Below are positions 1-64,000 of a stretch of DNA of 64,000 bases, one piece after another; positions within the stretch are counted from its first letter, which is position 1, and each line of letters begins with the position of its first letter. Made by a program: the position numbers and the translations under genes. The notes under the pieces are model-generated. The model did not search any database. It worked only from the letters and a program-made list of their open reading frames with translations, and was not told the DNA's origin. The DNA is from Sphingopyxis sp. L1A2A (GTDB lineage: Bacteria > Pseudomonadota > Alphaproteobacteria > Sphingomonadales > Sphingomonadaceae): assembly GCF_005502465.1 (NCBI RefSeq), contig NZ_SCOT01000010.1:1-64000 (forward strand), in the 5' to 3' direction.

Positions 1-70
1 GGTCGGGGGTGGGTGGCCGCCGAAGGCGGCGCTCTGCCTCGGCTCGCTAGCGCTCGCACCCACCCCTAAC

Positions 71-89
71 CCCTCCCTGAAAGGGAGGG
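71..89. repeat. Short intergenic hairpin repeat
   Basis: CCCTCCCT and AGGGAGGG form a perfect 8-bp inverted repeat with a 3-nt loop (71-78 / 82-89), just downstream of nth. There is no T-run on either side, so it looks like a dispersed intergenic palindrome rather than a classical terminator. That it is repeated elsewhere in the genome is an inference. Confidence 0.5.
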
Positions 90-135
90 AACGTCTTAAA
101 TCCACCCCAAAGCAGACGTTCGCCGCCGTGGGTCG

Positions 136-792
136 TCACGCCACCCTTTTCGCCTTCGGCGGCGACGTCTTGGGCTTGAACCGGCACAGATCGACTACCG
201 GGCAGCGCCAACATTCGGGCGTCCGTGCCTTGCAGATGTAGCGGCCGTGGAGGATCAGCCAGTGGTGCGCGCCGACGCGGAACGGGCCGGGGGTGCCTTT
301 CTCCAGTGCCTTTTCGACCGCCAGCACGGTCTTGCCCGGCGCCAGCCCGGTGCGGTTGCCGACGCGAAAGATATGGGTGTCGACGGCAAAGGTTTCGGCG
401 CCGAAGGCGCAGTTCATCACGACATTGGCGGTCTTGCGCCCGACCCCCGGCAATTCGACCAGCGTGTCGCGGTCGGCGGGGACGTCGCCGCCGAAATCGC
501 GGACGAGGATTTCGGAGAGCGCAATGACGTTTTTCGCCTTGCCGTTGAACAGCCCGATCGTCTTGATATGGTCTTTCAGGCCGTCCTCGCCCAGGTCGAT
601 CATCTGCTGCGGCGTCGTCACCGCCTGAAACAAGCGCCGCGTCGCCTTGTTCACCCCGACATCGGTCGCCTGCGCCGACAGCACGACCGCGACGAGCAGC
701 TGGTAGGTGTTGCCAAAAGCGAGTTCGGTCTCGGGGCTGGGGTTGAGCTCGGCGAGGCGGCGGTAGAATTCGAAAATATCGGCCTTTTTCAC
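136..792 (-). CDS. nth: Endonuclease III (DNA glycosylase/AP lyase)
   Basis: Base-excision repair enzyme that removes oxidised pyrimidines and cleaves the AP site. The 218-aa product has the helix-hairpin-helix LPGVGRKTAN near residues 114-123 with the catalytic Lys at 120, the catalytic Asp in FAVDTH at 138, and a C-terminal 4Fe-4S loop (Cys 187, 194, 197, 203; CX6CX2CX5C). I chose the GTG at 792 because it overlaps the dapB stop as GTGA and gives a normal family length. A longer reading from 855 would add 21 unrelated residues inside dapB. It is translationally coupled to dapB upstream. Confidence 0.95.
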   Translation of the reverse strand: MKKADIFEFYRRLAELNPSPETELAFGNTYQLLVAVVLSAQATDVGVNKATRRLFQAVTTPQQMIDLGEDGLKDHIKTIGLFNGKAKNVIALSEILVRDFGGDVPADRDTLVELPGVGRKTANVVMNCAFGAETFAVDTHIFRVGNRTGLAPGKTVLAVEKALEKGTPGPFRVGAHHWLILHGRYICKARTPECWRCPVVDLCRFKPKTSPPKAKRVA

Positions 793-1523
793 CGTTCGGG
801 CAGCCCCAGCACCTGCGGCATCGTGTAGCGCCCGGGCTGTTGCCCGGTCAGCCACAGCGCCGCGCGCACCGCGCCGCGCGCAAAAATCATGCGGTTTTCG
901 GCGCGGTGCGACAAAGTGATCATCTCCTCGGGCCCGGCAAAGATCACGTCATGATCGCCCGCGACGGTGCCGCCGCGCAAGGATGCAAAGCCGATCTTGC
1001 CATGGCCGCGCGCGCCAGTGACGCCATCGCGGCCGCGTTCGGAGCAGGTGGCGAGATTGATCCCGCGGCCGTCGGCCGCCGCCTGCCCCAACAGCAGCGC
1101 GGTGCCGCTGGGCGCGTCGAGCTTCATCCGGTGGTGCATTTCGACGATTTCGATATCATATTCGGGGTCGAGCCGCGCCGCCGCCTCGCGCACCAGATGC
1201 GCGAGCAGCGTGACGCCAAGCGAGGTATTGCCGGTCTGGAGCACCGCGATGTCGGCAGCGGCATCGTCGATCAGATAATGGTGGCGCTCCTCAAGCCCCG
1301 TGGTGCCGATGACGATCGGCTTCTTGGCCGCAACACAGGCGTCGAGCGTGGCTTCCAGCGCGGCGGGCGACGAGAAATCGACGAGCACGTCGGCGTCGCC
1401 GGCCAGTTTCCGGACGTCGCCGCCCTTGTCGATGCCGCAGCGCCGCTGCCCCGCTTCGGAGATCGCCGCGGCGAGCGCGACGCCCATCCGCCCTGCGCTG
1501 CCGATAATGCCGATGCTGGTCAT
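789..1523 (-). CDS. dapB: 4-hydroxy-tetrahydrodipicolinate reductase
   Basis: NAD(P)H-dependent reductase of the diaminopimelate/lysine pathway, cytoplasmic. The 244-aa product has the N-terminal nucleotide-binding loop GSAGRMG at 8-14 and the signature MHHRMKLDAPSGTA at about 129-142, which carries the catalytic His pair, Lys 134 and the substrate-binding SGT. Its stop overlaps the GTG start of nth. Upstream lies a palindrome-rich spacer towards the divergent sirtuin gene. Confidence 0.96.
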   Translation of the reverse strand: MTSIGIIGSAGRMGVALAAAISEAGQRRCGIDKGGDVRKLAGDADVLVDFSSPAALEATLDACVAAKKPIVIGTTGLEERHHYLIDDAAADIAVLQTGNTSLGVTLLAHLVREAAARLDPEYDIEIVEMHHRMKLDAPSGTALLLGQAAADGRGINLATCSERGRDGVTGARGHGKIGFASLRGGTVAGDHDVIFAGPEEMITLSHRAENRMIFARGAVRAALWLTGQQPGRYTMPQVLGLPER

Positions 1524-1553
1524 ATGCCGTCCCCTGACTATCGCCTCCCCTTA

Positions 1554-1690
1554 GCCGTTCGTGTCGAGCGAAGTCGAGACACCGTGAAGGCGGACGCTAA
1601 CGATGGGCATCTCGACTTCATCCAAAGGATGAAGTTTATCCTGAGCGCCTGCTAAAGGCAGTCGAAGGGCTCGATGCGAACGGATAAGAG
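1554..1690. repeat. REP-like intergenic palindromic elements
   Basis: The spacer between the divergent dapB and sirtuin genes contains GTGTCGAGCGAAGTCGAGAC followed by a CTCGACTTC half and a CTGAGCGCCTGCTAAAGGCAG stretch ending in AGTCGAAGGGC. These GAGCGAAGTCGAG / CTGTCGAAGG motifs are the style of extragenic palindromes common in sphingomonad genomes. That knowledge, and the repeat nature here, were not tested by a search. Confidence 0.55.
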
Positions 1691-1696
1691 GGAGCC

Positions 1697-2401
1697 ATGA
1701 GCGACATCAACAACATCGTCATCCTGACCGGCGCCGGGGTGTCGGCCGAAAGCGGCATCGACACATTTCGCGACGGCGGCGGATTGTGGGAACAGCATCG
1801 CGTCGAGGATGTCGCGACCCCCGAGGCGTTCGCGCGCGACCCCGATCTGGTGCTGCGCTTTTACGACATGCGGCGCGCAGCGATCCAGACCAAGGTGCCG
1901 AACGCCGCGCATGACGCGCTGGCGCGGCTCGACGCCGCTTGGCCGGGCGAGCTGTTGATCGTCACCCAGAATGTCGACGATCTGCACGAGCGTGCGGGGG
2001 CAAAGCGGCTGATCCATATGCATGGCGAACATCTGAACGCCTGGTGCACCGCGTGCGACGCGCGCACGCCATGGACCGCGCCATTGCTCGATCGCCCCGC
2101 CTGTCCGGTATGCGGCGCGGCGGGGACGCTGCGCCCCGACATCGTATGGTTCGGCGAAATGCCGTACCGGATGGACGAGATTTACGCCGCGCTGAACCGC
2201 GCCGACCTGTTCGTGTCGATCGGCACATCGGGCGCGGTGTACCCGGCGGCGGGATTTGTCCGCGAAGCACGCCAGTCGGGGGCGCGGACGCTGGAGCTGA
2301 ATATGGAGCCGAGCCAGGGCAGCCATTGGTTCGGCGAAGCGCGGCACGGCCCGGCGGGGTCGTTGGTGCCAGCGTGGGTGGACGAGGTGCTGGGCCAATA
2401 G
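1697..2401 (+). CDS. cobB: NAD-dependent protein deacylase (class III sirtuin)
   Basis: Sirtuin that removes acyl groups from lysines using NAD+. The 234-aa product has the NAD motif GAGVSAESGIDTFR at 12-25, QNVDDLH at 91-97, the catalytic His in HMHG (about 109) and a zinc site of Cys 117, 120, 136 and 139. Y56-x-x-R59 is the pair that in the SIRT5/CobB class binds succinyl or malonyl groups, so desuccinylase activity is likely. GAGGGAGCC upstream serves as ribosome binding site. It is convergent with tadA, with only 10 bp between the ends. Confidence 0.93.
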   Translation: MSDINNIVILTGAGVSAESGIDTFRDGGGLWEQHRVEDVATPEAFARDPDLVLRFYDMRRAAIQTKVPNAAHDALARLDAAWPGELLIVTQNVDDLHERAGAKRLIHMHGEHLNAWCTACDARTPWTAPLLDRPACPVCGAAGTLRPDIVWFGEMPYRMDEIYAALNRADLFVSIGTSGAVYPAAGFVREARQSGARTLELNMEPSQGSHWFGEARHGPAGSLVPAWVDEVLGQ

Positions 2402-2411
2402 GCGACGATTT

Positions 2412-2867
2412 TCAGCGCCGCGCTGCGAAAAAGTCCCTGAGCAGCGCCGCCGCCTCCCCTGCCCCAATCCCGTCATACACCTCCGGCCGGTGATGCACCG
2501 TCGGCTGCGTGAAAACGCGCGGGCCGTGGATGACGGCGCCGCCCTTGGGATCGTCGGCGCCATAGTAAAGCCGCGCGATGCGGGCGTGGGCGATCGCGCC
2601 GGCGCACATCGCGCAGGGTTCGAGGGTGACGTACAGGTCGCAGCCGTCGAGCCGTTCATTGCCGATTTTTGCCGCCGCAGCGCGAATCGCGACGATTTCG
2701 GCATGCGCCGTCGGGTCGTGCGATTCGCGCGGGGCATTATGGCCCTCGCCGATAATTGCGCCGTCCTTGACGACGACCGCGCCGACCGGCACTTCGCCCA
2801 GATTGCCCGCTTTTGCAGCGAGGTCGAGCGCGCGGCGCATGGCGGGGGGGAACAGAGTGGCAGTCAT
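2412..2867 (-). CDS. tadA: tRNA adenosine(34) deaminase TadA
   Basis: Zinc deaminase that converts A34 of tRNA-Arg(ACG) to inosine; usually essential. The 151-aa product has HAEI at 55-58 (zinc His and catalytic Glu 57) and PCAMC at 84-88 with the two zinc cysteines, plus the family's NERLDGCDLYVTLE segment just before. Length is typical of TadA. A guanine or cytosine deaminase is possible but fits the motif context less well. Confidence 0.93.
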   Translation of the reverse strand: MTATLFPPAMRRALDLAAKAGNLGEVPVGAVVVKDGAIIGEGHNAPRESHDPTAHAEIVAIRAAAAKIGNERLDGCDLYVTLEPCAMCAGAIAHARIARLYYGADDPKGGAVIHGPRVFTQPTVHHRPEVYDGIGAGEAAALLRDFFAARR

Positions 2868-2884
2868 TGTCAGGCGCTAGTCGC

Positions 2885-2913
2885 TTGACGAATCTGCAGC
2901 AAGCCGATAAGCG
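2885..2913 (+). promoter_or_regulatory. Candidate rpmB promoter
   Basis: TTGACG at 2885-2890 is followed, with a 17-bp spacer, by TAAGCG at 2908-2913, about 95 bp before rpmB. The -10 match is weak and the assignment rests on position only. Confidence 0.3.
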
Positions 2914-3008
2914 CGCGCCTTTCCCGGCTCACTCCGGTCCTGCATCCCCCGATTAGTCGGGACGCACCCGGACGCCGAACCGAAATTTTTTGTACGAGGA
3001 CAAACATC

Positions 3009-3302
3009 ATGTCGCGCATCTGCGAACTGACCGGCAAGGGTCGTATGGTAGGCAACAATGTCAGCCACGCCAACAACAAGACCAAGCGCACCTTTCTGCC
3101 GAACCTGCAGAATGTGACGTTGCTGTCGGACGCGCTGGGCAAGGGCGTCAAGATGCGCGTGTCGACCCACGGCCTGCGCACCGTCGAGCATAATGGCGGC
3201 CTCGACAATTGGCTGTTGAAAGCCGGCGACGACCAGCTGTCGGATGCCGCGCGCAAGGTGAAGAAGGAAGTCGCAAAGAAGCTGGCCGAAAAGGCCGCTT
3301 AA
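3009..3302 (+). CDS. rpmB: 50S ribosomal protein L28
   Basis: Small basic protein of the large ribosomal subunit. The 97-aa product begins [11 protein letters not shown] and continues with the L28 signature [13 protein letters not shown] at about residues 16-28. The ATG follows ACGAGGACAAACATC, which contains a usable ribosome binding site. It is monocistronic and followed by a strong hairpin at 3329-3353. The C-terminal tail [13 protein letters not shown] is typical of alphaproteobacterial L28. Confidence 0.97.
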
Positions 3303-3328
3303 CGCGCTTTTCCATCGCTAAAGCAATC

Positions 3329-3358
3329 AGGCGGCCGGGTTACCGAGCCGCCTTTTTG
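3329..3358 (+). terminator. Rho-independent terminator of rpmB
   Basis: AGGCGGCCGG (3329-3338) pairs with CCG-A-GCCGCCT (3343-3353), a stem with one bulged A, followed directly by a T-run. It overlaps the stop region of the convergent minus-strand gene. Confidence 0.8.
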
Positions 3359-4353
3359 CTGCCCGTCACCCTTTCGGTTGGCGTCGCTGTCGGCGGCAGA
3401 TCGACAAGTTCAAACTGGAGCAGCAGGCTGCGCTGCCAGCGGTTGAAATTATCGTCGGCGACCAGCCACAAATATGTCTGTCCCCGCTCGACCGTCACCG
3501 CGGCGCCTTCGTAATTTTCGGCCAGCGGTCGGGGGACGCGGCCGATCGTCCGCGACCGCAGCACCGCCTCGCTGGTGATCGCAGCGGGATCGGCGACCGC
3601 GATGATCGTCGTGAACACGGGATTGAAGCCCAGCCGCCGGTGGACGATCAGCAGACGCCCGTCGGGGAGCGCCGCCGCGTCGCTGACCAGTCCCTTGCCG
3701 CGCGAATCATAGAAAAAGCGAATCGGCGCCGGTCCGGGGGCGGCCGGATCGCCCGCGTACAGCAGCGCCTCGCGCCCGCGCGGATCGTCGTCGGCATCTT
3801 CGGAAAACACCACCGTCCGCCCGTCGGCGAGCCGCGCCATCGCTTCGGCGCCGCGATTCGCGGGCCAGCGCGGCGCGGGCAGCCGACGGCACGATTCGAT
3901 CGCGCCCAGATCCCGGTCGAGCCGCCAGATCTGATTGATCCCTTCGAGCGCAATCCAGCCCTTGCCGCTGACCGGATCGATCGCCAGCGCCTCGGCATCG
4001 GCCATCGCTTTGGTTGCGGGGCGGCCATCGGGGGTCGGCAGCGGGCGAATATCGACGTCCGACACCGCGCCGCGGGGGTCGATCGTCAACCGCGTGCGAT
4101 AGCCATTGTCGCCGATCAGCTGGAACTGCCCCGCCCCGGTGCGGGCCAGTGCCGAAAAACCGCCGAAGCGGCTGTTGGGGCTGACCAGGCGCCAGCCGCG
4201 CACATAGCGCATCGCCCCACGCGCGGCGGCCGCGAAAACAAGCGGACGCGCCGCAGCACGCTGGCTCGGGTCATCGACGGGGAAGCGCTGCACCGTCCCC
4301 GGCACCGGTCCGATGGCAATGAAGATCACGGCAGCGAAAAACAGGCGGCGCAT
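3340..4353 (-). CDS. Secreted esterase-like protein of the phytase-like family
   Basis: The 337-aa product has an N-terminal signal segment (MRRLFFAAVIFIAIGPVPG) and a beta-propeller-like body with FGGFSALARTG at about 64-74, SDAAALPDGRLLIVHRRLG in the middle, and NYEGAAV near the C-terminus. These match the 'esterase-like activity of phytase' family, whose substrate is not established. The protein is probably exported to the periplasm. It stands alone, convergent with rpmB. Confidence 0.75.
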   Translation of the reverse strand: MRRLFFAAVIFIAIGPVPGTVQRFPVDDPSQRAAARPLVFAAAARGAMRYVRGWRLVSPNSRFGGFSALARTGAGQFQLIGDNGYRTRLTIDPRGAVSDVDIRPLPTPDGRPATKAMADAEALAIDPVSGKGWIALEGINQIWRLDRDLGAIESCRRLPAPRWPANRGAEAMARLADGRTVVFSEDADDDPRGREALLYAGDPAAPGPAPIRFFYDSRGKGLVSDAAALPDGRLLIVHRRLGFNPVFTTIIAVADPAAITSEAVLRSRTIGRVPRPLAENYEGAAVTVERGQTYLWLVADDNFNRWQRSLLLQFELVDLPPTATPTERVTGSKKAAR

Positions 4354-4407
4354 CAGCGCGGGTTAGGGCCGCGACGGGCGAAAGGGAAGCGTTCCGGGGC
4401 GCGAAGC

Positions 4408-4433
4408 TGAACGCCAGCCAACAAGCGCGTTCA
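4408..4433. promoter_or_regulatory. Inverted repeat upstream of the glycine-zipper gene
   Basis: TGAACGC (4408-4414) and GCGTTCA (4427-4433) form a 7-bp inverted repeat in the 176-bp spacer between the divergent phytase-like and glycine-zipper genes. It may be an operator. No regulator is identified. Confidence 0.3.
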
Positions 4434-4529
4434 GGGTCGGCTCAATGCGAATCGCGCATAACCCCTTCATCGATCACCGCCCAGACGGGCAGCCCCCCGG
4501 GGCCAAACGACGAAAGAAGGAGAACGACA

Positions 4530-4934
4530 ATGAAAAAGATGGTGACCCTCTCGATCGCCGCCCTGATGTCCACCGCGACGCTGGGCATGGCGGCTCCTGC
4601 TGCGGCGCAGAACGGCTATTACGACCGTGACGGCTATTCGAGCTATTACAGCGGTTATGACCGCGACGACCGTCGCTATGACCGTCGTTACGATCGCCGC
4701 GCCGACCGCCGCGATTATCGCCAGGACCGTCGCTATAACCAGCGTTACGACCGCCGCGACTATCGCCAGTGCGACAAGGGTACCGGCGGCACGATCATCG
4801 GCGCGATCGCCGGTGGCCTGGCCGGCCATGAAATTGCCGGCCGCGGTGACCGCGCCGTCGGCACGATCATCGGCGGCGCAGTCGGCGCCATCGCCGGCCG
4901 CGCGATCGACAAGGGGAATGACGGCTGCCGTTAA
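4530..4934 (+). CDS. Glycine-zipper 2TM outer-membrane/surface protein
   Basis: The 134-aa product has a cleavable signal peptide (to about residue 26, ...AAPAAAQ), a low-complexity Tyr/Asp/Arg region with repeated RRDYR and RYDRR units at about 40-85, and a C-terminal glycine zipper (GGTIIGAIAGGLAGHEIAG then GTIIGGAVGAIAGRAID) of the Rickettsia 17-kDa antigen type. Such proteins associate with the outer membrane; the exact role is unknown. GAAGGAGAAC is a strong ribosome binding site, and a perfect terminator follows. It is monocistronic. Confidence 0.85.
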   Translation: MKKMVTLSIAALMSTATLGMAAPAAAQNGYYDRDGYSSYYSGYDRDDRRYDRRYDRRADRRDYRQDRRYNQRYDRRDYRQCDKGTGGTIIGAIAGGLAGHEIAGRGDRAVGTIIGGAVGAIAGRAIDKGNDGCR

Positions 4935-4973
4935 GGGCAGTCCCGACCTCCAATAACATCCTTTCCCCCTTCA

Positions 4974-5006
4974 CCCCGCCCGGCCCCGCCGGGCGGGGTT
5001 TTCTTT
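4974..5006 (+). terminator. Rho-independent terminator after the glycine-zipper gene
   Basis: CCCCGCCCGGC (4974-4984) pairs perfectly with GCCGGGCGGGG (4988-4998) over a 3-nt loop, followed by TTTTCTTT. Confidence 0.92.
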
Positions 5007-5050
5007 GCGCGGTCGGTATGATCAGAGCCTGTCCTGAAGGGCTTGAGGGG

Positions 5051-5074
5051 GGCGGGCTTGCCTTAAAGCCCGCC
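5051..5074. repeat. Intergenic hairpin
   Basis: GGCGGGCTT (5051-5059) pairs with AAGCCCGCC (5066-5074). No T-run follows on either strand. It sits upstream of the ppx/gppA gene near a TGTCCTGAAGGGCTTG motif resembling extragenic palindromes. Confidence 0.4.
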
Positions 5075-5145
5075 AAAGCCTAGGTTCCCGATCAAGTGCA
5101 CGTCCGTGCTTCGCGGATGCGTGAGAGAGACAGGTAATACTAGCC

Positions 5146-6249
5146 ATGCGGCAAATGGCAGCGCCATCAGGGCGACCGCCGCGGCCAGGTTCCAGAACGG
5201 GGTCGGCGGCAAAAGGGCGAAATCCGGCGGAATCCGCCGCGCGCCCCGCGCATTTCGTTCGGCCGCGCAGCTATGCCGCAATCGATCTGGGCACCAACAA
5301 TTGCCGCCTGCTGATCGCGCGCCCGCAAGACGGCGAACTCGTCGTCATCGACGCCTTTTCACGCATCGTCCGGCTGGGCGAAGGATTGCATGGCAGCGGC
5401 CGGATCAGCGATGCGGCGATGGACCGCACCGTCGCCGCGCTGTCGATCTGCGCCGACAAGCTGCGCCGCCGCCACGTATCACTGTCGCGTGCGGTCGCCA
5501 CCGAAGCGTGCCGCCGCGCGTCGAACGGCGCCGAGCTGGCCGAGCGGGTGCGGCGCGAAACCGGCATTGCGCTCGACATTATTTCGGCCGCCGAAGAGGC
5601 GCGGCTCGCGGTGCTGGGGTGCCACAATCTGATGGAGCCCGGCGAGGGTCCGGCGCTGATTTTCGACATCGGCGGCGGCTCGACCGAGCTGATGCATGTC
5701 GATGTGTCGGACCATGACGTGAAAATCCACGACTGGATCAGCGTGCCGTGGGGCGTCGTGTCGCTGACCGAACATGCGCCGCTGCCCGACGACAGTCTGG
5801 CCGGCCGCCAGGCCGCCTATGCCCATATGCGCGAAGTGACACGCACCGCCTTTGCCGCCTTTGCCGGGCGCGCCGAGCAATTCGCCGGGCAAGAGCTGCG
5901 CCTGCTCGGCACCAGCGGCACGGTGACGACGCTGGCCAGCGTGTTCCTGAACCTGCCGCGATACGACCGCCGCGCGGTCGACGGGCTGGTGGTGCCGGCC
6001 GATGCGATGCGCGGCATCAGCCGCCGGCTGGCCGACGCCAGCATCGCCGACCGCGCCGAAATCGCCTGCATCGGCCGCGAGCGCGCCGATCTGGTCGTCG
6101 CCGGCTGCGCGATATTGGAAAGCATCATCGACCTGTGGCCCGCGGCGCGGGTCGGGGTCGCCGATCGCGGCATTCGCGAGGGCATTTTGCGGACCCTGGC
6201 GATGCAGGGCCGCGATGTGCCGGTGACCCGCCGCGAGTATCGCAAATGA
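5146..6249 (+). CDS. Ppx/GppA family phosphatase
   Basis: Actin-fold exopolyphosphatase / guanosine pentaphosphate phosphatase family, involved in polyphosphate or (p)ppGpp metabolism; sequence alone does not say which. The 367-aa product has the phosphate-1 motif AAIDLGTNNCRLLI after a basic 40-residue N-terminal extension, EEARLAVLG in the middle, and DIGGGSTELM at about 176-185. The C-terminal HD domain of long Ppx proteins is absent. The start is less certain because of the extension. Its TGA overlaps the ATG of rlmE (ATGA), so the two are co-translated. Confidence 0.88.
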   Translation: MRQMAAPSGRPPRPGSRTGSAAKGRNPAESAARPAHFVRPRSYAAIDLGTNNCRLLIARPQDGELVVIDAFSRIVRLGEGLHGSGRISDAAMDRTVAALSICADKLRRRHVSLSRAVATEACRRASNGAELAERVRRETGIALDIISAAEEARLAVLGCHNLMEPGEGPALIFDIGGGSTELMHVDVSDHDVKIHDWISVPWGVVSLTEHAPLPDDSLAGRQAAYAHMREVTRTAFAAFAGRAEQFAGQELRLLGTSGTVTTLASVFLNLPRYDRRAVDGLVVPADAMRGISRRLADASIADRAEIACIGRERADLVVAGCAILESIIDLWPAARVGVADRGIREGILRTLAMQGRDVPVTRREYRK

Positions 6250-6989
6250 GCAGCGGCAGCGGGAGCAGCAAGGGCGGCAGCGGAGGCTCAAGCGGGCGGG
6301 GCGGACTGCATGTGCGCGTCAAGACCGCGAAAAAGCGCAGCGTGTCGTCGACGCGCTGGCTGCAGCGCCAGCTCAACGACCCCTATGTCCGCCGCGCGCA
6401 GGCCGAGGGGTATCGATCGCGCGCCGCGTACAAGCTGATCGAGCTCGACGACAAATTCGGCTTTATCAAGAAAGCACGCGCGGTCGTCGATCTGGGCATC
6501 ACGCCGGGCGGCTGGTCGCAGGTCGTCCGCAAAGCCAATCCGCGCGCGCGGGTCGCCGGAATCGACCTGCTCGCGTGCGAACCGATCGATGGCGTCGCCA
6601 TCCTCGAGATGGATTTCATGGCCGATGCGGCGCCCGATGCGCTGATCGAGGCGCTAGGCAGCGCCCCCGACCTGGTGATTTCGGACATGGCGGCGAACAC
6701 CGTCGGCCATCAGCAGACCGACCATCTGCGCACCATCGGACTGGCCGAGACCGCCGCCGATTTCGCGGTCCAGACGCTGCTGCCCGGCGGTGCGTTCGTG
6801 GCCAAGGTGTTTGCCGGCGGCGCCGACCACACCCTGCTGACCTTGCTCAAAAAGCATTTCACCACGGTTAAGCACGCCAAACCGCCAGCGAGCCGCAAGG
6901 GATCGCCCGAGCTTTACGTGATCGCGCAGGGCTTCAAGGGCCGCAGCGATCCAGCAGCGGCCGAAAACGGCGATAAAAACGGTCGCTGA
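6246..6989 (+). CDS. rlmE: 23S rRNA (uridine-2'-O)-methyltransferase RlmE
   Basis: SAM-dependent enzyme that methylates U2552 of 23S rRNA in the large-subunit A-loop (RrmJ/FtsJ). The 247-aa product carries a Ser/Gly-rich N-terminus, the SAM motif LGITPGGWSQV at 83-93, and the catalytic tetrad K63, D147 (ISDMA), K187 (FVAKVF) and E222 (SPELY). The ATG at 6246 overlaps the ppx stop. Confidence 0.94.
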   Translation: MSSGSGSSKGGSGGSSGRGGLHVRVKTAKKRSVSSTRWLQRQLNDPYVRRAQAEGYRSRAAYKLIELDDKFGFIKKARAVVDLGITPGGWSQVVRKANPRARVAGIDLLACEPIDGVAILEMDFMADAAPDALIEALGSAPDLVISDMAANTVGHQQTDHLRTIGLAETAADFAVQTLLPGGAFVAKVFAGGADHTLLTLLKKHFTTVKHAKPPASRKGSPELYVIAQGFKGRSDPAAAENGDKNGR

Positions 6990-7104
6990 AGCCCGCGCCG
7001 AGCCAAGTTCATTGCCGGGCAATTTAATCGCGCATACATAAGGCGATGACCGCCGTATCTGCGTCGACACGGCGGCGTATCACGCCTATTTGCAAGGACA
7101 GTCG

Positions 7105-8580
7105 ATGAAGCATCGGTCGCAAAAATCCATCGCCCTGTTGACCATCTCCGCCTTTGTGCTGGCGTCGTGCGGCGGTGGCGGCGGTTCGAGCGGCGGCGGT
7201 GGCGGCGGCGGACCGGTGACGGTCACCCCGACCCCCTCGCCCACCCCGACACCGACCGCGGGCTGCGCCCTCGCCGCGCGCCAGGGCTTTGCCAAGGCGG
7301 TGATCGACGAATGGTATTTGTTCCCCAATGACGTCGCCAGCGGGGTCAATCCGGCGAGCTTCACCAGCGTTCAATCCTATATCGACGCGCTGGTCGCCCC
7401 GGCGCGCGCGCTCGGCAAGGACCGCTTTTTCACCTACATCACCTCGATCGCCGAGGAGAATGCGTTTTTCGCCAGCGGATCGAGCGCCGGGTTCGGCATC
7501 CGCCTGACCTATGACGCCGCGGGGCAACGCGTGTTGATCGCCGAGGCCTATGAAACCGCCCCCGCCTTTGCCGCGGGGATCGATCGCGGCACCGCGATCG
7601 TCGGAATCGGTACCAACAGCGGCAACATCCGCAGCATCGCGAGCATCGTCGCCGCCGAAGGCACCGCGGGCATCACCAACGCGCTGGGGCCCAGCGACCC
7701 CGGCGTCACCCGCGTGCTGCGGATCACCGATGGCGCCGGCACCCGCGACCTCACCGTCGCCAAGGCCGATTATGACCTCGATCCGATTTCGGACCGCTAC
7801 GGGGCAAAAATCATCACCGAAAGTGGCCGCAGCTATGGCTATCTCAACCTGCGCACCTTTATCTCGTCGGCGAACCCGCAGCTGCGCTCCGCCTTCCTGA
7901 ACTTCCGCAATCAGGGGGTGACCGACGTCATCATCGATTTCCGCTACAACGGCGGCGGGCTGGTTTCGACCGCCGAACTGATGGGCGACCTGCTCGGACG
8001 CAACCGCACAGCGAGCGAGCTGTACTCGCAGACCAATTTCCGCGCGTCGAAGTCGGTCGAGAACGACCGCCATTTCTTTACCGCGCAGCCCGAATCGATC
8101 GCGCCGACCCGCATCGCCTTCATCGGCACCGGATCGACCGCGTCGGCGAGCGAGCTGGTGATCAATTCGATGCTGCCTTATCTGGGCACCAACATGACGC
8201 TGGTCGGCAGCAACACCTTTGGCAAGCCGGTCGGTCAGATCGCGCTCGACAAGGCCGAGTGCGACGACCGGATGCGCGTCGTCGCCTTTGCCACCGGCAA
8301 CGCCACCGGCGCGAGCGACTATTATGACGGGCTGGCCCCCAAAATCGCCAACAGCTGCGCCGCGAGCGACGATTTAAGCCTGCCGCTGGGCGACGCGCGC
8401 GAAGCATCGGTGCGCGCGGCGATCGATTTCCTGGCCGGTGCCAGCTGCACGACGCGCATCGCCGACGCCAGCGTCGGCCCGGCCGCGCACCGCAGCGATG
8501 TCCGCGTGCTCGCCGAACCCGAAATGCTGATTCCTGACCAGCCGAGCGCCGCGCAGCGCGAAATGCCGGGGCTGTTCTGA
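7105..8580 (+). CDS. S41 family peptidase lipoprotein (C-terminal processing protease-like)
   Basis: Predicted envelope serine protease. From the ATG at 7105, preceded by AAGGACA, the product is 491 aa with a lipobox LASC (Cys 22), a Gly-rich then Pro/Thr-rich linker (PTPSPTPTPT), a PDZ-like region at about 125-220, DVIIDFRYNGGG at about 274-285, the nucleophile region GSTASASE at about 343-350, and the Lys of SNTFGKPVG near 374. Ser-Lys dyads in this context are typical of S41 proteases. It is monocistronic and lies just before the cobalamin riboswitch. Substrate unknown. Confidence 0.9.
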   Translation: MKHRSQKSIALLTISAFVLASCGGGGGSSGGGGGGGPVTVTPTPSPTPTPTAGCALAARQGFAKAVIDEWYLFPNDVASGVNPASFTSVQSYIDALVAPARALGKDRFFTYITSIAEENAFFASGSSAGFGIRLTYDAAGQRVLIAEAYETAPAFAAGIDRGTAIVGIGTNSGNIRSIASIVAAEGTAGITNALGPSDPGVTRVLRITDGAGTRDLTVAKADYDLDPISDRYGAKIITESGRSYGYLNLRTFISSANPQLRSAFLNFRNQGVTDVIIDFRYNGGGLVSTAELMGDLLGRNRTASELYSQTNFRASKSVENDRHFFTAQPESIAPTRIAFIGTGSTASASELVINSMLPYLGTNMTLVGSNTFGKPVGQIALDKAECDDRMRVVAFATGNATGASDYYDGLAPKIANSCAASDDLSLPLGDAREASVRAAIDFLAGASCTTRIADASVGPAAHRSDVRVLAEPEMLIPDQPSAAQREMPGLF

Positions 8581-8613
8581 TGGCGACCGGCTGACGATGG
8601 TGCATTGCAGCGA

Positions 8614-8641
8614 TTGACCGCCGCACCAAAACCAAGCTAAC
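8614..8641 (+). promoter_or_regulatory. Candidate promoter of the cobalamin operon
   Basis: TTGACC (8614-8619) and GCTAAC (8636-8641) are separated by 16 bp and lie about 10 bp before the riboswitch aptamer, where a start site is expected. Confidence 0.5.
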
Positions 8642-8651
8642 GGGCGCCAAG

Positions 8652-8812
8652 CGACAGGTTCCCCGGCGACGGGGATTAATAGGGAACGGGAAAACCCCGG
8701 CTGCCCCTGCAACTGTACGCGGCGAGCCATCGGCCAATTGCCATTGGGACTTTCAGTCCCGAGAAGGCGGCCGACCCGGCGCTGACCCGCAAGCCAGGAG
8801 ACCTGCCCGTCG
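8652..8812 (+). ncRNA. Cobalamin (adenosylcobalamin) riboswitch
   Basis: This leader region shows the conserved aptamer pieces in order: a GGTTCCCC start, GATTAATAGGGAACGGG, CCGGCTGCCCCTGCAACTGTA, GCGGCGAG, and the 3' core GACCCGCAAGCCAGGAGACCTGCC, which includes the B12 box GCCAGGAGACC. It lies 156 bp upstream of btuB and should switch off the whole salvage operon when cobalamin is plentiful. Confidence 0.95.
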
Positions 8813-8967
8813 CCGTCGTCTTTCGCGCGGGCAGGGTGCACCGAGCGGACGGGGGTGAACCCGCATGACGACAAAGTTGACCGCGTTCGCGCGGGGACGT
8901 TGTCGTGCGCCCGGTGGCCCAGACATCGATCCCGCGTGCGTGCGGTGTTGTCGATGAGGTTACCAAG

Positions 8968-10917
8968 ATGAATCGCGTTTTCCGTCACTCCGTTTCGCTC
9001 GCCGTGCTGGCAGCGTCATCCCCCGCGCTTGCCGAAGACGCCGCGCACGCCGTCGCTTCGGAAGGCGACAGTATCATTGTTACCGCGACGCGTGCGCCGC
9101 TGACACTCGATGAAATCCCTGCCGCGATCGCGGTGCTCGACAAGGCGGCGATCGACCGCGCGCAGGACATCGGCGTCACCGAATTGCTGCTGCGCACCCC
9201 CGGCATCAGCATATCGCGCAACGGCGGTTATGGCACCGCGACGTCGCTGCGTATCCGCGGCGCCGAGTCCGAACATACGGTCGCGGTGATCGACGGGGTG
9301 AAGCTGAACGATCCGTCGTCGACCGGCGGTGGGTTCAACTTCACCAATTTGCTGGTCGGCGACATCGCGCGGATCGAGGTGCTGCGCGGCCCGCAGTCGA
9401 TCCTGTGGGGCAGCCAGGCGATCGGCGGGGTGGTCAATATCGTCACCGCGTCGCCCGAAAAGGCAATCGAGGGCAGTTTCGACATCGAGGCGGGATCGCG
9501 CCAGACGGTCAGCGCGCGCGCCGCGATCGGCGGCAAGACCGGTCCGCTCAGCTGGCGGATCGGCGGCCAGCGGTTCACTACCGACGGCATTTCGTCGCAT
9601 GCCAAAGCGTTCGGCGGGGTCGAGCGCGACGGGTACCGCAACCATAATCTGTCGGGGCGCGCCGAACTGGCGCTGACCGATCAGGTCAGCGTCGAGCTGC
9701 GCGGCACTTATGCAAGCGGACGGGTGCAATTCGACGGCTTCAACGCCGACAGCGCCGATTATGGGCTCAACAAGGAATTTGTCGGTTATGCCGGGGTGAA
9801 TATCGATCTGGCGGACGGGCGGCTGCGCAATCGCATCGCGTATGGCCACACCGACACCAACCGCGACAATTTCAACCCGACCCGCGCGCGGCCGCGCAGT
9901 TTCGAGGCCGATGGGAGCAACAAGCGCTGGGAATATCAGGGCAGTTTCGCGGTGAGCGAGCGAATTTCGGCGATCTTCGGGGTCGAGAATGAGCGGTCGG
10001 ATTTCCGCAGCCGATCGCCCGCAGCGTCGCTGTCGACGCCGCTGCCCGCCTTCGCGCGCGGCGAGGCCGAACTCACCAGTGCCTATGGGCAGATCAGCGT
10101 CGAACCGGTCGATGGGCTGACGCTCAACGGCGGCGTGCGGTACGACGATCATGACCGCTATGGCGGGCAGACCTTGTTCGCGGCGGGGGGCGTGTGGCGC
10201 CTGCCCACCGGTACCGTGCTGCGCGCGAGCTATGGCGAAGGGTTCAAGGCACCGAGCCTGTTCCAACTGTTCAGCGAATTCGGCAATGTCGGGCTCGATC
10301 CCGAAGCGGCGAAGGGCTGGGAAGCGGGGATCGAGCAGCAGCTGTTCGATCGCAAGCTGGTCGTCGGGGCGAGCTGGTTCGACCGCACCACAACGAACCA
10401 GATCATCTTCAACAGCTGTTCGGCGACCGCCACCGATCCGCTCTGCTTCGCCCCCGGCAATCCGGCGGCGCGGCGTTTCGGCTATTATCTGAACGTCGCG
10501 CGCGCCGAAGCGCATGGCGTCGAAGCCGCCGCGGCGCTGACGCTGGGCGGGCTGGTGCTCGATGGCAATTATAGCTGGATCGTCGCCGAGGATCGTTCGC
10601 CCGGCACCGCCAATTTCGGCAAATGGCTGCCGCGGCGCCCGCGCCAGACCGCCAATGCGTCGGTCAGCTATGAATTTCCCTTCGGCCTGACGACCGGCGC
10701 GGCGCTGCGCTGGGCGGGCAGAAGTTTCGACAATGCGAGCAATGCGACACGGCTGGGCGGCTATACGCTGGTCGATTTGCGCGCCGAGTTCGCGCTGTCG
10801 GATGGCGTCAAGCTGTTCGCCCGCGCGGAGAATATCTTTGACGAGCAATATATGACCGCGTTCCGTTACGGGTCGCTGGGGCGCAGCGTCTATGCCGGCT
10901 TCCGGGGGCGGTTCTGA
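8968..10917 (+). CDS. btuB: TonB-dependent vitamin B12 receptor
   Basis: Outer-membrane receptor for cobalamin. I start it at the ATG at 8968, which has GAGG eight bases upstream and gives a clean signal peptide (MNRVFRHSVSL...SSPALA). The 649-aa product then shows a TonB-box-like DSIIVTATRAP, a plug domain (LLLRTPGISISRNGG, RIEVLRGPQSILWGSQAIGGVVN) and a barrel ending in aromatic GFRGRF. The riboswitch directly upstream and the B12 genes downstream make cobalamin the likely ligand. Length is near E. coli BtuB (about 600 aa). Confidence 0.93.
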   Translation: MNRVFRHSVSLAVLAASSPALAEDAAHAVASEGDSIIVTATRAPLTLDEIPAAIAVLDKAAIDRAQDIGVTELLLRTPGISISRNGGYGTATSLRIRGAESEHTVAVIDGVKLNDPSSTGGGFNFTNLLVGDIARIEVLRGPQSILWGSQAIGGVVNIVTASPEKAIEGSFDIEAGSRQTVSARAAIGGKTGPLSWRIGGQRFTTDGISSHAKAFGGVERDGYRNHNLSGRAELALTDQVSVELRGTYASGRVQFDGFNADSADYGLNKEFVGYAGVNIDLADGRLRNRIAYGHTDTNRDNFNPTRARPRSFEADGSNKRWEYQGSFAVSERISAIFGVENERSDFRSRSPAASLSTPLPAFARGEAELTSAYGQISVEPVDGLTLNGGVRYDDHDRYGGQTLFAAGGVWRLPTGTVLRASYGEGFKAPSLFQLFSEFGNVGLDPEAAKGWEAGIEQQLFDRKLVVGASWFDRTTTNQIIFNSCSATATDPLCFAPGNPAARRFGYYLNVARAEAHGVEAAAALTLGGLVLDGNYSWIVAEDRSPGTANFGKWLPRRPRQTANASVSYEFPFGLTTGAALRWAGRSFDNASNATRLGGYTLVDLRAEFALSDGVKLFARAENIFDEQYMTAFRYGSLGRSVYAGFRGRF

Positions 10918-10918
10918 C

Positions 10919-11467
10919 ATGGGCGCGATGTCAAAGCGCGGCGCATCGGCGTTGTGGGTGGCGCTGCTGACCGCGGCGAGTACGGCGACGACGCTGGCGC
11001 TCGCCTGCGCGACGCCCTTCCCCGCGCTCGCGGCCCTCGCGGCGGTGCATATGCGCCGCCGCGGGGGCGTGGCGCTGATGTTGCTGGCGTGGCTCGCGAG
11101 CCAGTTCGTCGGCTTTTTCCTGCTCGGCTACCCGCGTGACGGCAGCACGCTGGCGTGGGGCGTCGCGCTTGGCACCGCCGCGGTGGGGTCGGCGCTGGCG
11201 GGCTATGCCGCGGTGCGCGCCGCGGGTTACCGGTCGGTCGCGGCACGGCTGAGCCTTGCTTATGCGGCGGGTTTCACCGCGTATAAAGGGATCATCGTCG
11301 GCTGGGCACTGGTGCTCGGAGGGCTGCACACCGCGACGGCGCCCGACCTGCTCGCCGAGCAGTTTGTGCGTAATGGGGCGATCCTGATCGGGCTGTACGC
11401 GCTCTATCGCGTCCTTGTGGCGGCGGGGGTTCCGGCGCCGCCGCAGCCCGCCCAAAGCGCGGCCTGA
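10919..11467 (+). CDS. Small integral membrane protein of the B12 operon; BtuM-like candidate
   Basis: The 182-aa product is very hydrophobic with about five or six predicted membrane segments. It has a single Cys (residue 30, ALACATPFPALAAL) and a conserved-looking SQFVGFFLLGYP segment. The gene lies one base after btuB and ends in a TGATG overlap with the DUF1636 gene, so it is under the B12 riboswitch. Position, size and topology fit a cobalamin or corrinoid permease of the BtuM / ECF S-component type, but I am not certain of the family. The start could instead be the ATG at 10928. Confidence 0.8.
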   Translation: MGAMSKRGASALWVALLTAASTATTLALACATPFPALAALAAVHMRRRGGVALMLLAWLASQFVGFFLLGYPRDGSTLAWGVALGTAAVGSALAGYAAVRAAGYRSVAARLSLAYAAGFTAYKGIIVGWALVLGGLHTATAPDLLAEQFVRNGAILIGLYALYRVLVAAGVPAPPQPAQSAA

Positions 11468-11874
11468 TGCTGACGCGCGCCGACCCCGGCCCGGCGGTGG
11501 TGGTGTGCAACAGCTGCCGCCACAGCGGTGACGCGCAGGTCGATACAGGCGGCGTGCGCGGCGGCGCGCGGCTGGTCGCGGCGCTCAGAGACGCGAAGGC
11601 GGCCGACCCGCGCTATGCCGGGATTGCGGTGCAGGAGATGGCGTGCCTGTTCGCGTGCCAGGATTTCTGCACCGTCCACCTGCGCGCGCCGGGCAAGATC
11701 GCCTATGTGTTGGGCCGGTTCGTCGCAGGCGATGCCGCGGCGCGCGCCATCCTCGACTATGCGGTCCATTACGCCGCGAGCGAATTTGGCCGCGTCCCCT
11801 TTTCGCTGTGGCCCGAGGGCGTCAAAGGCCATTTCATCACCCGCACCCCGCCGCCAGGATATGTCGCCGAATGA
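11467..11874 (+). CDS. DUF1636 family putative metal-binding protein
   Basis: The 135-aa cytoplasmic protein has CNSC at 14-17 and MACLFACQDFC at about 59-69, a cysteine arrangement reminiscent of thin ferredoxin-like iron-sulfur or metal-binding proteins. DUF1636 genes often sit among cobalamin genes in alphaproteobacteria, and here it lies between the permease candidate and cobT with overlaps on both sides. A role as a metal- or redox-accessory in corrinoid handling is an inference. Confidence 0.85.
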   Translation: MLTRADPGPAVVVCNSCRHSGDAQVDTGGVRGGARLVAALRDAKAADPRYAGIAVQEMACLFACQDFCTVHLRAPGKIAYVLGRFVAGDAAARAILDYAVHYAASEFGRVPFSLWPEGVKGHFITRTPPPGYVAE

Positions 11875-12887
11875 CCTGTTTTACGTCTCCCGAGGCCTTT
11901 GCCGCCGCCCTCGCCGCGCTCAGCGATCCCGATCCCCATACCCAGGCCGACGCGCGGACGCGGCAGGCCGAGCTGACCAAGCCCGCCGGGTCGCTGGGGC
12001 GGCTCGAGGAGCTGGCGGTGTTTTTTGCCGGCTGGCAGCGCCGTGCACGGCCGCGGATCGACCGCGCCCGCGCCGCGATCTTTGCGGGCAATCATGGTAT
12101 CACCGTGCATGGCGTCAGCGCCTTTCCGGCGAGCGTGACGGCGCAGATGGTCGCGAATTTTGCGAACGGCGGCGCGGCGATCAACGCGCTGGCCGCGGCG
12201 GCAGGGCTGGAGCTGGCCGTCGTTGCGCTCGACCTCGACCGGCCAACCGCCGATTTCACCATCGCGGCAGCGATGAGCGAGGCCGAATGCCTCGACGCGC
12301 TGAACCGCGGCGCGGCGGTGGTCAACGCCGATCTCGACCTGATCCTGCTCGGCGAGATGGGGATCGGCAATTCGACCGCAGCAGCGGCGCTGTGCGCGCG
12401 CAGTTTCGGCGGCGACGCCGCGGCGTGGGTCGGCCCCGGCACCGGGGTCGACGGCCATGGCGTCGCGCGCAAGGCCGATGTCGTCGCGCGCGCCATCGCC
12501 TTCCATCGCGCCGCACCGGTGTCGGCGTTCGACACGCTGCGCCGCGTCGGCGGGCGCGAGATCGCGGCGATGGCAGGCGCGGTGCTCCGCGCGCGCCAGC
12601 TCGGGGTGCCGGTGCTGCTCGACGGCTTTATCGGCAGCGCCGCGCTCGCCCCGCTCGCCGCCGACAATCCCGCGATCGCCGCGCATTGCATCGCGGGTCA
12701 TTGTTCGGCTGAACCGGGGCACCGGCACCTGCTCGACATGCTCGGACTCGACCCGCTGTTGGCGCTGGGCATGCGGCTGGGCGAAGGCAGCGGCGCCGCG
12801 GTGGCGGCGAACATCCTTCGCAGCGCGCTCGCCGCGCACGACGGCATGGCGACCTTTGCCGAAGCGCAGGTGTCGGCGTCGTTGTGA
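11871..12887 (+). CDS. cobT: Nicotinate-nucleotide--dimethylbenzimidazole phosphoribosyltransferase
   Basis: Makes alpha-ribazole phosphate from the lower-ligand base DMB and nicotinate mononucleotide. The 338-aa product shows the family's LTKPAGSLGRLEELA at about 34-48, IFAGNHGI, LLGEMGIGNST, and RLGEGSGAA near the C-terminus with the catalytic Glu. The ATG at 11871 overlaps the previous stop (ATGA); the frame is open further upstream but lies inside the DUF1636 gene. Confidence 0.95.
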   Translation: MTCFTSPEAFAAALAALSDPDPHTQADARTRQAELTKPAGSLGRLEELAVFFAGWQRRARPRIDRARAAIFAGNHGITVHGVSAFPASVTAQMVANFANGGAAINALAAAAGLELAVVALDLDRPTADFTIAAAMSEAECLDALNRGAAVVNADLDLILLGEMGIGNSTAAAALCARSFGGDAAAWVGPGTGVDGHGVARKADVVARAIAFHRAAPVSAFDTLRRVGGREIAAMAGAVLRARQLGVPVLLDGFIGSAALAPLAADNPAIAAHCIAGHCSAEPGHRHLLDMLGLDPLLALGMRLGEGSGAAVAANILRSALAAHDGMATFAEAQVSASL

Positions 12888-13453
12888 GCGGCTTTGCGCT
12901 CCATCTGCTGCGCCACGGCGCGCCCGAAACGCCGGGGCTGATGTTGGGTCGCACCGATGGCGCGGCAACACCGGCGGGGATCGCGGCGTGCGCGGCGCAG
13001 GCGGCGGGGCTGGACATCGAACATATTGTCGCCTCTGACCTGTGCCGCAGCCGCGCGGCGGGCCAAGCGATCGCCAAGGCGCGGGGCTTGCCGCTGACCA
13101 TCGATCCGCGCTGGCGCGAGCTCGATTTCGGCGACTGGGACGGGCGGGCGAGCAGCGATGTCGATCCAGACACGCTCGGCCGCTTCTGGGACGATCCCGA
13201 CCTCAATCCGCCGCCCGGCGGCGAACGCTGGTCGGCGCTGGTGGCGCGGGTCGCCGCCGCGATCGGGGATCTGGCGCCGGTGCCGACATTGGTCGTGACG
13301 CATGGCGGCACGATGCGCGCGGCGCTGCACACGCTGGCCGGGTTCGACCAGCGCCAGCTGTGGGCATTCGACCTGCCCTATGCGGCGCGGTTGTCGCTGA
13401 CCGTCTGGCCGGGCGAGCCGACCAGCGCGCAGATCGTCGGGCTTTGCCCGTGA
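12884..13453 (+). CDS. cobC: Histidine phosphatase, probable alpha-ribazole phosphatase
   Basis: Dephosphorylates alpha-ribazole 5'-phosphate or adenosylcobalamin 5'-phosphate in nucleotide-loop assembly. The 189-aa product has the phosphohistidine motif LLRHG at 8-12, the second half RSRAAGQAIA, and THGGTMR at about 137-143 with the second catalytic His. It starts with GTG, overlapping the cobT stop (GTGA). Genomic position is the main reason to prefer this substrate over other histidine phosphatases. Confidence 0.88.
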   Translation: MSGFALHLLRHGAPETPGLMLGRTDGAATPAGIAACAAQAAGLDIEHIVASDLCRSRAAGQAIAKARGLPLTIDPRWRELDFGDWDGRASSDVDPDTLGRFWDDPDLNPPPGGERWSALVARVAAAIGDLAPVPTLVVTHGGTMRAALHTLAGFDQRQLWAFDLPYAARLSLTVWPGEPTSAQIVGLCP

Positions 13454-14169
13454 AGGGGCTGCTGATCGCGATCCAGTTCCTCACCCGGCTGCCGACGCCG
13501 CGGATCGCGGTATCGAGCGAGGAATTTGCCGCGTCGATGCGATGGTTTCCCGCGGTCGGGCTGATCGTCGGCGCGCTTGTCGCGGGCGCAGGCTGGGCCG
13601 GGTCCGCGATCGATCCATGGACGGGGGCGCTGTGTGCGCTGCTGATCTGGGTTGCGGCGACCGGGGCGCTCCACCTCGACGGGCTGGGCGACCTCGCCGA
13701 TGCAAGCGGCGCGGCGCATAAGGACCGCGCGCGCTTGCTGGCGGTGCTGTCGGACCCGCACGTCGGCAGTTTTGCCATCGTCGCGATCGCGCTGCAACTG
13801 ATGACCAAGCTGGTGCTGCTCCGCGCGCTGATCGACGGCGAAGCGCTCGTCGCCATCGCGCTGGTCCCCTTTGCGGCGCGGATCGGCCCGCTCATCTGGT
13901 CACGCGCGCTGCCCGATCTGCACGCGGGGCTGGGGTCGCGGTTCCGGAATGTCGTGCGCCCGATCGATTTCGCCATCTGGAGCGCGCTGCTGCTCGCGGC
14001 GGCGTGGATATCGCCGTCGCTGCTGACCGCACCGTTGATTTTCGCATTCTGGGGCTGGTGGCTGATGCGCAAGATCGGCGGCATTTCGGGCGACGGGCAT
14101 GGCGCGGGGATCGAGGTCGGCGAAAGCTTCCTCGTCGCCGCCGCGCTGCTGGTCGTACATCTGGCATGA
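13450..14169 (+). CDS. cobS: Adenosylcobinamide-GDP ribazoletransferase
   Basis: Integral membrane enzyme that joins adenosylcobinamide-GDP to alpha-ribazole (cobalamin synthase). The 239-aa product starts with GTG at 13450 (GTGA overlap), begins KGLLIAIQFLTRLPTP as CobS proteins do, and has the acidic motif LHLDGLGDLADA at about 77-88 and the C-terminal KIGGISGDGHGAGIEVGE. Multiple hydrophobic segments fit a membrane location. Confidence 0.95.
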   Translation: MKGLLIAIQFLTRLPTPRIAVSSEEFAASMRWFPAVGLIVGALVAGAGWAGSAIDPWTGALCALLIWVAATGALHLDGLGDLADASGAAHKDRARLLAVLSDPHVGSFAIVAIALQLMTKLVLLRALIDGEALVAIALVPFAARIGPLIWSRALPDLHAGLGSRFRNVVRPIDFAIWSALLLAAAWISPSLLTAPLIFAFWGWWLMRKIGGISGDGHGAGIEVGESFLVAAALLVVHLA

Positions 14170-15134
14170 GCGAGCCATGGACCTGGCATGGCGGCGGGCT
14201 GACGGCGGCGCAGCGCCATTTCGGCCGCGACGACTGGATCGACCTGTCGACCGGGATCAATCCGCACCCTTGGCCGGGTGCAACCGATATGGCGTTCGAC
14301 TGGCAGCGGCTGCCCGAGCCCGAGGCGTTGGCCGCGCTGGAGGCCATCGCCGCGTCCCATTTCGGGGTCGATCCGCGCCAGGTCTGCGCGGTGCCGGGCA
14401 GCGAGATCGGGCTGCGACTGGTCGGCGCGCTGATCGGCGGTCCGGCGCAGCACATCGCCCCCGGGTACCGCACCCATGGCGCGATGATCGCGGGCAGCTT
14501 GGCAATCGACCTGGCCGCAGCACGCGATTGCGGCGGCTCGCTGATCCTCGCCAATCCGAACAATCCCGACGGCCATATCATCGACGCCGCGGCGCGGCGC
14601 GACCTGCTGACCGACCGCGACGGCTGGCTGCTGGTCGACGAGGCGTTCGCTGACGCCGACCCGGCCCACAGCGTCGCGGCGTTCGTGGGCGACGATCGGC
14701 GGCTGGTCGCCTTTCGTTCGTTCGGCAAATTCTTCGGGCTTGCCGGGGTGCGGCTGGGCTTTGTCCTGGCCCCGCAAGCCCTGATCGCGGCGCTGCGCGA
14801 CAGGCTGGGCGCCTGGCCGCTGTCGGCAGCGGCGATCGCGATCGGCACCGCGGCCTATGCCGACCGCGACTGGATCGCCGCCACGCGCGGCCGCCTGCCG
14901 CATGACGCAGCCGCGCTCGACGCGATGCTGATACGCCGCGGGCATCGGCCGATCGGCGCGTGCCCGCTGTTTCGCCTGATCGCGGTCGATGATGCACACG
15001 CATTGTTCGAGCGGCTGGCGCGGCGCGCGATCCTGACCCGCCCCTTTGCCGACCAGCCGCGATGGTTGCGCATCGGCCTGCCCGCCGATGCCACGGCGCT
15101 GGCGCGGCTCGACGCGGCGCTGGCGAATGGCTGA
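14166..15134 (+). CDS. cobD: Threonine-phosphate decarboxylase (PLP-dependent)
   Basis: Class I/II aminotransferase-fold enzyme that makes (R)-1-amino-2-propanol phosphate for the corrin aminopropanol arm; it is called CobD in Salmonella and CobC in Pseudomonas denitrificans. The 322-aa product begins WTWHGGGLTAAQRHF, has STGINPHPWP at about 34-43, LANPNNPDGHII, and the PLP lysine in FRSFGKFFGLAGVRLG at about 182-197. The ATG overlaps the cobS stop. Confidence 0.93.
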   Translation: MSEPWTWHGGGLTAAQRHFGRDDWIDLSTGINPHPWPGATDMAFDWQRLPEPEALAALEAIAASHFGVDPRQVCAVPGSEIGLRLVGALIGGPAQHIAPGYRTHGAMIAGSLAIDLAAARDCGGSLILANPNNPDGHIIDAAARRDLLTDRDGWLLVDEAFADADPAHSVAAFVGDDRRLVAFRSFGKFFGLAGVRLGFVLAPQALIAALRDRLGAWPLSAAAIAIGTAAYADRDWIAATRGRLPHDAAALDAMLIRRGHRPIGACPLFRLIAVDDAHALFERLARRAILTRPFADQPRWLRIGLPADATALARLDAALANG

Positions 15135-16065
15135 GCCGATCGCGCTGACCGCGCTGGCGCTCGACGCGGCGCTCGGCTGGCCGCGGCCGCTCTATCGCCG
15201 TATCGGCCATCCGGTTGGCTTGTTCGCGCGGATCATCGAGCACTGCGAAGCAGGGTTGAACCAGCCGAGGCGCAGCTTTGCGATGCGGCGAGCACTGGGA
15301 ATCCTGACCCTGCTCCTCCTGTTGATCGTCGCCATCGGTCCCGCCTGGGCCATTCAATATTGGCTACTCGCGACGCTCGGCAGTTGGGGCTGGATCGGCG
15401 TCGCGATCCTCGCCTGGCCCGCGCTGGCGCAGCGCAGCCTGTTCGACCATGTCCGCGCGGTCAGCGAGCGCATCGACGCCGGTGACCTGCCCGGCGCACG
15501 GCTCGCCGTCGGCGCGATCGTCGGCCGCGATACCGCGGCGCTGGACGAAGCCGGGGTGGCGCGCGCCGCGATCGAAAGCCTGGCGGAAAGCCTCTGCGAC
15601 GGGGTCGCGGCGCCATTGTTCTGGCTACTCCTCCTCGGCCTGCCCGGCGTGTGGGCGTATAAGGCGGTGAACACCGCCGACAGCCTGATCGGCCACCGCG
15701 AAGATCGCTGGCGCGCCTTCGGCTGGGCCGCGGCGCGCAGCGACGACCTGGCCAATTGGATCCCCGCGCGCCTGTCGGGCGTCCTGATCTGTCTCGCTGG
15801 TCGCGGCGGCTGGCACGTCTTGCGGCGCGATGCGCGAAACCACGCCTCGCCCAATGCCGGCTGGCCCGAGGCGGCGATGGCGGGCGCACTGGGGCTTCGC
15901 CTGGCGGGGCCAGTCGCCTATGACGGGGTGATGCACGACAAGCCCTGGATCGGCGACGGCCGCCGCGACGCGAATGGCGACGACATCGACCGCGCGCTGG
16001 CGATCTATCTGCGCGCCTGCCTGCTGCTGTGGCTGATCGCGGGAGGGGCGGCATGGCTGCGTTGA
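15127..16065 (+). CDS. cbiB: Adenosylcobinamide-phosphate synthase
   Basis: Membrane enzyme that attaches the aminopropanol (phosphate) arm to cobyric acid; named CobD in Pseudomonas nomenclature and CbiB in Salmonella. The 312-aa product has the family's [19 protein letters not shown] near the N-terminus, a [22 protein letters not shown] segment, and the [14 protein letters not shown] motif in the middle. It overlaps the upstream gene by 8 bp. Confidence 0.94.
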
Positions 16066-17510
16066 TGGTGCAGGGCACCGGGTCCGACGTCGGCAAGTCG
16101 GTGCTGGTTGCGGGGCTGTGCCGCGCCTTTGCCAACCGCGGGCTGGTCGTGCGCCCGTTCAAACCGCAGAATATGTCGAACAATGCCGCAGTGACGATCG
16201 ACGGCGGCGAGATTGGGCGCGCGCAGGCGTTGCAGGCGATCGCGTGCCGCACGCCGCCGCACAGCGACATGAACCCGGTGCTGCTGAAGCCGCAGGCCGA
16301 CCGCACCTCGCAGCTGATCGTCCATGGCCGGGTGCGCGGGACGCTGGGCAGCGGCAATTTTCGCGAGGCGCGCGGCGCGCTGCTGACCGAGGTGATGCAA
16401 AGCTATCACCGGCTGCGCGCGACATGCGATCTGGTGGTTGTCGAGGGCGCGGGGTCGCCCGCCGAGATCAACCTGCGCGCCGGCGACATCGCCAATATGG
16501 GCTTTGCCCGCGCCGCGAATGTCCCTGTCGTGCTGGTTGGGGACATCGACCGCGGCGGGGTGATCGCGGCGATCGTCGGCACCCGCGCGGTGATCGATCC
16601 CGACGATGCGGCGATGATCCGCGCGTTCCTGATCAACAAGTTCCGCGGCGATCCGGCGCTGTTCGACGATGGCTATCGCGAAATCGAACGGCGCAGCGGC
16701 TGGCCGGGCTTCGGGGTCATTCCGTGGCTGAGCGCCGCGGCGCGGCTGCCGAGCGAGGATGCAGTGATCCTCGAGCGTCCCGCCGACCCGCACGAGGGGC
16801 GGCGGATGATCGCCTGCCCGATCCTGCCGCGCATCTCCAATTTCGACGACCTCGACCCGCTCAAGCTCGAACCCGGGGTCGAGGTGGTGATGGTGCCGCC
16901 GGGGCGGCCGATCCCCGCCGAGGCAGCGATCATCGTCCTGCCGGGGTCGAAAGCGACGATCGCCGATCTGGGCGCGCTGCGCGCCGAGGGCTGGGACATC
17001 GACATCCGGGCGCTTCACCGGCGCGGCGGGATGATCATCGGCCTGTGCGGCGGCTACCAGATGCTCGGACGGCGGATCGCCGATCCGTTGGGGATCGAGG
17101 GGGCGGCGGCGGCGGTCGACGGGCTGGGGCTGCTCGACGTCGAAACGACGCTATCGCCCGCCAAGACGCTGCGCCGCGTCACCGGCTCGGCGTTAGGCGC
17201 GGAGGTGGCAGGCTATGAGATGCATATGGGCGAAACGCGCGGCCCCGGCACCGACCAGCCCTTCGCGATGCTCGCCGATGGCGCCAGCGATGGCGCGATC
17301 AGCAGCGATGGCCGGGTGATCGGCTCCTATCTCCACGGCCTGTTCGCCTCGACCGACCTGCGCCGCTCGCTGCTGGCGCGCATCGGCGTGGCGGGCGGCG
17401 GGCGCGACTATGCCGCCGACGTCGATGCGGCGCTCGACGACATCGCTACAGAACTTGCGCGCCACGTCGATCTGGACGGCTTGCTGGCCCTCGCCGGGGT
17501 GCGCGCATGA
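16053..17510 (+). CDS. cobQ: Cobyric acid synthase
   Basis: Glutamine-dependent amidotransferase that amidates carboxyls of adenosylcobyrinic acid a,c-diamide. The 485-aa product has the P-loop-like GTGSDVGKS at 7-15, [12 protein letters not shown] at about 33-44, and a C-terminal class I glutaminase domain with the nucleophile in [10 protein letters not shown] (about Cys 332) and SYLHGLF. I chose the ATG at 16053 for its GGGAGGGG ribosome binding site; it overlaps cbiB by 13 bp. Confidence 0.94.
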
Positions 17511-18037
17511 CCGGCACCGGGCTGTTTGTCCTGGGCGGCGCGCGGTCGGGCAAGAGCCGATATGCGCAAGCGCGCGCCGAGGCGATTGCGGGTCACCATC
17601 ATTTTGTCGCAACCGCCGAAGCATTCGACGATGAAATGCAGGACCGCATCGCGCGGCATCAGGCCGACCGCGATGCGCGCTGGCGCACCGTCGAGGCGCC
17701 GCGCGATCTGCCCGCGGTGCTTGCGGCGCTGAATGCCCCGGACGCGGTCGTGCTGGTCGACTGTCTGACGCTGTGGCTGTCGAACCTGCTCCTCGCCGAT
17801 GCCGGCCTTGATCATGCCGAAGCAGAATTATGTCATATAATCAATCGGTTCACTGGCCATATCATCCTGGTATCCAACGAAGTCGGGCTGGGCATCGTGC
17901 CCGCCAATGCGCTGGCGCGGCGCTTCGGCGACGCGGCGGGCCGGCTCAATCAGGCGGTTGCTGCGGTCGCCACCGAGGTCGTGTTGCTCACCGCCGGACT
18001 GCCGCTGACGCTCAAGCCGCCTGCGATCCCGCGATAA
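17507..18037 (+). CDS. cobU: Bifunctional adenosylcobinamide kinase/guanylyltransferase
   Basis: Phosphorylates adenosylcobinamide and transfers GMP to it (CobU/CobP). The 176-aa product has the P-loop GGARSGKS at 10-17, the family's [10 protein letters not shown] at about 52-61, and [14 protein letters not shown] around 80-95. It is the last gene of the riboswitch-controlled operon, coupled to cobQ by ATGA. Confidence 0.94.
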
Positions 18038-18151
18038 ACTGAGTTTTCGCGCGTCGACCGCCCGAAAAACCGAGGCTTGGCGAACGCCGTATCATGCGGC
18101 TATGGCAGCGCATTGGCCGGGACTCGCCCGACCGAAACCAGGAGAGAATTT

Positions 18152-18427
18152 ATGAATCACGCCGAACTGTCGGACGCCGTCGCCGCGTCGCTGGACCTCA
18201 GCAAAGCCGACGGACGCAAGGCCGTCGATGCCGTCTTCGCCGCGATCGGCGATGCCGCCGCCAAGGGCGACGAAGTTTCGGTCAACGGCTTTGGCAAGTT
18301 CAAGGTCAAGGCCACCCCGGCGCGCGAAGGCCGCAATCCTTCGACCGGCGCGACGATCCAGATCAAGGCCGCCAAGAAGCTGACCTTTGGTCCGGCCAAG
18401 GCCGTCAAGGATCGCCTGAACGGCTAA
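18152..18427 (+). CDS. HU family DNA-binding protein
   Basis: Nucleoid-associated DNA-bending protein of 91 aa. It starts MNHAELSDAVAASLDLSK and carries GFGKFKVKATPAREGRNPSTG around 47-67, the beta-arm region of HU/IHF proteins. An AGGAGAG ribosome binding site lies 6 bases before the ATG. A perfect 12-bp terminator follows. It has its own transcription unit between the cobalamin operon and the GT14 gene. Confidence 0.95.
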   Translation: MNHAELSDAVAASLDLSKADGRKAVDAVFAAIGDAAAKGDEVSVNGFGKFKVKATPAREGRNPSTGATIQIKAAKKLTFGPAKAVKDRLNG

Positions 18428-18453
18428 TCCCTATCGGCTCATCGCCGCGCGCA

Positions 18454-18490
18454 GGGCTCCGCCGAACCATCGGCGGAGCCCTTGCTGTTT
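18454..18490 (+). terminator. Rho-independent terminator after the HU gene
   Basis: GGGCTCCGCCGA (18454-18465) pairs perfectly with TCGGCGGAGCCC (18470-18481) over ACCA, followed by TTGCTGTTT. Confidence 0.88.
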
Positions 18491-18505
18491 CAGCCCGACG
18501 GCTTT

Positions 18506-19420
18506 TCAGCTCGGAGTCAGCGCTTCGATTGTTTTGGCGCGCGGCTTGGATGGCTTGATGGCCAGATCGCCGACATAGTCGGTCGCCGCCGGCGTTTTCA
18601 GATGCGCCTCGATCAGATCAAAAATTGCCACATCCTCGTCCAGATCGAACTTGCGCGCGAACAGGTCGGGGCTGAGCGTGAGGCGCAATGCATCGGCGGT
18701 CACGAAGGTGCGCGGGCGTAGCTTGATGTCGCCATCGGGCACCCAGTCGATCGTCCGCAGATCGTCGTTCATCACCTCACCTTGGTTGGCGCTGTTCATC
18801 ATCAGCGTCTGAAAAAACGCCTCGTCGGGGATGAAGCTACGGCGATAAAAGGCCTTAAAGCGATCGGCGCTCGGGTGATGGACCGCAAACTGGCAGAAAC
18901 TGCGCGTCACTGCCTTCCACTGGGTGCCGATAAACGGCGTCGCGCCCTTCAGGAACGCGCGCGGCATGCGGGTCCGGAACATCCGCCCCAACGCCTCGAC
19001 GAACATATGGCTGACGCGGTTCAATGTATCGGGGCGTATTGTCCGCTGGTCGAGCGCGCGGATATATTGACGCCGTGGGTTGGCGCGCAGAAATTCGCGG
19101 ATATAGGCCTGCGACTTTAGCGGAAAATCCTGGCCGCTGAGGTTGATATAGTGGGTCCAGCTGCTGCTCATCGCCAGCAATTTGGCCATGCCGCGCAGCT
19201 CGGCATCGACCAGGCTATAGCCACCCCACAGCGCCTTTTTCGATTCGATGATCGCGACGCCTTGATAGGGTCGAAGGAAATCGGCGATGTCGGCGGCGAA
19301 TTCCGGACCCGAGCTTTTGTCGACATGGATCGCATAGCTGTTGCCGGGCGCATAGATGGCGCGGAACATCCGTTTGAACTGTTCGGGAAAGCGGTGGAGA
19401 AGGATGAAATAGCCGATCAT
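18506..19420 (-). CDS. GT14-type beta-1,6-N-acetylglucosaminyltransferase family protein
   Basis: The 304-aa product begins MIGYFILLHRFPEQFKRMFRAIY and has HVDKSS at about 32-37, ALWGGYSLVDAELRGMAKLL at about 63-82 and THYINLSGQDFPLKS at about 88-102. These are core-2/I-branching (GT14) family features. Acceptor unknown; a cell-surface polysaccharide or glycoconjugate is the usual inference for bacterial members. No signal peptide or membrane segment is obvious. It is monocistronic on the minus strand. Confidence 0.85.
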   Translation of the reverse strand: MIGYFILLHRFPEQFKRMFRAIYAPGNSYAIHVDKSSGPEFAADIADFLRPYQGVAIIESKKALWGGYSLVDAELRGMAKLLAMSSSWTHYINLSGQDFPLKSQAYIREFLRANPRRQYIRALDQRTIRPDTLNRVSHMFVEALGRMFRTRMPRAFLKGATPFIGTQWKAVTRSFCQFAVHHPSADRFKAFYRRSFIPDEAFFQTLMMNSANQGEVMNDDLRTIDWVPDGDIKLRPRTFVTADALRLTLSPDLFARKFDLDEDVAIFDLIEAHLKTPAATDYVGDLAIKPSKPRAKTIEALTPS

Positions 19421-19639
19421 GAGGGCATGCCTTTCGGATCGCCGACCCGGGCTGTCAGCCCACCGGATGCGCGATCATTTTCCTGTCCCGGAAAACCCAA
19501 CCAAAGCCATTTTGATCGATAGGAGACAATGCCCGACAGTTGGCCCGCCACGTTACGACGCGGCGTGGTCCAGCGGCATGCAGTTCATATGGGGGGTGCC
19601 GGCTGCTTTGTAAGGCCGCCCGGCGTCCGGCGGCGCCGG

Positions 19640-21955
19640 TTATGCGATCAGCCGATGTTGATCGGGTTCGGCGACCATGTCGGCAATGAAGACATGCACC
19701 GCGGCGGCGTCGATCGGGCGGCTGAGCAGATAGCCCTGGATCTGGTGGCAGCCCTCCTGCCGCAAGATTTCGGCCTGCGCCTCGTCCTCGACCCCCTCAG
19801 CCAGCGTTTCCATGCCCAGCGCGTCGGCCAGCGTGGTAATCGCGCGGATTACGGCGTTGGCATTGCCGCCCTGGGTCAGGTCGCGGACAAAGCTCTGGTC
19901 GATCTTGAGCTTGTCGAAGGGAAACGACCGCAAATAGCTGAGCGAGCTATAGCCGGTGCCGAAATCGTCGAGTGCGATGCGAACGCCCAGCGCGCGCAGG
20001 CCGTGCAGCGTTTCGAGCGTCTTTTCGACATTGACGATGAAAATGCTCTCGGTGATTTCCAGTTCGAGCCGGTCGGCCGGCAGCCCCGATGACGCCAGCG
20101 CCGACAGGACGATGTTCGCCAAACCGGGGGTCAAAAACTGTTTGGGCGAGATGTTGACCGCGACCGACAGCTCTCCATCCCACGTCGCCGCCTGGCGGCA
20201 CGCTTCGCGGATCACCCACTCGCCGATCTGAATGATCAGGCCGGTTTCCTCGGCGAGCGGGATAAATTCGACCGGGCTGATCATGCCGTGGTCGGGATGC
20301 GGCCAGCGGATCAGCGCCTCGAACGCCATCAGCCGTTCTTCGTGCATGCTGTACAGCGGCTGGAAATACAGCTCGAACCCGCCGTCGCGGATCGCCAGCC
20401 GCAGGTCGAGTTCCATCTGGCGGCGATGGCGCGCCTGTTCGTCGAGCGATTGTTCAAAGAAATGATGCGTCGCCTTGCCGTCGCGCTTGGCGCGATAGAG
20501 CGCCAGGTCGGCGTTTTTCATCAGCGTGATGCCGTCGATGCCGTCGTCGGGCGCGACCGCGATCCCCATGCTGGCCGACGCATCGGCCTGTTGGCCGTCG
20601 ATCAGGATCGAGCGGTCAAAACAGCCCTGCAATTTGTCGGCGAGCGCGGCGAGGTTTTCGGTCGCGGGCAGATCGCTGAACAGGATCGCGAATTCGTCAC
20701 CGCCCAGCCGCGCAACGATCGCATCGCCCAGCACGCCTTGCAAATGCGCCGCGACATTGCGCAGCAGCGCGTCACCGGCCGGATGGCCGAGCGTGTCGTT
20801 GACGACCTTGAAATCGTCGAGGTCGACATAGACGACCATCAGCCGCGCCTCGTCGCGCCGCCGCGCCAGCGCGTGGTCGAGCTGTTCGACGAACAATTTG
20901 CGGTTGGGCAGGTTGGTCAGCCCGTCGTGGAGCGCGACATGGGTGATCTGGCGCTCGCGTTCGGCGATTGCGGCGACCATCGTGTTGAAACTCGCGCCAA
21001 GGCGGCCGATCTCGTCGTCCGAGGTCACTTCGACCGCGGCGTCCTTGCCTTCGCCAAGGCGGCGCGTCGCTTCGTCGAGCGCACTGAGCGGACGGGTGAT
21101 GGTGCGCGCGATCCGCCAGCTCAAGACAATGACCAGCGTCAGCCCCGCCGCGGCGAGCGCCGCGAGCAGCCATTGCAGTCCCGAATATTCGCCAAGCGCC
21201 TGGCTGAGCGAGTGGTCGAGCACCAGCCGCGGCCGGATCCCCGCCTGCAAGCTCGGCAGCGCGGTCACATGATGGAGCACGCGTTCGCGATCCCCGCTTT
21301 CCACCACCTGTCCCGAGGGTGCGGCGGCGAGCCCGGCGGGAAGCTGCGAGGCGCGCACCACCCGTGCGTCGATATCGACCGCCGCGAGCTGGGCGAGCCC
21401 GCGCATTTCGGCGGCATCGAGCGGCTGCGCGAGGACGAGCCAACCGATCGTGTCGGGAACCTCGATCGGCGACGCCGCGGCCAGCGCCAGCTTGTCGCCA
21501 ATCTGGATGATGCCATGGTCCTGCCCGCCGTCGAGCGCGTCCCACAAATCGTCGGATGCCGGCAGCGCCGCGGTCGCCGAACCGACCATCGCCCCGTCGA
21601 GCCCGACGACGAACGCCGCGTCGCTGCGCGAACGTTCGCGCAAGCTGACAAGCGCGCTGTCGATCGTCGCCTGATCGCCGGTCGCGACCGCTTCGCGAAA
21701 GCCGAAGTCGCGCGACAATATGTCGGCCGACCCGCGCATCTGCTGGGCGCGCAGATCGATGATCTCGTCGAACACGCGCGCATTGGCGGCCAGGTCGCGC
21801 GAGGCGCTGTCTTCGCCGAAACGCGCGATGCCGTTGCCCGCAAGCAGCAAGATCGCGGCGAGGATCGCCGTGGACAGCGCCGCATAGGCCACCGCGATCC
21901 GCAGCTTGAGCGAACGAAAGCGAAAGCGTTTGGGCAGGGCGGAGCGCGCCATCAT
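19640..21955 (-). CDS. Membrane sensor with HAMP, GGDEF and EAL domains
   Basis: Cyclic-di-GMP enzyme of 771 aa. Two membrane segments (about 18-40 and 265-285) flank a periplasmic sensor region, followed by HAMP (RTITRPLSALDEATRRLGEG), GGDEF (RLGGDEF at about 417) and EAL. The EAL part keeps FEALIRW, DDFGTGYSSL, KIDQSFV and AEGVEDEA, so phosphodiesterase activity is likely. The cyclase inhibitory RxxD site is not present before GGDEF (VLGD instead). Its ATG overlaps the stop of the cupredoxin-like gene (ATGA), so the two form an operon. Confidence 0.92.
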   Translation of the reverse strand: MMARSALPKRFRFRSLKLRIAVAYAALSTAILAAILLLAGNGIARFGEDSASRDLAANARVFDEIIDLRAQQMRGSADILSRDFGFREAVATGDQATIDSALVSLRERSRSDAAFVVGLDGAMVGSATAALPASDDLWDALDGGQDHGIIQIGDKLALAAASPIEVPDTIGWLVLAQPLDAAEMRGLAQLAAVDIDARVVRASQLPAGLAAAPSGQVVESGDRERVLHHVTALPSLQAGIRPRLVLDHSLSQALGEYSGLQWLLAALAAAGLTLVIVLSWRIARTITRPLSALDEATRRLGEGKDAAVEVTSDDEIGRLGASFNTMVAAIAERERQITHVALHDGLTNLPNRKLFVEQLDHALARRRDEARLMVVYVDLDDFKVVNDTLGHPAGDALLRNVAAHLQGVLGDAIVARLGGDEFAILFSDLPATENLAALADKLQGCFDRSILIDGQQADASASMGIAVAPDDGIDGITLMKNADLALYRAKRDGKATHHFFEQSLDEQARHRRQMELDLRLAIRDGGFELYFQPLYSMHEERLMAFEALIRWPHPDHGMISPVEFIPLAEETGLIIQIGEWVIREACRQAATWDGELSVAVNISPKQFLTPGLANIVLSALASSGLPADRLELEITESIFIVNVEKTLETLHGLRALGVRIALDDFGTGYSSLSYLRSFPFDKLKIDQSFVRDLTQGGNANAVIRAITTLADALGMETLAEGVEDEAQAEILRQEGCHQIQGYLLSRPIDAAAVHVFIADMVAEPDQHRLIA

Positions 21956-22569
21956 CGCAGCTTCAGCGCGATCTTTTGGCTATTCGCTCCAGCACCGACC
22001 GCAAGCGCGCGTTTCAGCTCCCCGCCCGGCGCGCGCGCGCGCGCATGCCAGACGGTCAGCTGATACCCCCCCGCCGCCATGCCCGACAGGCGGACGATGC
22101 CATTCTGGTCGGTCTTGGCGGCAAAGGGCGTGTCGACGACGCGGAGATAGCCGCGCATCTGGTCGTGGATGTTGCAACCGAGCGCCACGGTGCCGGCGAC
22201 CGGGAAGCTGTGCGAGCGCGTCTGGTCGCGGCCATAAAGATCGATTTCGAACCGCGCCGCCTTTGAAAAGCTGTAAACGCTGTGGCGGACGCTATCGAGA
22301 TTGGGGAAAGCGACCGCGCTGCCCCGCGGCACGATCAGCGTGCCGGGGACAAAGGCGACGCTCTTTTGCGCCATCGCCGATTTCCAGCCAAAGCGGATCG
22401 CGCCGCCGCGCCAGCCGCCGTTCGGGGTCAGTTCGACGACCGCATCGCGGACCGGCAGCCCGCGCTCGTCGACAATCTGCACCTGAACTGCCGCGGGCGC
22501 CGCCGCCCAGGCCGCGGCAAGCGGTGCCGCCAGCGCACTCGTTGTCAGGATGAAAACTGGTCCCTTCAT
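21952..22569 (-). CDS. Cupredoxin-like secreted protein ('methylamine utilization protein' family)
   Basis: The 205-aa product has a signal peptide (to about 23), an Ig/carboxypeptidase-regulatory-like beta start (VQVQIVDERGLPV), and a plastocyanin-type copper region: VRHSVYSF (His ligand), then GCNIHDQMRGY with Cys, His and Met. These are annotated as methylamine utilization proteins by tradition, but no methylamine genes are present. A periplasmic copper or redox sensor/partner for the GGDEF-EAL protein is inferred from the ATGA coupling. Transcription is divergent from DUF3034. Confidence 0.8.
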   Translation of the reverse strand: MKGPVFILTTSALAAPLAAAWAAAPAAVQVQIVDERGLPVRDAVVELTPNGGWRGGAIRFGWKSAMAQKSVAFVPGTLIVPRGSAVAFPNLDSVRHSVYSFSKAARFEIDLYGRDQTRSHSFPVAGTVALGCNIHDQMRGYLRVVDTPFAAKTDQNGIVRLSGMAAGGYQLTVWHARARAPGGELKRALAVGAGANSQKIALKLR

Positions 22570-22570
22570 C

Positions 22571-22589
22571 CTGTCCAGCTACGGGACAG
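22571..22589. promoter_or_regulatory. Inverted repeat in the divergent promoter
   Basis: CTGTCC (22571-22576) and GGACAG (22584-22589), spaced by 7 bp, lie next to the start of the cupredoxin-like gene in the 92-bp divergent spacer and could be an operator. Confidence 0.3.
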
Positions 22590-22661
22590 AGCTTAAGATT
22601 CTCTCAAGGTTTCAATTTCATAGTTAACGCAATCTTCGTCTCTTGCTGCGATGAAGCCATT

Positions 22662-23543
22662 ATGGACCAACCTCTTTTCCGCCTGCTGGCCGCCCTTTCG
22701 CTCGCCTGCGCCGCGACCCCGGTCGCCGCCGAAGAGGCGCCGCTGATCGACGGCGGCAAGCTGCTGCTCACCAATGGCGTCGCGACGATCGAGGGGACCA
22801 GCGGGGGCGGGCTCGCCACCTGGTCGACGATCGCGGGGCGCGCGACCGATCGCGGCATTGGCCTGTCGGGGCATATCACGCTGATCGAACTGCCCGACTA
22901 TGGCTGGCAAAGCCGTGGCGTGGCGATCGGCATCGCGAACCGCATCGAGCTGAGCTATGCGCGGCAGAATTTCGATACCCGCGAGGTCGGCACCGCACTC
23001 GGGCTCGGCCGCGGCTATGTGCTGAACCAGGATATTTTCGCCGCCAAGCTCCGCCTCGCCGGCGACACCGTCTATGGCAACGCGCTGCTGCCGCAGATCA
23101 GCGTCGGCGTCGAGCATAAGCGCAACCGCGACGCCCCGGTCGCGCGCGCCGTCGGCGCCGCACACGGCAGCGGCACCGACATCACGCTGAGCGCCACCAA
23201 GCTGTTGCTCAGCCACAGCGTGCTGGTCAACGCGACCGCGCGGTTGACCAAGGCAAACCAGACCGGGCTGCTCGGCTTTGGTACCGCGAGCGACGACACG
23301 CACCGGCTCCAGTTTGAAGGATCGGTCGCCTATCAACTGTCGCGCCGCGCCGTCATCGGCGCCGAATTTCGCAGCAAGCCCGACAATCTGGCGATCGCGC
23401 GCGAGGATGACTGGTGGGATCTGTTCGCCGCTTATGCGCTGACCGACCATCTGACCGTCACCGCCGCCTATGTCGATCTGGGTTCGATCGCCACCTTTGA
23501 CCAGCAGCGCGGCGGCTTCCTCTCCGCGCAAATCGCCTTTTAA
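22662..23543 (+). CDS. DUF3034 family secreted protein
   Basis: The 293-aa product has a signal peptide (to about 24, ATPVAAEE), then GGKLLLTNGVATIEGTSGGGL, which is characteristic of DUF3034. Repeated amphipathic beta-strand-like stretches and a C-terminal aromatic (QIAF) suggest a small outer-membrane barrel; that is inference. Its function is unknown. It is followed 11 bp later by a truncated-hemoglobin gene and is divergent from the cupredoxin/GGDEF-EAL operon. Confidence 0.82.
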   Translation: MDQPLFRLLAALSLACAATPVAAEEAPLIDGGKLLLTNGVATIEGTSGGGLATWSTIAGRATDRGIGLSGHITLIELPDYGWQSRGVAIGIANRIELSYARQNFDTREVGTALGLGRGYVLNQDIFAAKLRLAGDTVYGNALLPQISVGVEHKRNRDAPVARAVGAAHGSGTDITLSATKLLLSHSVLVNATARLTKANQTGLLGFGTASDDTHRLQFEGSVAYQLSRRAVIGAEFRSKPDNLAIAREDDWWDLFAAYALTDHLTVTAAYVDLGSIATFDQQRGGFLSAQIAF

Positions 23544-23554
23544 GGGATCGCCTG

Positions 23555-24079
23555 ATGTTCCTGCTCGCCGCCGCCCTGTTGATGCAGCCCGCCGCCGAAC
23601 CCCCGGTCGATTGGGACAAGGAATTTGGCGTCGAGGAAAAGGTCCGCGATCCGGCGACCGGTGAGCTGCCCGTCGATCCCTATGTCCAGAGCAACCGCAA
23701 CGCCGGGGCGACGCCGTTCGCCGGTACCGCGATGGCAACCGCGTTCGGCGGCCAGGACGGCATCCGGCGCATCGCCCACCGCACCGTCGAGCTGTCCGAG
23801 GCCGACCCGCGCATCGCCGAAATTTTCAAGGCGCACGACATGGTGCGGCTGAAGCGCACCCTGTTCGAGCAATTCTGCCACATCCTCAACGCCGGTTGCG
23901 ATTACAGCGGCCGCGACATGGCCAGCTCGCACAAGGACATGGGGGTGCGGATGCGCGACCTGAACGCGCTGGTCGAAAATCTACAGGCCGCGATGCGCGA
24001 AGAAGGCATCGGCTTTGCGGCGCAGAACCGCTTCCTCGGCAAGCTGGCACCGATGTCGGGCGACGTCGTCACGCGCTAG
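23555..24079 (+). CDS. Group 1 truncated hemoglobin-like protein
   Basis: The 174-aa product has a short hydrophobic N-terminus (MFLLAAALLMQPAAE) that may be a signal peptide and a roughly 115-residue globin part: FGGQDGIRRIAHRTVELSEADPRI, FEQFCHILNAGC, SSHKDMGV (likely proximal His) and FAAQNRFLGKLAPM, the GH-end pattern of trHb group 1. It probably binds heme and O2 or NO. Export would make it a periplasmic globin. Co-transcription with DUF3034 is likely. Confidence 0.75.
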   Translation: MFLLAAALLMQPAAEPPVDWDKEFGVEEKVRDPATGELPVDPYVQSNRNAGATPFAGTAMATAFGGQDGIRRIAHRTVELSEADPRIAEIFKAHDMVRLKRTLFEQFCHILNAGCDYSGRDMASSHKDMGVRMRDLNALVENLQAAMREEGIGFAAQNRFLGKLAPMSGDVVTR

Positions 24080-24109
24080 CCCCGCGACCGTCGCCGACGG
24101 CAACCGGCC

Positions 24110-24568
24110 TTACCCCAGGGTAAAGCCGCGATAGCCCTCCGCCGCCGCGTCGCCGCAGATTTCGCGATACCGGCCTAGCCCACCGATATAGACCGGAAAG
24201 TTGCGCGGCTTGCCCGGCACAATGGCCCCAGTGTACCAGGTGTTGGCGGTCGGATAGAGCGAACGATTGCCCAGTTCGGTGACCTTGCGCATCCAACCGT
24301 CCTCGGCAGCACCATCGGCCTCGATCGTGCGCAGGCCGTTGGCGCGCAAATGGGCGATACAGTCGCAGGCCCAGTCGACATTCTGTTCGTTGAGCAGGAT
24401 GAAATTGGCCAGCGCCGACGGGCCGTTCGGACCGGCGATGATGAACAGGTTCGGAAAGCCTTCCATCATCAGGCCCAGGTACGATCGGCCGCCCGCGACC
24501 CATTTGTCCTTCAGGCGGCGGCCGTCCCTGCCCTTGATGTCGATCGACAGCATCGCGCCGGCAGTCGG
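24110..24568 (-). pseudogene. Flavin monooxygenase (Baeyer-Villiger type) C-terminal fragment
   Basis: The minus-strand reading gives only the C-terminal part of a BVMO-like flavoprotein: TAGAMLSIDIKGRDGRRLKD, then YLGLMMEGFPNLFIIAGPNGPSALANF and SLYPTANTWYTGA. Full-length relatives have about 500-600 residues with two Rossmann motifs, both missing here. Homology stops at about 24555-24570, exactly where a plus-strand YeiH fragment begins. Confidence 0.8.
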
Positions 24569-24959
24569 CGCGGGCTATGCGATCTCGCCCGACGCGGGCG
24601 ACACCGCGACGATCGTCAAGCTGCTCCGCGTCGCGATGCTGCTGCCGGTCATTCTTGTCGCCAGGCAGATCAGCCGACGCGAAGCGGGTGCGTCGGGCAC
24701 CGAGCGGCCGCCACTGCTGCCCTGGTTTGCTGTCGCGTTCGTCGCGCTGGTTGCGCTCAATAGCCTTGTCGCGCTCCCCTCGACGGTCACCGACGCCGGA
24801 AACACGCTCTCACGCTGGTGCCTCGTCGCCGCGATCGGCATGAAGACGCGGCGCGGCGATCTGGTGCAGGTCGAGTGGAAGCCCGTCGCGCTGATGATCG
24901 GCGAGACGGTGCTGCTCGCCGCGATGGTGCTCGGCTGGCTCGCGATCGCACCATTGTGA
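24556..24959 (+). pseudogene. YeiH/UPF0324 family transporter C-terminal fragment
   Basis: The plus strand encodes VGAGYAISPDAGDTATIVKLL, LLPVILVARQIS, a PWFAVAFVALVALNSL segment and a final membrane segment, the C-terminal third of a YeiH (UPF0324) family inner-membrane protein, normally about 330-350 aa. The 5' part is missing; the sequence starts directly at the junction with the monooxygenase fragment, so no start codon or ribosome binding site belongs to it. Confidence 0.78.
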
Positions 24960-25060
24960 CGCGCATTGCAAAAAACCTGTCGTGAAATGTGAAATATTGC
25001 CGCCCGCGCGCCGATAGCTTTCGATCAAAGATCACCAATAGATCATCCTGGGAGGGACAT

Positions 25061-26540
25061 ATGAAGACGATTGCCTGCACGAGCCGCCGCCTTCGCCGTC
25101 GCACTCGCGGCCACGCCAGCCGGCGCGCAGGAAGCGGCCCCCGCCCACACTGCGGCCGACATGGGCGACGCGATCGTCGTCACCGCACAGAAGCGCGCCG
25201 AGAATATCCAGGACGTGCCAATCTCGATCGCGGCGGTCAGCGGCGAAACAATGGAAAGCGCCAACGTCCTCACCGTAATGGGCCTCGGCCGCGTCGCGAC
25301 CAATTTCCAGACCGTCCGCTCATCGAACACCGGGTCGACGCGCATCGGCATCCGCGGCGTCGGCAGCCTCGCCAACACGCTGATCGAACCGAGCGTCGCG
25401 GTGTTCGTCGATGGCGTCTATGTTCCGCGCTCGGGCTCGATCCTTGGCGCCTTCCTCGACATCGACGGGGTCGAGGTGCTCCGCGGCCCGCAGGGCACCT
25501 TGTTCGGGCGCAAGGCGAGCGTCGGCGCGCTATCGATCCGCAGCGCGCTGCCCGATGACGAATTTTCGGGCGAAGTGTCGGCCGAAGCCGGATCGTTCGA
25601 CCGCTACAAACTGGCAGGCCACATCAATGTCGCGCTCGGCGACAATGTCTCGGCGCGCCTGGCCGCCATGGGCCAATGGTATGACGGGCCGCGGAAGAAC
25701 CGCTTCGACGGCAAGACCTATGGCGGCTCCGACGACGTCGCGGTGCGCGGCACCGTCGGGGCCGAATTCGGCAACCTCGAATGGATCGTGCGCGGCGATT
25801 ATGTGCGGCTCGACGGCGACGGCGTCGTCAATTTCGACCGCGAGACGGTCAAAAATTACGAGATCGGCGCCAAGACAAGCCGGCTCGACCGCGCACTGAC
25901 CGCGAACATCACCTTCTTTCGCATGGACATCGCGGGCTTTCAGGACCGCGCCTTCGACGGGGTCAGCTTCGTCGTCCGCAACGCCGGCAATTTGCGCCAG
26001 CAGGGCTTCGAGCTCGACCTGAAGCTCGCCCCGAGCGACCGCTTCTCGCTGTCGAGCTCGCTTGCCTATCTCGACTCGAAATTCACCGATTTCGCGGGCG
26101 CCTCGGGCTTGCCGGGCATTGGCGGGACGCAAGATCTGACCGGCAAGCCGAACAGCTTCTCGCCCGCCTGGTCGGGCAATGTCGGGGTCGACTGGAACGG
26201 CGATATCGGGTCGAGCGGCTGCACATGGGCGGCGAACGCCAATGTTTCGTTCGTGTCCGACCAATATGTCGGCACGGTCAACGACGCCAATCCGCAATCG
26301 CTCGCCGACGGCTATGCGCTACTCGGCGCGCGGCTGACGTTGAACGGCCCCAACGACCGCTGGTCGCTCGCGCTCTTCGGCAGCAACCTCACCAATACCG
26401 ACTATCGCCCGCTCGCCGTCTATCAGCCGCTCGGCGGGGCGCTTGGGCTCAACAACGGTGCCTTTCCCGGGAGCACGGCGAACCGCATCCTGGCGAACGA
26501 ACCGCGCACCTATGGGGTATCGGCGCGCGTGCGGTTTTAG
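25061..26540 (+). pseudogene. Decayed TonB-dependent receptor
   Basis: A GGAGGGAC ribosome binding site precedes ATG 25061, which reads MKTIACTS and then runs out of frame. The receptor continues one base off, in the frame starting at TTG 25071 (ARAAAFAVALAATPAGAQEA), indicating a 1-nt shift in the signal peptide. The rest keeps a TonB box (DAIVVTAQKR), a plug (VEVLRGPQGTLFGRK) and a C-terminal barrel (GVSARVRF). The reading is only 489 aa; relatives have about 700-800. GDGVVNF joins directly to DRETVKNYEIGAKT, so much of the barrel appears deleted in frame. Translation from TTG cannot be fully excluded. Confidence 0.72.
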
Positions 26541-26889
26541 GCTCAAGGCGCGGCGAACCATGGTTCGCCGCGCCGAAGGCCATGCCCCAGGGCAAAGCGA
26601 ACCACGGCTTTGTCATTGCTGAGCTCCACCCAAGTTGGCCGAAGCCGACAACAAGGTTCAGACGCCTGCGGCGATGACCCGGAAAGACCCCATCGCGAAA
26701 GCATCGGGATGCCGACGTTGCCGGATATCAAAAGCACGATATTGGCAACCGGCAGCGGAACAACGGCGCAGTCCAAGGATCGGTAGCGCCCCGGGAGCAG
26801 ATCCCCCACATGATCCATAATCAAAGCTAAACTTTTTGCGGGTTCTTCCGTAAAGACCAGAATGCTGTATCGCGCTCGATCTTCGCCCT
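26541..26889. other. 349-bp intergenic region with a 28-bp perfect palindrome
   Basis: No convincing gene. At 26547-26574 there is an uninterrupted palindrome (GGCGCGGCGAACCA followed by its exact reverse complement), just after the receptor remnant, with no T-run. The rest carries short GAACCA/GCGAACC echoes at about 26600-26610 and the leader of the MASE1-GGDEF gene. Confidence 0.6.
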
Positions 26890-28686
26890 ATGACGCGCCG
26901 CTACACTGAGCAATTCGCGATGCCATCACAGGATATCATTTTGCCGACTCGCCGGTCCCAACACCGCGTCGCGCTCGCGCTGACCGCCGCGCTGCTATAC
27001 TTCAGCTTCGCCGCCGGAACGATCCTTCTCACCAGTGACGGAAAAAGCCACGCAACCGTCTGGCTAGCCGATGCTGCGGTGCTTGCGCTGTTGCTGAGCC
27101 GACCCAAATCGGATTGGCCTTTCGCACTCGCGCTCGGATGGGCGGCAAACCTTGCGGCCAACGCCCTTACCCGCGAATGGGCTCCGGGTATCATCTTGTA
27201 CGGCGCAATAAATATGGCCCAAGTTCTTCTCGCGGCCTGGACATTGCGTCGCTGCTCGGATCGGGGCGAGATACTCGCCAATGCCCGCGCGACATTCACC
27301 TTTCTTTTCTGGGCCGGGCTGATTGCACCGGCAGCTGGCGCAATTGCCGGGTCGACTATATCGTTGGTGAACTATGGCGAGGCCTTTCTACCTTCGCTGG
27401 AGCGTTGGTATTCCAGCAACGCCCTCGGCATTGTCATCCTCACACCGTTTCTAAAATCCTGTTTCGACGGCAGCTATGCATCGGCGATCCGGGCGCGCCC
27501 GCCGCGGAATCGGATAGAAGATCTGGGTCTCCTGCTGTTTCACGCTGCTGTCAGCGCGTTCGTGTTCGGCCAGAGCGGCCTCCCGGTCTTGTTTGCGCCC
27601 CTCTGCAGCCTCCTCCTGCTGGCTTTCCGATCAGGCCGTCTTGCCACGCAAGCCGGCGTGGTGATCGTCGGAATTTCCGGTGCGCTCGCCGCGATCTACC
27701 ATGTGGGGCCGGTCGCTTTGGTGCAGGGCGGCCCGGTTTTCGAAGCGATCTTCTTCCAGTCTTATCTCGCTATAATGCTCGGGACGGCATTGCCCGTGGC
27801 GGCCCTCGTGGCCTCGCGCGCGGAGGCGCTGGCCGAGGCCGCGCGCCGGGAAGAACTGCTGCGGATAATCCTCGACCATTCCCCCGACGCGATCCTCAGT
27901 TTCGACGGTGTCGGCGGTTGCCAATGGGCCGATGGCGCGACCGACGAGCTGTTGGGATTAAGTGCGGCCGCCTGTCGCGGCGCGTCGATCGACGAACTGG
28001 CGCTGAAGATCAGCCCGGTCCTGGCCAATCTATCCCGCGCCGCCCTCGCCGCTCCTGCCGAAGCCCATATCGCCGATTTTAATCTCGCCAATCGCAAGGT
28101 TCGCGTGCTCGAGGCGACGGTCAAGGCGGTGATGTCGGGCGAAAGGGTGGTCGGGATCGTTGCGACTGTCCGGGACGTCACGGCGCAGCGCGCGCGCGAA
28201 CGGGAGATCGCGCGTCTCGCAATGACGGATCCGCTTACCCAAATCCCCAATCGCGCCGGCTTCGATGCTGCGATAGAGCGCGTTCCGATGAAGGGAGAGG
28301 CGGCCTGTCTCGCCTTGGTCGATATCGACAATTTCAAGGGCATAAATGATCGGTTCGGTCACAAAGTCGGCGACCGCGCCCTGGTCGAACTGGCCGCCAC
28401 CATTGTGCGCCTCGCCGGGGGCAAACATCTTGTGGCGAGATTGGGCGGTGACGAGTTCCTCATCCTGCTGACCGGCGACATCGCAGCAGCCCAATGTTTT
28501 TTCGGAAACCTCCAACAGGAGATCGCTGTCCTGTCGGCCTCGCTAGGGTTCGAGATCACGATCAGTGGGGGGATCGCGGAACTGAATGCTCTCGCGGAAA
28601 TGGACAGTATATTCGAAGAAGCCGATCGACGACTTTACCGGGCAAAGCGGGGGGGACGAAATCAGGTGACCGCGACGGCGCATTAG
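26890..28686 (+). CDS. MASE1-PAS-GGDEF diguanylate cyclase
   Basis: The 598-aa product has an N-terminal MASE1-like sensor with about eight membrane segments (LTAALLYFSFAAGTILLTSDG, WLADAAVLALLL, FALALGWAANLAANAL), a PAS-like segment starting LLRIILDHSPDAILSFDGVGG at about 325-345, and a GGDEF domain (TDPLTQIPNRAGFDAAI; RLGGDEFLIL at about 516-525). The RxxD inhibitory site is not visible. It should make cyclic di-GMP in response to an unknown membrane or intracellular cue. A start at ATG 26920 is possible. An OmpR/SARP-type regulator gene follows on the same strand. Confidence 0.88.
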   Translation: MTRRYTEQFAMPSQDIILPTRRSQHRVALALTAALLYFSFAAGTILLTSDGKSHATVWLADAAVLALLLSRPKSDWPFALALGWAANLAANALTREWAPGIILYGAINMAQVLLAAWTLRRCSDRGEILANARATFTFLFWAGLIAPAAGAIAGSTISLVNYGEAFLPSLERWYSSNALGIVILTPFLKSCFDGSYASAIRARPPRNRIEDLGLLLFHAAVSAFVFGQSGLPVLFAPLCSLLLLAFRSGRLATQAGVVIVGISGALAAIYHVGPVALVQGGPVFEAIFFQSYLAIMLGTALPVAALVASRAEALAEAARREELLRIILDHSPDAILSFDGVGGCQWADGATDELLGLSAAACRGASIDELALKISPVLANLSRAALAAPAEAHIADFNLANRKVRVLEATVKAVMSGERVVGIVATVRDVTAQRAREREIARLAMTDPLTQIPNRAGFDAAIERVPMKGEAACLALVDIDNFKGINDRFGHKVGDRALVELAATIVRLAGGKHLVARLGGDEFLILLTGDIAAAQCFFGNLQQEIAVLSASLGFEITISGGIAELNALAEMDSIFEEADRRLYRAKRGGRNQVTATAH

Positions 28687-28886
28687 CGATCGTTGGTCAG
28701 AAGCGGACGTCCCCCGCCCAAAGAACGACTTGCATCTCTTGACTATCCCGATCCGCGCGCACGGTCATGATTACCAGCAAACGGGAAGCCAACGTCACCG
28801 CATGCCGCGGGGCAATAAATAGCAATTGCCGGGCCGGTTGGGCCTGCGCTACTATTGCCGAGCGGTGGGGAGGCGCAAACGGGCCA

Positions 28887-31016
28887 ATGGAACAGGTGGG
28901 GACTCTATGTCCGAGCCAGCCCGCGGCTTACGCCTCGTTGTTCGGCACGTTTCAACTCCGCACTCCCGATCACCACGAAATCGCGATCACCAACCGCCGC
29001 GCGCGGGGATTGCTTGCCATATTGTGCCTGGCCGGGAACGAGGCGATCGAGCGCGACTTTCTGAGCAAACTCTTGTGGCCCGGCCGCTTTGAGGCGCACG
29101 CCAGAGCCAGCCTTCGCCAATGTCTGCTCGATCTTGGCAAGCTGCTCGCGCCGCACGCGCCGGACATATTGGACGTCTCGCGCAAGAGCGTCGCGCTGCA
29201 TCCCGGTGCGGTCCTGACCGATCTGGCCGCGTTGGAAGGCGTCTTGGCAAGCAGCGATTTTGCCGCAGCGATCGAGCAGCTTGATGCGATCGGGACGAAA
29301 CCGATCCTCGATCAGATGGACTTCGGCGCGGCCTTCAACCAGTGGCTGGCGCGGCGCGGCGGCGATACCGAGCGGCGGCTGCACGCGGCGGTCGAGGCGG
29401 GGCTGGCCACGCTGGAACGGACCGGAGATCGCGAAACGTCCGCACGGCTGCGCGACGCATGGCGCGCTCACGATCCCGCAGCAGCTTCCGCCCCTGTCGC
29501 TGCGGCGGACGGCGGGCGGACGAGAATCGCGGTGCTGCCTTTTCAGTCGGTCGGCGGGCGCGACGCCCCCGATTATTTCGCCGACGGCGTCGTCGAGGAA
29601 CTCATCACGGCACTGGGACAAGTGCCGCAATTGCTGGTCGCCGGGCGAACCTCTTCGTTCCACTTCCGGGATTCGCCGCTGACCCCGCCCGAAATCGCCA
29701 AAGCACTGCGCGTTTCGCACCTGGTCGAGGGTTCGGTTCAGCGACAGGGCGAAAGGCTGCGCATCCATATCCATCTGATCGACGGTGCGACGGGTTTCGA
29801 AAACTGGGCCCAGCGTTACGACGGATCGCTCGACGGGATTTTCGCGCTGCAGGCAACGGTGGCGCAAGCGGTGACGAGCGCGATCGGCAATGCCCTTGGC
29901 ATCGCGATGGAGCCGCCGACGGTGCGCGGCATGACCAGCAGCAAAGAGGCCTACGACCTGTTTCTGCAAGGTCGCGCGCTCAGTGCACGGGTGTTCGGCG
30001 ATGGGGTATTGGGGATCGCGGTCGACCTGCTCGAGCAAGCCGTGGCGCTCGATCCCCAGTTTGTCGAGGCGTGGATTGCGCTCGCCGAAGCCCATCAGCT
30101 GGTCGCCGTCTATACGCCATGCCTGGACCGGGCTGCAGAATCGGAACGCATGGCGGACTGCGCGCGCACCGCGATCGACCTGGCCCCCGGTTCGGGCTAT
30201 GCCCATGCGCTGCTGGGGGTTCACCAATGGACGCAGAACGACATTGTCGGCGCGCTCGATCTGGCGTTCAAGGCCTATCGGCTGGAACCCGACAATCCGG
30301 CGGTCTGCATGCGGCTCGGTTCGTTCCTGCTCTATTGCGGACGGACCTCCGACGCGATGCAATATGTCGAGGCGGCGATCGATCAGGATCCGGTCGATGG
30401 CCGGAAATTCAACCTGCGATCGGTCGGCCGGTTCAATATGGGCGACATCGACGGCGCGATCGAGGCGGGCCAGCGTATGGTCGATCTTGGTTTCCCCTCG
30501 ATGTGGCTGGCCGTTGCAACTGCAGCATCGGGCCGGAATGACCTGGCCGTCGAGCAGTATCAGCAGACCAAGGGGCTGATGAACAAGATCATCTTTCCAC
30601 CAGCCGGGACTGACCCAATGCCTCCCGCGATGATGGACGCCTATTGGCATGTCGCCGCGAATGGCGTGTGCAGCGGCCGCGACGAGGATCGCGCCACCTA
30701 TTGTGCGATGCTCGACATGATGCAGACGCAATTGCACGATCCCGCCGACCCGTCCGTCGTCCTGCCCGCGATCTTCATGGGCTACCCCGAACGGCTGTTC
30801 GAGGCGGCAAGCCACGCGATCACGCCCGCGAACACGCTCTGTCTGCTGTCGATCTGGGCCAATGTCGATCCGATCCGGCGAATCTGGCAGCACCCGGAGT
30901 TCATCCCTTTTGCCCAGCGCATCGGCATGGCCGCCGCGTGGGACAAATATGGCTGGCCCGACCTGTTGCCATCGCCCAGCAATCGTATGGAAACGCCGTC
31001 TCCCCTATCGAATTGA
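28887..31016 (+). CDS. OmpR/SARP-like regulator fused to TolB-like and TPR domains
   Basis: From ATG 28887 (GGGGAGG upstream) the product is 709 aa. The N-terminus (LFGTFQLRTPDHHEIAI, RARGLLAILCLAGNEAIERD, LSKLLWPGRFEAHARASLRQ) resembles the winged-helix DNA-binding domain of SARP-type regulators. The middle part (IAVLPFQSVGGRDAPDYFAD) is the TolB-like N-terminal region often seen in adenylate-cyclase-associated regulators. The C-terminal half contains TPR-like repeats (DPQFVEAWIALAEAHQL, EPDNPAVCMRLGSFLLYCG). No transmembrane segment is seen. A transcription factor with a protein-interaction scaffold is likely; the targets are unknown. Confidence 0.82.
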   Translation: MEQVGTLCPSQPAAYASLFGTFQLRTPDHHEIAITNRRARGLLAILCLAGNEAIERDFLSKLLWPGRFEAHARASLRQCLLDLGKLLAPHAPDILDVSRKSVALHPGAVLTDLAALEGVLASSDFAAAIEQLDAIGTKPILDQMDFGAAFNQWLARRGGDTERRLHAAVEAGLATLERTGDRETSARLRDAWRAHDPAAASAPVAAADGGRTRIAVLPFQSVGGRDAPDYFADGVVEELITALGQVPQLLVAGRTSSFHFRDSPLTPPEIAKALRVSHLVEGSVQRQGERLRIHIHLIDGATGFENWAQRYDGSLDGIFALQATVAQAVTSAIGNALGIAMEPPTVRGMTSSKEAYDLFLQGRALSARVFGDGVLGIAVDLLEQAVALDPQFVEAWIALAEAHQLVAVYTPCLDRAAESERMADCARTAIDLAPGSGYAHALLGVHQWTQNDIVGALDLAFKAYRLEPDNPAVCMRLGSFLLYCGRTSDAMQYVEAAIDQDPVDGRKFNLRSVGRFNMGDIDGAIEAGQRMVDLGFPSMWLAVATAASGRNDLAVEQYQQTKGLMNKIIFPPAGTDPMPPAMMDAYWHVAANGVCSGRDEDRATYCAMLDMMQTQLHDPADPSVVLPAIFMGYPERLFEAASHAITPANTLCLLSIWANVDPIRRIWQHPEFIPFAQRIGMAAAWDKYGWPDLLPSPSNRMETPSPLSN

Positions 31017-31177
31017 CGTCCGGCTGACGCTTTATTGACGATAGCGCGATTGACGGCTGACGCTACGGAAACCCATAGTCCGCCGCGGGTATTGCAGACA
31101 TTTTAAGCGCGTTGCGCCGGCCGGGAACAACCCGGTTCCGGCGACGGGAAAACCGTGTCTGCACCAGGGAGAACGTC

Positions 31178-32500
31178 ATGGCGACGGACCGCAGGCACAT
31201 ATCGGCAATCGGACGCTCGGCGATGGGAAAAGCGTTCTGGCGCATCCTGCCGCTGATTCTGATCGCCTATCTCTTTGCCTATATGGACCGCGTCAACGTC
31301 AGCTTTGCCGCGGCGCAGATGAACGAAGATCTGCGGTTTAGCGCGACGATTTACGGGCTCGGCGGCGGCCTCTTCTTCCTCGGCTATGCGCTGTTCGAAA
31401 TCCCGTCGAACCTGATGCTCGTCCGCTTTGGCGCGCGCAAATGGATCGCGCGGATCATGATCACCTGGGGGCTGCTCTCGGCCGCGATGATGTTCGTCGC
31501 GACGCCGATGCAATTTTATGTGCTCCGTTTCCTGCTCGGCGTGGCCGAGGCCGGCTTCTACCCCGGCGTCATCTTCTATTTCTCCAACTGGTTTCCGCCC
31601 TGCCACCGCAGCCGCGCGGTCAGCCGCTTCTTCATCGCCTCGCCGCTGGCGTCGATCGCGATGGGGGGCATGTCGGGATGGCTACTGGCTCTCGACGGCA
31701 CCGGCGGACTCCACGGCTGGCAATGGCTGTTCCTGGTCCAGGGACTGCCGACGGTCCTGTTCGGGCTGGTGGTGCTGCGCTATCTGCCCGATGCCCCGGC
31801 GACCGCCGCGTGGCTTACGCCGGACGAAAAGGCGTGGATCGAGACCGAACTCGCGCGCGAACAGGCGCGGATCGGCGCCCCCGTCCGCCACGATGTGCTG
31901 GCCGCCTTCCGCAATCCGCGCGTCCTGCTGCTCGGCGCGATCGGCTTTCTGTTGATCGCCGTCATTACGACGGTCATCCTCAATGCCCCGCTGATCCTGC
32001 AGGATGCGACGACGCTCGACGCCAAGGCGATCGGCTATCTGGTCGCGCTCGGCGGTCTGTTGGGGGCCGCCGCCGTCTTGGTCCTCGGCAACCAGGCCGA
32101 CCGGAATGGTGACCGTTGGGGTATGGCATCCCGGTGCGGTCTTGTCCTCGCCGGCGCGGTGCTGGTCATGGGACTGGCGCCCTCGCCGCTGCTGGTCTGC
32201 ATCGCTTATCTCGCCTTTGCGACCGTGTGCTTCGCGATCCCGATGCTGACATCGTCGGGTTGGGCCGAGGCGCTGCACGTGCGCGAACTCGCGGTCGGGG
32301 CGGCGGCGATCAACACGCTGTCGCAGATCGGCGCCTTCGTCGCCCCATATGGTTGGGGCGCGGCGAAGGACGCGACGGGCAGCTTCCAGCTCGCGCTCAT
32401 CGCCTTTTCGGTCGTCGCGCTGCTGATGTCGGCGCTGATCCTGCTGCTGCGCCGCCGGCTGCGCGGACGGGTTGCGCTCGCCAGCGCCGTGCCGGCCTAG
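31178..32500 (+). CDS. MFS transporter, anion:cation symporter type
   Basis: The 440-aa product has 12 predicted membrane segments and the N-terminal pattern of the ACS family (YLFAYMDRVNVSFAAAQMNEDL, then FFLGYALFEIPSNLMLVRFGARKW). Such carriers usually take up organic acids or sugar acids. The ATG at 31178 follows CAGGGAGAAC. It is likely co-transcribed with the dimeric-barrel and SnoaL genes downstream, a small catabolic cluster that is cut off near 33500. Confidence 0.9.
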   Translation: MATDRRHISAIGRSAMGKAFWRILPLILIAYLFAYMDRVNVSFAAAQMNEDLRFSATIYGLGGGLFFLGYALFEIPSNLMLVRFGARKWIARIMITWGLLSAAMMFVATPMQFYVLRFLLGVAEAGFYPGVIFYFSNWFPPCHRSRAVSRFFIASPLASIAMGGMSGWLLALDGTGGLHGWQWLFLVQGLPTVLFGLVVLRYLPDAPATAAWLTPDEKAWIETELAREQARIGAPVRHDVLAAFRNPRVLLLGAIGFLLIAVITTVILNAPLILQDATTLDAKAIGYLVALGGLLGAAAVLVLGNQADRNGDRWGMASRCGLVLAGAVLVMGLAPSPLLVCIAYLAFATVCFAIPMLTSSGWAEALHVRELAVGAAAINTLSQIGAFVAPYGWGAAKDATGSFQLALIAFSVVALLMSALILLLRRRLRGRVALASAVPA

Positions 32501-32563
32501 CCTTTTTGAAGACCCCCGCCCGATCCCCGAGCGGGAAGATGGAGAGGAAGAAAGGAAGAGACG

Positions 32564-33010
32564 ATGATACCGATGAAAACGCTCGTTGCCGGGGCCGCGA
32601 TGCTGATCGCCGCCGCGCAGGTCACACCCGCCATGGCACAGGAATCGAGCTACAAGCCCGGCACGGTCTGGGAAGCTGGCCGCATCGACGTGCTGCCCGG
32701 CCAGTTCGAAAACTATATGGATTGGCTGGCGACCAGCTGGAAGAAAATCCAGGAATTGGGCAGGGCCGAGGGTGTCGTGGTCGAATATCATGTGCTGGCG
32801 ACCAACAACCCGCGTGCGGGCGAACCCGACCTGATCCTGATCGTCGAGTATAAGGATTACCTGACCACCGCCCAGCAGGAAGCGATGCGGAAAAAGGTCA
32901 ACGCCCTGCTGGCGCAGGACAATCGTTCGGCCACCACGGCATCCGGCGAGCGCGGCAAGATGCGCGAGCAGCTCGGCAGCACCGAATATCAGGAACTGAT
33001 CTTGAAATAG
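32564..33010 (+). CDS. Secreted dimeric alpha/beta-barrel-like protein, function unknown
   Basis: The 148-aa product has a signal peptide (MIPMKTLVAGAAMLIAAAQVTPAMAQ) and a roughly 120-residue body (WEAGRIDVLPGQFENYMDWL, LILIVEYKDYLTTAQQEAM) resembling ferredoxin-fold dimeric alpha/beta-barrel proteins (EthD/NIPSNAP-like). I do not recognise a specific family or active site. AGGAAGAG precedes the ATG. The neighbours suggest a role with the MFS importer. Confidence 0.7.
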   Translation: MIPMKTLVAGAAMLIAAAQVTPAMAQESSYKPGTVWEAGRIDVLPGQFENYMDWLATSWKKIQELGRAEGVVVEYHVLATNNPRAGEPDLILIVEYKDYLTTAQQEAMRKKVNALLAQDNRSATTASGERGKMREQLGSTEYQELILK

Positions 33011-33098
33011 ACGGGCCGGTGCGGGGGCACGGCAGGCGGCGCACCAATTTCGCGCCGTCCGCCGCGCCCGGCTCCGGAGGCATCCGAAAGGGGTGGTG

Positions 33099-33467
33099 AT
33101 GGCATCCATCGAAGACATCGCCCGCGATTTCACGGCGCTGCTGCGCGCCGGCGAGTTCGAAACCGCCGGCGATCGCTACTGGGCGCCAGACGTGACCAGT
33201 ATCGAACCGGCAGCCCCGCCCGGCGGTCTATGCGCGGTGGTGTCAGGTATCGAAGCCGCGCGCATCAAGCGCCGGGCCCGCTTCGGCGGCGCCCGGATCG
33301 ACGAGATCGGCATCGATGGCCCCTTCGTCACCGGCGACCAGTTTGCGCTGTTTCTCGACATGGTGCTTATCAATCCCGCCAGCGGTGTGCGCCAAGCCTT
33401 CACCGAAATTGCCCTCTACACGGTGCGCGGCGACCGGATCGCCGAGGAGCGATATTTTTATGACTGA
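33099..33467 (+). CDS. SnoaL/NTF2-like protein
   Basis: The 122-aa product (from ATG 33099; GTG codons at 33093 and 33096 are alternatives) has the cone-shaped NTF2-like pattern: IARDFTALLRAGEFETAGDRYWAPDVTSIEPA at the N-terminus, FALFLDMVL in the middle and GDRIAEERYFYD at the C-terminus. SnoaL-like proteins include isomerases and hydrolases; no catalytic residue can be fixed here. Its stop overlaps the start of a 14-codon remnant. Confidence 0.78.
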   Translation: MASIEDIARDFTALLRAGEFETAGDRYWAPDVTSIEPAAPPGGLCAVVSGIEAARIKRRARFGGARIDEIGIDGPFVTGDQFALFLDMVLINPASGVRQAFTEIALYTVRGDRIAEERYFYD

Positions 33468-33504
33468 CACCCCAATCTCGCGCCGGGAATTCGGTCAGCG
33501 GTGA
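33460..33504 (+). pseudogene. Tat signal-peptide remnant of a lost gene
   Basis: An ATG overlapping the SnoaL gene's last codons encodes MTDTPISRREFGQR and then stops. SRREFG is a twin-arginine signal core, and start-stop overlap is the operon style of this genome. It looks like the first 14 codons of an exported oxidoreductase-type gene whose remainder has been deleted at about 33500, where unrelated dctD sequence begins on the other strand. Confidence 0.5.
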
Positions 33505-33577
33505 GCGGCTCGAAATCTGGTAGCGCAATTCGCTGTTGGCTACCGAGCAAGATGAACGCAGGCGCGCTCGCTGCAGA

Positions 33578-34915
33578 TCATTTTCGATAGATTTTAGGCT
33601 CGATGCCGTGGCGCGCAATCTTGTCATACAGGGTCTTGCGGGGAACGCGCAGGATCGACCGCGCCGCTTGTACATCGCCATTGGTCGAGGCCAGCGCGTC
33701 GCGAATGGCATGCGCTTCGAAATTGGCGACCCGTTCGGACAGCGTCGGCAGCGTTTCGCCGGGTTCGGTCGCACGCCGCTCGATCCCCAGGACTTCGCTA
33801 TAGGCAAAATTGCGCAGTTCCCGGACATTGCCGGGCCAGTCGTGCTCGATCAGATGCTTGCGCGCCGCATCGCTCATCTTGAAATCCTGCTTGCCGAGCC
33901 GGCCGATCCCCTCTTCCACAAAAAACGCGAACAACTGAGGGATGTCGGGCCGGCGCTCCCGAAGCGGCGGCAGGCGCAGCCGCACGACGTTGAGGCGATA
34001 GAACAGATCCTCGCGGAAACTGCCCGCGGCAACGGCCTGTTGCAGATCGTCGCGCGCCGACGCCACGATCCGCAGGTCAACCGCGCGCGGTTCGGTCGCG
34101 CCGATCGGCTGCACCTTGCGCTCCTCGACCACCCGCAGCAGCATCGACTGGATCGCCAGCGGCATGTTGTCGATACCGTCGAGGAACAAGGTGCCGCGAT
34201 TGGCCTGCTCGATCCGCCCTTCGCGAGCGAGCGCGCCATAACCGACCGCGCCGCGATCATGGCCGAACAGCTCGGCCTCGGCGAGTTGTTCGGGAAGCGC
34301 GCCGCAATCGACGGTTATGAAGGGACGCCCCGAACGCGGCCCTTTGCGATGGAGCAACAGCGCCGCCAGTTCTTTCCCCGTCCCCGTCTCGCCCTCGACC
34401 AGGACGTCGATATCGGCCAGCGAAATCTGCTGGATGGTAGCGCGAACCTGCGCCATCACCGGGCTGTCGCCGATCAGCGGGCTGTCGATGCTGCTCTCGG
34501 CGGCGGCGCGCAGCATCCGGTTGTCGAGCACGAGGCGCCGCGTCTCCAGTGCTTTGCGAACCGACGCGACCAGATGTTCGGTGGCATAGGGCTTGGCCAG
34601 AAAATCGAAGGCGCCGCTTTGCAGCGCCCCGATCGCCATCGGCACGTCGGCGTGCCCGGTGATCAGAATGACCGGAATGTCGGGATCGATCGCCCGAATA
34701 CGCGCAAAGAATTCCAGGCCATCGAGGCGCGGCATCCGGATATCGGTGACGATGGCACCCACAAAACGGGCGTCAATTTCGGCCAGCGCGGTTTCGGCGT
34801 CGGCAAAAGCGCGCACGTCGATGTCCGCCAGTTCGAGCGACTGGGTCGTCGCAGCGCGCAGCGCGTCGTCGTCGTCGACAAAGATGATGTGCTGGCGGGT
34901 CAAAAACTCGGTCAT
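33578..34915 (-). CDS. dctD: DctD-like response regulator with AAA+ domain
   Basis: Partner of DctB in C4-dicarboxylate control. The 445-aa product has a receiver domain (DDDDALRAAT; phospho-Asp 58 in VTDIRMPRLDG), an AAA+ domain with P-loop GETGTGKE at 175-182, and a Fis-type helix-turn-helix (ILRVPRKTLYDKIARHGI) at the C-terminus. Two key sites are unusual: the GAFTGA sigma-54 loop reads GAVGYG at 222-227, and the Walker B acidic pair reads DG (FLDGID, 246-247) instead of DE. Its start overlaps the dctB stop (ATGA). Confidence 0.88.
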   Translation of the reverse strand: MTEFLTRQHIIFVDDDDALRAATTQSLELADIDVRAFADAETALAEIDARFVGAIVTDIRMPRLDGLEFFARIRAIDPDIPVILITGHADVPMAIGALQSGAFDFLAKPYATEHLVASVRKALETRRLVLDNRMLRAAAESSIDSPLIGDSPVMAQVRATIQQISLADIDVLVEGETGTGKELAALLLHRKGPRSGRPFITVDCGALPEQLAEAELFGHDRGAVGYGALAREGRIEQANRGTLFLDGIDNMPLAIQSMLLRVVEERKVQPIGATEPRAVDLRIVASARDDLQQAVAAGSFREDLFYRLNVVRLRLPPLRERRPDIPQLFAFFVEEGIGRLGKQDFKMSDAARKHLIEHDWPGNVRELRNFAYSEVLGIERRATEPGETLPTLSERVANFEAHAIRDALASTNGDVQAARSILRVPRKTLYDKIARHGIEPKIYRK

Positions 34916-36666
34916 GCGTGGCGGACCTTGAGTTCGAACGCGGCGCCGCCAAGCGGCGACGACACGCTGTCGAGGGTTCCGCCAAATTCGCGGGCGATAT
35001 CGCGCGCGATGCCAAGCCCGAGGCCCAGGCCTTCGGCTTTGCCGGTGACGAACGGCGTGAACAGATTGTCGGCGACGTCGGCCGATATTCCCGGCCCATT
35101 GTCGGCGACGATGATCGCGATCTCGTGCGCCGCCAATGTCTGGATCCGGATCCGCGGGTCATCGCGGCCGCCCAGCGCGTCGAGCGCATTTTGCAGCAGG
35201 TTGACGAGAATCTGTTCGAGCCGGACACGATCGGCGACGCAGCGCAGTCCCGCCACCTCGCCGCGGCGTTCGATCGTGACGCCCTGTTCGCGGATACGGT
35301 CACCGACGAGCAGCAGCGCGCCGTCGATCACCGCCGCAATTTCGACCGGACCCATCGCCGGGGTGCTGCGCCGTGCAAAGGTGCGAAGCTCGGCAACGAT
35401 CGCGCCGATCCGTTCGGTCAGTGACACGATCGTGCCCAGATTGTCGCGCGCCCTGGCCGGATCGCCGCGGTCGAGGAAGGTTCCGGCATTTTCGGCAAAG
35501 CCACGGATCGCCGCCACCGGCTGATTGATTTCATGCGCGACGCCGGCGGTGATCTGGCCGATTGTGCCCAGCCGGCTGGCCTGCGCCAGTTCCTCGCGCG
35601 CCGCACGGAAACGCCGGTTGGCATCGACCAGATCGGCGGTGCGCGCCGCGACCTCGACCTCGAGCATGCGGCGCGCTTCCTGCTGCAGCCGCTGCGTCTC
35701 GCGCGCGCGGAACCGCCAGGTCAACAGCGCCGCGAGCAGGATGAAGGCGATCAGGATCGCGGTGCGCGCCGTCGCGTTCGCGCTCGCCTCCGCCGGTGCG
35801 GTCGGTTGGAACGCGTGCAGCGTTGCACCCGCCATCGGCACCGGCAGCGCCGCCTCGCGATAACTGACAGTGCCGCTGGTCCAGGTCGCGCCGACACGCG
35901 TCAGCGGCAGCGGCGCGAGCGGCAGCTTGCCGAACTGCAAGGCCGCGCGGATTGCCGCGCGGGTGCGGTCGTCGATCGGTCCCATGGTCCGGAACCGCCA
36001 CGCGGGTCGGCTGGTGATGATGACGACGCCATGATCGTCGGTGACGAAGGTTGCGAGCGGTTGGCGCGCCCATTCGGCTTCGAGGCGCTCAAACTCGACC
36101 TTGACGACGATGACCCCCAGATCGCGGCCGTCATCCTCGACGCGGCGCGCGATGAACAGACCCGCCCGCCCGCTGACCGTGCCGAGCGCGAACAGCTCGG
36201 CGCCGCCCTTTGCCATCGCGTCGCGGAAATAGGGGCGGAAACCGTAATTCTGGCCGACGAAGCTCTGCGGCTGGCGCCAGTTGCTGGCCGCGATCGTCCT
36301 GCCGTCGCGGCCGATCAGATAGATGGCGGCGGCATCGGTGCGATCGGCGAGCAATTCCAGCTTGCTGTTCATGCGCGCAACCGCGGCCACATCGCCGTCG
36401 CCCAGCACGACGTGGACGTCGGGATATTCGGTCAGCACCAGCGGCAGCAGACGGAATTTCTGCAATTCGCCGGCCAGGCGGCTTGCGGCACTGCGCGCCT
36501 GCTGCGCCGCTGCGACGTCAGATGCCGCGCGGGCGTGATCGGCAGCCCAGCGCAAAGCAGCGACCGCGATCAATCCCAGCAGCAGCATGGCGAGCAAGGA
36601 TGTCCAAACCAGTCGCCGGCCGACGCCGAGCGGCCGCGAATCATCTCTATCGGTTGCATCAGCCAT
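34912..36666 (-). CDS. dctB: DctB-like sensor histidine kinase
   Basis: Membrane sensor of C4-dicarboxylates, 584 aa. Two membrane segments (about 19-38 and about 297-318) flank a periplasmic PAS-like region (AIYLIGRDGRTIAASNWRQPQSF). The cytoplasmic part has the H-box VAHEINQPVAAIRGFAENAG, N-box NLLQNALDAL and G-boxes DNGPGIS and GLGLGLGIARDIAREFGG. The coupling to dctD and the divergent dctA support the assignment. Confidence 0.9.
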   Translation of the reverse strand: MADATDRDDSRPLGVGRRLVWTSLLAMLLLGLIAVAALRWAADHARAASDVAAAQQARSAASRLAGELQKFRLLPLVLTEYPDVHVVLGDGDVAAVARMNSKLELLADRTDAAAIYLIGRDGRTIAASNWRQPQSFVGQNYGFRPYFRDAMAKGGAELFALGTVSGRAGLFIARRVEDDGRDLGVIVVKVEFERLEAEWARQPLATFVTDDHGVVIITSRPAWRFRTMGPIDDRTRAAIRAALQFGKLPLAPLPLTRVGATWTSGTVSYREAALPVPMAGATLHAFQPTAPAEASANATARTAILIAFILLAALLTWRFRARETQRLQQEARRMLEVEVAARTADLVDANRRFRAAREELAQASRLGTIGQITAGVAHEINQPVAAIRGFAENAGTFLDRGDPARARDNLGTIVSLTERIGAIVAELRTFARRSTPAMGPVEIAAVIDGALLLVGDRIREQGVTIERRGEVAGLRCVADRVRLEQILVNLLQNALDALGGRDDPRIRIQTLAAHEIAIIVADNGPGISADVADNLFTPFVTGKAEGLGLGLGIARDIAREFGGTLDSVSSPLGGAAFELKVRHA

Positions 36667-36667
36667 A

Positions 36668-36720
36668 TGTGCGGATTATCGCACAAAATGCTGATCGCTA
36701 AGCGGAAAATCGCACCAAAT
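36668..36720. promoter_or_regulatory. Tandem DctD-type upstream activating sites
   Basis: TGTGCG-N6-CGCACA (36668-36685) is an inverted repeat. A second, related copy GCGGAAAATCGCACC lies at 36702-36716. The two GCGGA cores are exactly 31 bp apart, three helical turns, which fits tandem activator dimers between dctB and dctA, as known for rhizobial dctA. No GG-N10-GC sigma-54 element was found; the closest is TGGCAATAATGCCGGC at 36798-36813 with one base too many. Confidence 0.6.
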
Positions 36721-36865
36721 TTACGCTCTGCAACCCAAGCACTCAAAATTTATACATATATATCAAATTATTAAGCTAAAATCGTGAACCGATGGACTGG
36801 CAATAATGCCGGCCATAAACTTGAGGAAGCAGCGGTGAAATGCCGCGCTCGGGAGGATGTGACAC

Positions 36866-38206
36866 GTGGCCGCCATAGTAATCGACGAGTCTCAGCCGAC
36901 GCCGGTGGAGGCGAAACCCTTCTATCGCCATCTCTATGTCCAGGTTCTGGCCGCCATCCTGCTCGGCGCGACCATTGGTCATGTCTGGCCGGCGACGGGC
37001 GAGGCGCTGAAGCCGCTCGGCGACGGGTTCATCAAGCTGGTCAAGATGATCATCACCCCGGTGATCTTCCTGACCGTGGTCACCGGCATCGCCGGGATGA
37101 AGGAAATGGCGTCGGTCGGCCGCGTTGCGGGCAAGGCCTTTGCCTATTTCCTGTTCTTTTCGACGCTGGCGCTGGTCGTCGGGCTGATCGTCGCCAATGT
37201 CGTACAGCCCGGCGCCGGGATGAACATCGACCCCGCCACCCTGGATGCCACCGCGGTCGCCGATTTCGACAAAAAGGCGCATGAGGCGAGCCTGACCGGC
37301 TTCCTGCTCGACATCATCCCGACCACCTTTCTGTCGGCCTTTACCGACGGCTCGATCCTCCAGACGCTGTTCGTCGCGATCCTGTTCGGCCTGTCGTTGT
37401 CGATGGTCGGCAAACCCGCCGCACCCGTCCTCGACTTTCTCGAGCGCGTCGGGCTGGTCGTCTTCCGGCTCGTCGGGGTGCTGATGCGCGCGGCGCCGAT
37501 CGGGGCGTTCGGCGCAATTGCCTTCACGATCGGCAAATACGGCCTCGGCTCGCTCGTCAACCTCGGCCAACTGGTGGCAACCTTCTATCTGACGTCGCTC
37601 ATTTTCGTGCTCGGCGTGCTCGGGCTTGTCGCGCGGCTCAACGGTTTCTCGGTGCTCAAGCTCTGCCGCTATCTGAAGGCCGAACTGCTGCTTGTGCTCG
37701 GCACCTCCTCGTCCGAAGCCGCGCTGCCCAGCCTGATCGAAAAGATGCAGCGCGCCGGCTGCGAGAAATCGGTCGTCGGGCTGGTTGTTCCCACCGGCTA
37801 TTCGTTCAACCTCGACGGCACCAACATCTACATGACGCTCGCCGCGCTGTTCATCGCACAGGCGTGCAACGTCGACCTGTCGCTGGGCGACCAGATCGCG
37901 CTGCTGCTGGTTGCAATGATCAGTTCCAAGGGGGCCGCGGGAGTGACCGGTGCCGGGTTCATCACCCTCGCCGCGACCTTGTCGATCGTGCCCTCGGTGC
38001 CGGTCGCCGGCATGGCCCTGATCCTCGGCATCGATCGCTTCATGTCCGAGTGCCGCAGCCTGACCAACTTCATCGGCAATGCCGTCGCGACGGTCGTCGT
38101 CGCACGCTGGGACAATGCGCTGGACCGCGACCAGTTGCGGGCGGCGCTGGACGGCGGCGCGCCGTCTCCGCTGGCCGCGCTGCCCGTCGAACAGGACATG
38201 GATTAA
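36866..38206 (+). CDS. dctA: C4-dicarboxylate:cation symporter DctA
   Basis: Inner-membrane importer of succinate, fumarate and malate of the DAACS family. The 446-aa product has the family pattern: [36 protein letters not shown], the serine-rich re-entrant [16 protein letters not shown] at about 278-293, and [16 protein letters not shown] at about 308-323. It starts with GTG, 8 bases after GGGAGGA. The next gene begins 39 bp after the stop, so it is probably co-transcribed with the receptor and hydrolase genes. Confidence 0.95.
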
Positions 38207-38245
38207 GGGCCGCAAAGGCCATCGAAGACAATAGGGAGAAGGACA

Positions 38246-41200
38246 ATGAGGGGTAGAAATTCGGCAATGCTGCTGGCGGGAACCGCGATCAGCCTGTTTG
38301 CCTTTGCACCAGCGCAGGCGCAGAACGCCGCACCGGCCGCGCCCGCGGACGAGACCGCGCCGGCCGATGCGGCAGAGGCGCAACCCGAAATCGTCGTTGT
38401 CGGTAGCCGCATCGAAGGGGCGCGGGTGACCGAGGCGCTGCCCGTCGTCGTCGTCGGCCAGGACCGGCTCGACGCCATCGGCGCGGTCAGCGGCGACGAG
38501 CTGATCCGCAACATTCCGCAGATGGGCGACGTCAGCTTTAACCCCGGCAACAATGCCCAGACCAGCAACGCCGCGCGCGGCGACGTCGGCTCGGTCAATC
38601 TCCGGTCGCTCGGCGTCGGCAATACGCTGGTGCTGCTGAACGGTCGCCGCATCGTCACCCATCCGGCGAGCCAGGGACTGTCGGACACCGGGACGGTGCC
38701 GGTCCTCAGTTATAATTCAAACGCAATCCCGACGACCGGACTCGAGCGGCTGGAGGTGCTGCTCGACGGCGCCGCCGCGCTCTATGGGTCGGACGCGGTC
38801 GCGGGCGTCGTCAACACCGTGCTCAAAAATGATTACGACGGCCTCCGGCTCCAGGCCCAATATGGCGGTGCCGAGGGCACGCACCTGACCGAGTTTCAGG
38901 GCAATATCCTGGCCGGCAAGAGCTTTGATCGCGGCAACATCACCGTCTCGTTCGAATATACCGACCGCGCGGCCTTGCGCGCCGAAGACCAGGATTTCAC
39001 CGCCTCGGCCAATCTTCGGCCGCTGTTCGCCGACGATCCCGCCTTTGCCGGATCCTTCACGCCCGACGGCCGCGCCACGCGCGGCGCCTGGCCCGCGCTC
39101 CAGGTGCCGGTCACGGGCGGGCGGCCGCGGCGCGGCGCCACGAACCTGACCACCGCGGCGGGCTCCTTCACGGTCCGCCCGACCCGCCTTGGCGGCTGCA
39201 CCCAGCCACTGACGGCGGACCTCTGCCTGGTGAACACCGCGCTCGCCACCACGGGTGCCTTCCGCAACCTGCGCTATGACACCGCGGTCGGCACCACGGT
39301 CATGCCCGGCGTGAAACGCTACAACGCCTTCGCCAACGGCCATTACGACCTCACCGATGACCTGATCCTGTTTGGCGAATTCGGTTATTACCGGTCGGAT
39401 ACGGTCCGTATCCAGCCGCCGGTCATCAATCTCAACCAGATCTGGATTCCCGCGACCAACTATTACAACCCGTTCGGACCGGTCGGCAGCCCAAACCGCC
39501 TGCCCGGGCTGACCAACGTCCCGGCCGCAGGGCTGCCGGTCCTGCTGACGACCTATCGTTTCGTCGACACCGGGCCACAGACGGTAAAGGTTAGCGGCGA
39601 GCAATTGCGCGGTCTGATCGGCGTTCGCGGCGAAGCCATGGGCTTCAAATGGGACAGCGCCTTCGTCTATTCCGAAGCCTCGGCGGTCGATAGCAGCGTC
39701 GCGGTGCGAAGTTCGGCGCTCCAGCAGAGTCTCGCGCTCGCCACCCCCGATGCCTATAACCCGTTCAACGGCGGCTGCGTCGACACACTGAGCTTCGGCG
39801 ACTGCACGCCCAGCGCGCAGACGGCGATCGACGCGATCACCTTCCAGCTGCGGCGCCGGTCAAAGACGACGCTGACGATGGGCGACTTCCGCGCGTCGCG
39901 GCCCGACCTGTTCGCGCTGCCGGGCGGCGATGTCGGCATGGCCTTTGGCGTCGAGGTAAGGCGCGAAACGCAGCGCGACGACCGCGACGCGGCGGTCGAC
40001 GGTTCAACGCCGTTCGTCGATGCGGTCAGTGGTGCGGTGACGATCAGCGACGCGGCGGCGGTCAGCGACAATCCCGACACCTATGGCAAGCGAACCGTCG
40101 CCGCCGCCTATGCCGAACTCGCGGTACCACTGATATCCGAGGACATGAACATCCCGCTCGTTCGCCGGTTCGACGTCCAACTCGCCGGACGCGTCGAACA
40201 TTACAGCGATTTCGGCAGCGTCGCGCGGCCAAAGGTCGCCGCAGCATGGGACGTCCTCGACGGCTTCCGCCTCCGCGGATCCTATTCGCAGGGCTTCCGT
40301 GCCCCGAACCTCGAACAGGTGAATGCGGTCGAATATGCGCGCCTGGCGACCAGCCAGGACTTCCTGCGCTGCGAGGTCGACCTTCGCGCCGGGCGGATCA
40401 CCAGTTTCAACGCGTGCGGCAACAATGTCGGCTATTCGCGCCGGGTATCGGGCAACCCCGACCTCAAGCCCGAAAAATCGACCAACTATAATCTCGGCGC
40501 GGTGTTCGAACCGGCCTTTCTGTCGGGCGACCTCGGGCGCGTGACCTTTACCGTCGACTATTGGTCGATCCGGCAAAAGGGCATTGTCGGTATCCTGGGC
40601 AACGACACCGCGATCGCGCTCGACTATCTCTTGCGCCTGCAAGGTTTATCGAACCCCAACGTCATCCGCGACGCCGCCAACGCCGACGACATCGCGGCCT
40701 TCGCGGGCACCGGCATTGCCCCGGCCGGCCGCATCACGACGGTGCGCGACCAGTTCATCAACCTGTTGCCCCAGACCGTCCGCGGGCTCGATTTTGGGCT
40801 CTACTGGCAATCGCCCAAGACCGGGATCGGCCGGTTCGATCTGGCGGTGAACGCGACCCGGCTGCTCAAATTCGCGCGTCCGCCGGGCGACGCCGTCGAT
40901 GCACTCGTCGCCGCCCGCGGAGCAGGCGACATCGACGCCGCGACGCCGCTGCCCGAAACGCAGGATCTGATCGAAGCCAATGGCCGTCCCAAATGGCGCG
41001 GCACCGCATCGCTGACCTGGTCGCTTGGCGATTTCCAGATCGGCGCCTTCGGCCGCTACACCGGCGCGGTCGATGAACTCGGCTTCGTCGATGCCGACGG
41101 CAATCCGTGGCGGGTGAAGTCGCAGGTCACCGCCAATCTTTATGCCCAGATCCGCATTCGCGACCGCGACGCGTTGGGCGGGTCGATGCGCTGGCGCGTC

Positions 41201-41314
41201 GGGGTGCGCAACATCGCCGACAAAAAACCGCCGCTGTCGTCGGAAGGCTATCTGGGATCGCTTTACAGCCCCTATGGTCGCTATTGGTACACCTCGATCA
41301 CCACGGAGTTCTGA
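38246..41314 (+). CDS. TonB-dependent receptor
   Basis: Outer-membrane active transporter of 1022 aa, in the large class common in sphingomonads. It has a signal peptide (to about 26, FAPAQAQ), TonB-box-like EIVVVGSRIEG, a plug with LRSLGVGNTLVLLNGRRIVTH and LDGAAALYGSDAVAGVVN, and a C-terminal barrel ending YGRYWYTSITTEF. The ligand is unknown. Position between dctA and an SGNH hydrolase gene suggests a dicarboxylate-releasing ester or conjugate. AGGGAGAAGG is the ribosome binding site. Confidence 0.92.
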   Translation: MRGRNSAMLLAGTAISLFAFAPAQAQNAAPAAPADETAPADAAEAQPEIVVVGSRIEGARVTEALPVVVVGQDRLDAIGAVSGDELIRNIPQMGDVSFNPGNNAQTSNAARGDVGSVNLRSLGVGNTLVLLNGRRIVTHPASQGLSDTGTVPVLSYNSNAIPTTGLERLEVLLDGAAALYGSDAVAGVVNTVLKNDYDGLRLQAQYGGAEGTHLTEFQGNILAGKSFDRGNITVSFEYTDRAALRAEDQDFTASANLRPLFADDPAFAGSFTPDGRATRGAWPALQVPVTGGRPRRGATNLTTAAGSFTVRPTRLGGCTQPLTADLCLVNTALATTGAFRNLRYDTAVGTTVMPGVKRYNAFANGHYDLTDDLILFGEFGYYRSDTVRIQPPVINLNQIWIPATNYYNPFGPVGSPNRLPGLTNVPAAGLPVLLTTYRFVDTGPQTVKVSGEQLRGLIGVRGEAMGFKWDSAFVYSEASAVDSSVAVRSSALQQSLALATPDAYNPFNGGCVDTLSFGDCTPSAQTAIDAITFQLRRRSKTTLTMGDFRASRPDLFALPGGDVGMAFGVEVRRETQRDDRDAAVDGSTPFVDAVSGAVTISDAAAVSDNPDTYGKRTVAAAYAELAVPLISEDMNIPLVRRFDVQLAGRVEHYSDFGSVARPKVAAAWDVLDGFRLRGSYSQGFRAPNLEQVNAVEYARLATSQDFLRCEVDLRAGRITSFNACGNNVGYSRRVSGNPDLKPEKSTNYNLGAVFEPAFLSGDLGRVTFTVDYWSIRQKGIVGILGNDTAIALDYLLRLQGLSNPNVIRDAANADDIAAFAGTGIAPAGRITTVRDQFINLLPQTVRGLDFGLYWQSPKTGIGRFDLAVNATRLLKFARPPGDAVDALVAARGAGDIDAATPLPETQDLIEANGRPKWRGTASLTWSLGDFQIGAFGRYTGAVDELGFVDADGNPWRVKSQVTANLYAQIRIRDRDALGGSMRWRVGVRNIADKKPPLSSEGYLGSLYSPYGRYWYTSITTEF

Positions 41315-41315
41315 C

Positions 41316-42248
41316 ATGAAACGCAGGCACAGCCTCTGGCTTTTCATCGGCTGCGCTGCGCTTTCCGTCGCGCCGGCGGCAACGGCAAAGGAGAGCGCGC
41401 CCGCGCCGACCGCCGCTGGCGCGACATCCTCGCCACCCCCAAAAGCCGCGCCGCGCACGATCCTGTTTATCGGCAACAGCTTTACGCAGGGCGCCCATTC
41501 GGCCGCCCGCAACTGGGGCGCGGGCAAGGTGACCGACCTTAATGGCGCCGGCTATGGCGGCGTCCCCGCCCTGTTCAGAACCTTCTGCGAGCAGGCCGGG
41601 CTGGACTTTGATGTGACCCTGGAAACCCAGGGCGGAAAATCACTCGGCTTTCATTATGACGAGCGCCGCGCTCTGTTCGACCGGTCGTGGGACGTCGTCG
41701 TGCTGCAGGAATTCAGCACCCTCGATCGCGACAAGCCGGGCGATCCCGGCAAATATATGCGCGACGTCGACCGGCTGGCGACCTTTTTCCGGAAACGCAA
41801 TCCGGCGGTCGATATCCGGCTCGCATCGACCTGGACCCGCGCCGACCAGACCTACCAGCCCGGCGGCCATTGGTACGGCAAACCGGTGAACGCGATGGCC
41901 GAAGACCTGCGCGCCGCGGCCGACCGCGTGCGCGCTTCCAATGCGGCCGTCACGGGCATTCTCCCGATCGGCCAGGCATGGAGCAGAGCGATGAGCGCGG
42001 CCGTCGCGGACCCCAATCCTTACGACGGGATCAGCTTTGGCCAGCTCGATCTATGGAGCTATGACCATTATCACGCGAGCGTCGCGGGCTATTATCTGTC
42101 GGCGCTGGTAACCTTCGGCGCGATCACCGGTATCGATCCCTCCACCCTGGGGCCGCGTGAACGAGGCGCCGGAGAACTCGGGCTGAGCCCCGCGCAAACG
42201 ACCGCGCTGCAACGTGTCGCCAGCGACGAACTCAAAAACCTGAAGTAA
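41316..42248 (+). CDS. Secreted SGNH-type hydrolase (DUF4886-like)
   Basis: The 310-aa product starts one base after the receptor stop and has a signal peptide (to about 24, APAATAKE). ILFIGNSFTQGAH at about 49-61 is the nucleophile block (GNSFT), EFSTLDRD follows, and SYDHYHASVAGYYLSAL near 246-262 provides the likely Asp-His pair. SGNH enzymes deacylate esters. It is the last gene of the dctA transcription unit, just left of the island boundary. Confidence 0.82.
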   Translation: MKRRHSLWLFIGCAALSVAPAATAKESAPAPTAAGATSSPPPKAAPRTILFIGNSFTQGAHSAARNWGAGKVTDLNGAGYGGVPALFRTFCEQAGLDFDVTLETQGGKSLGFHYDERRALFDRSWDVVVLQEFSTLDRDKPGDPGKYMRDVDRLATFFRKRNPAVDIRLASTWTRADQTYQPGGHWYGKPVNAMAEDLRAAADRVRASNAAVTGILPIGQAWSRAMSAAVADPNPYDGISFGQLDLWSYDHYHASVAGYYLSALVTFGAITGIDPSTLGPRERGAGELGLSPAQTTALQRVASDELKNLK

Positions 42249-42284
42249 AAGCCGTTCCCGCACGCCGCGAATATCATCTGGAAC

Positions 42285-42592
42285 ACGCGCACCGAACGCG
42301 ATGCGCTGGCGAGCGACATGGAACAGCTGGCCCCGCTTCCCGTCGTCGCGCTGCACCCCGTGATCATCGCCGACTATCGCGATCAGGTGGCGAAACGGAA
42401 CGCTGCCCGCGCCGAAAACCCCGAAGCGCGCCTGGAAGCGATCCAGAAACTGCGCGGCCTGATTGAAAGCGTCACCGTCCAGCCAAAGACCACCAGCACA
42501 ACGGGCGTGACGATCGAAGGGGCCGGCAGGCTCCATTCCATGCAGGAACTCGCCACCGGCGCGCCCACGCGCGCAACAATATATGGTAACGA
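42285..42592 (+). pseudogene. C-terminal remnant of a large serine recombinase
   Basis: The plus-strand frame reads RTERDALASDMEQLAPLPV, VALHPVIIADYRDQVAKRNA and KLRGLIESVTVQP, the C-terminal coiled-coil tail typical of large serine (resolvase-family) recombinases. There is no catalytic domain, and the SGNH gene ends only 37 bp upstream. The open frame runs on into the tRNA fragment and has no start of its own. It is a leftover of an earlier element at this site. Confidence 0.65.
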
Positions 42593-42637
42593 TGGAGCGG
42601 GCGAAGGGATTCGAACCCTCGACCCCAACCTTGGCAA
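42593..42637 (-). repeat. Island attachment site: 3' fragment of tRNA-Gly(GCC)
   Basis: On the minus strand the sequence runs from TTGCCAA (anticodon loop, GCC) through GGTTGGGGTCGAGG, the T-arm GGTTCGAATCC and the acceptor strand CGCCCGCTCCA, ending at 42593. The D-arm and 5' acceptor strand are absent: beyond 42637 the sequence is unrelated. A 45-bp 3' tRNA end beside an integrase is the classical att core. The intact tRNA should be at the other end of the island, beyond this window. Confidence 0.85.
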
Positions 42638-42756
42638 CTTGCCGTTCTACCTTTTCGATACCTTCCAATACTACGCTATGTCCCTATTTTTCCACTATTT
42701 GTTGAAAATGTATCCGACCTATTGTATCCTGCGGCTGTCCCCTTTTTCCACGAATC

Positions 42757-42803
42757 TGGAGACACATTGGAGACATAGGCGAATTTTGGGGCTGTGTCTC
42801 CAA
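42757..42803. promoter_or_regulatory. Integrase promoter repeats (GGAGACA)
   Basis: TGGAGACA occurs at 42757-42764 and again within TTGGAGACA at 42767-42775, and is repeated inverted as TGTCTCCAA at 42795-42803, immediately before the integrase ribosome binding site. These could be integrase arm sites or an autoregulatory operator. Confidence 0.45.
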
Positions 42804-42815
42804 CAGGAGGTGCGA

Positions 42816-44084
42816 ATGCCGATAGTGAAGTTGACTAAGCGGGCCATAGACGCCCTCGGTCCGCCAAAAGCGAAACAACTCATTCTGTGGGATACCGAGG
42901 TAAAGGGCTTCGGTCTTCGGATCATGGCGTCCGGCATCAAGACCTTTGTCGTTCAGTATCGAAATGCCGAGGGCATTAAGCGTCGTATGAACCTTGGGCG
43001 CTTTGGCGTGCTGACTGTCGACAGGGCTCGCGATCTCGCGAAACTGAAACTGGCTGAGGTCATTGTTGGAGAAGATCCCGCCGACAAAGTCCGCCAGGTT
43101 CGCAAGGGTATGACGGTTTCCGAGATGTGCGACTGGTATCTCGAAGAGGCTCGGGCCGGGAACATTCTCGGCCGAAAGAACGTCCCCATCAAAACATCGT
43201 CGCTCGACTTGGATGAGAGCCGCATCCGCACGCATATTGGCCCGCTGATCGGCAACCGGATCGTCAAGCATCTGACAATTGCGATTGTCGAGCAGATGCA
43301 GACCGACGTGAAGAACGGGAAGACTGCAAAGCCCCGGACGGGAGGCCGTGGCGGAAAGGCAACCGGTGGCCCCGGCGTCGCGGGTCGCTGCGTCGGCACG
43401 CTCCAGGCGATCCTCGGCCACGCCAAGCATAAGGGCCTGCTCGATACGCATCCCACGCTTGGCGCCAAGAAACTCGCCGGAAAGAAGAGAACACGGCGAC
43501 TGAGCACCACTGAGATCGAGATGCTCGGAAAGGCAATCGCCTATGCCGAGGCGAACGGGGAAAATCCGGTCGCCCTTGGCGTGCTGCGCACATTGCTCCT
43601 GACCGGCTATCGCCGTCAGGAAGGCCAAGCGATGCATCGCAGCTGGCTGCACCCCGATCGCGGCTATGTCATGTTTCCCGATACCAAGGGCGGCGCGCAA
43701 GTCCGCGCAATCGGGCCCGCCGCAATCCGTGTGCTCGAGGCGCAGGCGGAAATTGCCGGCAACACGCATCTGTTTCCATCGGCGATTGGCGACGGCCCGT
43801 TCACTGCGGTCAGCGATTGCCTGAAGCGGGTGTGCGGCCTGGCAGGGATCAAAGGCGTGACGCCGCATACGCTTCGTCACACCTTCGGAAGTGTCGCCGG
43901 CGACCTCGGATTTTCGGAACTCACAATTCGCGCCATGCTGGGCCATGCCTCGCAGAATGTGACGCAGGACTATGTCCATATCGACGAAGCACTAAAGCTG
44001 GCGGTGGAGCGAACATCCGACGAGATCGCACGATTGCTGGCGCGCGGCGCCGAGAAACAACAGACTATGCAACTCGCAGCCTAG
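42816..44084 (+). CDS. Tyrosine-type site-specific integrase
   Basis: Integrase of the P4/Arm-DNA-binding type, 422 aa from ATG 42816 with a perfect AGGAGG six bases earlier. The N-terminal DUF4102-like domain (LTKRAIDALGPPKAKQLILWDTEVKGFGLRI) binds arm sites. The catalytic domain has R266 (TGYRRQE), H351-x-x-R354 (HTLRHTFG), H377 (LGHAS) and Y386 (DYVHID). The frame is open upstream, but the 170-residue extension would run through the tRNA fragment. It reads away from the att core and probably mobilised the whole right-hand island. Confidence 0.95.
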   Translation: MPIVKLTKRAIDALGPPKAKQLILWDTEVKGFGLRIMASGIKTFVVQYRNAEGIKRRMNLGRFGVLTVDRARDLAKLKLAEVIVGEDPADKVRQVRKGMTVSEMCDWYLEEARAGNILGRKNVPIKTSSLDLDESRIRTHIGPLIGNRIVKHLTIAIVEQMQTDVKNGKTAKPRTGGRGGKATGGPGVAGRCVGTLQAILGHAKHKGLLDTHPTLGAKKLAGKKRTRRLSTTEIEMLGKAIAYAEANGENPVALGVLRTLLLTGYRRQEGQAMHRSWLHPDRGYVMFPDTKGGAQVRAIGPAAIRVLEAQAEIAGNTHLFPSAIGDGPFTAVSDCLKRVCGLAGIKGVTPHTLRHTFGSVAGDLGFSELTIRAMLGHASQNVTQDYVHIDEALKLAVERTSDEIARLLARGAEKQQTMQLAA

Positions 44085-44316
44085 TTGCCCGGGCACTCAA
44101 GGTGTTGGCGCCGCGATAGAAAAGCAGCCACCCTCAACCAATTGAATCGTATTTTTCCGAATGGGTCTTGACGGATGCCGAGCAGCGCGTCGACCGCTAT
44201 TCGGAGCGGAAAGACCGCCACGAGCCTGTCATCAAGCCGGCCGAGATGGCGGGTTTTCCGGGGACACGATATTTTTTCCTTCGCCCGTTCAGCCGGTTGG
44301 AATTTCCCCGCACCAA

Positions 44317-44330
44317 CCTGTATAGACGGG
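44317..44330. promoter_or_regulatory. Candidate operator of the HutC-like regulator (site 1)
   Basis: ACCTGTATAGAC (44316-44327) lies 5 bp before the regulator's ATG. The same ACCTGTATANAC string recurs on the other strand upstream of the TonB receptor at 49340-49351. TGTATA-type half-palindromes are typical of HutC-class GntR operators. Confidence 0.5.
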
Positions 44331-44332
44331 TT

Positions 44333-45133
44333 ATGGAATTCAACCCACGCACAGCCAGAAGCGGTTCAAACAATTCAAAAGGTTCAGCCGGTTCCCGGCC
44401 AGACGAAGCCGAGGACAAGGACAGCCGCGCTGCGCCACGCTATGCGGCAATCAAGCAAAGCATTTGCGACGCCGTTCGGGACGGCCACTTAAAGCCCGGC
44501 GACCGTGTTCCTTCGGAAGCTGAACTGGTGCAGCAGTTCGACGTATCGCGCATGACCGCGAACCGGGCCCTCCGCGAGCTGCAGGCTGCGGGCATATTGG
44601 TTCGCCGCGCCGGTAGCGGGTCGTTTATTGCGGAGCCGAAACCGATCGGCCAGATTATCGAAATCCGAAATATAGCGGAAGAGATACGCGAGCGCGGTCA
44701 TGTTTACCGTGCCCGTGTCGTGCAGAATGACGAGATCCGGGCCAATGCCGAAATGGCGGCGCTTTTGGAAGTGCCGGTCGGAACGAAATTGTTCCACTCG
44801 ATCATCGTCCATCACGAAGCGGAATTCCCGATCCAGCTCGAAGAGCGCTTTGTGCTCGCGTCGGCTGCCCCCGACTATGGAAAGATGGACTTCACGCAGA
44901 CGACGCCGAACGAGTATCTGACACAAACCGCGCCGCTCGAACGGGTCGAGCACCGCGTCCGCGCGGAGATGCCCGATGCGCGAACGCACGGCATGCTGGG
45001 GCTGTCGGATGCCGAACCGGTGCTGCGGATGACGCGCCGGACGTGGAGCCACTCACGCCTCGTCAGCCACGCCTGGCTGACGCATCCCGGCTCGCGCTTC
45101 GAACTCTCGGCCGCCTTTTCGATCGACGATTGA
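44333..45133 (+). CDS. GntR family regulator of the HutC type
   Basis: The 266-aa product (ATG 44333) has an Asn/Ser-rich N-terminus, a GntR winged helix (RYAAIKQSICDAVRDGHLKPGD, SEAELVQQFDVSRMTANRAL, RRAGSGSFI at about 35-105), and a UTRA effector domain (IAEEIRERGHVYRARVV to the C-terminus). It closely resembles the histidine-utilisation repressor HutC, but no hut genes are present. It is convergent with the PepSY genes and probably controls them and the TonB receptor. Confidence 0.88.
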   Translation: MEFNPRTARSGSNNSKGSAGSRPDEAEDKDSRAAPRYAAIKQSICDAVRDGHLKPGDRVPSEAELVQQFDVSRMTANRALRELQAAGILVRRAGSGSFIAEPKPIGQIIEIRNIAEEIRERGHVYRARVVQNDEIRANAEMAALLEVPVGTKLFHSIIVHHEAEFPIQLEERFVLASAAPDYGKMDFTQTTPNEYLTQTAPLERVEHRVRAEMPDARTHGMLGLSDAEPVLRMTRRTWSHSRLVSHAWLTHPGSRFELSAAFSIDD

Positions 45134-45143
45134 CTACCGGTCG

Positions 45144-45878
45144 TCAGGCTGTGCTGCGGGTCACCACAGGCTTGCGGCGCCGACGCAACCAGCGGAAATC
45201 GGCGCGGCTGAAGCTTTTGAAGAGCAGATAGAAGCCGGTCCCGGAAAGCCATAGCGCGCCAAAGGCGACGAAGATGATCAGCGGGTGATTGAAGCTCTTC
45301 CGGTTCACATAATCCATATTGTGAAGCATCCAGAAAAAGTCCCATGTCCGCCAGGTATCGCCGCGCATCACGAGGAAGCGCGCCGTATCAAGCGAGACAT
45401 AAGCGCTGCTGTTCTCCGCGTCGGCAAAGTCGACGCGCCACATCGCCCCGTCATGATCGCGCGCTTCGAGGTTCGCCTTGGCGAGTATGCTGACCCTCTG
45501 GATCGGCGCTTCGTTCATCATCGACGCGACCTCGCGCGCCATGCCCTCATCGACGCGCATGTCCTTACCGGTGGTGGCATCAACGAGGCGGATGCCCTTG
45601 GTGGTACGAAGCTCGTAGACCGGCCGGGCGCCGAGATCGCGCAAGAGAACTCCCGTGACAGGTTCGCCGCGCGGCAAGGCGGCGACGTCGAAATATTCGC
45701 CGGCCGGCAAAGGATGCGCATGCGACATCCCGCCGCCGTGTCCGCCGACCTTGTCCTTGTCGAGGAGCGCCATGACCGAGCCGCTCAAGGCCCAGAGCAG
45801 GAACTGGAGTCCGAGGATAAGCCCAACCCATTTGTGGATGCGGCGGAAAAAGAGCGGCGTCAGCCGGATGCGTTTCAT
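45144..45878 (-). CDS. PepSY domain membrane protein (distal)
   Basis: The 244-aa product has an N-terminal membrane segment (RRIHKWVGLILGLQFLLWALSGSVM), a periplasmic region with a His-rich stretch (GGHGGGMSHAHPLP), PepSY-like VSILAKANLEARD, and a second membrane segment (NHPLIIFVAFGALWLSGTGFYLLF) after WMLHNMDYVNR. PepSY-membrane proteins often accompany TonB receptors and are thought to act in metal or siderophore reduction. Its ATG overlaps the stop of the other PepSY gene. Confidence 0.85.
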   Translation of the reverse strand: MKRIRLTPLFFRRIHKWVGLILGLQFLLWALSGSVMALLDKDKVGGHGGGMSHAHPLPAGEYFDVAALPRGEPVTGVLLRDLGARPVYELRTTKGIRLVDATTGKDMRVDEGMAREVASMMNEAPIQRVSILAKANLEARDHDGAMWRVDFADAENSSAYVSLDTARFLVMRGDTWRTWDFFWMLHNMDYVNRKSFNHPLIIFVAFGALWLSGTGFYLLFKSFSRADFRWLRRRRKPVVTRSTA

Positions 45879-46579
45879 GCCGTCTTCTTCTTTCGGCGCT
45901 TGAAGGACCAGATCAGCAGCCAGGCGCCGGTCAACGCCATGGCAAAGGCGCTCCAGGTCGCGACGCGGAGCAGCGGGTTGTTGACGTCGGTCCGCTCGTC
46001 ATAATCCATGATGTGGAGCATCCAGGCAAAGTCGAAGACGCGCCAGAGTGCATGGCGGCGCGAAACCAGCTCGCCCGTCTGCGGCGACAGATAGAGCGTC
46101 GGGCGGTTCCAGCCGGTGAATTCGACCTGCCAATAGGGCGGCTTGCGCGACTGCATTTCCTGCGGCGCCTTGGTCAGCAACCGCACAGACACGATCTGGC
46201 CGTCGCCGGTGTAGATGCGCCGCGCCTGCTCGCGGACCTGGGACTCGGTCAGAGCAGGCAGCGGCGCGCCCGTGCGGGCATCGAACAACCGCGGTCCGTC
46301 GGGGGTTTCGGCCCGCCAGACGGGCGCCTCGGCAAATCGCTGCAAGCGAATTTCTGAAGCCCCGGGAGCGGCCGCGACGATTTTCGACGGCGGCGCCAGA
46401 CCCGACAGGTCGAACGGCCGGGCCGCGGGAGCGTGTACCAGATGGTCGCCGTGAATGGTGTCGATGTGGACAACCACCATATAAAAGCCCGTCAGCGTCC
46501 AGAGCAAAGCCTGGACGCCGACCACCAGGGCCAACCATTTATGCGTTCGCCGTACAAGCAACGGCCAGCGGATAGCCAT
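45875..46579 (-). CDS. PepSY domain membrane protein (proximal)
   Basis: The 234-aa product starts at ATG 46579 (MAIRWPLLVRRTHKWLALVVG); a longer start at 46639 would run back into the receptor gene. It has the same build as its neighbour: N-terminal membrane segment, periplasmic PepSY region (ARRIYTGDGQIVSVRLLTKAP), FDFAWMLHIMDYDERTDVNN, and a C-terminal membrane segment. Two tandem PepSY paralogues suggest a heterodimeric inner-membrane reductase or handling complex for cargo imported by the receptor. Confidence 0.85.
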   Translation of the reverse strand: MAIRWPLLVRRTHKWLALVVGVQALLWTLTGFYMVVVHIDTIHGDHLVHAPAARPFDLSGLAPPSKIVAAAPGASEIRLQRFAEAPVWRAETPDGPRLFDARTGAPLPALTESQVREQARRIYTGDGQIVSVRLLTKAPQEMQSRKPPYWQVEFTGWNRPTLYLSPQTGELVSRRHALWRVFDFAWMLHIMDYDERTDVNNPLLRVATWSAFAMALTGAWLLIWSFKRRKKKTA

Positions 46580-46589
46580 GACGATAGCC

Positions 46590-49292
46590 TCAGAATGCCG
46601 TCCGGAAGCCGACATAGAAGCGGCGCCCAAGCAGGTCATAGGTCATCGTGTCGGTGTTCGCATCGGTAAAGCTCTGGATGTAGGGCGCCTTGCGGTCGAA
46701 GAGATTGTCGACGCCGACCTGGAAACGCGTCTTCTCGTCGATCTCGAACGCAACCTGGAGATTGTGATAGAAGACGTTGGGGGTGCTGTAGCCGATGTCA
46801 CCCGGTGCCGCGTTGAAGTCGGTCGCCTTGCCGATCCACTGGGTCGACCAGGTCGCGCTGACGCCGTCCTTCTCGGCGGTCAGCACACCATAGCCGCGCC
46901 ATTTCGGATAACCGCCGTTGCCGCCGCCGATGAAGCCGTCGAAATCGATCGGTGCGCCGCCCGGGAAGGGCAGCACGACATATTTGTTGAGATAGGTCAG
47001 GTTGACGTCGAACGAGACATTCACGCTGCCGATGTTGTTATTATAGACGAGTCCGAGGTCGAGCCCGTTCATTTCCTCGCGGCCGGTGTTGATCGGCTGG
47101 GCGGACAGGAAGGTGACCTCGCCTGTCAGCGGACTGCGCGTGAAATCTTCGCAGAAGGGATGCGAGAGATTCTGGCTCGCATAGCAGATACCGAGCTTGG
47201 TCGAACCGGGAATGGCGCGGATCGCATCTTTGATCTTGATGTCGAACCAGTCGGCGGTGAGCGACAGGCCCGGAATGAGCCCCTTCGGCGAGATCACGGT
47301 GCCGACGGTCCAGGTCGTCGAGCTTTCGGGCTTCAGATTCTCGTTGCCGCCCACTGTCGTCAGGATCGTCGTACCCAATTGGACATAGTTCGCTGGCACG
47401 CCCGACGCCTGACAATTGGCGATCAGCGTCGCATTGCCGCTCGTCGCATAGCGCGAGCACGGATCGGTCGTGGTCAAATTGCCTTCGGACACGCCGCCGA
47501 ACAGTTCGGGGACGTTGGGAATTCGGAAGCCGGTGCCATAGGTGCCGCGCAGGCGGAAGCTGTCGTTGATGACCCAGTCGAGGCTCGCCTTATAGTTCCA
47601 GTCGCTGCCGAACAGGTCATAGTCCGAATAGCGCACCGCGCCGCCCGCCGTCAGCGCCTGGAAGAAGGGCGCATCGGCAAGGATCGGCACCGACAGTTCG
47701 AGATAGGCCTCCTTCGCGGTGCTCGTTCCGGAGATTGGGTCCTGCTGGTTGGTGTTGGCAATCCCGAGCACCGTCAGCGGATCGGGATCGCGCCAGCCCT
47801 TTTCCTTGCGATAGACGACACCCGCCGCGAAGGAGACGGGCCCCGCAGGCAGCTTGAACAGATCGCCGTTGAGATCGGCCGTGAACGTCGCGAGCTCGTT
47901 GCCGCCTCGGTCGCGCGAGGTGAAGAGGATATAATCGAGAACCTCGGGCGTCAGATCGCCGAAGCCGAGATAATCGGCGCACGGAATCGAAGCGCCCGCG
48001 GCCAGGCTACATTTGCTGGTGTCGAGCGTGTTGGCGACGCGCTCGAGATTGGCGATGTTGGTCGACCCGTCGACCGCGGTATTGCGGCCGAAGCTGCCCG
48101 CGACTTCCCAGCCCCAGTCGTTCGACAGCTTGCCGCGCAGTCCAAAGGTGCCCTGCCAGGTATCGGTTTCCTGAAAGAACTGGCGCGCACCCGGTTCGGC
48201 GAGGCGGCGCTGGATGAGGACGATATTCTGGCCGGTCGGGTTGGTGGGGTTGCTCGCCGCGATCGACAGGTTGCGCAGCGTGCCGGGCGTCGCGATCTGG
48301 TTCGACTTGCGGAACGTGTAAAGGAATTCGCCGAACGCCTCGATATTGTCGGTCAGGTCATAGTCGGCGAAGAAGGCGGTGCTGACGCGCTCGACGGGGC
48401 TGACGGCGTTGAGGAACGGGGCCGAATTGAAATTATGCTTCGCCGCGCTGTAGGGCTCGAAGAAATTTCCGTTGCCGCCGAGCACCTGGTTGAAGTTGAT
48501 TTGCTGGCCGTTCGGCAGCACCGCGCGTCCGCCGATCGTCGATGCGCTGTTGACGCAGCCAAGTGTGCCGGGGGTGGTTTCGGCCAGCGAACAGGGCGCG
48601 CGGGTCGCCATGTTTACGGCGCTGGTCTTCTGGTAGGTTACCGCGGCCATGAAACCGCCGCGGTCGTTGCGCATGCCCCAGATCAGGTCTGCGGTGAAAT
48701 CCGAGCCATCACCCTTTTCGGTGATCCCCTGCCGCGCGCTGATCCCAAGACCTTCATAGTCGGTCCGGGTGACGAGGTTGACGACGCCCGCCATCGCATC
48801 GGCGCCATAGATCGCCGACGCGCCGTCCTTGAGGACGTCGGTGCGCGCGAGCGCGACGACCGGGATCATGTTGAGGTCGGGCGACGAGTTCGCGCCCGTG
48901 CCGCCGGCGACGAGGCGGCGGCCGTTGAGCAGCACGAGGGTGCGCTTGATGCCGAGACCACGCAGATTGACCTGCGCGGTGCCGTAGCCGTTGCCAGTCC
49001 AGTAGGCCGAAGTCTGGTTGCCCGCGAAGCCCGCATTGGCGGGGAGGCGCTGCAGCACCGTCTCGATATTCACGACCCCGGTGTTCTCGATCTGCTCGGC
49101 CGAAACGACCGTCGCCGGCCCAACGCCCGCGAGATCCTGCCGGCGGATACGCGACCCGGTCACCACGATATCGCTGCCGCTGCTCGCGCTATCCGCTCCG
49201 GCCTCGGGTGCCGACTCGCTTTGAGCGAGGGCTGGCGCCGAAACGCCCGCAAAAACCGCAGCGCCGGCAAGCAAAACTGTCCTGAACTTCAT
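46590..49292 (-). CDS. TonB-dependent receptor of the PepSY operon
   Basis: The 900-aa outer-membrane receptor has a signal peptide (to about 24, APALAQ), TonB-box-like DIVVTGSRIRR at about 44-54, a plug (VNLRGLGIKRTLVLLNGRRL; LKDGASAIYGADAMAGVVNLV) and a C-terminal RRFYVGFRTAF. AGAAGGGGG is the ribosome binding site. It heads an operon with two PepSY genes, and a TGTATATACA operator-like site lies about 50 bp upstream. The ligand is probably a metal chelate, which is inferred from the PepSY context. Confidence 0.92.
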   Translation of the reverse strand: MKFRTVLLAGAAVFAGVSAPALAQSESAPEAGADSASSGSDIVVTGSRIRRQDLAGVGPATVVSAEQIENTGVVNIETVLQRLPANAGFAGNQTSAYWTGNGYGTAQVNLRGLGIKRTLVLLNGRRLVAGGTGANSSPDLNMIPVVALARTDVLKDGASAIYGADAMAGVVNLVTRTDYEGLGISARQGITEKGDGSDFTADLIWGMRNDRGGFMAAVTYQKTSAVNMATRAPCSLAETTPGTLGCVNSASTIGGRAVLPNGQQINFNQVLGGNGNFFEPYSAAKHNFNSAPFLNAVSPVERVSTAFFADYDLTDNIEAFGEFLYTFRKSNQIATPGTLRNLSIAASNPTNPTGQNIVLIQRRLAEPGARQFFQETDTWQGTFGLRGKLSNDWGWEVAGSFGRNTAVDGSTNIANLERVANTLDTSKCSLAAGASIPCADYLGFGDLTPEVLDYILFTSRDRGGNELATFTADLNGDLFKLPAGPVSFAAGVVYRKEKGWRDPDPLTVLGIANTNQQDPISGTSTAKEAYLELSVPILADAPFFQALTAGGAVRYSDYDLFGSDWNYKASLDWVINDSFRLRGTYGTGFRIPNVPELFGGVSEGNLTTTDPCSRYATSGNATLIANCQASGVPANYVQLGTTILTTVGGNENLKPESSTTWTVGTVISPKGLIPGLSLTADWFDIKIKDAIRAIPGSTKLGICYASQNLSHPFCEDFTRSPLTGEVTFLSAQPINTGREEMNGLDLGLVYNNNIGSVNVSFDVNLTYLNKYVVLPFPGGAPIDFDGFIGGGNGGYPKWRGYGVLTAEKDGVSATWSTQWIGKATDFNAAPGDIGYSTPNVFYHNLQVAFEIDEKTRFQVGVDNLFDRKAPYIQSFTDANTDTMTYDLLGRRFYVGFRTAF

Positions 49293-49339
49293 GGCGAAAC
49301 CCCCTTCTGGTTGCGTTATGCACCGGAGAGAGCATCAAA

Positions 49340-49351
49340 TGTATATACAGG
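49340..49351. promoter_or_regulatory. Candidate operator upstream of the TonB receptor (site 2)
   Basis: TGTATATACA is a perfect 10-bp palindrome (49340-49349). With the flanking GGT it reads ACCTGTATATAC on the minus strand, matching the site before the HutC-like regulator (ACCTGTATAGAC) at 11 of 12 positions. Confidence 0.55.
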
Positions 49352-49501
49352 TCAACAGAAAATTGTCTTAAAGATCAATATCTTAGATGAAGATACACGA
49401 CCCATAGCCGGTGAGTATAATACGCACCCGAAGCATCTACCCCTCACCGGAAAATGACTTTTTTTTGATGTCGCGCCTCGGCGCCCCAAATTGGCCCCGC
49501 C

Positions 49502-50020
49502 CTAAGCGGAAAAGATCGACGCCTTGCCCTGCATGTCGAACGCCATCACATCGAAAGCGTCCTGGCTCCCATCGGGCATTTCCATGCCCGGCGAGCCCCG
49601 CGGCATGCCGGGAACGGCGATCCCCCGGATGTTGCGCGGCTTGTCACGGAGCAGCTTTGCGACATGCGGCATCGGCACATGACCTTCGATCGCATAGCCG
49701 GCAACGATCGCGGTGTGGCACGACGCCAGGTCGGGCGGAGCGCCATAGCGTTCCTTCACTGCGGCCATGTCAGCGCGACTCTCGACAGTCACGTTATAGC
49801 CAGCCTTGCGTGCGATATCGGCCCACGCCTCGCAGCAGCCGCATTCGGGGTCGCGGTAAACGAGCATCGCCTGGCTCCCGCCGCTGCTTGCCGGCAAAGC
49901 GGCCCCCGCCGTATCCGTTCCGGCAGCAGGCCGCCGATCGCATCCAACAAGCGCGGCACCGCCTGCAACGGCGAACAAGCCAAGAAGGCTTCGCCGGCTG
50001 TAATTTGAGGTCGGCGTCAT
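49502..50020 (-). CDS. DUF411 metal-binding protein
   Basis: The 172-aa product (ATG 50020, overlapping the DUF305 stop as ATGA) has a twin-arginine-like start (SRRSLLGLFAVAGGAALVGC) whose Cys could also serve as a lipobox. The DUF411 body has the metal motif DPECGCCEAW at about 60-69, then APPDLASCHTAIV and GHVPMPHVAKLL. DUF411 proteins accompany copper- and silver-resistance genes and probably bind the metal in the periplasm. Confidence 0.88.
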   Translation of the reverse strand: MTPTSNYSRRSLLGLFAVAGGAALVGCDRRPAAGTDTAGAALPASSGGSQAMLVYRDPECGCCEAWADIARKAGYNVTVESRADMAAVKERYGAPPDLASCHTAIVAGYAIEGHVPMPHVAKLLRDKPRNIRGIAVPGMPRGSPGMEMPDGSQDAFDVMAFDMQGKASIFSA

Positions 50021-50460
50021 TTTCGGTCCAATATTCGCTTCATCTGGTCGATCTCTGCCTTTTGGCCCGCAATGATGCCGCGGCACAATTCAAGCACCTC
50101 GGGGTCCGAGAGGCGGGCTTGCTCGCACATGAGGACAGCGCCCGAATGATGCGGGATCATCGACCGCAGGAAGGCCTGGTCGCCGATCGTGGTCTGCGTG
50201 CGAATGAGCCCGAAGCTGCCAAAGAAGGCGAGCGCCGCTCCGCCCAAAAGGAGGATGTTTCGGCGCTTGTCAGGAAACATGTCGGGCATGGCGATGATCA
50301 TCAGGACGACCATCGGCGCCACCATCATGAGCGTCATATAGGCCATGTTGAGATTGTTGTAGAAGCTCGACAGACGATCAATCATCACGAACATGACGAG
50401 ATACATGATAACGGCGCCGACGAGCGTTTGCCAGGCGAGGCTTCGATAAGCTGACTTCAC
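50017..50460 (-). CDS. DUF305 membrane protein
   Basis: The 147-aa product starts with GTG at 50460, directly after ATAGGAGAATTGCC. Three membrane segments (TLVGAVIMYLVMFVMI, MTLMMVAPMVVLMIIA, ILLLGGAALAFFGSFGLI) precede a DUF305 segment, FLRSMIPHHSGAVLMCEQA at about 105-123. The HH pair and the Met/Cys residues are plausible copper ligands. Upstream in-frame codons to 50592 are inside the copB leader and were not used. Confidence 0.87.
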   Translation of the reverse strand: MKSAYRSLAWQTLVGAVIMYLVMFVMIDRLSSFYNNLNMAYMTLMMVAPMVVLMIIAMPDMFPDKRRNILLLGGAALAFFGSFGLIRTQTTIGDQAFLRSMIPHHSGAVLMCEQARLSDPEVLELCRGIIAGQKAEIDQMKRILDRK

Positions 50461-50492
50461 GGCAATTCTCCTATCTGTTGCCCCGCCGCGAG

Positions 50493-51695
50493 TTAGAACC
50501 AGACCCGCACCCCTGCGACCAGGCTGACGCTGCTTGGGTCTTCCCCTGCGGCCCGCGTGAAACGGGCCGTATCGCCGACCTTGCGTTCCCATTCGACTCC
50601 GACATAGGGGGCGAATTCCTTGACGATTTCGTAACGCAGGCGCAGCCCGAGCTCCACGTCGGACAAGCCGGACCCGACCCCGATTTCGGGAACATCTTGT
50701 AACGCGAAATTCAGCTCGGCTATCGGCTGGAGGATCAGTTTCTGGGTGATGCGCTGGTCATAATAGCCTTCAAGCCGGCCGTGCAGATCGCCCTTGTTCG
50801 ACAAGAACAGGGCGCCCTCGACCTCGAACCAATAGGGCGCGAGCCCCTCGAAGCCCACTGTCGCATAGGTGCGATCGGGACCGGGTCCGAGATCCTGCCG
50901 AATGCCGGCCTGGGCGTTGAAATAGGGGCCGACGGCACGGCTGTAGAGCAATTGCGTCTCGGTGCCTTCGATGCCCTCGCCAAAAACCCCCTCGCCTTCG
51001 CTTTTGACGGTGAGCCGATTGATATCGCCACCATACCAGGCTTCGCCGTCCCAGCGAAAGCCGTCATGCCCTTTGCGCGCCTGATATTCGGCGAGGTTGA
51101 AACTGATGAAGGCGATTTTCTGCGCGCCATTTTCTTCCATCATCGCATGGCGCGAATGCTCCATTTCGGCCTTGGGATAGATGCGGTCGGCATACCAGTC
51201 GCTGGGCGGCGCCGGCGCGGCGGCATCGCCCGGAGGCAAGTCGGTGCCGCTCGCCCCGCCCATTCCGGCCATGCCTTCCATCGGTTCCATCGACGCGTCC
51301 TTCGGCGTGCAATGGCCCATCTTGGCATGTTCGGGCGGACAGTCGGGATCGGCCGGGGCCACCGTGCCTTGGTCCATCGCGCCCATGTCCGGCATTTCCG
51401 CGCTCGAGCCGTTGTCCGAAGACTTTGCCTCGGGCGTGCAATGGCCCATCGCCGCATGCTCGGGAGCGCAACTTGCATCCTTGGGTTTCATATCCATGCC
51501 GCCATGATCCATCTCGGGCATCGGCGCGGGTTCGGATTGCGGCGGCGGAGCCGGCTGCGGCTTGGCAGCTGGCTTCTTCGGCTCGGCCGGCATGGTCATG
51601 CCCGGCATCGACGAATGATCCATCGACTGCGCGGTGGCGGGAACGGCGAAAGCGAGCGCGGCGGTGCCGGCGAGGAAAAGCGAAGCGCGGGTCAT
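50493..51695 (-). CDS. copB: Copper resistance protein B
   Basis: Outer-membrane copper-binding protein, 400 aa. It has a signal peptide (to about 22), a long Met/His-rich N-terminal half (MDHSSMPGMTMP, EMDHGGMDM) with two copies of the motif Cx-PEH-AxMGHCTP, and a C-terminal barrel of CopB type (WYADRIYPKAEMEHSRHAMMEE; VEWERKVGDTARF). Its ATG overlaps the copA stop (ATGA). It is probably transcribed from the ECF promoter before copA. Confidence 0.93.
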   Translation of the reverse strand: MTRASLFLAGTAALAFAVPATAQSMDHSSMPGMTMPAEPKKPAAKPQPAPPPQSEPAPMPEMDHGGMDMKPKDASCAPEHAAMGHCTPEAKSSDNGSSAEMPDMGAMDQGTVAPADPDCPPEHAKMGHCTPKDASMEPMEGMAGMGGASGTDLPPGDAAAPAPPSDWYADRIYPKAEMEHSRHAMMEENGAQKIAFISFNLAEYQARKGHDGFRWDGEAWYGGDINRLTVKSEGEGVFGEGIEGTETQLLYSRAVGPYFNAQAGIRQDLGPGPDRTYATVGFEGLAPYWFEVEGALFLSNKGDLHGRLEGYYDQRITQKLILQPIAELNFALQDVPEIGVGSGLSDVELGLRLRYEIVKEFAPYVGVEWERKVGDTARFTRAAGEDPSSVSLVAGVRVWF

Positions 51696-53542
51696 GCCGC
51701 GTCTCCCTTCGGACGGACGCTGACGACGCGCATCATCCCGGCGTGCATATGGTAGAGCATATGACAGTGGAACGCCCAGTCACCGAGCGCGTCGGCGGTG
51801 AAATCGAAGCTGGCGGTGCCTCCGGGCTGAACGAGAACCGTATGCTTGCGCGGCGAGCGATCGCCCTTGCCCGTGACCAGTTCGAAGAAATGGCCATGGA
51901 GGTGGATGGGATGGCTCATCATCGAATCGTTGATGAGGTTGATCCGCACCCGCTCACCCTCGATGAAGGGGATCGGCTCATGATGGTCGGACATCTTGAC
52001 GCCATCGAACGACCACATGAACCGCTCCATATTGCCGGTCAGATGAATGTCGAGCGAGCGTTCGGCGGCGCGCACATCGGGATTGCGCTCGAGCGCCACC
52101 AGATCATGATAGGTGAGCACCTTGTGCCCGACATTTTCGAGCCCCTGCCCCGGCTCGCCCATGCGATCGACCGGCATCGGCGAGATGGTCTGGACACTCG
52201 GGTCGCGTTTGACCTGCGGGGCGACGTCGAAATCGCGCATGCTGTGCTGCATTCCGCCACCCGATCCATGATCCATCCCCGCCATCGCGCCGCCTTCGGC
52301 CGCGGGCGTGCAATGGCCCATCTTGGCATGTTCGGGCGAGCAGGCAGGATCGCTTGCGGGCATTGGCATGGCCCCCGTGGCGCCACCGCCCGAATGGTCC
52401 ATTCCCGCCATGGAACCGCCTGACATGTCCATGTCGCCCATCCCCATGTCCTTCATGGTCGCGAGCGGGCGTTCGCGCAGCGGCGGGACGTCGGCGGCCA
52501 TGCCGGCGCGCGGCGCAAGCGTCGCACGCCCCATGCCCGAGCGGTCGTTGGCTTCGGCGACAAGCGTATAGGCGCGGTCCTCGACCGGCGTGACAATGAC
52601 ATCGTAAGTTTCCGCAACGGCGATCTGGAACTCGTCGATTTCGGTTGGGACGACGTTGAGCCCGTCGGCCTGCACGACGGTCAGCCTGAGGCCCGGAATG
52701 CGCACGTTGAAGATCGTCATCGCCGAGGCGTTGATGATCCGCAGCCGCACCCGCTCGCCGGGATTGAAGAGCGCGGTCCAATTGTCGCGCGGGCCATGGC
52801 CGTTGACGAGGAAGCTATAGGTCGATCCGTTGACATCGGCGACGTCGGTCGGATCCATGCGCATCTTGCCCCATTCGATGCGTTCCTTCAGTGATTGGTC
52901 CTTGCCGGCCAGGAGACCGGAAAGCGTCTGTCGCTGCATGTTGAAATGGCCGGGGTTGACCTTCAACTTGCGGAAGATCGCCTCGGGAGACAATTGGCTG
53001 TGGTCGGACAGGACGACGACATGCTCGCGGTCAAAGCCGATCGGATCGGGACCTGCGGGATCGATGACGATCGGGCCATAATGGCCAAGCTGCTCCTGCA
53101 GTCCCGAATGGCTGTGATACCAATAGGTCCCCGACTGGACGACGGGGAATTCGTAAACGAAGTTTGAGCGCGGCTTGATGCCGGGGAAGCTGACGCCCGG
53201 GACGCCATCCATCTGGAACGGCAGGATTAGGCCATGCCAATGGATCGAGCTGTCCTCGTCGAGATCGTTGACGACCGTGAGGCGCGCGGTCTGGCCTTCC
53301 TTCAGGCGAACGAGCGGCGCGGGCACCGTCCCGTTGATCCCGATCGCTCGGCTGACCTTGCCGTCGATCCGCATCGTCTGGCGCGCGATACGAAGGGTGA
53401 TGTCATTGCCCGACACCGTCGGCAGCGGCGCGACGATGCCTGGCGACACCGATTGGGCCCACGCCGGAAACCAGGGCGCCAGCGCGGCCACTGTCCCGCC
53501 GCCCAATGCACCCGTCACGAAACGACGCCTGTCTATCTGCAT
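51692..53542 (-). CDS. copA: Copper resistance multicopper oxidase CopA
   Basis: Periplasmic multicopper oxidase, 616 aa, with a Tat signal (DRRRFVTG at 4-11). Copper sites: HWHG at 101-104, YWYHSHSG at 140-147, HPIHLHGHFFE and HCHMLYHMHAGM near the C-terminus. A Met/His-rich insert in the middle (MKDMGMGDMDMSGGSM) includes one copy of the C-x-PEHAKMGHCTP motif also found twice in CopB. It oxidises or sequesters Cu(I). An ECF-type promoter lies 32 bp upstream. Confidence 0.95.
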   Translation of the reverse strand: MQIDRRRFVTGALGGGTVAALAPWFPAWAQSVSPGIVAPLPTVSGNDITLRIARQTMRIDGKVSRAIGINGTVPAPLVRLKEGQTARLTVVNDLDEDSSIHWHGLILPFQMDGVPGVSFPGIKPRSNFVYEFPVVQSGTYWYHSHSGLQEQLGHYGPIVIDPAGPDPIGFDREHVVVLSDHSQLSPEAIFRKLKVNPGHFNMQRQTLSGLLAGKDQSLKERIEWGKMRMDPTDVADVNGSTYSFLVNGHGPRDNWTALFNPGERVRLRIINASAMTIFNVRIPGLRLTVVQADGLNVVPTEIDEFQIAVAETYDVIVTPVEDRAYTLVAEANDRSGMGRATLAPRAGMAADVPPLRERPLATMKDMGMGDMDMSGGSMAGMDHSGGGATGAMPMPASDPACSPEHAKMGHCTPAAEGGAMAGMDHGSGGGMQHSMRDFDVAPQVKRDPSVQTISPMPVDRMGEPGQGLENVGHKVLTYHDLVALERNPDVRAAERSLDIHLTGNMERFMWSFDGVKMSDHHEPIPFIEGERVRINLINDSMMSHPIHLHGHFFELVTGKGDRSPRKHTVLVQPGGTASFDFTADALGDWAFHCHMLYHMHAGMMRVVSVRPKGDAA

Positions 53543-53573
53543 AAAATTCCCGGATGTTGCCTTGTCTCTTTAG

Positions 53574-53602
53574 TCATACGCGGCACGATCGTCCGCCCCT
53601 CA
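53574..53602 (-). promoter_or_regulatory. ECF-type promoter of copAB
   Basis: On the minus strand TGAGGGG (53602-53596) and CGCGTATGA (53582-53574) are separated by 13 bp. The same two blocks with the same spacing precede the cnrY-like gene, and close variants precede copC and the copper ATPase gene. Confidence 0.75.
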
Positions 53603-53641
53603 CCCTCGCAGGCGAAAATCGCCAAATGTCCCGCGCTGCGT

Positions 53642-54226
53642 TTACTCCGCCGCGTGGGTGGTCGTTTCGCCCAGCAGAGCCTTCAATTTCGCACGGGCCC
53701 GGTGAAGCCGCGTCTCCACGGTCTTTTCGCTGACTTGCAGCAGCTCGGCGGTTTCCAACTGGCTTAGATCCTCAACGCCGCGAAGGATGAGGACCTCGCG
53801 CAGATTGGGCGCTAGGCGGGACATGGCGGCGCGAACGCGCTCCAGTTCGGTGCGGTCTGCCGCCTCGGCGTCGGGCGCGGGGCCTTCACTCGCGACATCG
53901 TGCGCGCTTTCGAGGGGCAGGGCGCGAGAGAAAAAAGACCGAACCGCACGCCGCCGCGCCCAGTCGCGGCATTTGTTGAGCGCGATACGGGATATCCAGA
54001 CCTGGAAGGGCCGGTCGGCGTCATAGCGGCCAAGCGCCCCAAAGCCCGCGACAAAGCTTTCCTGCGTCAGGTCCATCGCCTCGTCGGGGTCGCCGATATT
54101 GTTGCGGATCAGGCGAAACACGGGCGCCTTGTAGCGACTGAGAAATTCCCGATAGGCCTGCTGCTGTCCTGCCCGGGCAAGTGCGGCGAGCTCGCGATCG
54201 CTACATTGCGCGAGATCGAGGCTCAC
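53642..54226 (-). CDS. ECF sigma factor (CnrH-like)
   Basis: RNA polymerase sigma factor of the extracytoplasmic-function group, 194 aa. Region 2 (AYREFLSRYKAPVFRLIRNN, DAMDLTQESF-like pattern, FQVWISRIALNKCRDWARRR) and region 4 (MSRLAPNLREVLILRGVEDL, SEKTVETRLHRARAKLK) are clear. The gene order, anti-sigma-like, CnrX-like sensor, then sigma, is that of cnrYXH from Cupriavidus. It overlaps the sensor gene by 4 bp (ATGA). It is likely to recognise the TGAGGGG-N13-CGCGTATGA promoters. Confidence 0.92.
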   Translation of the reverse strand: MSLDLAQCSDRELAALARAGQQQAYREFLSRYKAPVFRLIRNNIGDPDEAMDLTQESFVAGFGALGRYDADRPFQVWISRIALNKCRDWARRRAVRSFFSRALPLESAHDVASEGPAPDAEAADRTELERVRAAMSRLAPNLREVLILRGVEDLSQLETAELLQVSEKTVETRLHRARAKLKALLGETTTHAAE

Positions 54227-54666
54227 CGCGCATCGGCGGTCAGCGCCTTGACCACGCTCTTGTCGAACATCGCGGCCTGGTCGCGATCAAGAACGACGCG
54301 CATCGCGAACAGATGCTGGAGCGTTTCCTTCTGCAATTCGCCCATCACGCGGTGGGTCTCGTCGATCGCCTCGGTGACGCGGGGTCCATAGCCATGCTCG
54401 GCTTCGATCGCCTGCGCGAGCCGGATATTGGCGGCGCGCATATCGAGCTCGAGCGCATCGCGCCGCTCGGCGAATTTCGCCTCGATCCGGTCGATCTTTA
54501 CCTGCTGCGCGGACGAGAGTTTCAGCTCCCGATGCAGCAAAGCGTGCAGCTCGGTCTCGCTTGCGCGCGGTGTCTCGACGATGAGCCGCCCGGCGAGCAC
54601 ACCGGCGAGCGCGGCGATGAAAGCGACCAGACCGAAAAGCAGCAAACGGCGCGACGACGTCATCAT
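54223..54666 (-). CDS. CnrX-like periplasmic metal sensor
   Basis: The 147-aa product has one N-terminal membrane anchor (RRLLLFGLVAFIAALAGVLAGRL) and a helical periplasmic domain. The nickel/cobalt ligands of CnrX (H42, H46, E63, H119, M123) have equivalents at the same spacing: H41, H45, E62, H118 and M122. In CnrX, metal binding releases the sigma factor via the anti-sigma CnrY. Here the neighbours are copper genes, so the metal sensed may be Cu. Confidence 0.85.
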   Translation of the reverse strand: MMTSSRRLLLFGLVAFIAALAGVLAGRLIVETPRASETELHALLHRELKLSSAQQVKIDRIEAKFAERRDALELDMRAANIRLAQAIEAEHGYGPRVTEAIDETHRVMGELQKETLQHLFAMRVVLDRDQAAMFDKSVVKALTADAR

Positions 54667-54926
54667 CGCGAATCCAGGAGGGTCGAGGGGGCCAGCGGGC
54701 TGGCCGGAATGAGCGGCGTGATCGGGCTCGCGGCCACGGCCGGCGGAACGATGGCGCTGCCGACGAAGAAACCGCCGCCGAGCGAGACGAAAGCGGCGAG
54801 CGCCATCATGCGCCGCATCGCCGACGCCTCGCGCAGCCGTGCCGACAGCGCGACGAGGACACGCTCGTCGAGCGTGTCCAGTGCGCTCGGCACCTTCGCT
54901 TCATTCAAAATCCGGAGTTCGTCCAT
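54663..54926 (-). CDS. CnrY-like membrane anti-sigma factor
   Basis: The 87-aa product starts at ATG 54926 after AGGAAAGG. It has a short cytoplasmic N-terminus (MDELRILNEAKVPSALDTLDERVLVALSARL) that could clasp the sigma factor, one membrane segment (MRRMMALAAFVSLGGGFFVGSAIV), and a Pro/Ser-rich periplasmic tail. This build and its position before the CnrX-like gene match CnrY, although sequence similarity is not obvious. It overlaps the next gene by ATGA. Confidence 0.78.
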   Translation of the reverse strand: MDELRILNEAKVPSALDTLDERVLVALSARLREASAMRRMMALAAFVSLGGGFFVGSAIVPPAVAASPITPLIPASPLAPSTLLDSR

Positions 54927-54954
54927 CGGCCTTTCCTGCCAGTCCATCCATAGA

Positions 54955-54983
54955 TCATACGCGCATGATCCCATCACCCCTCA
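54955..54983 (-). promoter_or_regulatory. ECF-type promoter of the cnrYXH-like operon (autoregulation)
   Basis: TGAGGGG (54983-54977), 13 bp, CGCGTATGA (54963-54955) on the minus strand, about 29 bp before the anti-sigma start. Both blocks are identical to those before copA while the spacer sequences differ. Confidence 0.78.
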
Positions 54984-55013
54984 GAAATAATCCAACAACG
55001 CGAAACCAATTTG

Positions 55014-55042
55014 TGAGGGCCGCGCGGCTGGTTTGCGTATTA
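55014..55042 (+). promoter_or_regulatory. ECF-type promoter of copCD
   Basis: TGAGGGC (55014-55020), 13 bp, TGCGTATTA (55034-55042), 29 bp before copC. It differs from the copA promoter by one base in the -35 block and two in the -10 block, and lies back to back with the cnrY promoter. Confidence 0.72.
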
Positions 55043-55071
55043 GCAGGACAGACCCGCAATTGGAGGTTTTA

Positions 55072-55455
55072 ATGTTCAAGTCGTTTCTCCCCTCTGTCAC
55101 CGCGGCCGTAGCGCTGCTTCTCGTGCCGGGCGTCGCAAGCGCCCACACCAAGCTCGTCGGCTCGACGCCGGCCGCGAATTCAACGGTTTCGAAGGTGACT
55201 TCGGTCAATTTGCAGTTCAACGAGAAGGTTATCGCCTCGACGGTGAAGGCCGAACTGGTGATGACCGGGATGCCCGGCATGGCCAATCACGCTCCGATGA
55301 AGATCCCCACCACGTCCATGATGGGCAAGGGCGGCAAATCGATGATGCTGATGGTCAAGCGCGCGCTCGTTCCCGGCACCTATAAGGTCAAATGGTCGGC
55401 TGCGGGCGCCGACACGCACCGCATGGGTAGCGAATTCAGCTTCACCGTGAAGTAA
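55072..55455 (+). CDS. copC: Copper resistance protein C
   Basis: Periplasmic copper carrier, 127 aa, with a signal peptide (to about 23, VASA) and the mature N-terminus AHTKLVGSTPAANS, whose His1 is the Cu(II) ligand in CopC. The Met/His-rich MTGMPGMANHAPM and the C-terminal DTHRMGSEFSF follow the CopC fold. GGAGG precedes the ATG. It is followed 7 bp later by copD. Confidence 0.95.
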   Translation: MFKSFLPSVTAAVALLLVPGVASAHTKLVGSTPAANSTVSKVTSVNLQFNEKVIASTVKAELVMTGMPGMANHAPMKIPTTSMMGKGGKSMMLMVKRALVPGTYKVKWSAAGADTHRMGSEFSFTVK

Positions 55456-55462
55456 AAAGAAG

Positions 55463-56404
55463 GTGGCAGATCTCCTGCTGATGGGTGTCAGGTTCGCGCT
55501 GTTCGCGAACCTGATGCTTATTGCGGGGCTTGCCGCTTTCTCACTTTATGCGCTCGGATCCGACGAACGGACGTCAGGCGTCGGAGCGCTCTTCGGGCGC
55601 CCGCAGTTTGGGCTCTGCGTCTCGGGCCTGATCCTGTCCTTTGCCGGCATGGCGTTGTTGACCGCGAGCATGCAGGGCGTCGGGGTCCTCGCTATCGACC
55701 CCGAGATGTTTCTGACGATGGTCCGGGAGACCGACGTCGGCACCGCATGGCTTGTGCGCATGTTCGCGCTGCTGGTCGCCGGGGCGGCGAGCTTCTGGCT
55801 TGGCCGCAATCCCGTCGCTGCGGCATCGGTCCTGAGCGTCGCCGGCTCGGCCGGGCTGGCAACATTGGTCTGGTCGGGCCACGCCGGCGCGTCCGAAGGT
55901 ATCGTCGGCACCGTGCATCGCGCCAATGACGCGATCCATATGATTGCCGCAGCCGTCTGGTTCGGTGCGATTGCCGCCTTTCTGCTGCTCCTTCGCCCCG
56001 GCGACCCACCTGGGACGGAAAGGCTCGCGCTTGCCGCGCGAAGCCTCGACCAGTTCGCGCGCGTCGGGACGCTGTGCGTGCTCGTGATCGCCGCGACCGG
56101 ACTGGTGAACAGCCAGATTATCATCGGAGTCGAGAATGTCGGGCGATCGATCGTCTCGCCTTATGGTCAGCTTCTCGTCGCCAAGCTCATCCTTTTCGCC
56201 GCGATGCTCGCCCTCGCCGCGGTCAACCGCTGGCGACTTACGCCGGCGTTGCAGGCATCGGTCGCCAGCCCCGACGAAATAGGCGCCGATTCGAGTCTCG
56301 CCGTGTCGGCGATGCGCCGCAGCCTCGTGCTCGAAGCGTCCGCGGGACTTGCCATTCTCGCGCTGGTCGCATGGTTCGGAACATTGGAACCCTTTGCCGA
56401 TTGA
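55463..56404 (+). CDS. copD: Copper resistance protein D (CopD family)
   Basis: Inner-membrane protein of 313 aa with about eight predicted membrane segments and conserved histidines (GHAG, VHRANDAIHMIAAAVWFG). It works with CopC in copper import to the cytoplasm or across the inner membrane. It starts with GTG after AAAAGAAG. The C-terminal VNRWRLTPALQ-like segment is typical of CopD. Confidence 0.92.
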   Translation: MADLLLMGVRFALFANLMLIAGLAAFSLYALGSDERTSGVGALFGRPQFGLCVSGLILSFAGMALLTASMQGVGVLAIDPEMFLTMVRETDVGTAWLVRMFALLVAGAASFWLGRNPVAAASVLSVAGSAGLATLVWSGHAGASEGIVGTVHRANDAIHMIAAAVWFGAIAAFLLLLRPGDPPGTERLALAARSLDQFARVGTLCVLVIAATGLVNSQIIIGVENVGRSIVSPYGQLLVAKLILFAAMLALAAVNRWRLTPALQASVASPDEIGADSSLAVSAMRRSLVLEASAGLAILALVAWFGTLEPFAD

Positions 56405-56437
56405 CGGGGTCCGGGTGGCAGGAGGAAAGCACGAGCG

Positions 56438-57013
56438 ATGTCAGATTCGCAGGACAGGAACCCAAGATTTACGCCTGCGGCCGGCTATCATTTCCTCACG
56501 CCTTTCTACGACGCCGGCGTCGCGATCACGACGCGCGAGCGCCGGTGGCGCGGCCGGCTGGTCGAGCTTATGGCGCCGGCGCCCGACGACATCATTCTCG
56601 ATGTGGGTTCGGGCACCGGCAATCTCGCGTTGGCGATCGCGCGGCGCGGCGGAGGCGCGCGCTATCTCGGGATCGATCCAGACGATGCTGCCACCCGAAT
56701 CGCACGCGAGAAGACAGCCCGGCTCTCGCCCCAGCCGGACTTTCGCGTCGGATTCTTCACGGCCGCGAGCATCGTCGGCTGGCCGATGCCGACCAAAGTC
56801 ACAATCTGCCTCGTTCTTCATCAGGTCGGCCTCGCCGAAAAGGCCCGCCTGCTCCGCGAGGCCTGGCTTTGCCTCGCACCTGGCGGGCAACTTTATATCG
56901 CGGATTATGGCGAGCAGCGCAGCCGCCTGATGCGGATCCTGTTCCGGCTGACGATCCAGCAGCTGGACGGCCGATGGCTGTCTACCGGCGCTCATCGGCG
57001 AAGCGGGATTTGA
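56438..57013 (+). CDS. SAM-dependent methyltransferase, frameshifted near the C-terminus
   Basis: The 191-aa reading has the SAM motif ILDVGSGTGNLALAIA at about 46-61, GIDPDDAATRIAR and PGGQLYIADYG, so it is a class I methyltransferase; in related copper islands one often follows copD. The frame ends in STGAHRRSGI, but one base away the DNA continues LPALIGEAGFETLCEEPA and GAISIMSARKPMA, a natural methyltransferase C-terminus stopping at 57092. This suggests an indel at about 56973. Possibly inactive. Confidence 0.75.
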   Translation: MSDSQDRNPRFTPAAGYHFLTPFYDAGVAITTRERRWRGRLVELMAPAPDDIILDVGSGTGNLALAIARRGGGARYLGIDPDDAATRIAREKTARLSPQPDFRVGFFTAASIVGWPMPTKVTICLVLHQVGLAEKARLLREAWLCLAPGGQLYIADYGEQRSRLMRILFRLTIQQLDGRWLSTGAHRRSGI

Positions 57014-57110
57014 GACTTTATGCGAGGAGCCGGCGTTGAAGACGTTGACGGGCGCAATTTCGATCATGTCTGCGCGCAAACCCATGGCCTGAGGCGTATG
57101 AGCAAAAGCG

Positions 57111-57139
57111 CGAGGGCCTGGCCTTCTGGCTGCGTATCA
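57111..57139 (+). promoter_or_regulatory. ECF-type promoter of the copper ATPase gene
   Basis: CGAGGGC (57111-57117), 13 bp, TGCGTATCA (57131-57139), 109 bp before the ATPase start and just after the natural methyltransferase end. It shares the copC variant TGCGTAT. Confidence 0.6.
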
Positions 57140-57247
57140 GAGGTAGCGGCCCGATTCTTCCGCCGCGATCCGCGCGGTTCACCGTCGGGCAAATCCGCGG
57201 TGCCCGTTGCCCGGGTCCGGCACGAATGAGCGACAGGAGACGAAGCC

Positions 57248-59569
57248 ATGCAGGAAGATCATCACGCGGCGGTCGAGGATAACGCAACGGTCGATCCGGT
57301 TTGCGGCATGACGGTGAATCCCGCAACAACGTCGCATCGCGCGACCCACGCGGGCTTGGACCATTATTTCTGCAGTGCGGGCTGCCTTGCCAAATTCGAG
57401 GCCGACCCCGAGCGCTACGCGGCAACGCGGGAAGCGGCACCGGCGATTGCCCCCGAGGGCGCGATCTGGACCTGCCCGATGCACCCGGAGATCCGGCGCT
57501 CCGGCCCCGGAAGCTGCCCGATCTGCGGCATGGCGCTCGAACGCGTCATGCCCGAAGCGGTCGCGGGGCCGAGCGAAGAATATCGCGACATGCGACGTCG
57601 TTTCTGGATCGGGCTCCTGCTCGCCCTTCCGGTGCTCGCGCTCGAGATGGGCGGCCATCTGACCGGCCTTCATCAATATGTAGACCGCTCGACGAGCAAC
57701 TGGATTCAGATGTTGCTGGCGACGCCCGTCGTTCTGTGGGCGGGCTGGCCCTTCTTCGAGCGGGCATGGCTCTCGGTCCGAAACAAGAGCCTCAACATGT
57801 TCACCCTCATTGCGATGGGGACGGGCGTAGCCTGGGCCTACAGCATGGTCGCGGCCCTCCTGCCCGGGATATTCCCCGGTGCGTTTCGCGCCGCCGACGG
57901 TTCGGTCGCGGTCTATTTCGAAGCGGCAGCCGTTATCACGGTGCTTGTCCTGCTGGGACAGGTGCTCGAGCTCAGGGCGCGCGAGACGACAAGCGGCGCA
58001 ATCCGCGCACTTCTCGACTTGACGCCCAAGCTTGCGAGGCGGGTGCGCGGCGACGGGAGCGACGAGGAAGTCGCACTTGAGGATGTCGCGGTCGGTGATG
58101 TGCTGCGCATCCGTCCGGGCGAGAAGGTCCCGGTCGACGGCATCGTGGTCGAAGGCCGCGGCACGGTCGATGAGTCGCTGGTCACGGGCGAATCGATGCC
58201 CGTCACAAAGGAGGCCGGCGCCGCGCTGATCGGGGGAACGATCAATCAGACGGGCGGGCTGCTGATGCGCAGCGAGAAGGTCGGCCGCGACACGATGCTC
58301 GCCCGCATCGTGCAAATGGTTGCCGACGCGCAGCGCAGCCGGGCGCCGATCCAGCGCCTCGCCGACACCGTTTCTGGCTGGTTCGTTCCCGGCGTCATCG
58401 CCGTTGCTGTTGCTGCGTTTATCGTCTGGTCGCTTCTCGGACCGGCGCCCGCGATGGCCTATGGCCTGATTGCGGCCGTCTCGGTGCTGATCATCGCCTG
58501 TCCCTGTGCGCTCGGCCTCGCAACGCCAATGTCGATCATGGTTGGCGTCGGACGCGGCGCCGAAGCCGGGGTGCTGATCAAGAATGCCGAAGCGCTCGAA
58601 CGAATGGAAAAGGTCGATACGCTCGTCGTCGACAAGACGGGGACCCTTACCGAGGGCAAGCCCTCGGTCGTTGCCATCGAAGTCGCAGATGGGTTCGACG
58701 AAAATGACCTGCTCGCGATCGCAGCCAGCCTCGAGCGCAGCAGCGAGCATCCTCTTGCGCTCGCGATCGTCAAGGCGGCCGAGGAGCGGGGTCTCGCGCT
58801 CGTCGAGCCTTCAGGGGTCGATCAGCCGGTGGGCAAAGGGATCGTCGGCTCGGTCGAAGAGAAGGCGATTGTCCTCGGCAATGCTGCCTTTCTTGAAGAA
58901 TATGACGTTGACCTCGCCGGGCTTGCCGCGGCGGCCGACCGTCTTCGCGCCGAGGGCGCGACCGCGATCTATATCGCCGTCAACGGCCAAGCGGCCGGCG
59001 TCATCGCGATTGCCGATCCCGTCAAGGCAACGACAAGCGAAGCCCTCTCTGCCCTGCGCGCCGCGGGCATAAGGGTCATCATGCTGACCGGCGACAATCG
59101 CGTCACCGCCGAGGCGATCGCGCGGCGCCTCGGTATTGCCGATGTCGAGGCCGATGTCCTGCCGGACCAGAAGAGCGCCGTCGTCCAGCGGCTCCGCGCA
59201 GAAGGCCGGATCGTCGCCATGGCGGGGGACGGGGTCAACGACGCGCCCGCGCTCGCCGCCGCCGATGTCGGCATTGCGATGGGCTCGGGAACCGACGTCG
59301 CGATCGAAAGCGCGGGCGTCACGTTGCTGCGCGGCGATCTTCTCGGCATCGTTCGGGCGCGGCACCTCAGCCATGCGACGATGTCGAATATCCGGCAGAA
59401 TCTCTTCTTTGCCTTCGCCTATAATGTTGCGGGCATCCCGATCGCAGCGGGCGCGCTCTACCCGCTGTTCGGACTTCTTCTATCGCCGATCATCGCCGCT
59501 GCCGCGATGGCGCTCTCCTCGGTCAGCGTCATCGCCAATTCGCTGCGGCTGCGATTCGTGAAAATCTGA
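57248..59569 (+). CDS. Copper-exporting P1B-type ATPase
   Basis: Inner-membrane Cu(I) exporter, 773 aa. The N-terminus carries a YHS domain ([10 protein letters not shown] at about 16-25, FCSAGC at 41-46) and a heavy-metal-binding domain ([11 protein letters not shown]... CPICGMAL at 76-97) instead of classic CxxC HMA domains. The metal-transport CPC is at 418-420, DKTGT at 462-466, and [10 protein letters not shown] near the C-terminus, all intact. AGGAGA precedes the ATG. Confidence 0.96.
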
Positions 59570-59621
59570 GTGAAGCGTCGTCGCGGCCTTGGACGTCGGC
59601 CGGCACGCAAATGGGAGAAGA

Positions 59622-60083
59622 ATGATGAGAGGTTTCAAGCAGGCGGCGATCGGGCTCGCGTTGGTCCTGGCCGTTCCCGCGCACGCGGCGGCAGCCCCGG
59701 ACTATCAGGCCGCGAGCGCGACGCTGGCGCAATATAAGCAGGCGATCGAGAGCCGCGACCTGGCGGGCGTCGAAGCACTGTTCGCGCCCGACGCCCAGAT
59801 TTTCGAGTCCGGCGGCGTCGAGGGAAATTTCGTCCATTATCGCGACCATCACCTCGCGCCTGAACTGAAAGCGTTCAAGTCCTTCGCCTTTCAGAACTAC
59901 AAGCTGTCGGTGCGGGGCGAAGGCGATGTGGCCATCGCGACCGAGACCTATTCCTACACGATCGTGCTCTTGAACGGCGAAATGGTCAAACGCGATGGTG
60001 TGGCGACGAGCGTCCTCAAATGGACCGACGGCAAGTGGCGGATCCTCAGCCTGCACAGCTCCTCGCGCAAGCCCAAGGCGTAA
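59622..60083 (+). CDS. Secreted SnoaL/DUF4440-like protein
   Basis: The 153-aa product has a signal peptide (MMRGFKQAAIGLALVLAVPAHAAAA) and an NTF2-like body: LAQYKQAIESRDLAGVEALFAPDAQIFESG, YTIVLLNGEMV and LKWTDGKWRILSLHSSSR. It is similar to DUF4440/YybH-type proteins. The role in metal resistance is unknown. GGGAGAAG is the ribosome binding site; a second ATG at 59625 is equally possible. Confidence 0.8.
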   Translation: MMRGFKQAAIGLALVLAVPAHAAAAPDYQAASATLAQYKQAIESRDLAGVEALFAPDAQIFESGGVEGNFVHYRDHHLAPELKAFKSFAFQNYKLSVRGEGDVAIATETYSYTIVLLNGEMVKRDGVATSVLKWTDGKWRILSLHSSSRKPKA

Positions 60084-60119
60084 GGGGTCCTGAAAGCGGT
60101 GCAGCTCAGCCCGAACCGA

Positions 60120-60527
60120 TTAGACCTGCTCGAAGGCCGAAATGATCGGGCAGTGGACCGTATCGGCGGCGGCGCATTGGCGCGACAGGCCGACAAGCGC
60201 GCGCCGCGCCGCATCGAGTTCGGCAATCGTTTTCTCGATGGCGGTGATGCGCGCGTCGGCAAGCGCGCGCGCGCGGGTCCGATCGGTGGAGGAATCGAGC
60301 TCGAGCAGTTCGCCGATCTCGGCGAGCGTAAATCCTGCCGCCTGCGCCGACTTGATGAAACGCAGGCGCCCGAACACGGCCTCATCATAGCGGCGCACGC
60401 TTCCTTGCATGCCGCCTCCTTCACGCCGGCCGGGAACCGGAAGGAGGCCCTTGCGCTGGTAGAAGCGAATGGTCTCGACATTCACGCTCGCGCGTTTTGC
60501 AAGCTGTCCGATGGTCATGTCACGCAA
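60120..60527 (-). CDS. MerR family regulator
   Basis: The 135-aa product has an N-terminal winged helix (MTIGQLAKRASVNVETIRFYQRKGLL), a long dimerisation helix and a C-terminal metal loop with Cys 118 and Cys 126 (C-x7-C, then CPIISAF), which is MerR-like. The third MerR ligand, Cys 82, is replaced by Arg (DSSTDRTRAR). It is divergent from the glutaredoxin-MauE gene with a mer-type promoter between them, and probably activates it. Confidence 0.88.
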   Translation of the reverse strand: MRDMTIGQLAKRASVNVETIRFYQRKGLLPVPGRREGGGMQGSVRRYDEAVFGRLRFIKSAQAAGFTLAEIGELLELDSSTDRTRARALADARITAIEKTIAELDAARRALVGLSRQCAAADTVHCPIISAFEQV

Positions 60528-60531
60528 GGCC

Positions 60532-60563
60532 TTGACTCCGTACTATGGTACGCAACCTATATG
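60532..60563 (+). promoter_or_regulatory. MerR-type promoter/operator
   Basis: TTGACT (60532-60537) and TATATG (60558-60563) are separated by 20 bp, the long spacer used by MerR activators. In the spacer, CGTAC (60539-60543) and GTACG (60548-60552) form the inverted repeat. TTGACTCCGTAC matches the known mer operator start. Confidence 0.82.
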
Positions 60564-60598
60564 AGAGGGAGCATAAGGGAATCAAGAAAGGTAGAATC

Positions 60599-61417
60599 AT
60601 GAATACCCAGCTCCAAGACGCTCGAAGCAGGCAATCCGCGCCCGGCGCACAGGCGGTCGGACGGCCTCGCGCGACGATCTACCGCATGGTGATGGAGCAT
60701 CATATCTGTCCCTATGGCTTGAAGGCCCTACATCTCTTGCGCAGCCGGGGCTATGAGGTCGAAGACGTCTGGCTGAGGACGCGCGAGGAAACCGATGCCT
60801 TTAAGGCGAAGCATGGCGTCGCGACGACGCCGCAGACTTTCATCGAAGGCGAGCGCATCGGCGGTCACGACGATTTGCGGCGCCATTTGGGTCTAAAGGT
60901 TCGAGATCCCAAGGCGCTCACCTACACGCCGATCATCGCGCTATTTTCGATCACCGCCCTGATGGCGCTGGCAGCGAGCCAGGCTGTGGCGGGCACGCCG
61001 TTTACCGTCCGCGCCGCCGAGTGGTTCATCGGCTTCAGCATGGCGCTGCTGGCCTTTCTGAAGCTGCGCGACATCGAGAGCTTCTCGAGCATGTTTCTGA
61101 ACTATGACCTTCTCGCAAAGCGCTGGGTTCCCTATGCCACCATCTATCCCTTCGCCGAGGCCCTTGCCGGCATCTTGATGATTTCGGGCGCGCTCAGCTG
61201 GATTTCGATCCCGGTCGCGCTCTTCATCGGGACCATCGGCGCCGTTTCGGTGTTCAAGGCGGTCTATATCGACAAGCGCGAGCTCAAATGCGCGTGCGTC
61301 GGCGGCGACAGCAACGTTCCGCTCGGCTTCATATCGCTGACCGAGAATCTGATGATGATCGCGATGGCCGTGTGGATGCTGCTCGCGCCCGCCGCCATGG
61401 TGATGGGGCAGCGGTAG
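60599..61417 (+). CDS. Glutaredoxin domain fused to MauE/DoxX-like membrane domain
   Basis: The 272-aa product has a cytoplasmic glutaredoxin-like domain (EHHICPYGLKALHLL at about 34-48; GVATTPQTFIEGERIGGHDDL) followed by four membrane segments of the MauE/DoxX type (IIALFSITALMALAA, WFIGFSMALLAFLKL, ALAGILMISGALSW, NLMMIAMAVWMLL). A second Cys pair, LKCACVGG, lies near residue 236. It probably passes electrons between thiols and the membrane. The divergent MerR suggests metal-induced expression. Confidence 0.85.
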   Translation: MNTQLQDARSRQSAPGAQAVGRPRATIYRMVMEHHICPYGLKALHLLRSRGYEVEDVWLRTREETDAFKAKHGVATTPQTFIEGERIGGHDDLRRHLGLKVRDPKALTYTPIIALFSITALMALAASQAVAGTPFTVRAAEWFIGFSMALLAFLKLRDIESFSSMFLNYDLLAKRWVPYATIYPFAEALAGILMISGALSWISIPVALFIGTIGAVSVFKAVYIDKRELKCACVGGDSNVPLGFISLTENLMMIAMAVWMLLAPAAMVMGQR

Positions 61418-61511
61418 GCCGGTTCGGGTGTAACCGGGGCGGGGCTGCCGGCGAATTGCAGTGCAGCTCCGCCTCCCCAATTTCGAATTGACGCGGCTTT
61501 CGACTAGGATC

Positions 61512-61889
61512 ATGCATCGACCCGTGAAACGCTGGCTTTCCTTCCTGCTCCTGTTCGGAGCCATGCTGGGCCTTCTCGCTCAGGAAGTCGCGTTCGCGTC
61601 GGCGCCTGCCATTGCCATGGCCGACACCGTGATCGCGGCGCCCGCCATGAGCGACGAATGCGCGGAAATGATGAGGGTCGACAAATCCGACCCCGACAAA
61701 CCGTGTCAGGGCCTGACACTCGACTGCATCGCGAAGATGGGCTGCGCCCTGCCGCTTGCGGTGGCCACGCCGGCGGCGTCGATCGCGACGTTCGACCACC
61801 GAGCGGGACCGGTCGACCAGCTCCCGATCACGCGACTTTTTGGTCGCACCCTCGGTCCCGAGCCCGAACCGCCTCTATTCCCCGGCTGA
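61512..61889 (+). CDS. Small exported protein of the metal island, unknown
   Basis: The 125-aa product (ATG 61512, weak AGGA ribosome binding site) has an N-terminal hydrophobic stretch (WLSFLLLFGAMLGLLAQEVAFA), a short Asp/Glu-Cys segment (MSDECAEMM) and a C-x10-C-like cluster (CQGLTLDCIAKMGCALPL). I do not recognise a family. Its place just before the efflux operon suggests a periplasmic metal or redox helper; this is inference. Confidence 0.62.
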   Translation: MHRPVKRWLSFLLLFGAMLGLLAQEVAFASAPAIAMADTVIAAPAMSDECAEMMRVDKSDPDKPCQGLTLDCIAKMGCALPLAVATPAASIATFDHRAGPVDQLPITRLFGRTLGPEPEPPLFPG

Positions 61890-61955
61890 AACGCGCGATG
61901 CGCGGCGACTGGTTTCGCCGCCCATCCTCCTGCATTTCAACCGAGGATATTCACC

Positions 61956-62222
61956 ATGAAGATGATATTTGCGACGGCCGCAGCGCTTGCGGCTATCACC
62001 ACGGCCCCGTCCTTCGCCCAGGAGGCGGCAGGCGGCCATTATGAATGGCAGTTCCGTCAGGTTCCTGGCCCGAACAAGTCGGGCATCGCGCCGCGCGAGC
62101 GCGTCTGGGTCAAAGACAAGACCGCACAGATGGCCAATTGCGACTGCGACATGATGAAGGCCGACGCGGCCGACTGCATGAAGGCCATGCACGGACTGCA
62201 TTCATCACCCGCCAAGGGCTGA
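61956..62222 (+). CDS. Small secreted Cys/Met protein, unknown
   Basis: The 88-aa product has a clear signal peptide (MKMIFATAAALAAITTAPSFAQ) and a mature part with NCDCDMMKADAADCMKAMHG, rich in Cys, Met and His. It may bind copper or silver in the periplasm. GAGGATATTCACC precedes the ATG. It lies directly upstream of the TolC-like efflux gene, separated by a strong hairpin. Confidence 0.68.
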   Translation: MKMIFATAAALAAITTAPSFAQEAAGGHYEWQFRQVPGPNKSGIAPRERVWVKDKTAQMANCDCDMMKADAADCMKAMHGLHSSPAKG

Positions 62223-62231
62223 CGGTCCCGT

Positions 62232-62253
62232 CCCCCGGCCTGCGGGCCGGGGG
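62232..62253 (+). other. Intercistronic hairpin before the efflux operon
   Basis: CCCCCGGCC (62232-62240) and GGCCGGGGG (62245-62253) form a perfect 9-bp stem with a TGCG loop. No T-run follows, so it may stabilise or attenuate the mRNA rather than terminate it. Confidence 0.6.
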
Positions 62254-62284
62254 GCATAAGCTCATCATCTCTCGAGGGGGACAT

Positions 62285-63514
62285 ATGCGCATATTCCTAG
62301 CAGCAGCGATGCTGATCCCGATATCGTCCGCGCTCCATGCCGAGCCGATGACGCTCGACGCCGCGGTCCGCCTGGCGGAGACGCAGGCGCCGGAACTGCG
62401 GGGACGCGAAGCGGGGATCGACGCGGCCGAGTCTTCGGCGATCGCGGCCGACCGGCTGCCCGATCCGAAACTCGACCTTGCGATCAAGGATTTCCCGGTC
62501 ACCGGTCCCGACGCGGGGCGATTCAATCGCGACGATTTCACGATGCAGGTCATCGGCATCAGTCAGGACTTTCCCAATCCCGCCAAGCGCCGGGCGCGCG
62601 CAACGCGCGCGCAAGCCGACATCGGGATTGCGCGGGCCGATGAAGCGGTCACCGCGCAGGACGTCCGGCTGGCGACCGCGCTCGCCTGGGTCGACCTCTT
62701 CTATGCGAAGAAGCGCCTGAAAGAACTCGACCTGCTCGATGCCGGTCTTGAAGATTTGCAAGCAACAGTCACCGCGCGCCTTGCGAGCGGCGCGGCGCGT
62801 CCGGCGCAGGCGCTCGAACCCGAACAGCTGCGCGCCGCGGTCAGCGACCGCCGCAGCACCCTCGCCGCCGAGATCGCCCGCGCCCGCGCGCAGCTTGGGC
62901 GCTACACCGGCGACCGGGCCGCTGATACCGCGGGTGACCCGCCGCCGCCCATGGTCGATGCATCGCTTCTGCGCGCGCGCATCGACAGCTTGCCGCGGCT
63001 CCGCGCGCTCGACGCCCGCGCCCTCGCGGCCGATGCCGAGACCGGCCTCGCCCGTGCCGACAAGCGGCCCGACTGGAGCGTCAATGCGGCCTATGGGCGG
63101 CGCGAGCCCAATTATGGCGATCTTGTCACGCTCGGCGTCACCATCGACCTCCCCTTCTTCTCGAAGAAGCGGCAGGACCCCAAGATCGCGGCCCGCGCCA
63201 GCGAAGCGACGCGCGCGCGTCTCGACCGCGAGGCGGCCAAGCGCGACATCGCGGCGGCACTCGACGCTGATCTGGCCGATCATCGCATGCATCACGAGCA
63301 GCTGGGCAATGCGCGGTCGCGGCTGGTGCCGCTCGCGAAGAAGCGCGCCGAACTCGACCTCGCGAGTTACGCCGCCGGAAAACTCGATCTCGGAGCCGCG
63401 CTGCTGTCGACGCTCGCGTTGGCGGAAGCCGAAGTCGATGCGCTGGCGCGCGAAGCCGAGGTGGCGCGCGACGCGATCCGGATCAATTATATCTATGGGG
63501 AGACGGGGCAATGA
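62285..63514 (+). CDS. TolC family outer-membrane protein (CusC/CzcC-like)
   Basis: Outer-membrane channel of an RND metal-efflux system, 409 aa with a signal peptide (to about 19, ALHAEP). It starts MTLDAAVRLAETQAPELRGREAG as TolC-type proteins do, with long coiled-coil stretches (RARATRAQADIGIARADEAV; VSDRRSTLAAEIARARAQLG). I start at ATG 62285 after GAGGGGGAC. It overlaps the adaptor gene by ATGA. Confidence 0.88.
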   Translation: MRIFLAAAMLIPISSALHAEPMTLDAAVRLAETQAPELRGREAGIDAAESSAIAADRLPDPKLDLAIKDFPVTGPDAGRFNRDDFTMQVIGISQDFPNPAKRRARATRAQADIGIARADEAVTAQDVRLATALAWVDLFYAKKRLKELDLLDAGLEDLQATVTARLASGAARPAQALEPEQLRAAVSDRRSTLAAEIARARAQLGRYTGDRAADTAGDPPPPMVDASLLRARIDSLPRLRALDARALAADAETGLARADKRPDWSVNAAYGRREPNYGDLVTLGVTIDLPFFSKKRQDPKIAARASEATRARLDREAAKRDIAAALDADLADHRMHHEQLGNARSRLVPLAKKRAELDLASYAAGKLDLGAALLSTLALAEAEVDALAREAEVARDAIRINYIYGETGQ

Positions 63515-64000
63515 CCGATGCAACTTCAGCGGCGCGGTGGCGCACCGGGATTTTGGCGGCTGTGCTGATTGCGGGCGGCGGCGGCTATTGGATCGGGCAG
63601 CGCGGCCAGGGCGAAGCGCCGACCGGAGCGACGAGCAACGCGCGCAAGATCCTCTATTACTACGACCCGATGTTTCCGAACCAGAAGTTCGACAAGCCCG
63701 GCAAGTCGCCTTTCATGGATATGCAGCTCGAGCCCAAATATGCCGATGAAGGCGGCGGCGCCACGGCCCCCGGCATATCGGTCGACCCCGCGGCGCGGCA
63801 AAGCCTCGGAATAAGGGTGGTCGCGGCTGAAATGGGCAGTCTCGCTGCAACCTTCGACGTAAATGGCACGGTGGATTTCAACCAGCGTGACGTCGCGATC
63901 GTCCAGGCGCGCTCGGGCGGTTTCGTCGAACGCGTCTACCGGCTCGCGCCGGGCGACGTGATCCGCGCCGGTGCGCCGATCGCGGACCTGCAATTGCCCG
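63511..64000 (+). CDS. RND efflux periplasmic adaptor (CusB-like), cut by the window end
   Basis: The N-terminal 163 residues are present. After a membrane anchor (RTGILAAVLIAGGGGYWIGQ) comes the heavy-metal-binding domain YYYDPMFPNQKFDKPGKSPFMD, typical of CusB-type copper/silver adaptors, then the membrane-fusion barrel start (FDVNGTVDFNQRDVAIVQARSGG). An RND pump (CusA-like) gene should follow beyond the window. The ATG overlaps the TolC-like gene's stop. Confidence 0.9.
   Translation, partial: MTDATSAARWRTGILAAVLIAGGGGYWIGQRGQGEAPTGATSNARKILYYYDPMFPNQKFDKPGKSPFMDMQLEPKYADEGGGATAPGISVDPAARQSLGIRVVAAEMGSLAATFDVNGTVDFNQRDVAIVQARSGGFVERVYRLAPGDVIRAGAPIADLQLP

Follow-up and report, generated by a model that had tools for sequence, protein, structure and literature searches.

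A probable CnrYXH-type module and a shared two-block promoter at a copper resistance locus of Sphingopyxis

Genes and promoters of the copper region

The window, i.e., the whole stretch of 64,000 nucleotides analysed here (contig NZ_SCOT01000010.1 of Sphingopyxis sp. L1A2A, positions 1 to 64,000), carries copper resistance genes on both strands around a small operon that encodes an ECF sigma factor. The relevant features, with the promoters as predicted from sequence, are the following:

46590..49292, minus strand: TonB-dependent receptor, then two PepSY_TM-like genes (45144-46639)
49418..49446, minus: CnrH-type promoter (TGAGGGG-N13-TGCGTATTA) upstream of the TonB receptor; exact motif, predicted leader ~120 nt
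49502..50592, minus: DUF305 and DUF411 genes, 3' of copB
50493..51695, minus: copB (PF05275)
51692..53542, minus: copA, multicopper oxidase (TIGR01480)
53574..53602, minus: CnrH-type promoter upstream of copA; predicted +1 at 53568 (cnr rule, see below), leader 26 nt
53642..54226, minus: CnrH-like ECF sigma factor; best PDB sequence CnrH (4cxf), E 1.5e-33
54223..54666, minus: CnrX-like periplasmic sensor (Metal_resist, PF13801); positions H42, H46, E63, H119 and M123 kept
54663..54926, minus: CnrY-position protein, probable anti-sigma factor
54955..54983, minus: CnrH-type promoter upstream of cnrY-cnrX-sigma; predicted +1 at 54949, leader 23 nt (ATG at 54926)
55014..55042, plus: CnrH-type promoter upstream of copC-copD; predicted +1 at 55048, leader 24 nt
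55072..55455, plus: copC
55463..56404, plus: copD
57111..57139, plus: CnrH-type promoter upstream of the copper ATPase; exact motif, predicted leader ~103 nt
57248..59569, plus: copper-type P-type ATPase with YHS and HMBD domains

After CnrH, the next-best PDB sequence for the sigma factor is SigW (E 7e-19), while the sensor finds its best PDB sequences in NccX/CnrX (E 6.6e-17). The third protein is probably the anti-sigma factor, judging by its place, its size and a single hydrophobic segment; its match to CnrY by hhalign is weak (probability 15 %). Its start at 54926 was chosen by us, the mechanical open reading frame extending to 54977 and thus overlapping the promoter.

The two-block motif in the window and the genome

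The original prediction held that two blocks, YGAGGGS and YGCGTATNA, occur four times at a fixed spacing of 13 bases, before copA, the cnrY-like gene, copC and the copper ATPase gene. All four sites are exact, with coordinates, strands and spacing as claimed and no mismatch in any of them, and the copA and cnrY sites agree at 16/16 specified bases. The count was one too low, since the window holds a fifth exact site (49446-49418, minus strand), 125 bp from the start of the TonB receptor at 49292.

Chance does not produce such sites at this rate: the exact motif has five matches in the window and none in any of 400 dinucleotide-preserving shuffles, in which even the looser GAGGG-N15-GCGTAT averages 0.035 matches per shuffle. 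As to spacing, RAGGG-N16-CGTA gives five matches in the window, the N17 form one and the remaining spacers from 12 to 21 none. Allowing up to three mismatches is uninformative in the window (21 matches against 14.8 expected, not clearly above chance).

Across the 3.7 Mb genome, the motif with the S position left free has eight matches, all at two paralogous copper loci, and its reversed control has none; seven of the eight also satisfy the S position. The second copy of the module lies on another contig (C11) and has four sites. The shorter RAGGG-N16-CGTAT occurs 12 times in the genome (nine for the reversed control): nine of these read GCGTAT and lie upstream of copper-module genes, and three read CCGTAT and lie elsewhere, one within an rpsH-like gene, one within another long ORF and one where two ORFs converge with their 3' ends. 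Because of these positions relative to mechanical ORFs, none of the three looks promoter-like. Two one-mismatch matches (C11:66441 and C47:5392) were also rejected, as the 3 kb around each contain no match to the proteins of the copper region.

Conservation and kinship with mapped CnrH promoters

Strict matches number 108 in 298 genomes of the family. For 90 of them a CnrX homologue is listed within 20 kb, where 0.64 would be expected, and motif and CnrX are associated at the level of genomes (Fisher p 1.7e-21). The remaining 18 matches are not near any listed CnrX, and a strict match is missing from 56 of the genomes in which a CnrX is listed. At 30 sigma loci, that of the window included, an N15 spacer yields 61 exact sites (58 in the 29 relatives' loci) and spacers N10-14 and N16-20 yield none; with one mismatch allowed, 80 sites are found at N15 as opposed to 0 to 6 at each other spacer. 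A shared promoter-like motif before the copper units and the operon of a nearby ECF sigma factor, as originally proposed, is thus borne out, and its fixed spacer is kept across the family.

In 40 longer family regions, which partly overlap the 30 sigma loci, 98 of 123 sites precede module genes: cnrY or cnrX (35), copA (25), copC (25), the TonB receptor (5), the ATPase (4) and four other genes (one each). At least one such site is present in 38 of the 40. Six loci among L010-L022 have an ATPase of at least 77 % identity, preceded by an exact site in L015, by an AAGGG form in L019-L021 and by neither in L013 and L022. The motif is absent from the interval -40 to +150 around the stop codon in 14 of 74 located sigma genes. 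An outer-membrane efflux gene lies under a site in one case (L131). Five of 18 loci (L023-L027), with distant sigma factors (28-32 % identical), were set aside: the window's other proteins are unmatched there and motif-like matches are scattered.

Thirty motif-bearing genomes have no sigma match at E 1e-30. Regions from 20 of these were inspected, the ten left out including seven without a listed CnrX near the site. Sixteen of the 20 contain a diverged CnrH-like sigma factor and a CnrX adjoining copper genes, L180 has sites and copper genes without a sigma factor, and three have neither CnrX nor copper genes. A check set by the original prediction, whether the motif is equally frequent at random positions, did not refute it; a few sites do precede genes not known as metal genes.

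The module is found on many plasmids, and some regions are near-copies of one another (L162-L169), as would be expected if the motif were kept only through block inheritance of a copper island and had no shared function. However, the sequences between the blocks vary among sites and among most genomes while blocks and spacing stay constant, and within one locus the sites precede different genes, which makes this explanation barely credible. The two-block motif is a genuine signal, conserved widely in the family.

It is also not a new one. The original prediction knew of no copper promoter of this sequence, yet, apart from a spacer shorter by one base, the sequence is that of cnrYp and cnrCp, two promoters of nickel-cobalt resistance in Cupriavidus. 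The start sites of these promoters have been mapped (PMC9045368); placed on pMOL28, they read RAGGG-N17-CGTAT-N7-(+1) and lie 24 and 25 nt from the start codon. Since the RAGGG and CGTAT blocks match, we tentatively assign the present promoter to the CnrH type; because the spacer is one base shorter, the match does not prove that recognition is identical to that of CnrH. Applied here, the cnr rule predicts +1 positions that leave leaders of 26 (copA), 23 (cnrY) and 24 nt (copC). Over 137 sites, the position so predicted is a purine in 56 %, and hence gives no clear start signal; one and three bases later the values are 78 % and 77 %.

The two blocks could instead be the operator of a copper-responsive DNA-binding regulator of the CueR or CopR kind, and MerR-type or two-component genes are indeed present at some loci. 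Against this, the blocks are asymmetric and coincide with mapped CnrH promoters, the 98 sites counted above are directed at their module genes, and the distance from block to start codon is narrow in the longer family regions (19-37 nt for copC in 23/25; 32-59 nt for copA in 20/25). Moreover, a scan of the region for sigma-70-type promoters gave one match versus 1.8 in shuffles. We consider an operator very improbable and infer that the window's own sigma factor drives the five sites.

Likeness to the cnr system of Cupriavidus metallidurans pMOL28 extends beyond the promoter blocks and leader length. Gene order is Y-X-H in both, CnrH and CnrX are the closest PDB sequences to the window's sigma factor and sensor, and each sigma operon is preceded by a site of its own. 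The two differ in the RAGGG-CGTAT spacer (N16 here, N17 on pMOL28), in the base before CGTAT (G here, C or T on pMOL28) and in CnrY, which barely resembles the window's CnrY-position protein. Above all, the output here appears to be copper resistance whereas that of pMOL28 is CnrCBA nickel/cobalt efflux, the cnr locus being reported as the sole target of CnrH (PMC7563307).

The metal signal and the proposed mechanism

In an alignment of 78 sequences, not counting CnrX and including a cnr-like protein of Cupriavidus, CnrX positions H42, H46 and E63 are kept in 77/77 homologues with a residue there, and H119 and M123 in 78/78. These five residues are the metal ligands of CnrX. This unbroken conservation suits an arrangement in which promoters and sigma factor work as proposed, but the sensor answers nickel or cobalt, or more than one metal, with the copper genes as a multi-metal output; so does the published finding that CnrX needs Met123 to signal Co(II) and Ni(II) (PMC7689651). 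However, the neighbours of the window's module are copper genes and not cnrCBA efflux genes, and in its relatives, too, the downstream genes that could be assigned are mostly those of copper resistance. This holds on Caulobacteraceae plasmids as well, where the annotations behind the sites read copper-binding protein, P-type ATPase and copA. A nickel/cobalt or multi-metal signal appears rather unlikely, and copper is most likely the inducing metal. Since the sensor residues are those of the nickel/cobalt sensor, it is the regulon only that points to copper.

Our favoured reading, to which we give a probability of about 80 %, is a CnrYXH-type signalling module with copper resistance as its output, exerted via the shared two-block promoter. 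The CnrX-like periplasmic sensor and the CnrY-like single-span membrane protein would keep the ECF sigma factor inactive until binding of metal in the periplasm releases it from the anti-sigma factor. Freed sigma factor would then direct RNA polymerase to TGAGGG-N14-YGCGTAT promoters in front of its own operon, copAB, copCD, the copper ATPase and the TonB-receptor operon, and activation of its own operon would form a positive loop. A bolder version, to which we grant somewhat less than even odds, is that, throughout a clade of Alphaproteobacteria, a CnrX sensor with the full nickel/cobalt residue set has come to sense copper, the choice of metal being set outside those residues or by the metal supply of the periplasm, and that the two paralogous modules share a promoter code and cross-activate. 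Whether copper or nickel-cobalt came first is not settled by the sigma tree, in which CnrH attaches within a deep part whose forks lack resolution and outgroup branches are long.

Other metal-responsive ECF systems resemble the module in part. CorE of Myxococcus xanthus also controls copper genes, those of a multicopper oxidase and an ATPase among them, but is reported to sense copper by its own Cys-rich C-terminal domain, with no anti-sigma factor found (PMC3107203, PMC10141476). The window instead has a CnrX-like sensor with a putative CnrY, and its sigma factor lacks a CorE-type domain: in the 194-residue protein, region 4 extends to residue 181, leaving a 13-residue tail without Cys. SigF of Caulobacter crescentus is likewise an alphaproteobacterial ECF sigma factor and is induced by copper, but its anti-sigma factor is NrsF and its regulon comprises DUF692, DUF2282 and DoxX genes rather than copABCD (PMC8224329). 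SigAb of Acinetobacter is metal-responsive and has a CnrY-like small anti-sigma factor, whereas its promoter reads GTCAAC and CGTT and metal genes are its indirect regulon (PMC12153292).

Open-licence literature yielded no CnrH-type sigma factor, nor the present promoter, tied to copper, although a published motif for the sigma group may exist. It is the copper output that appears to be unusual, the membrane-tethered type of switch being known from nickel and cobalt resistance. For sphingomonads and many of their plasmids, the module offers a candidate regulator of copper resistance together with a candidate promoter code. It would connect copper resistance with a signalling family that the literature examined describes for nickel and cobalt, and it raises the testable question of how sensors with identical metal-site residues may answer different metals.

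Motif sites in the window and in a second module

On its minus strand the window carries copB-copA, the genes of an ECF sigma factor and a CnrX-like sensor, and a gene in the position of CnrY; copCD and a copper ATPase gene lie on the plus strand. A methyltransferase-like gene is also present. The motif originally noted before four of these units, YGAGGGS-N13-YGCGTATNA, was recovered exactly at all four positions, and the same scan added a fifth exact site, upstream of a TonB-receptor gene. Against these five observed sites, every one of 400 dinucleotide shuffles gave zero.

Motif sites and sigma gene
49446-49418, minus strand: site upstream of the TonB-receptor gene
53602-53574, minus strand: site before copA
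53642-54226, minus strand: CnrH-like ECF sigma gene
54983-54955, minus strand: site before the cnrY-like gene
55014-55042, plus strand: site before copC
57111-57139, plus strand: site before the copper ATPase gene

With the S position left free, a scan of the genome (3.7 Mb) returned eight matches, seven of which satisfy S, versus none for the reversed control. Five lie in the window and three on another contig, C11. There, a second module, its sigma 79 % identical to that of the window, carries them before copA, cnrY and copC. A shorter pattern reveals an extra site at C11:18021, about 125 bp upstream of a TonB receptor 90 % identical to that of the window, so that TonB, copA, cnrY and copC sites occur in each module. 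This pattern also produces three CCGTAT matches elsewhere in the genome; its control gives nine.

Conservation and association with sigma and sensor genes

A search of the genome collection with the sigma protein yielded 18 loci, of which five distant ones were set aside; the other 13 (62–98 % identity) are not all independent, since one is near-identical to the window and two others to each other. Exact GAGGG-N15-GCGTAT precedes copA in 13/13, cnrY in 12/13 and copC in 9/13, the remaining five sites having the form AAGGG. Where the TonB receptor is at least 88 % identical (8 loci) the site is always present (seven exact, one GCGTAA); for ATPases of at least 77 % identity (6 loci), one site is exact, three are of the AAGGG form and two loci have none.

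The spacer is also conserved. In 30 short loci from a family search, which include the window's own and three near-copies of each other, N15 accounts for 61 exact sites (58 without the own locus) and N10-14 and N16-20 for zero; with one mismatch allowed, N15 gives 80 versus 0 to 6 at other lengths. Across 40 regions of at most 20 kb, partly overlapping these loci, 98 of 123 RAGGG-N15-GCGTA sites lie upstream of module genes. The other 25 are without a match to window proteins downstream. One has no ORF; for the 24 others, at least one downstream ORF was scanned in Pfam, with a match at 14 and none at 10. DUF411 (four times) and DUF305 (three times) recur, and DUF2231, DUF6152, PepSY_TM, an outer-membrane efflux protein, cytochrome c, a weak Metal_resist and an epimerase occur once each. 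A site also falls between -40 and +150 of the stop codon in 60 of 74 located sigma genes, and in 26 of these 60 sigma-copA junctions, several of which are near-copies (L139, L162-L169), the sigma gene ends on the TGA with which the -35 block TGAGGG begins (e.g., L100, L120-L122, L158).

In 298 genomes of the family, 108 matches to YRAGGG-N14-YGCGTATNA are spread over 75 genomes, and the reversed control gives 33 (hand count). For at least 90 of these 108 matches, a listed CnrX homologue is no more than 20 kb away, with 0.64 expected from genome length; this is a lower bound because CnrX matches were counted only among those listed, and G089 was counted as far although its CnrX adjoins the site. 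Among the CnrX matches listed, 65 genomes have motif and CnrX, 10 the motif only, 56 CnrX only and 167 neither. A sigma search at E 1e-30 found no match in 30 of the 75 motif-bearing genomes. The regions of 20 of these were examined, and 16 contain a diverged sigma (33–48 % identical), in pieces in L172, together with CnrX adjoining copper genes. Of the other four, L180 has copper genes but no sigma, L174 has a sigma match of 29 % with neither CnrX nor copper genes, and none of the three occurs in L176 or L179. In the other ten genomes, a listed CnrX lies near the site in three and none is listed near it in seven. At the level of sequence, promoter and regulon are real, well above chance and conserved.

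Relatives of the sigma (E 1e-15 or better) are found on 66 plasmid records, most of which come from Sphingobium, Sphingomonas and Novosphingobium; 34 of the 66 are predicted conjugative. The near-copy of the window, L010, is a 5.3-kb contig in a Novosphingobium bin with proteins 98–100 % identical to the window's, reflecting either recent transfer or misbinning.

A probable CnrH-type promoter

The nearest PDB sequences are CnrH for the sigma and NccX and CnrX for the sensor. According to PMC9045368, the start sites of the CnrH-controlled promoters cnrYp and cnrCp have been mapped; on the plasmid record these read CAAGGGGGAGTCCTTCGCGCAGCCGTATAAGAGGC(A) and CGAGGGGAAGCATCGACCTGGTCCGTATAGAGAGG(G), with +1 in brackets. 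Both carry the two blocks of the window, with 17 bases from RAGGG to CGTAT rather than 16. The blocks also occur twice, at N17, in a related cnr-like locus of Cupriavidus; in three plasmid regions from Caulobacteraceae that contain copper genes, the spacing is N16 or N17. By the cnr +1 rule, the predicted leaders of copA, cnrY and copC are 26, 23 and 24 nt, compared with 24 and 25 nt in cnr.

Outside the search pattern, 137 AGGG-N16-CGTA sites from the 40 regions show T (77 %) and G (85 %) preceding AGGG, T (59 %) two bases past GAGGG, Y and G (94 % each) preceding CGTA and T (75 %) following it. A purine mark is not seen at the predicted +1 of these sites (56 %, versus 78 % at the next base and 77 % two bases further on).

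Judged by sequence, the promoter is of an already known kind, CnrH-type, and the original claim of novelty has to be limited to copper; copper use of CnrH-type promoters was not found in the literature searched. Such use is seen in sphingomonads and on the three Caulobacteraceae plasmids.

Signal and control

Features around the TonB receptor
42318-44084, plus strand: tyrosine-recombinase-like gene, matches below curated cut-offs
44168-45133, plus strand: HutC-type GntR regulator, TIGR02018 above cut-off
49332-49355, minus strand: invariant block TTGACCTGTATATACA[T/A]TTGATGC of the TonB-receptor leader, with palindrome TGTATATACA

The leader block is identical in the leaders of eight relatives and in the C11 copy. 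The GntR gene adjoins the TonB receptor and two PepSY genes, as it does on Sphingopyxis indica pMC4, and its product is a candidate for a second control of the receptor. The tyrosine-recombinase-like gene lies close to where the copper region ends on its TonB side and possibly marks an island border.

The CnrX positions H42, H46, E63, H119 and M123 are invariant in all 78 sensor rows with those columns, one Cupriavidus cnr-like protein included, so the sensor itself is no pointer to copper; it is the content of the regulon that suggests copper as the signal. A relation of the CnrY-position protein to CnrY is suggested by its place, its size and a single hydrophobic span; the profile match is weak. 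By analogy with the CnrYXH signalling model, as set out in PMC7689651, the CnrX-like sensor would take up metal in the periplasm, the membrane protein would release the sigma, and the freed sigma would activate its own operon along with the copper units. The two paralogous modules of this genome (window 53642-54226; C11:29135-29689), which have a common promoter code, are likely to cross-activate.
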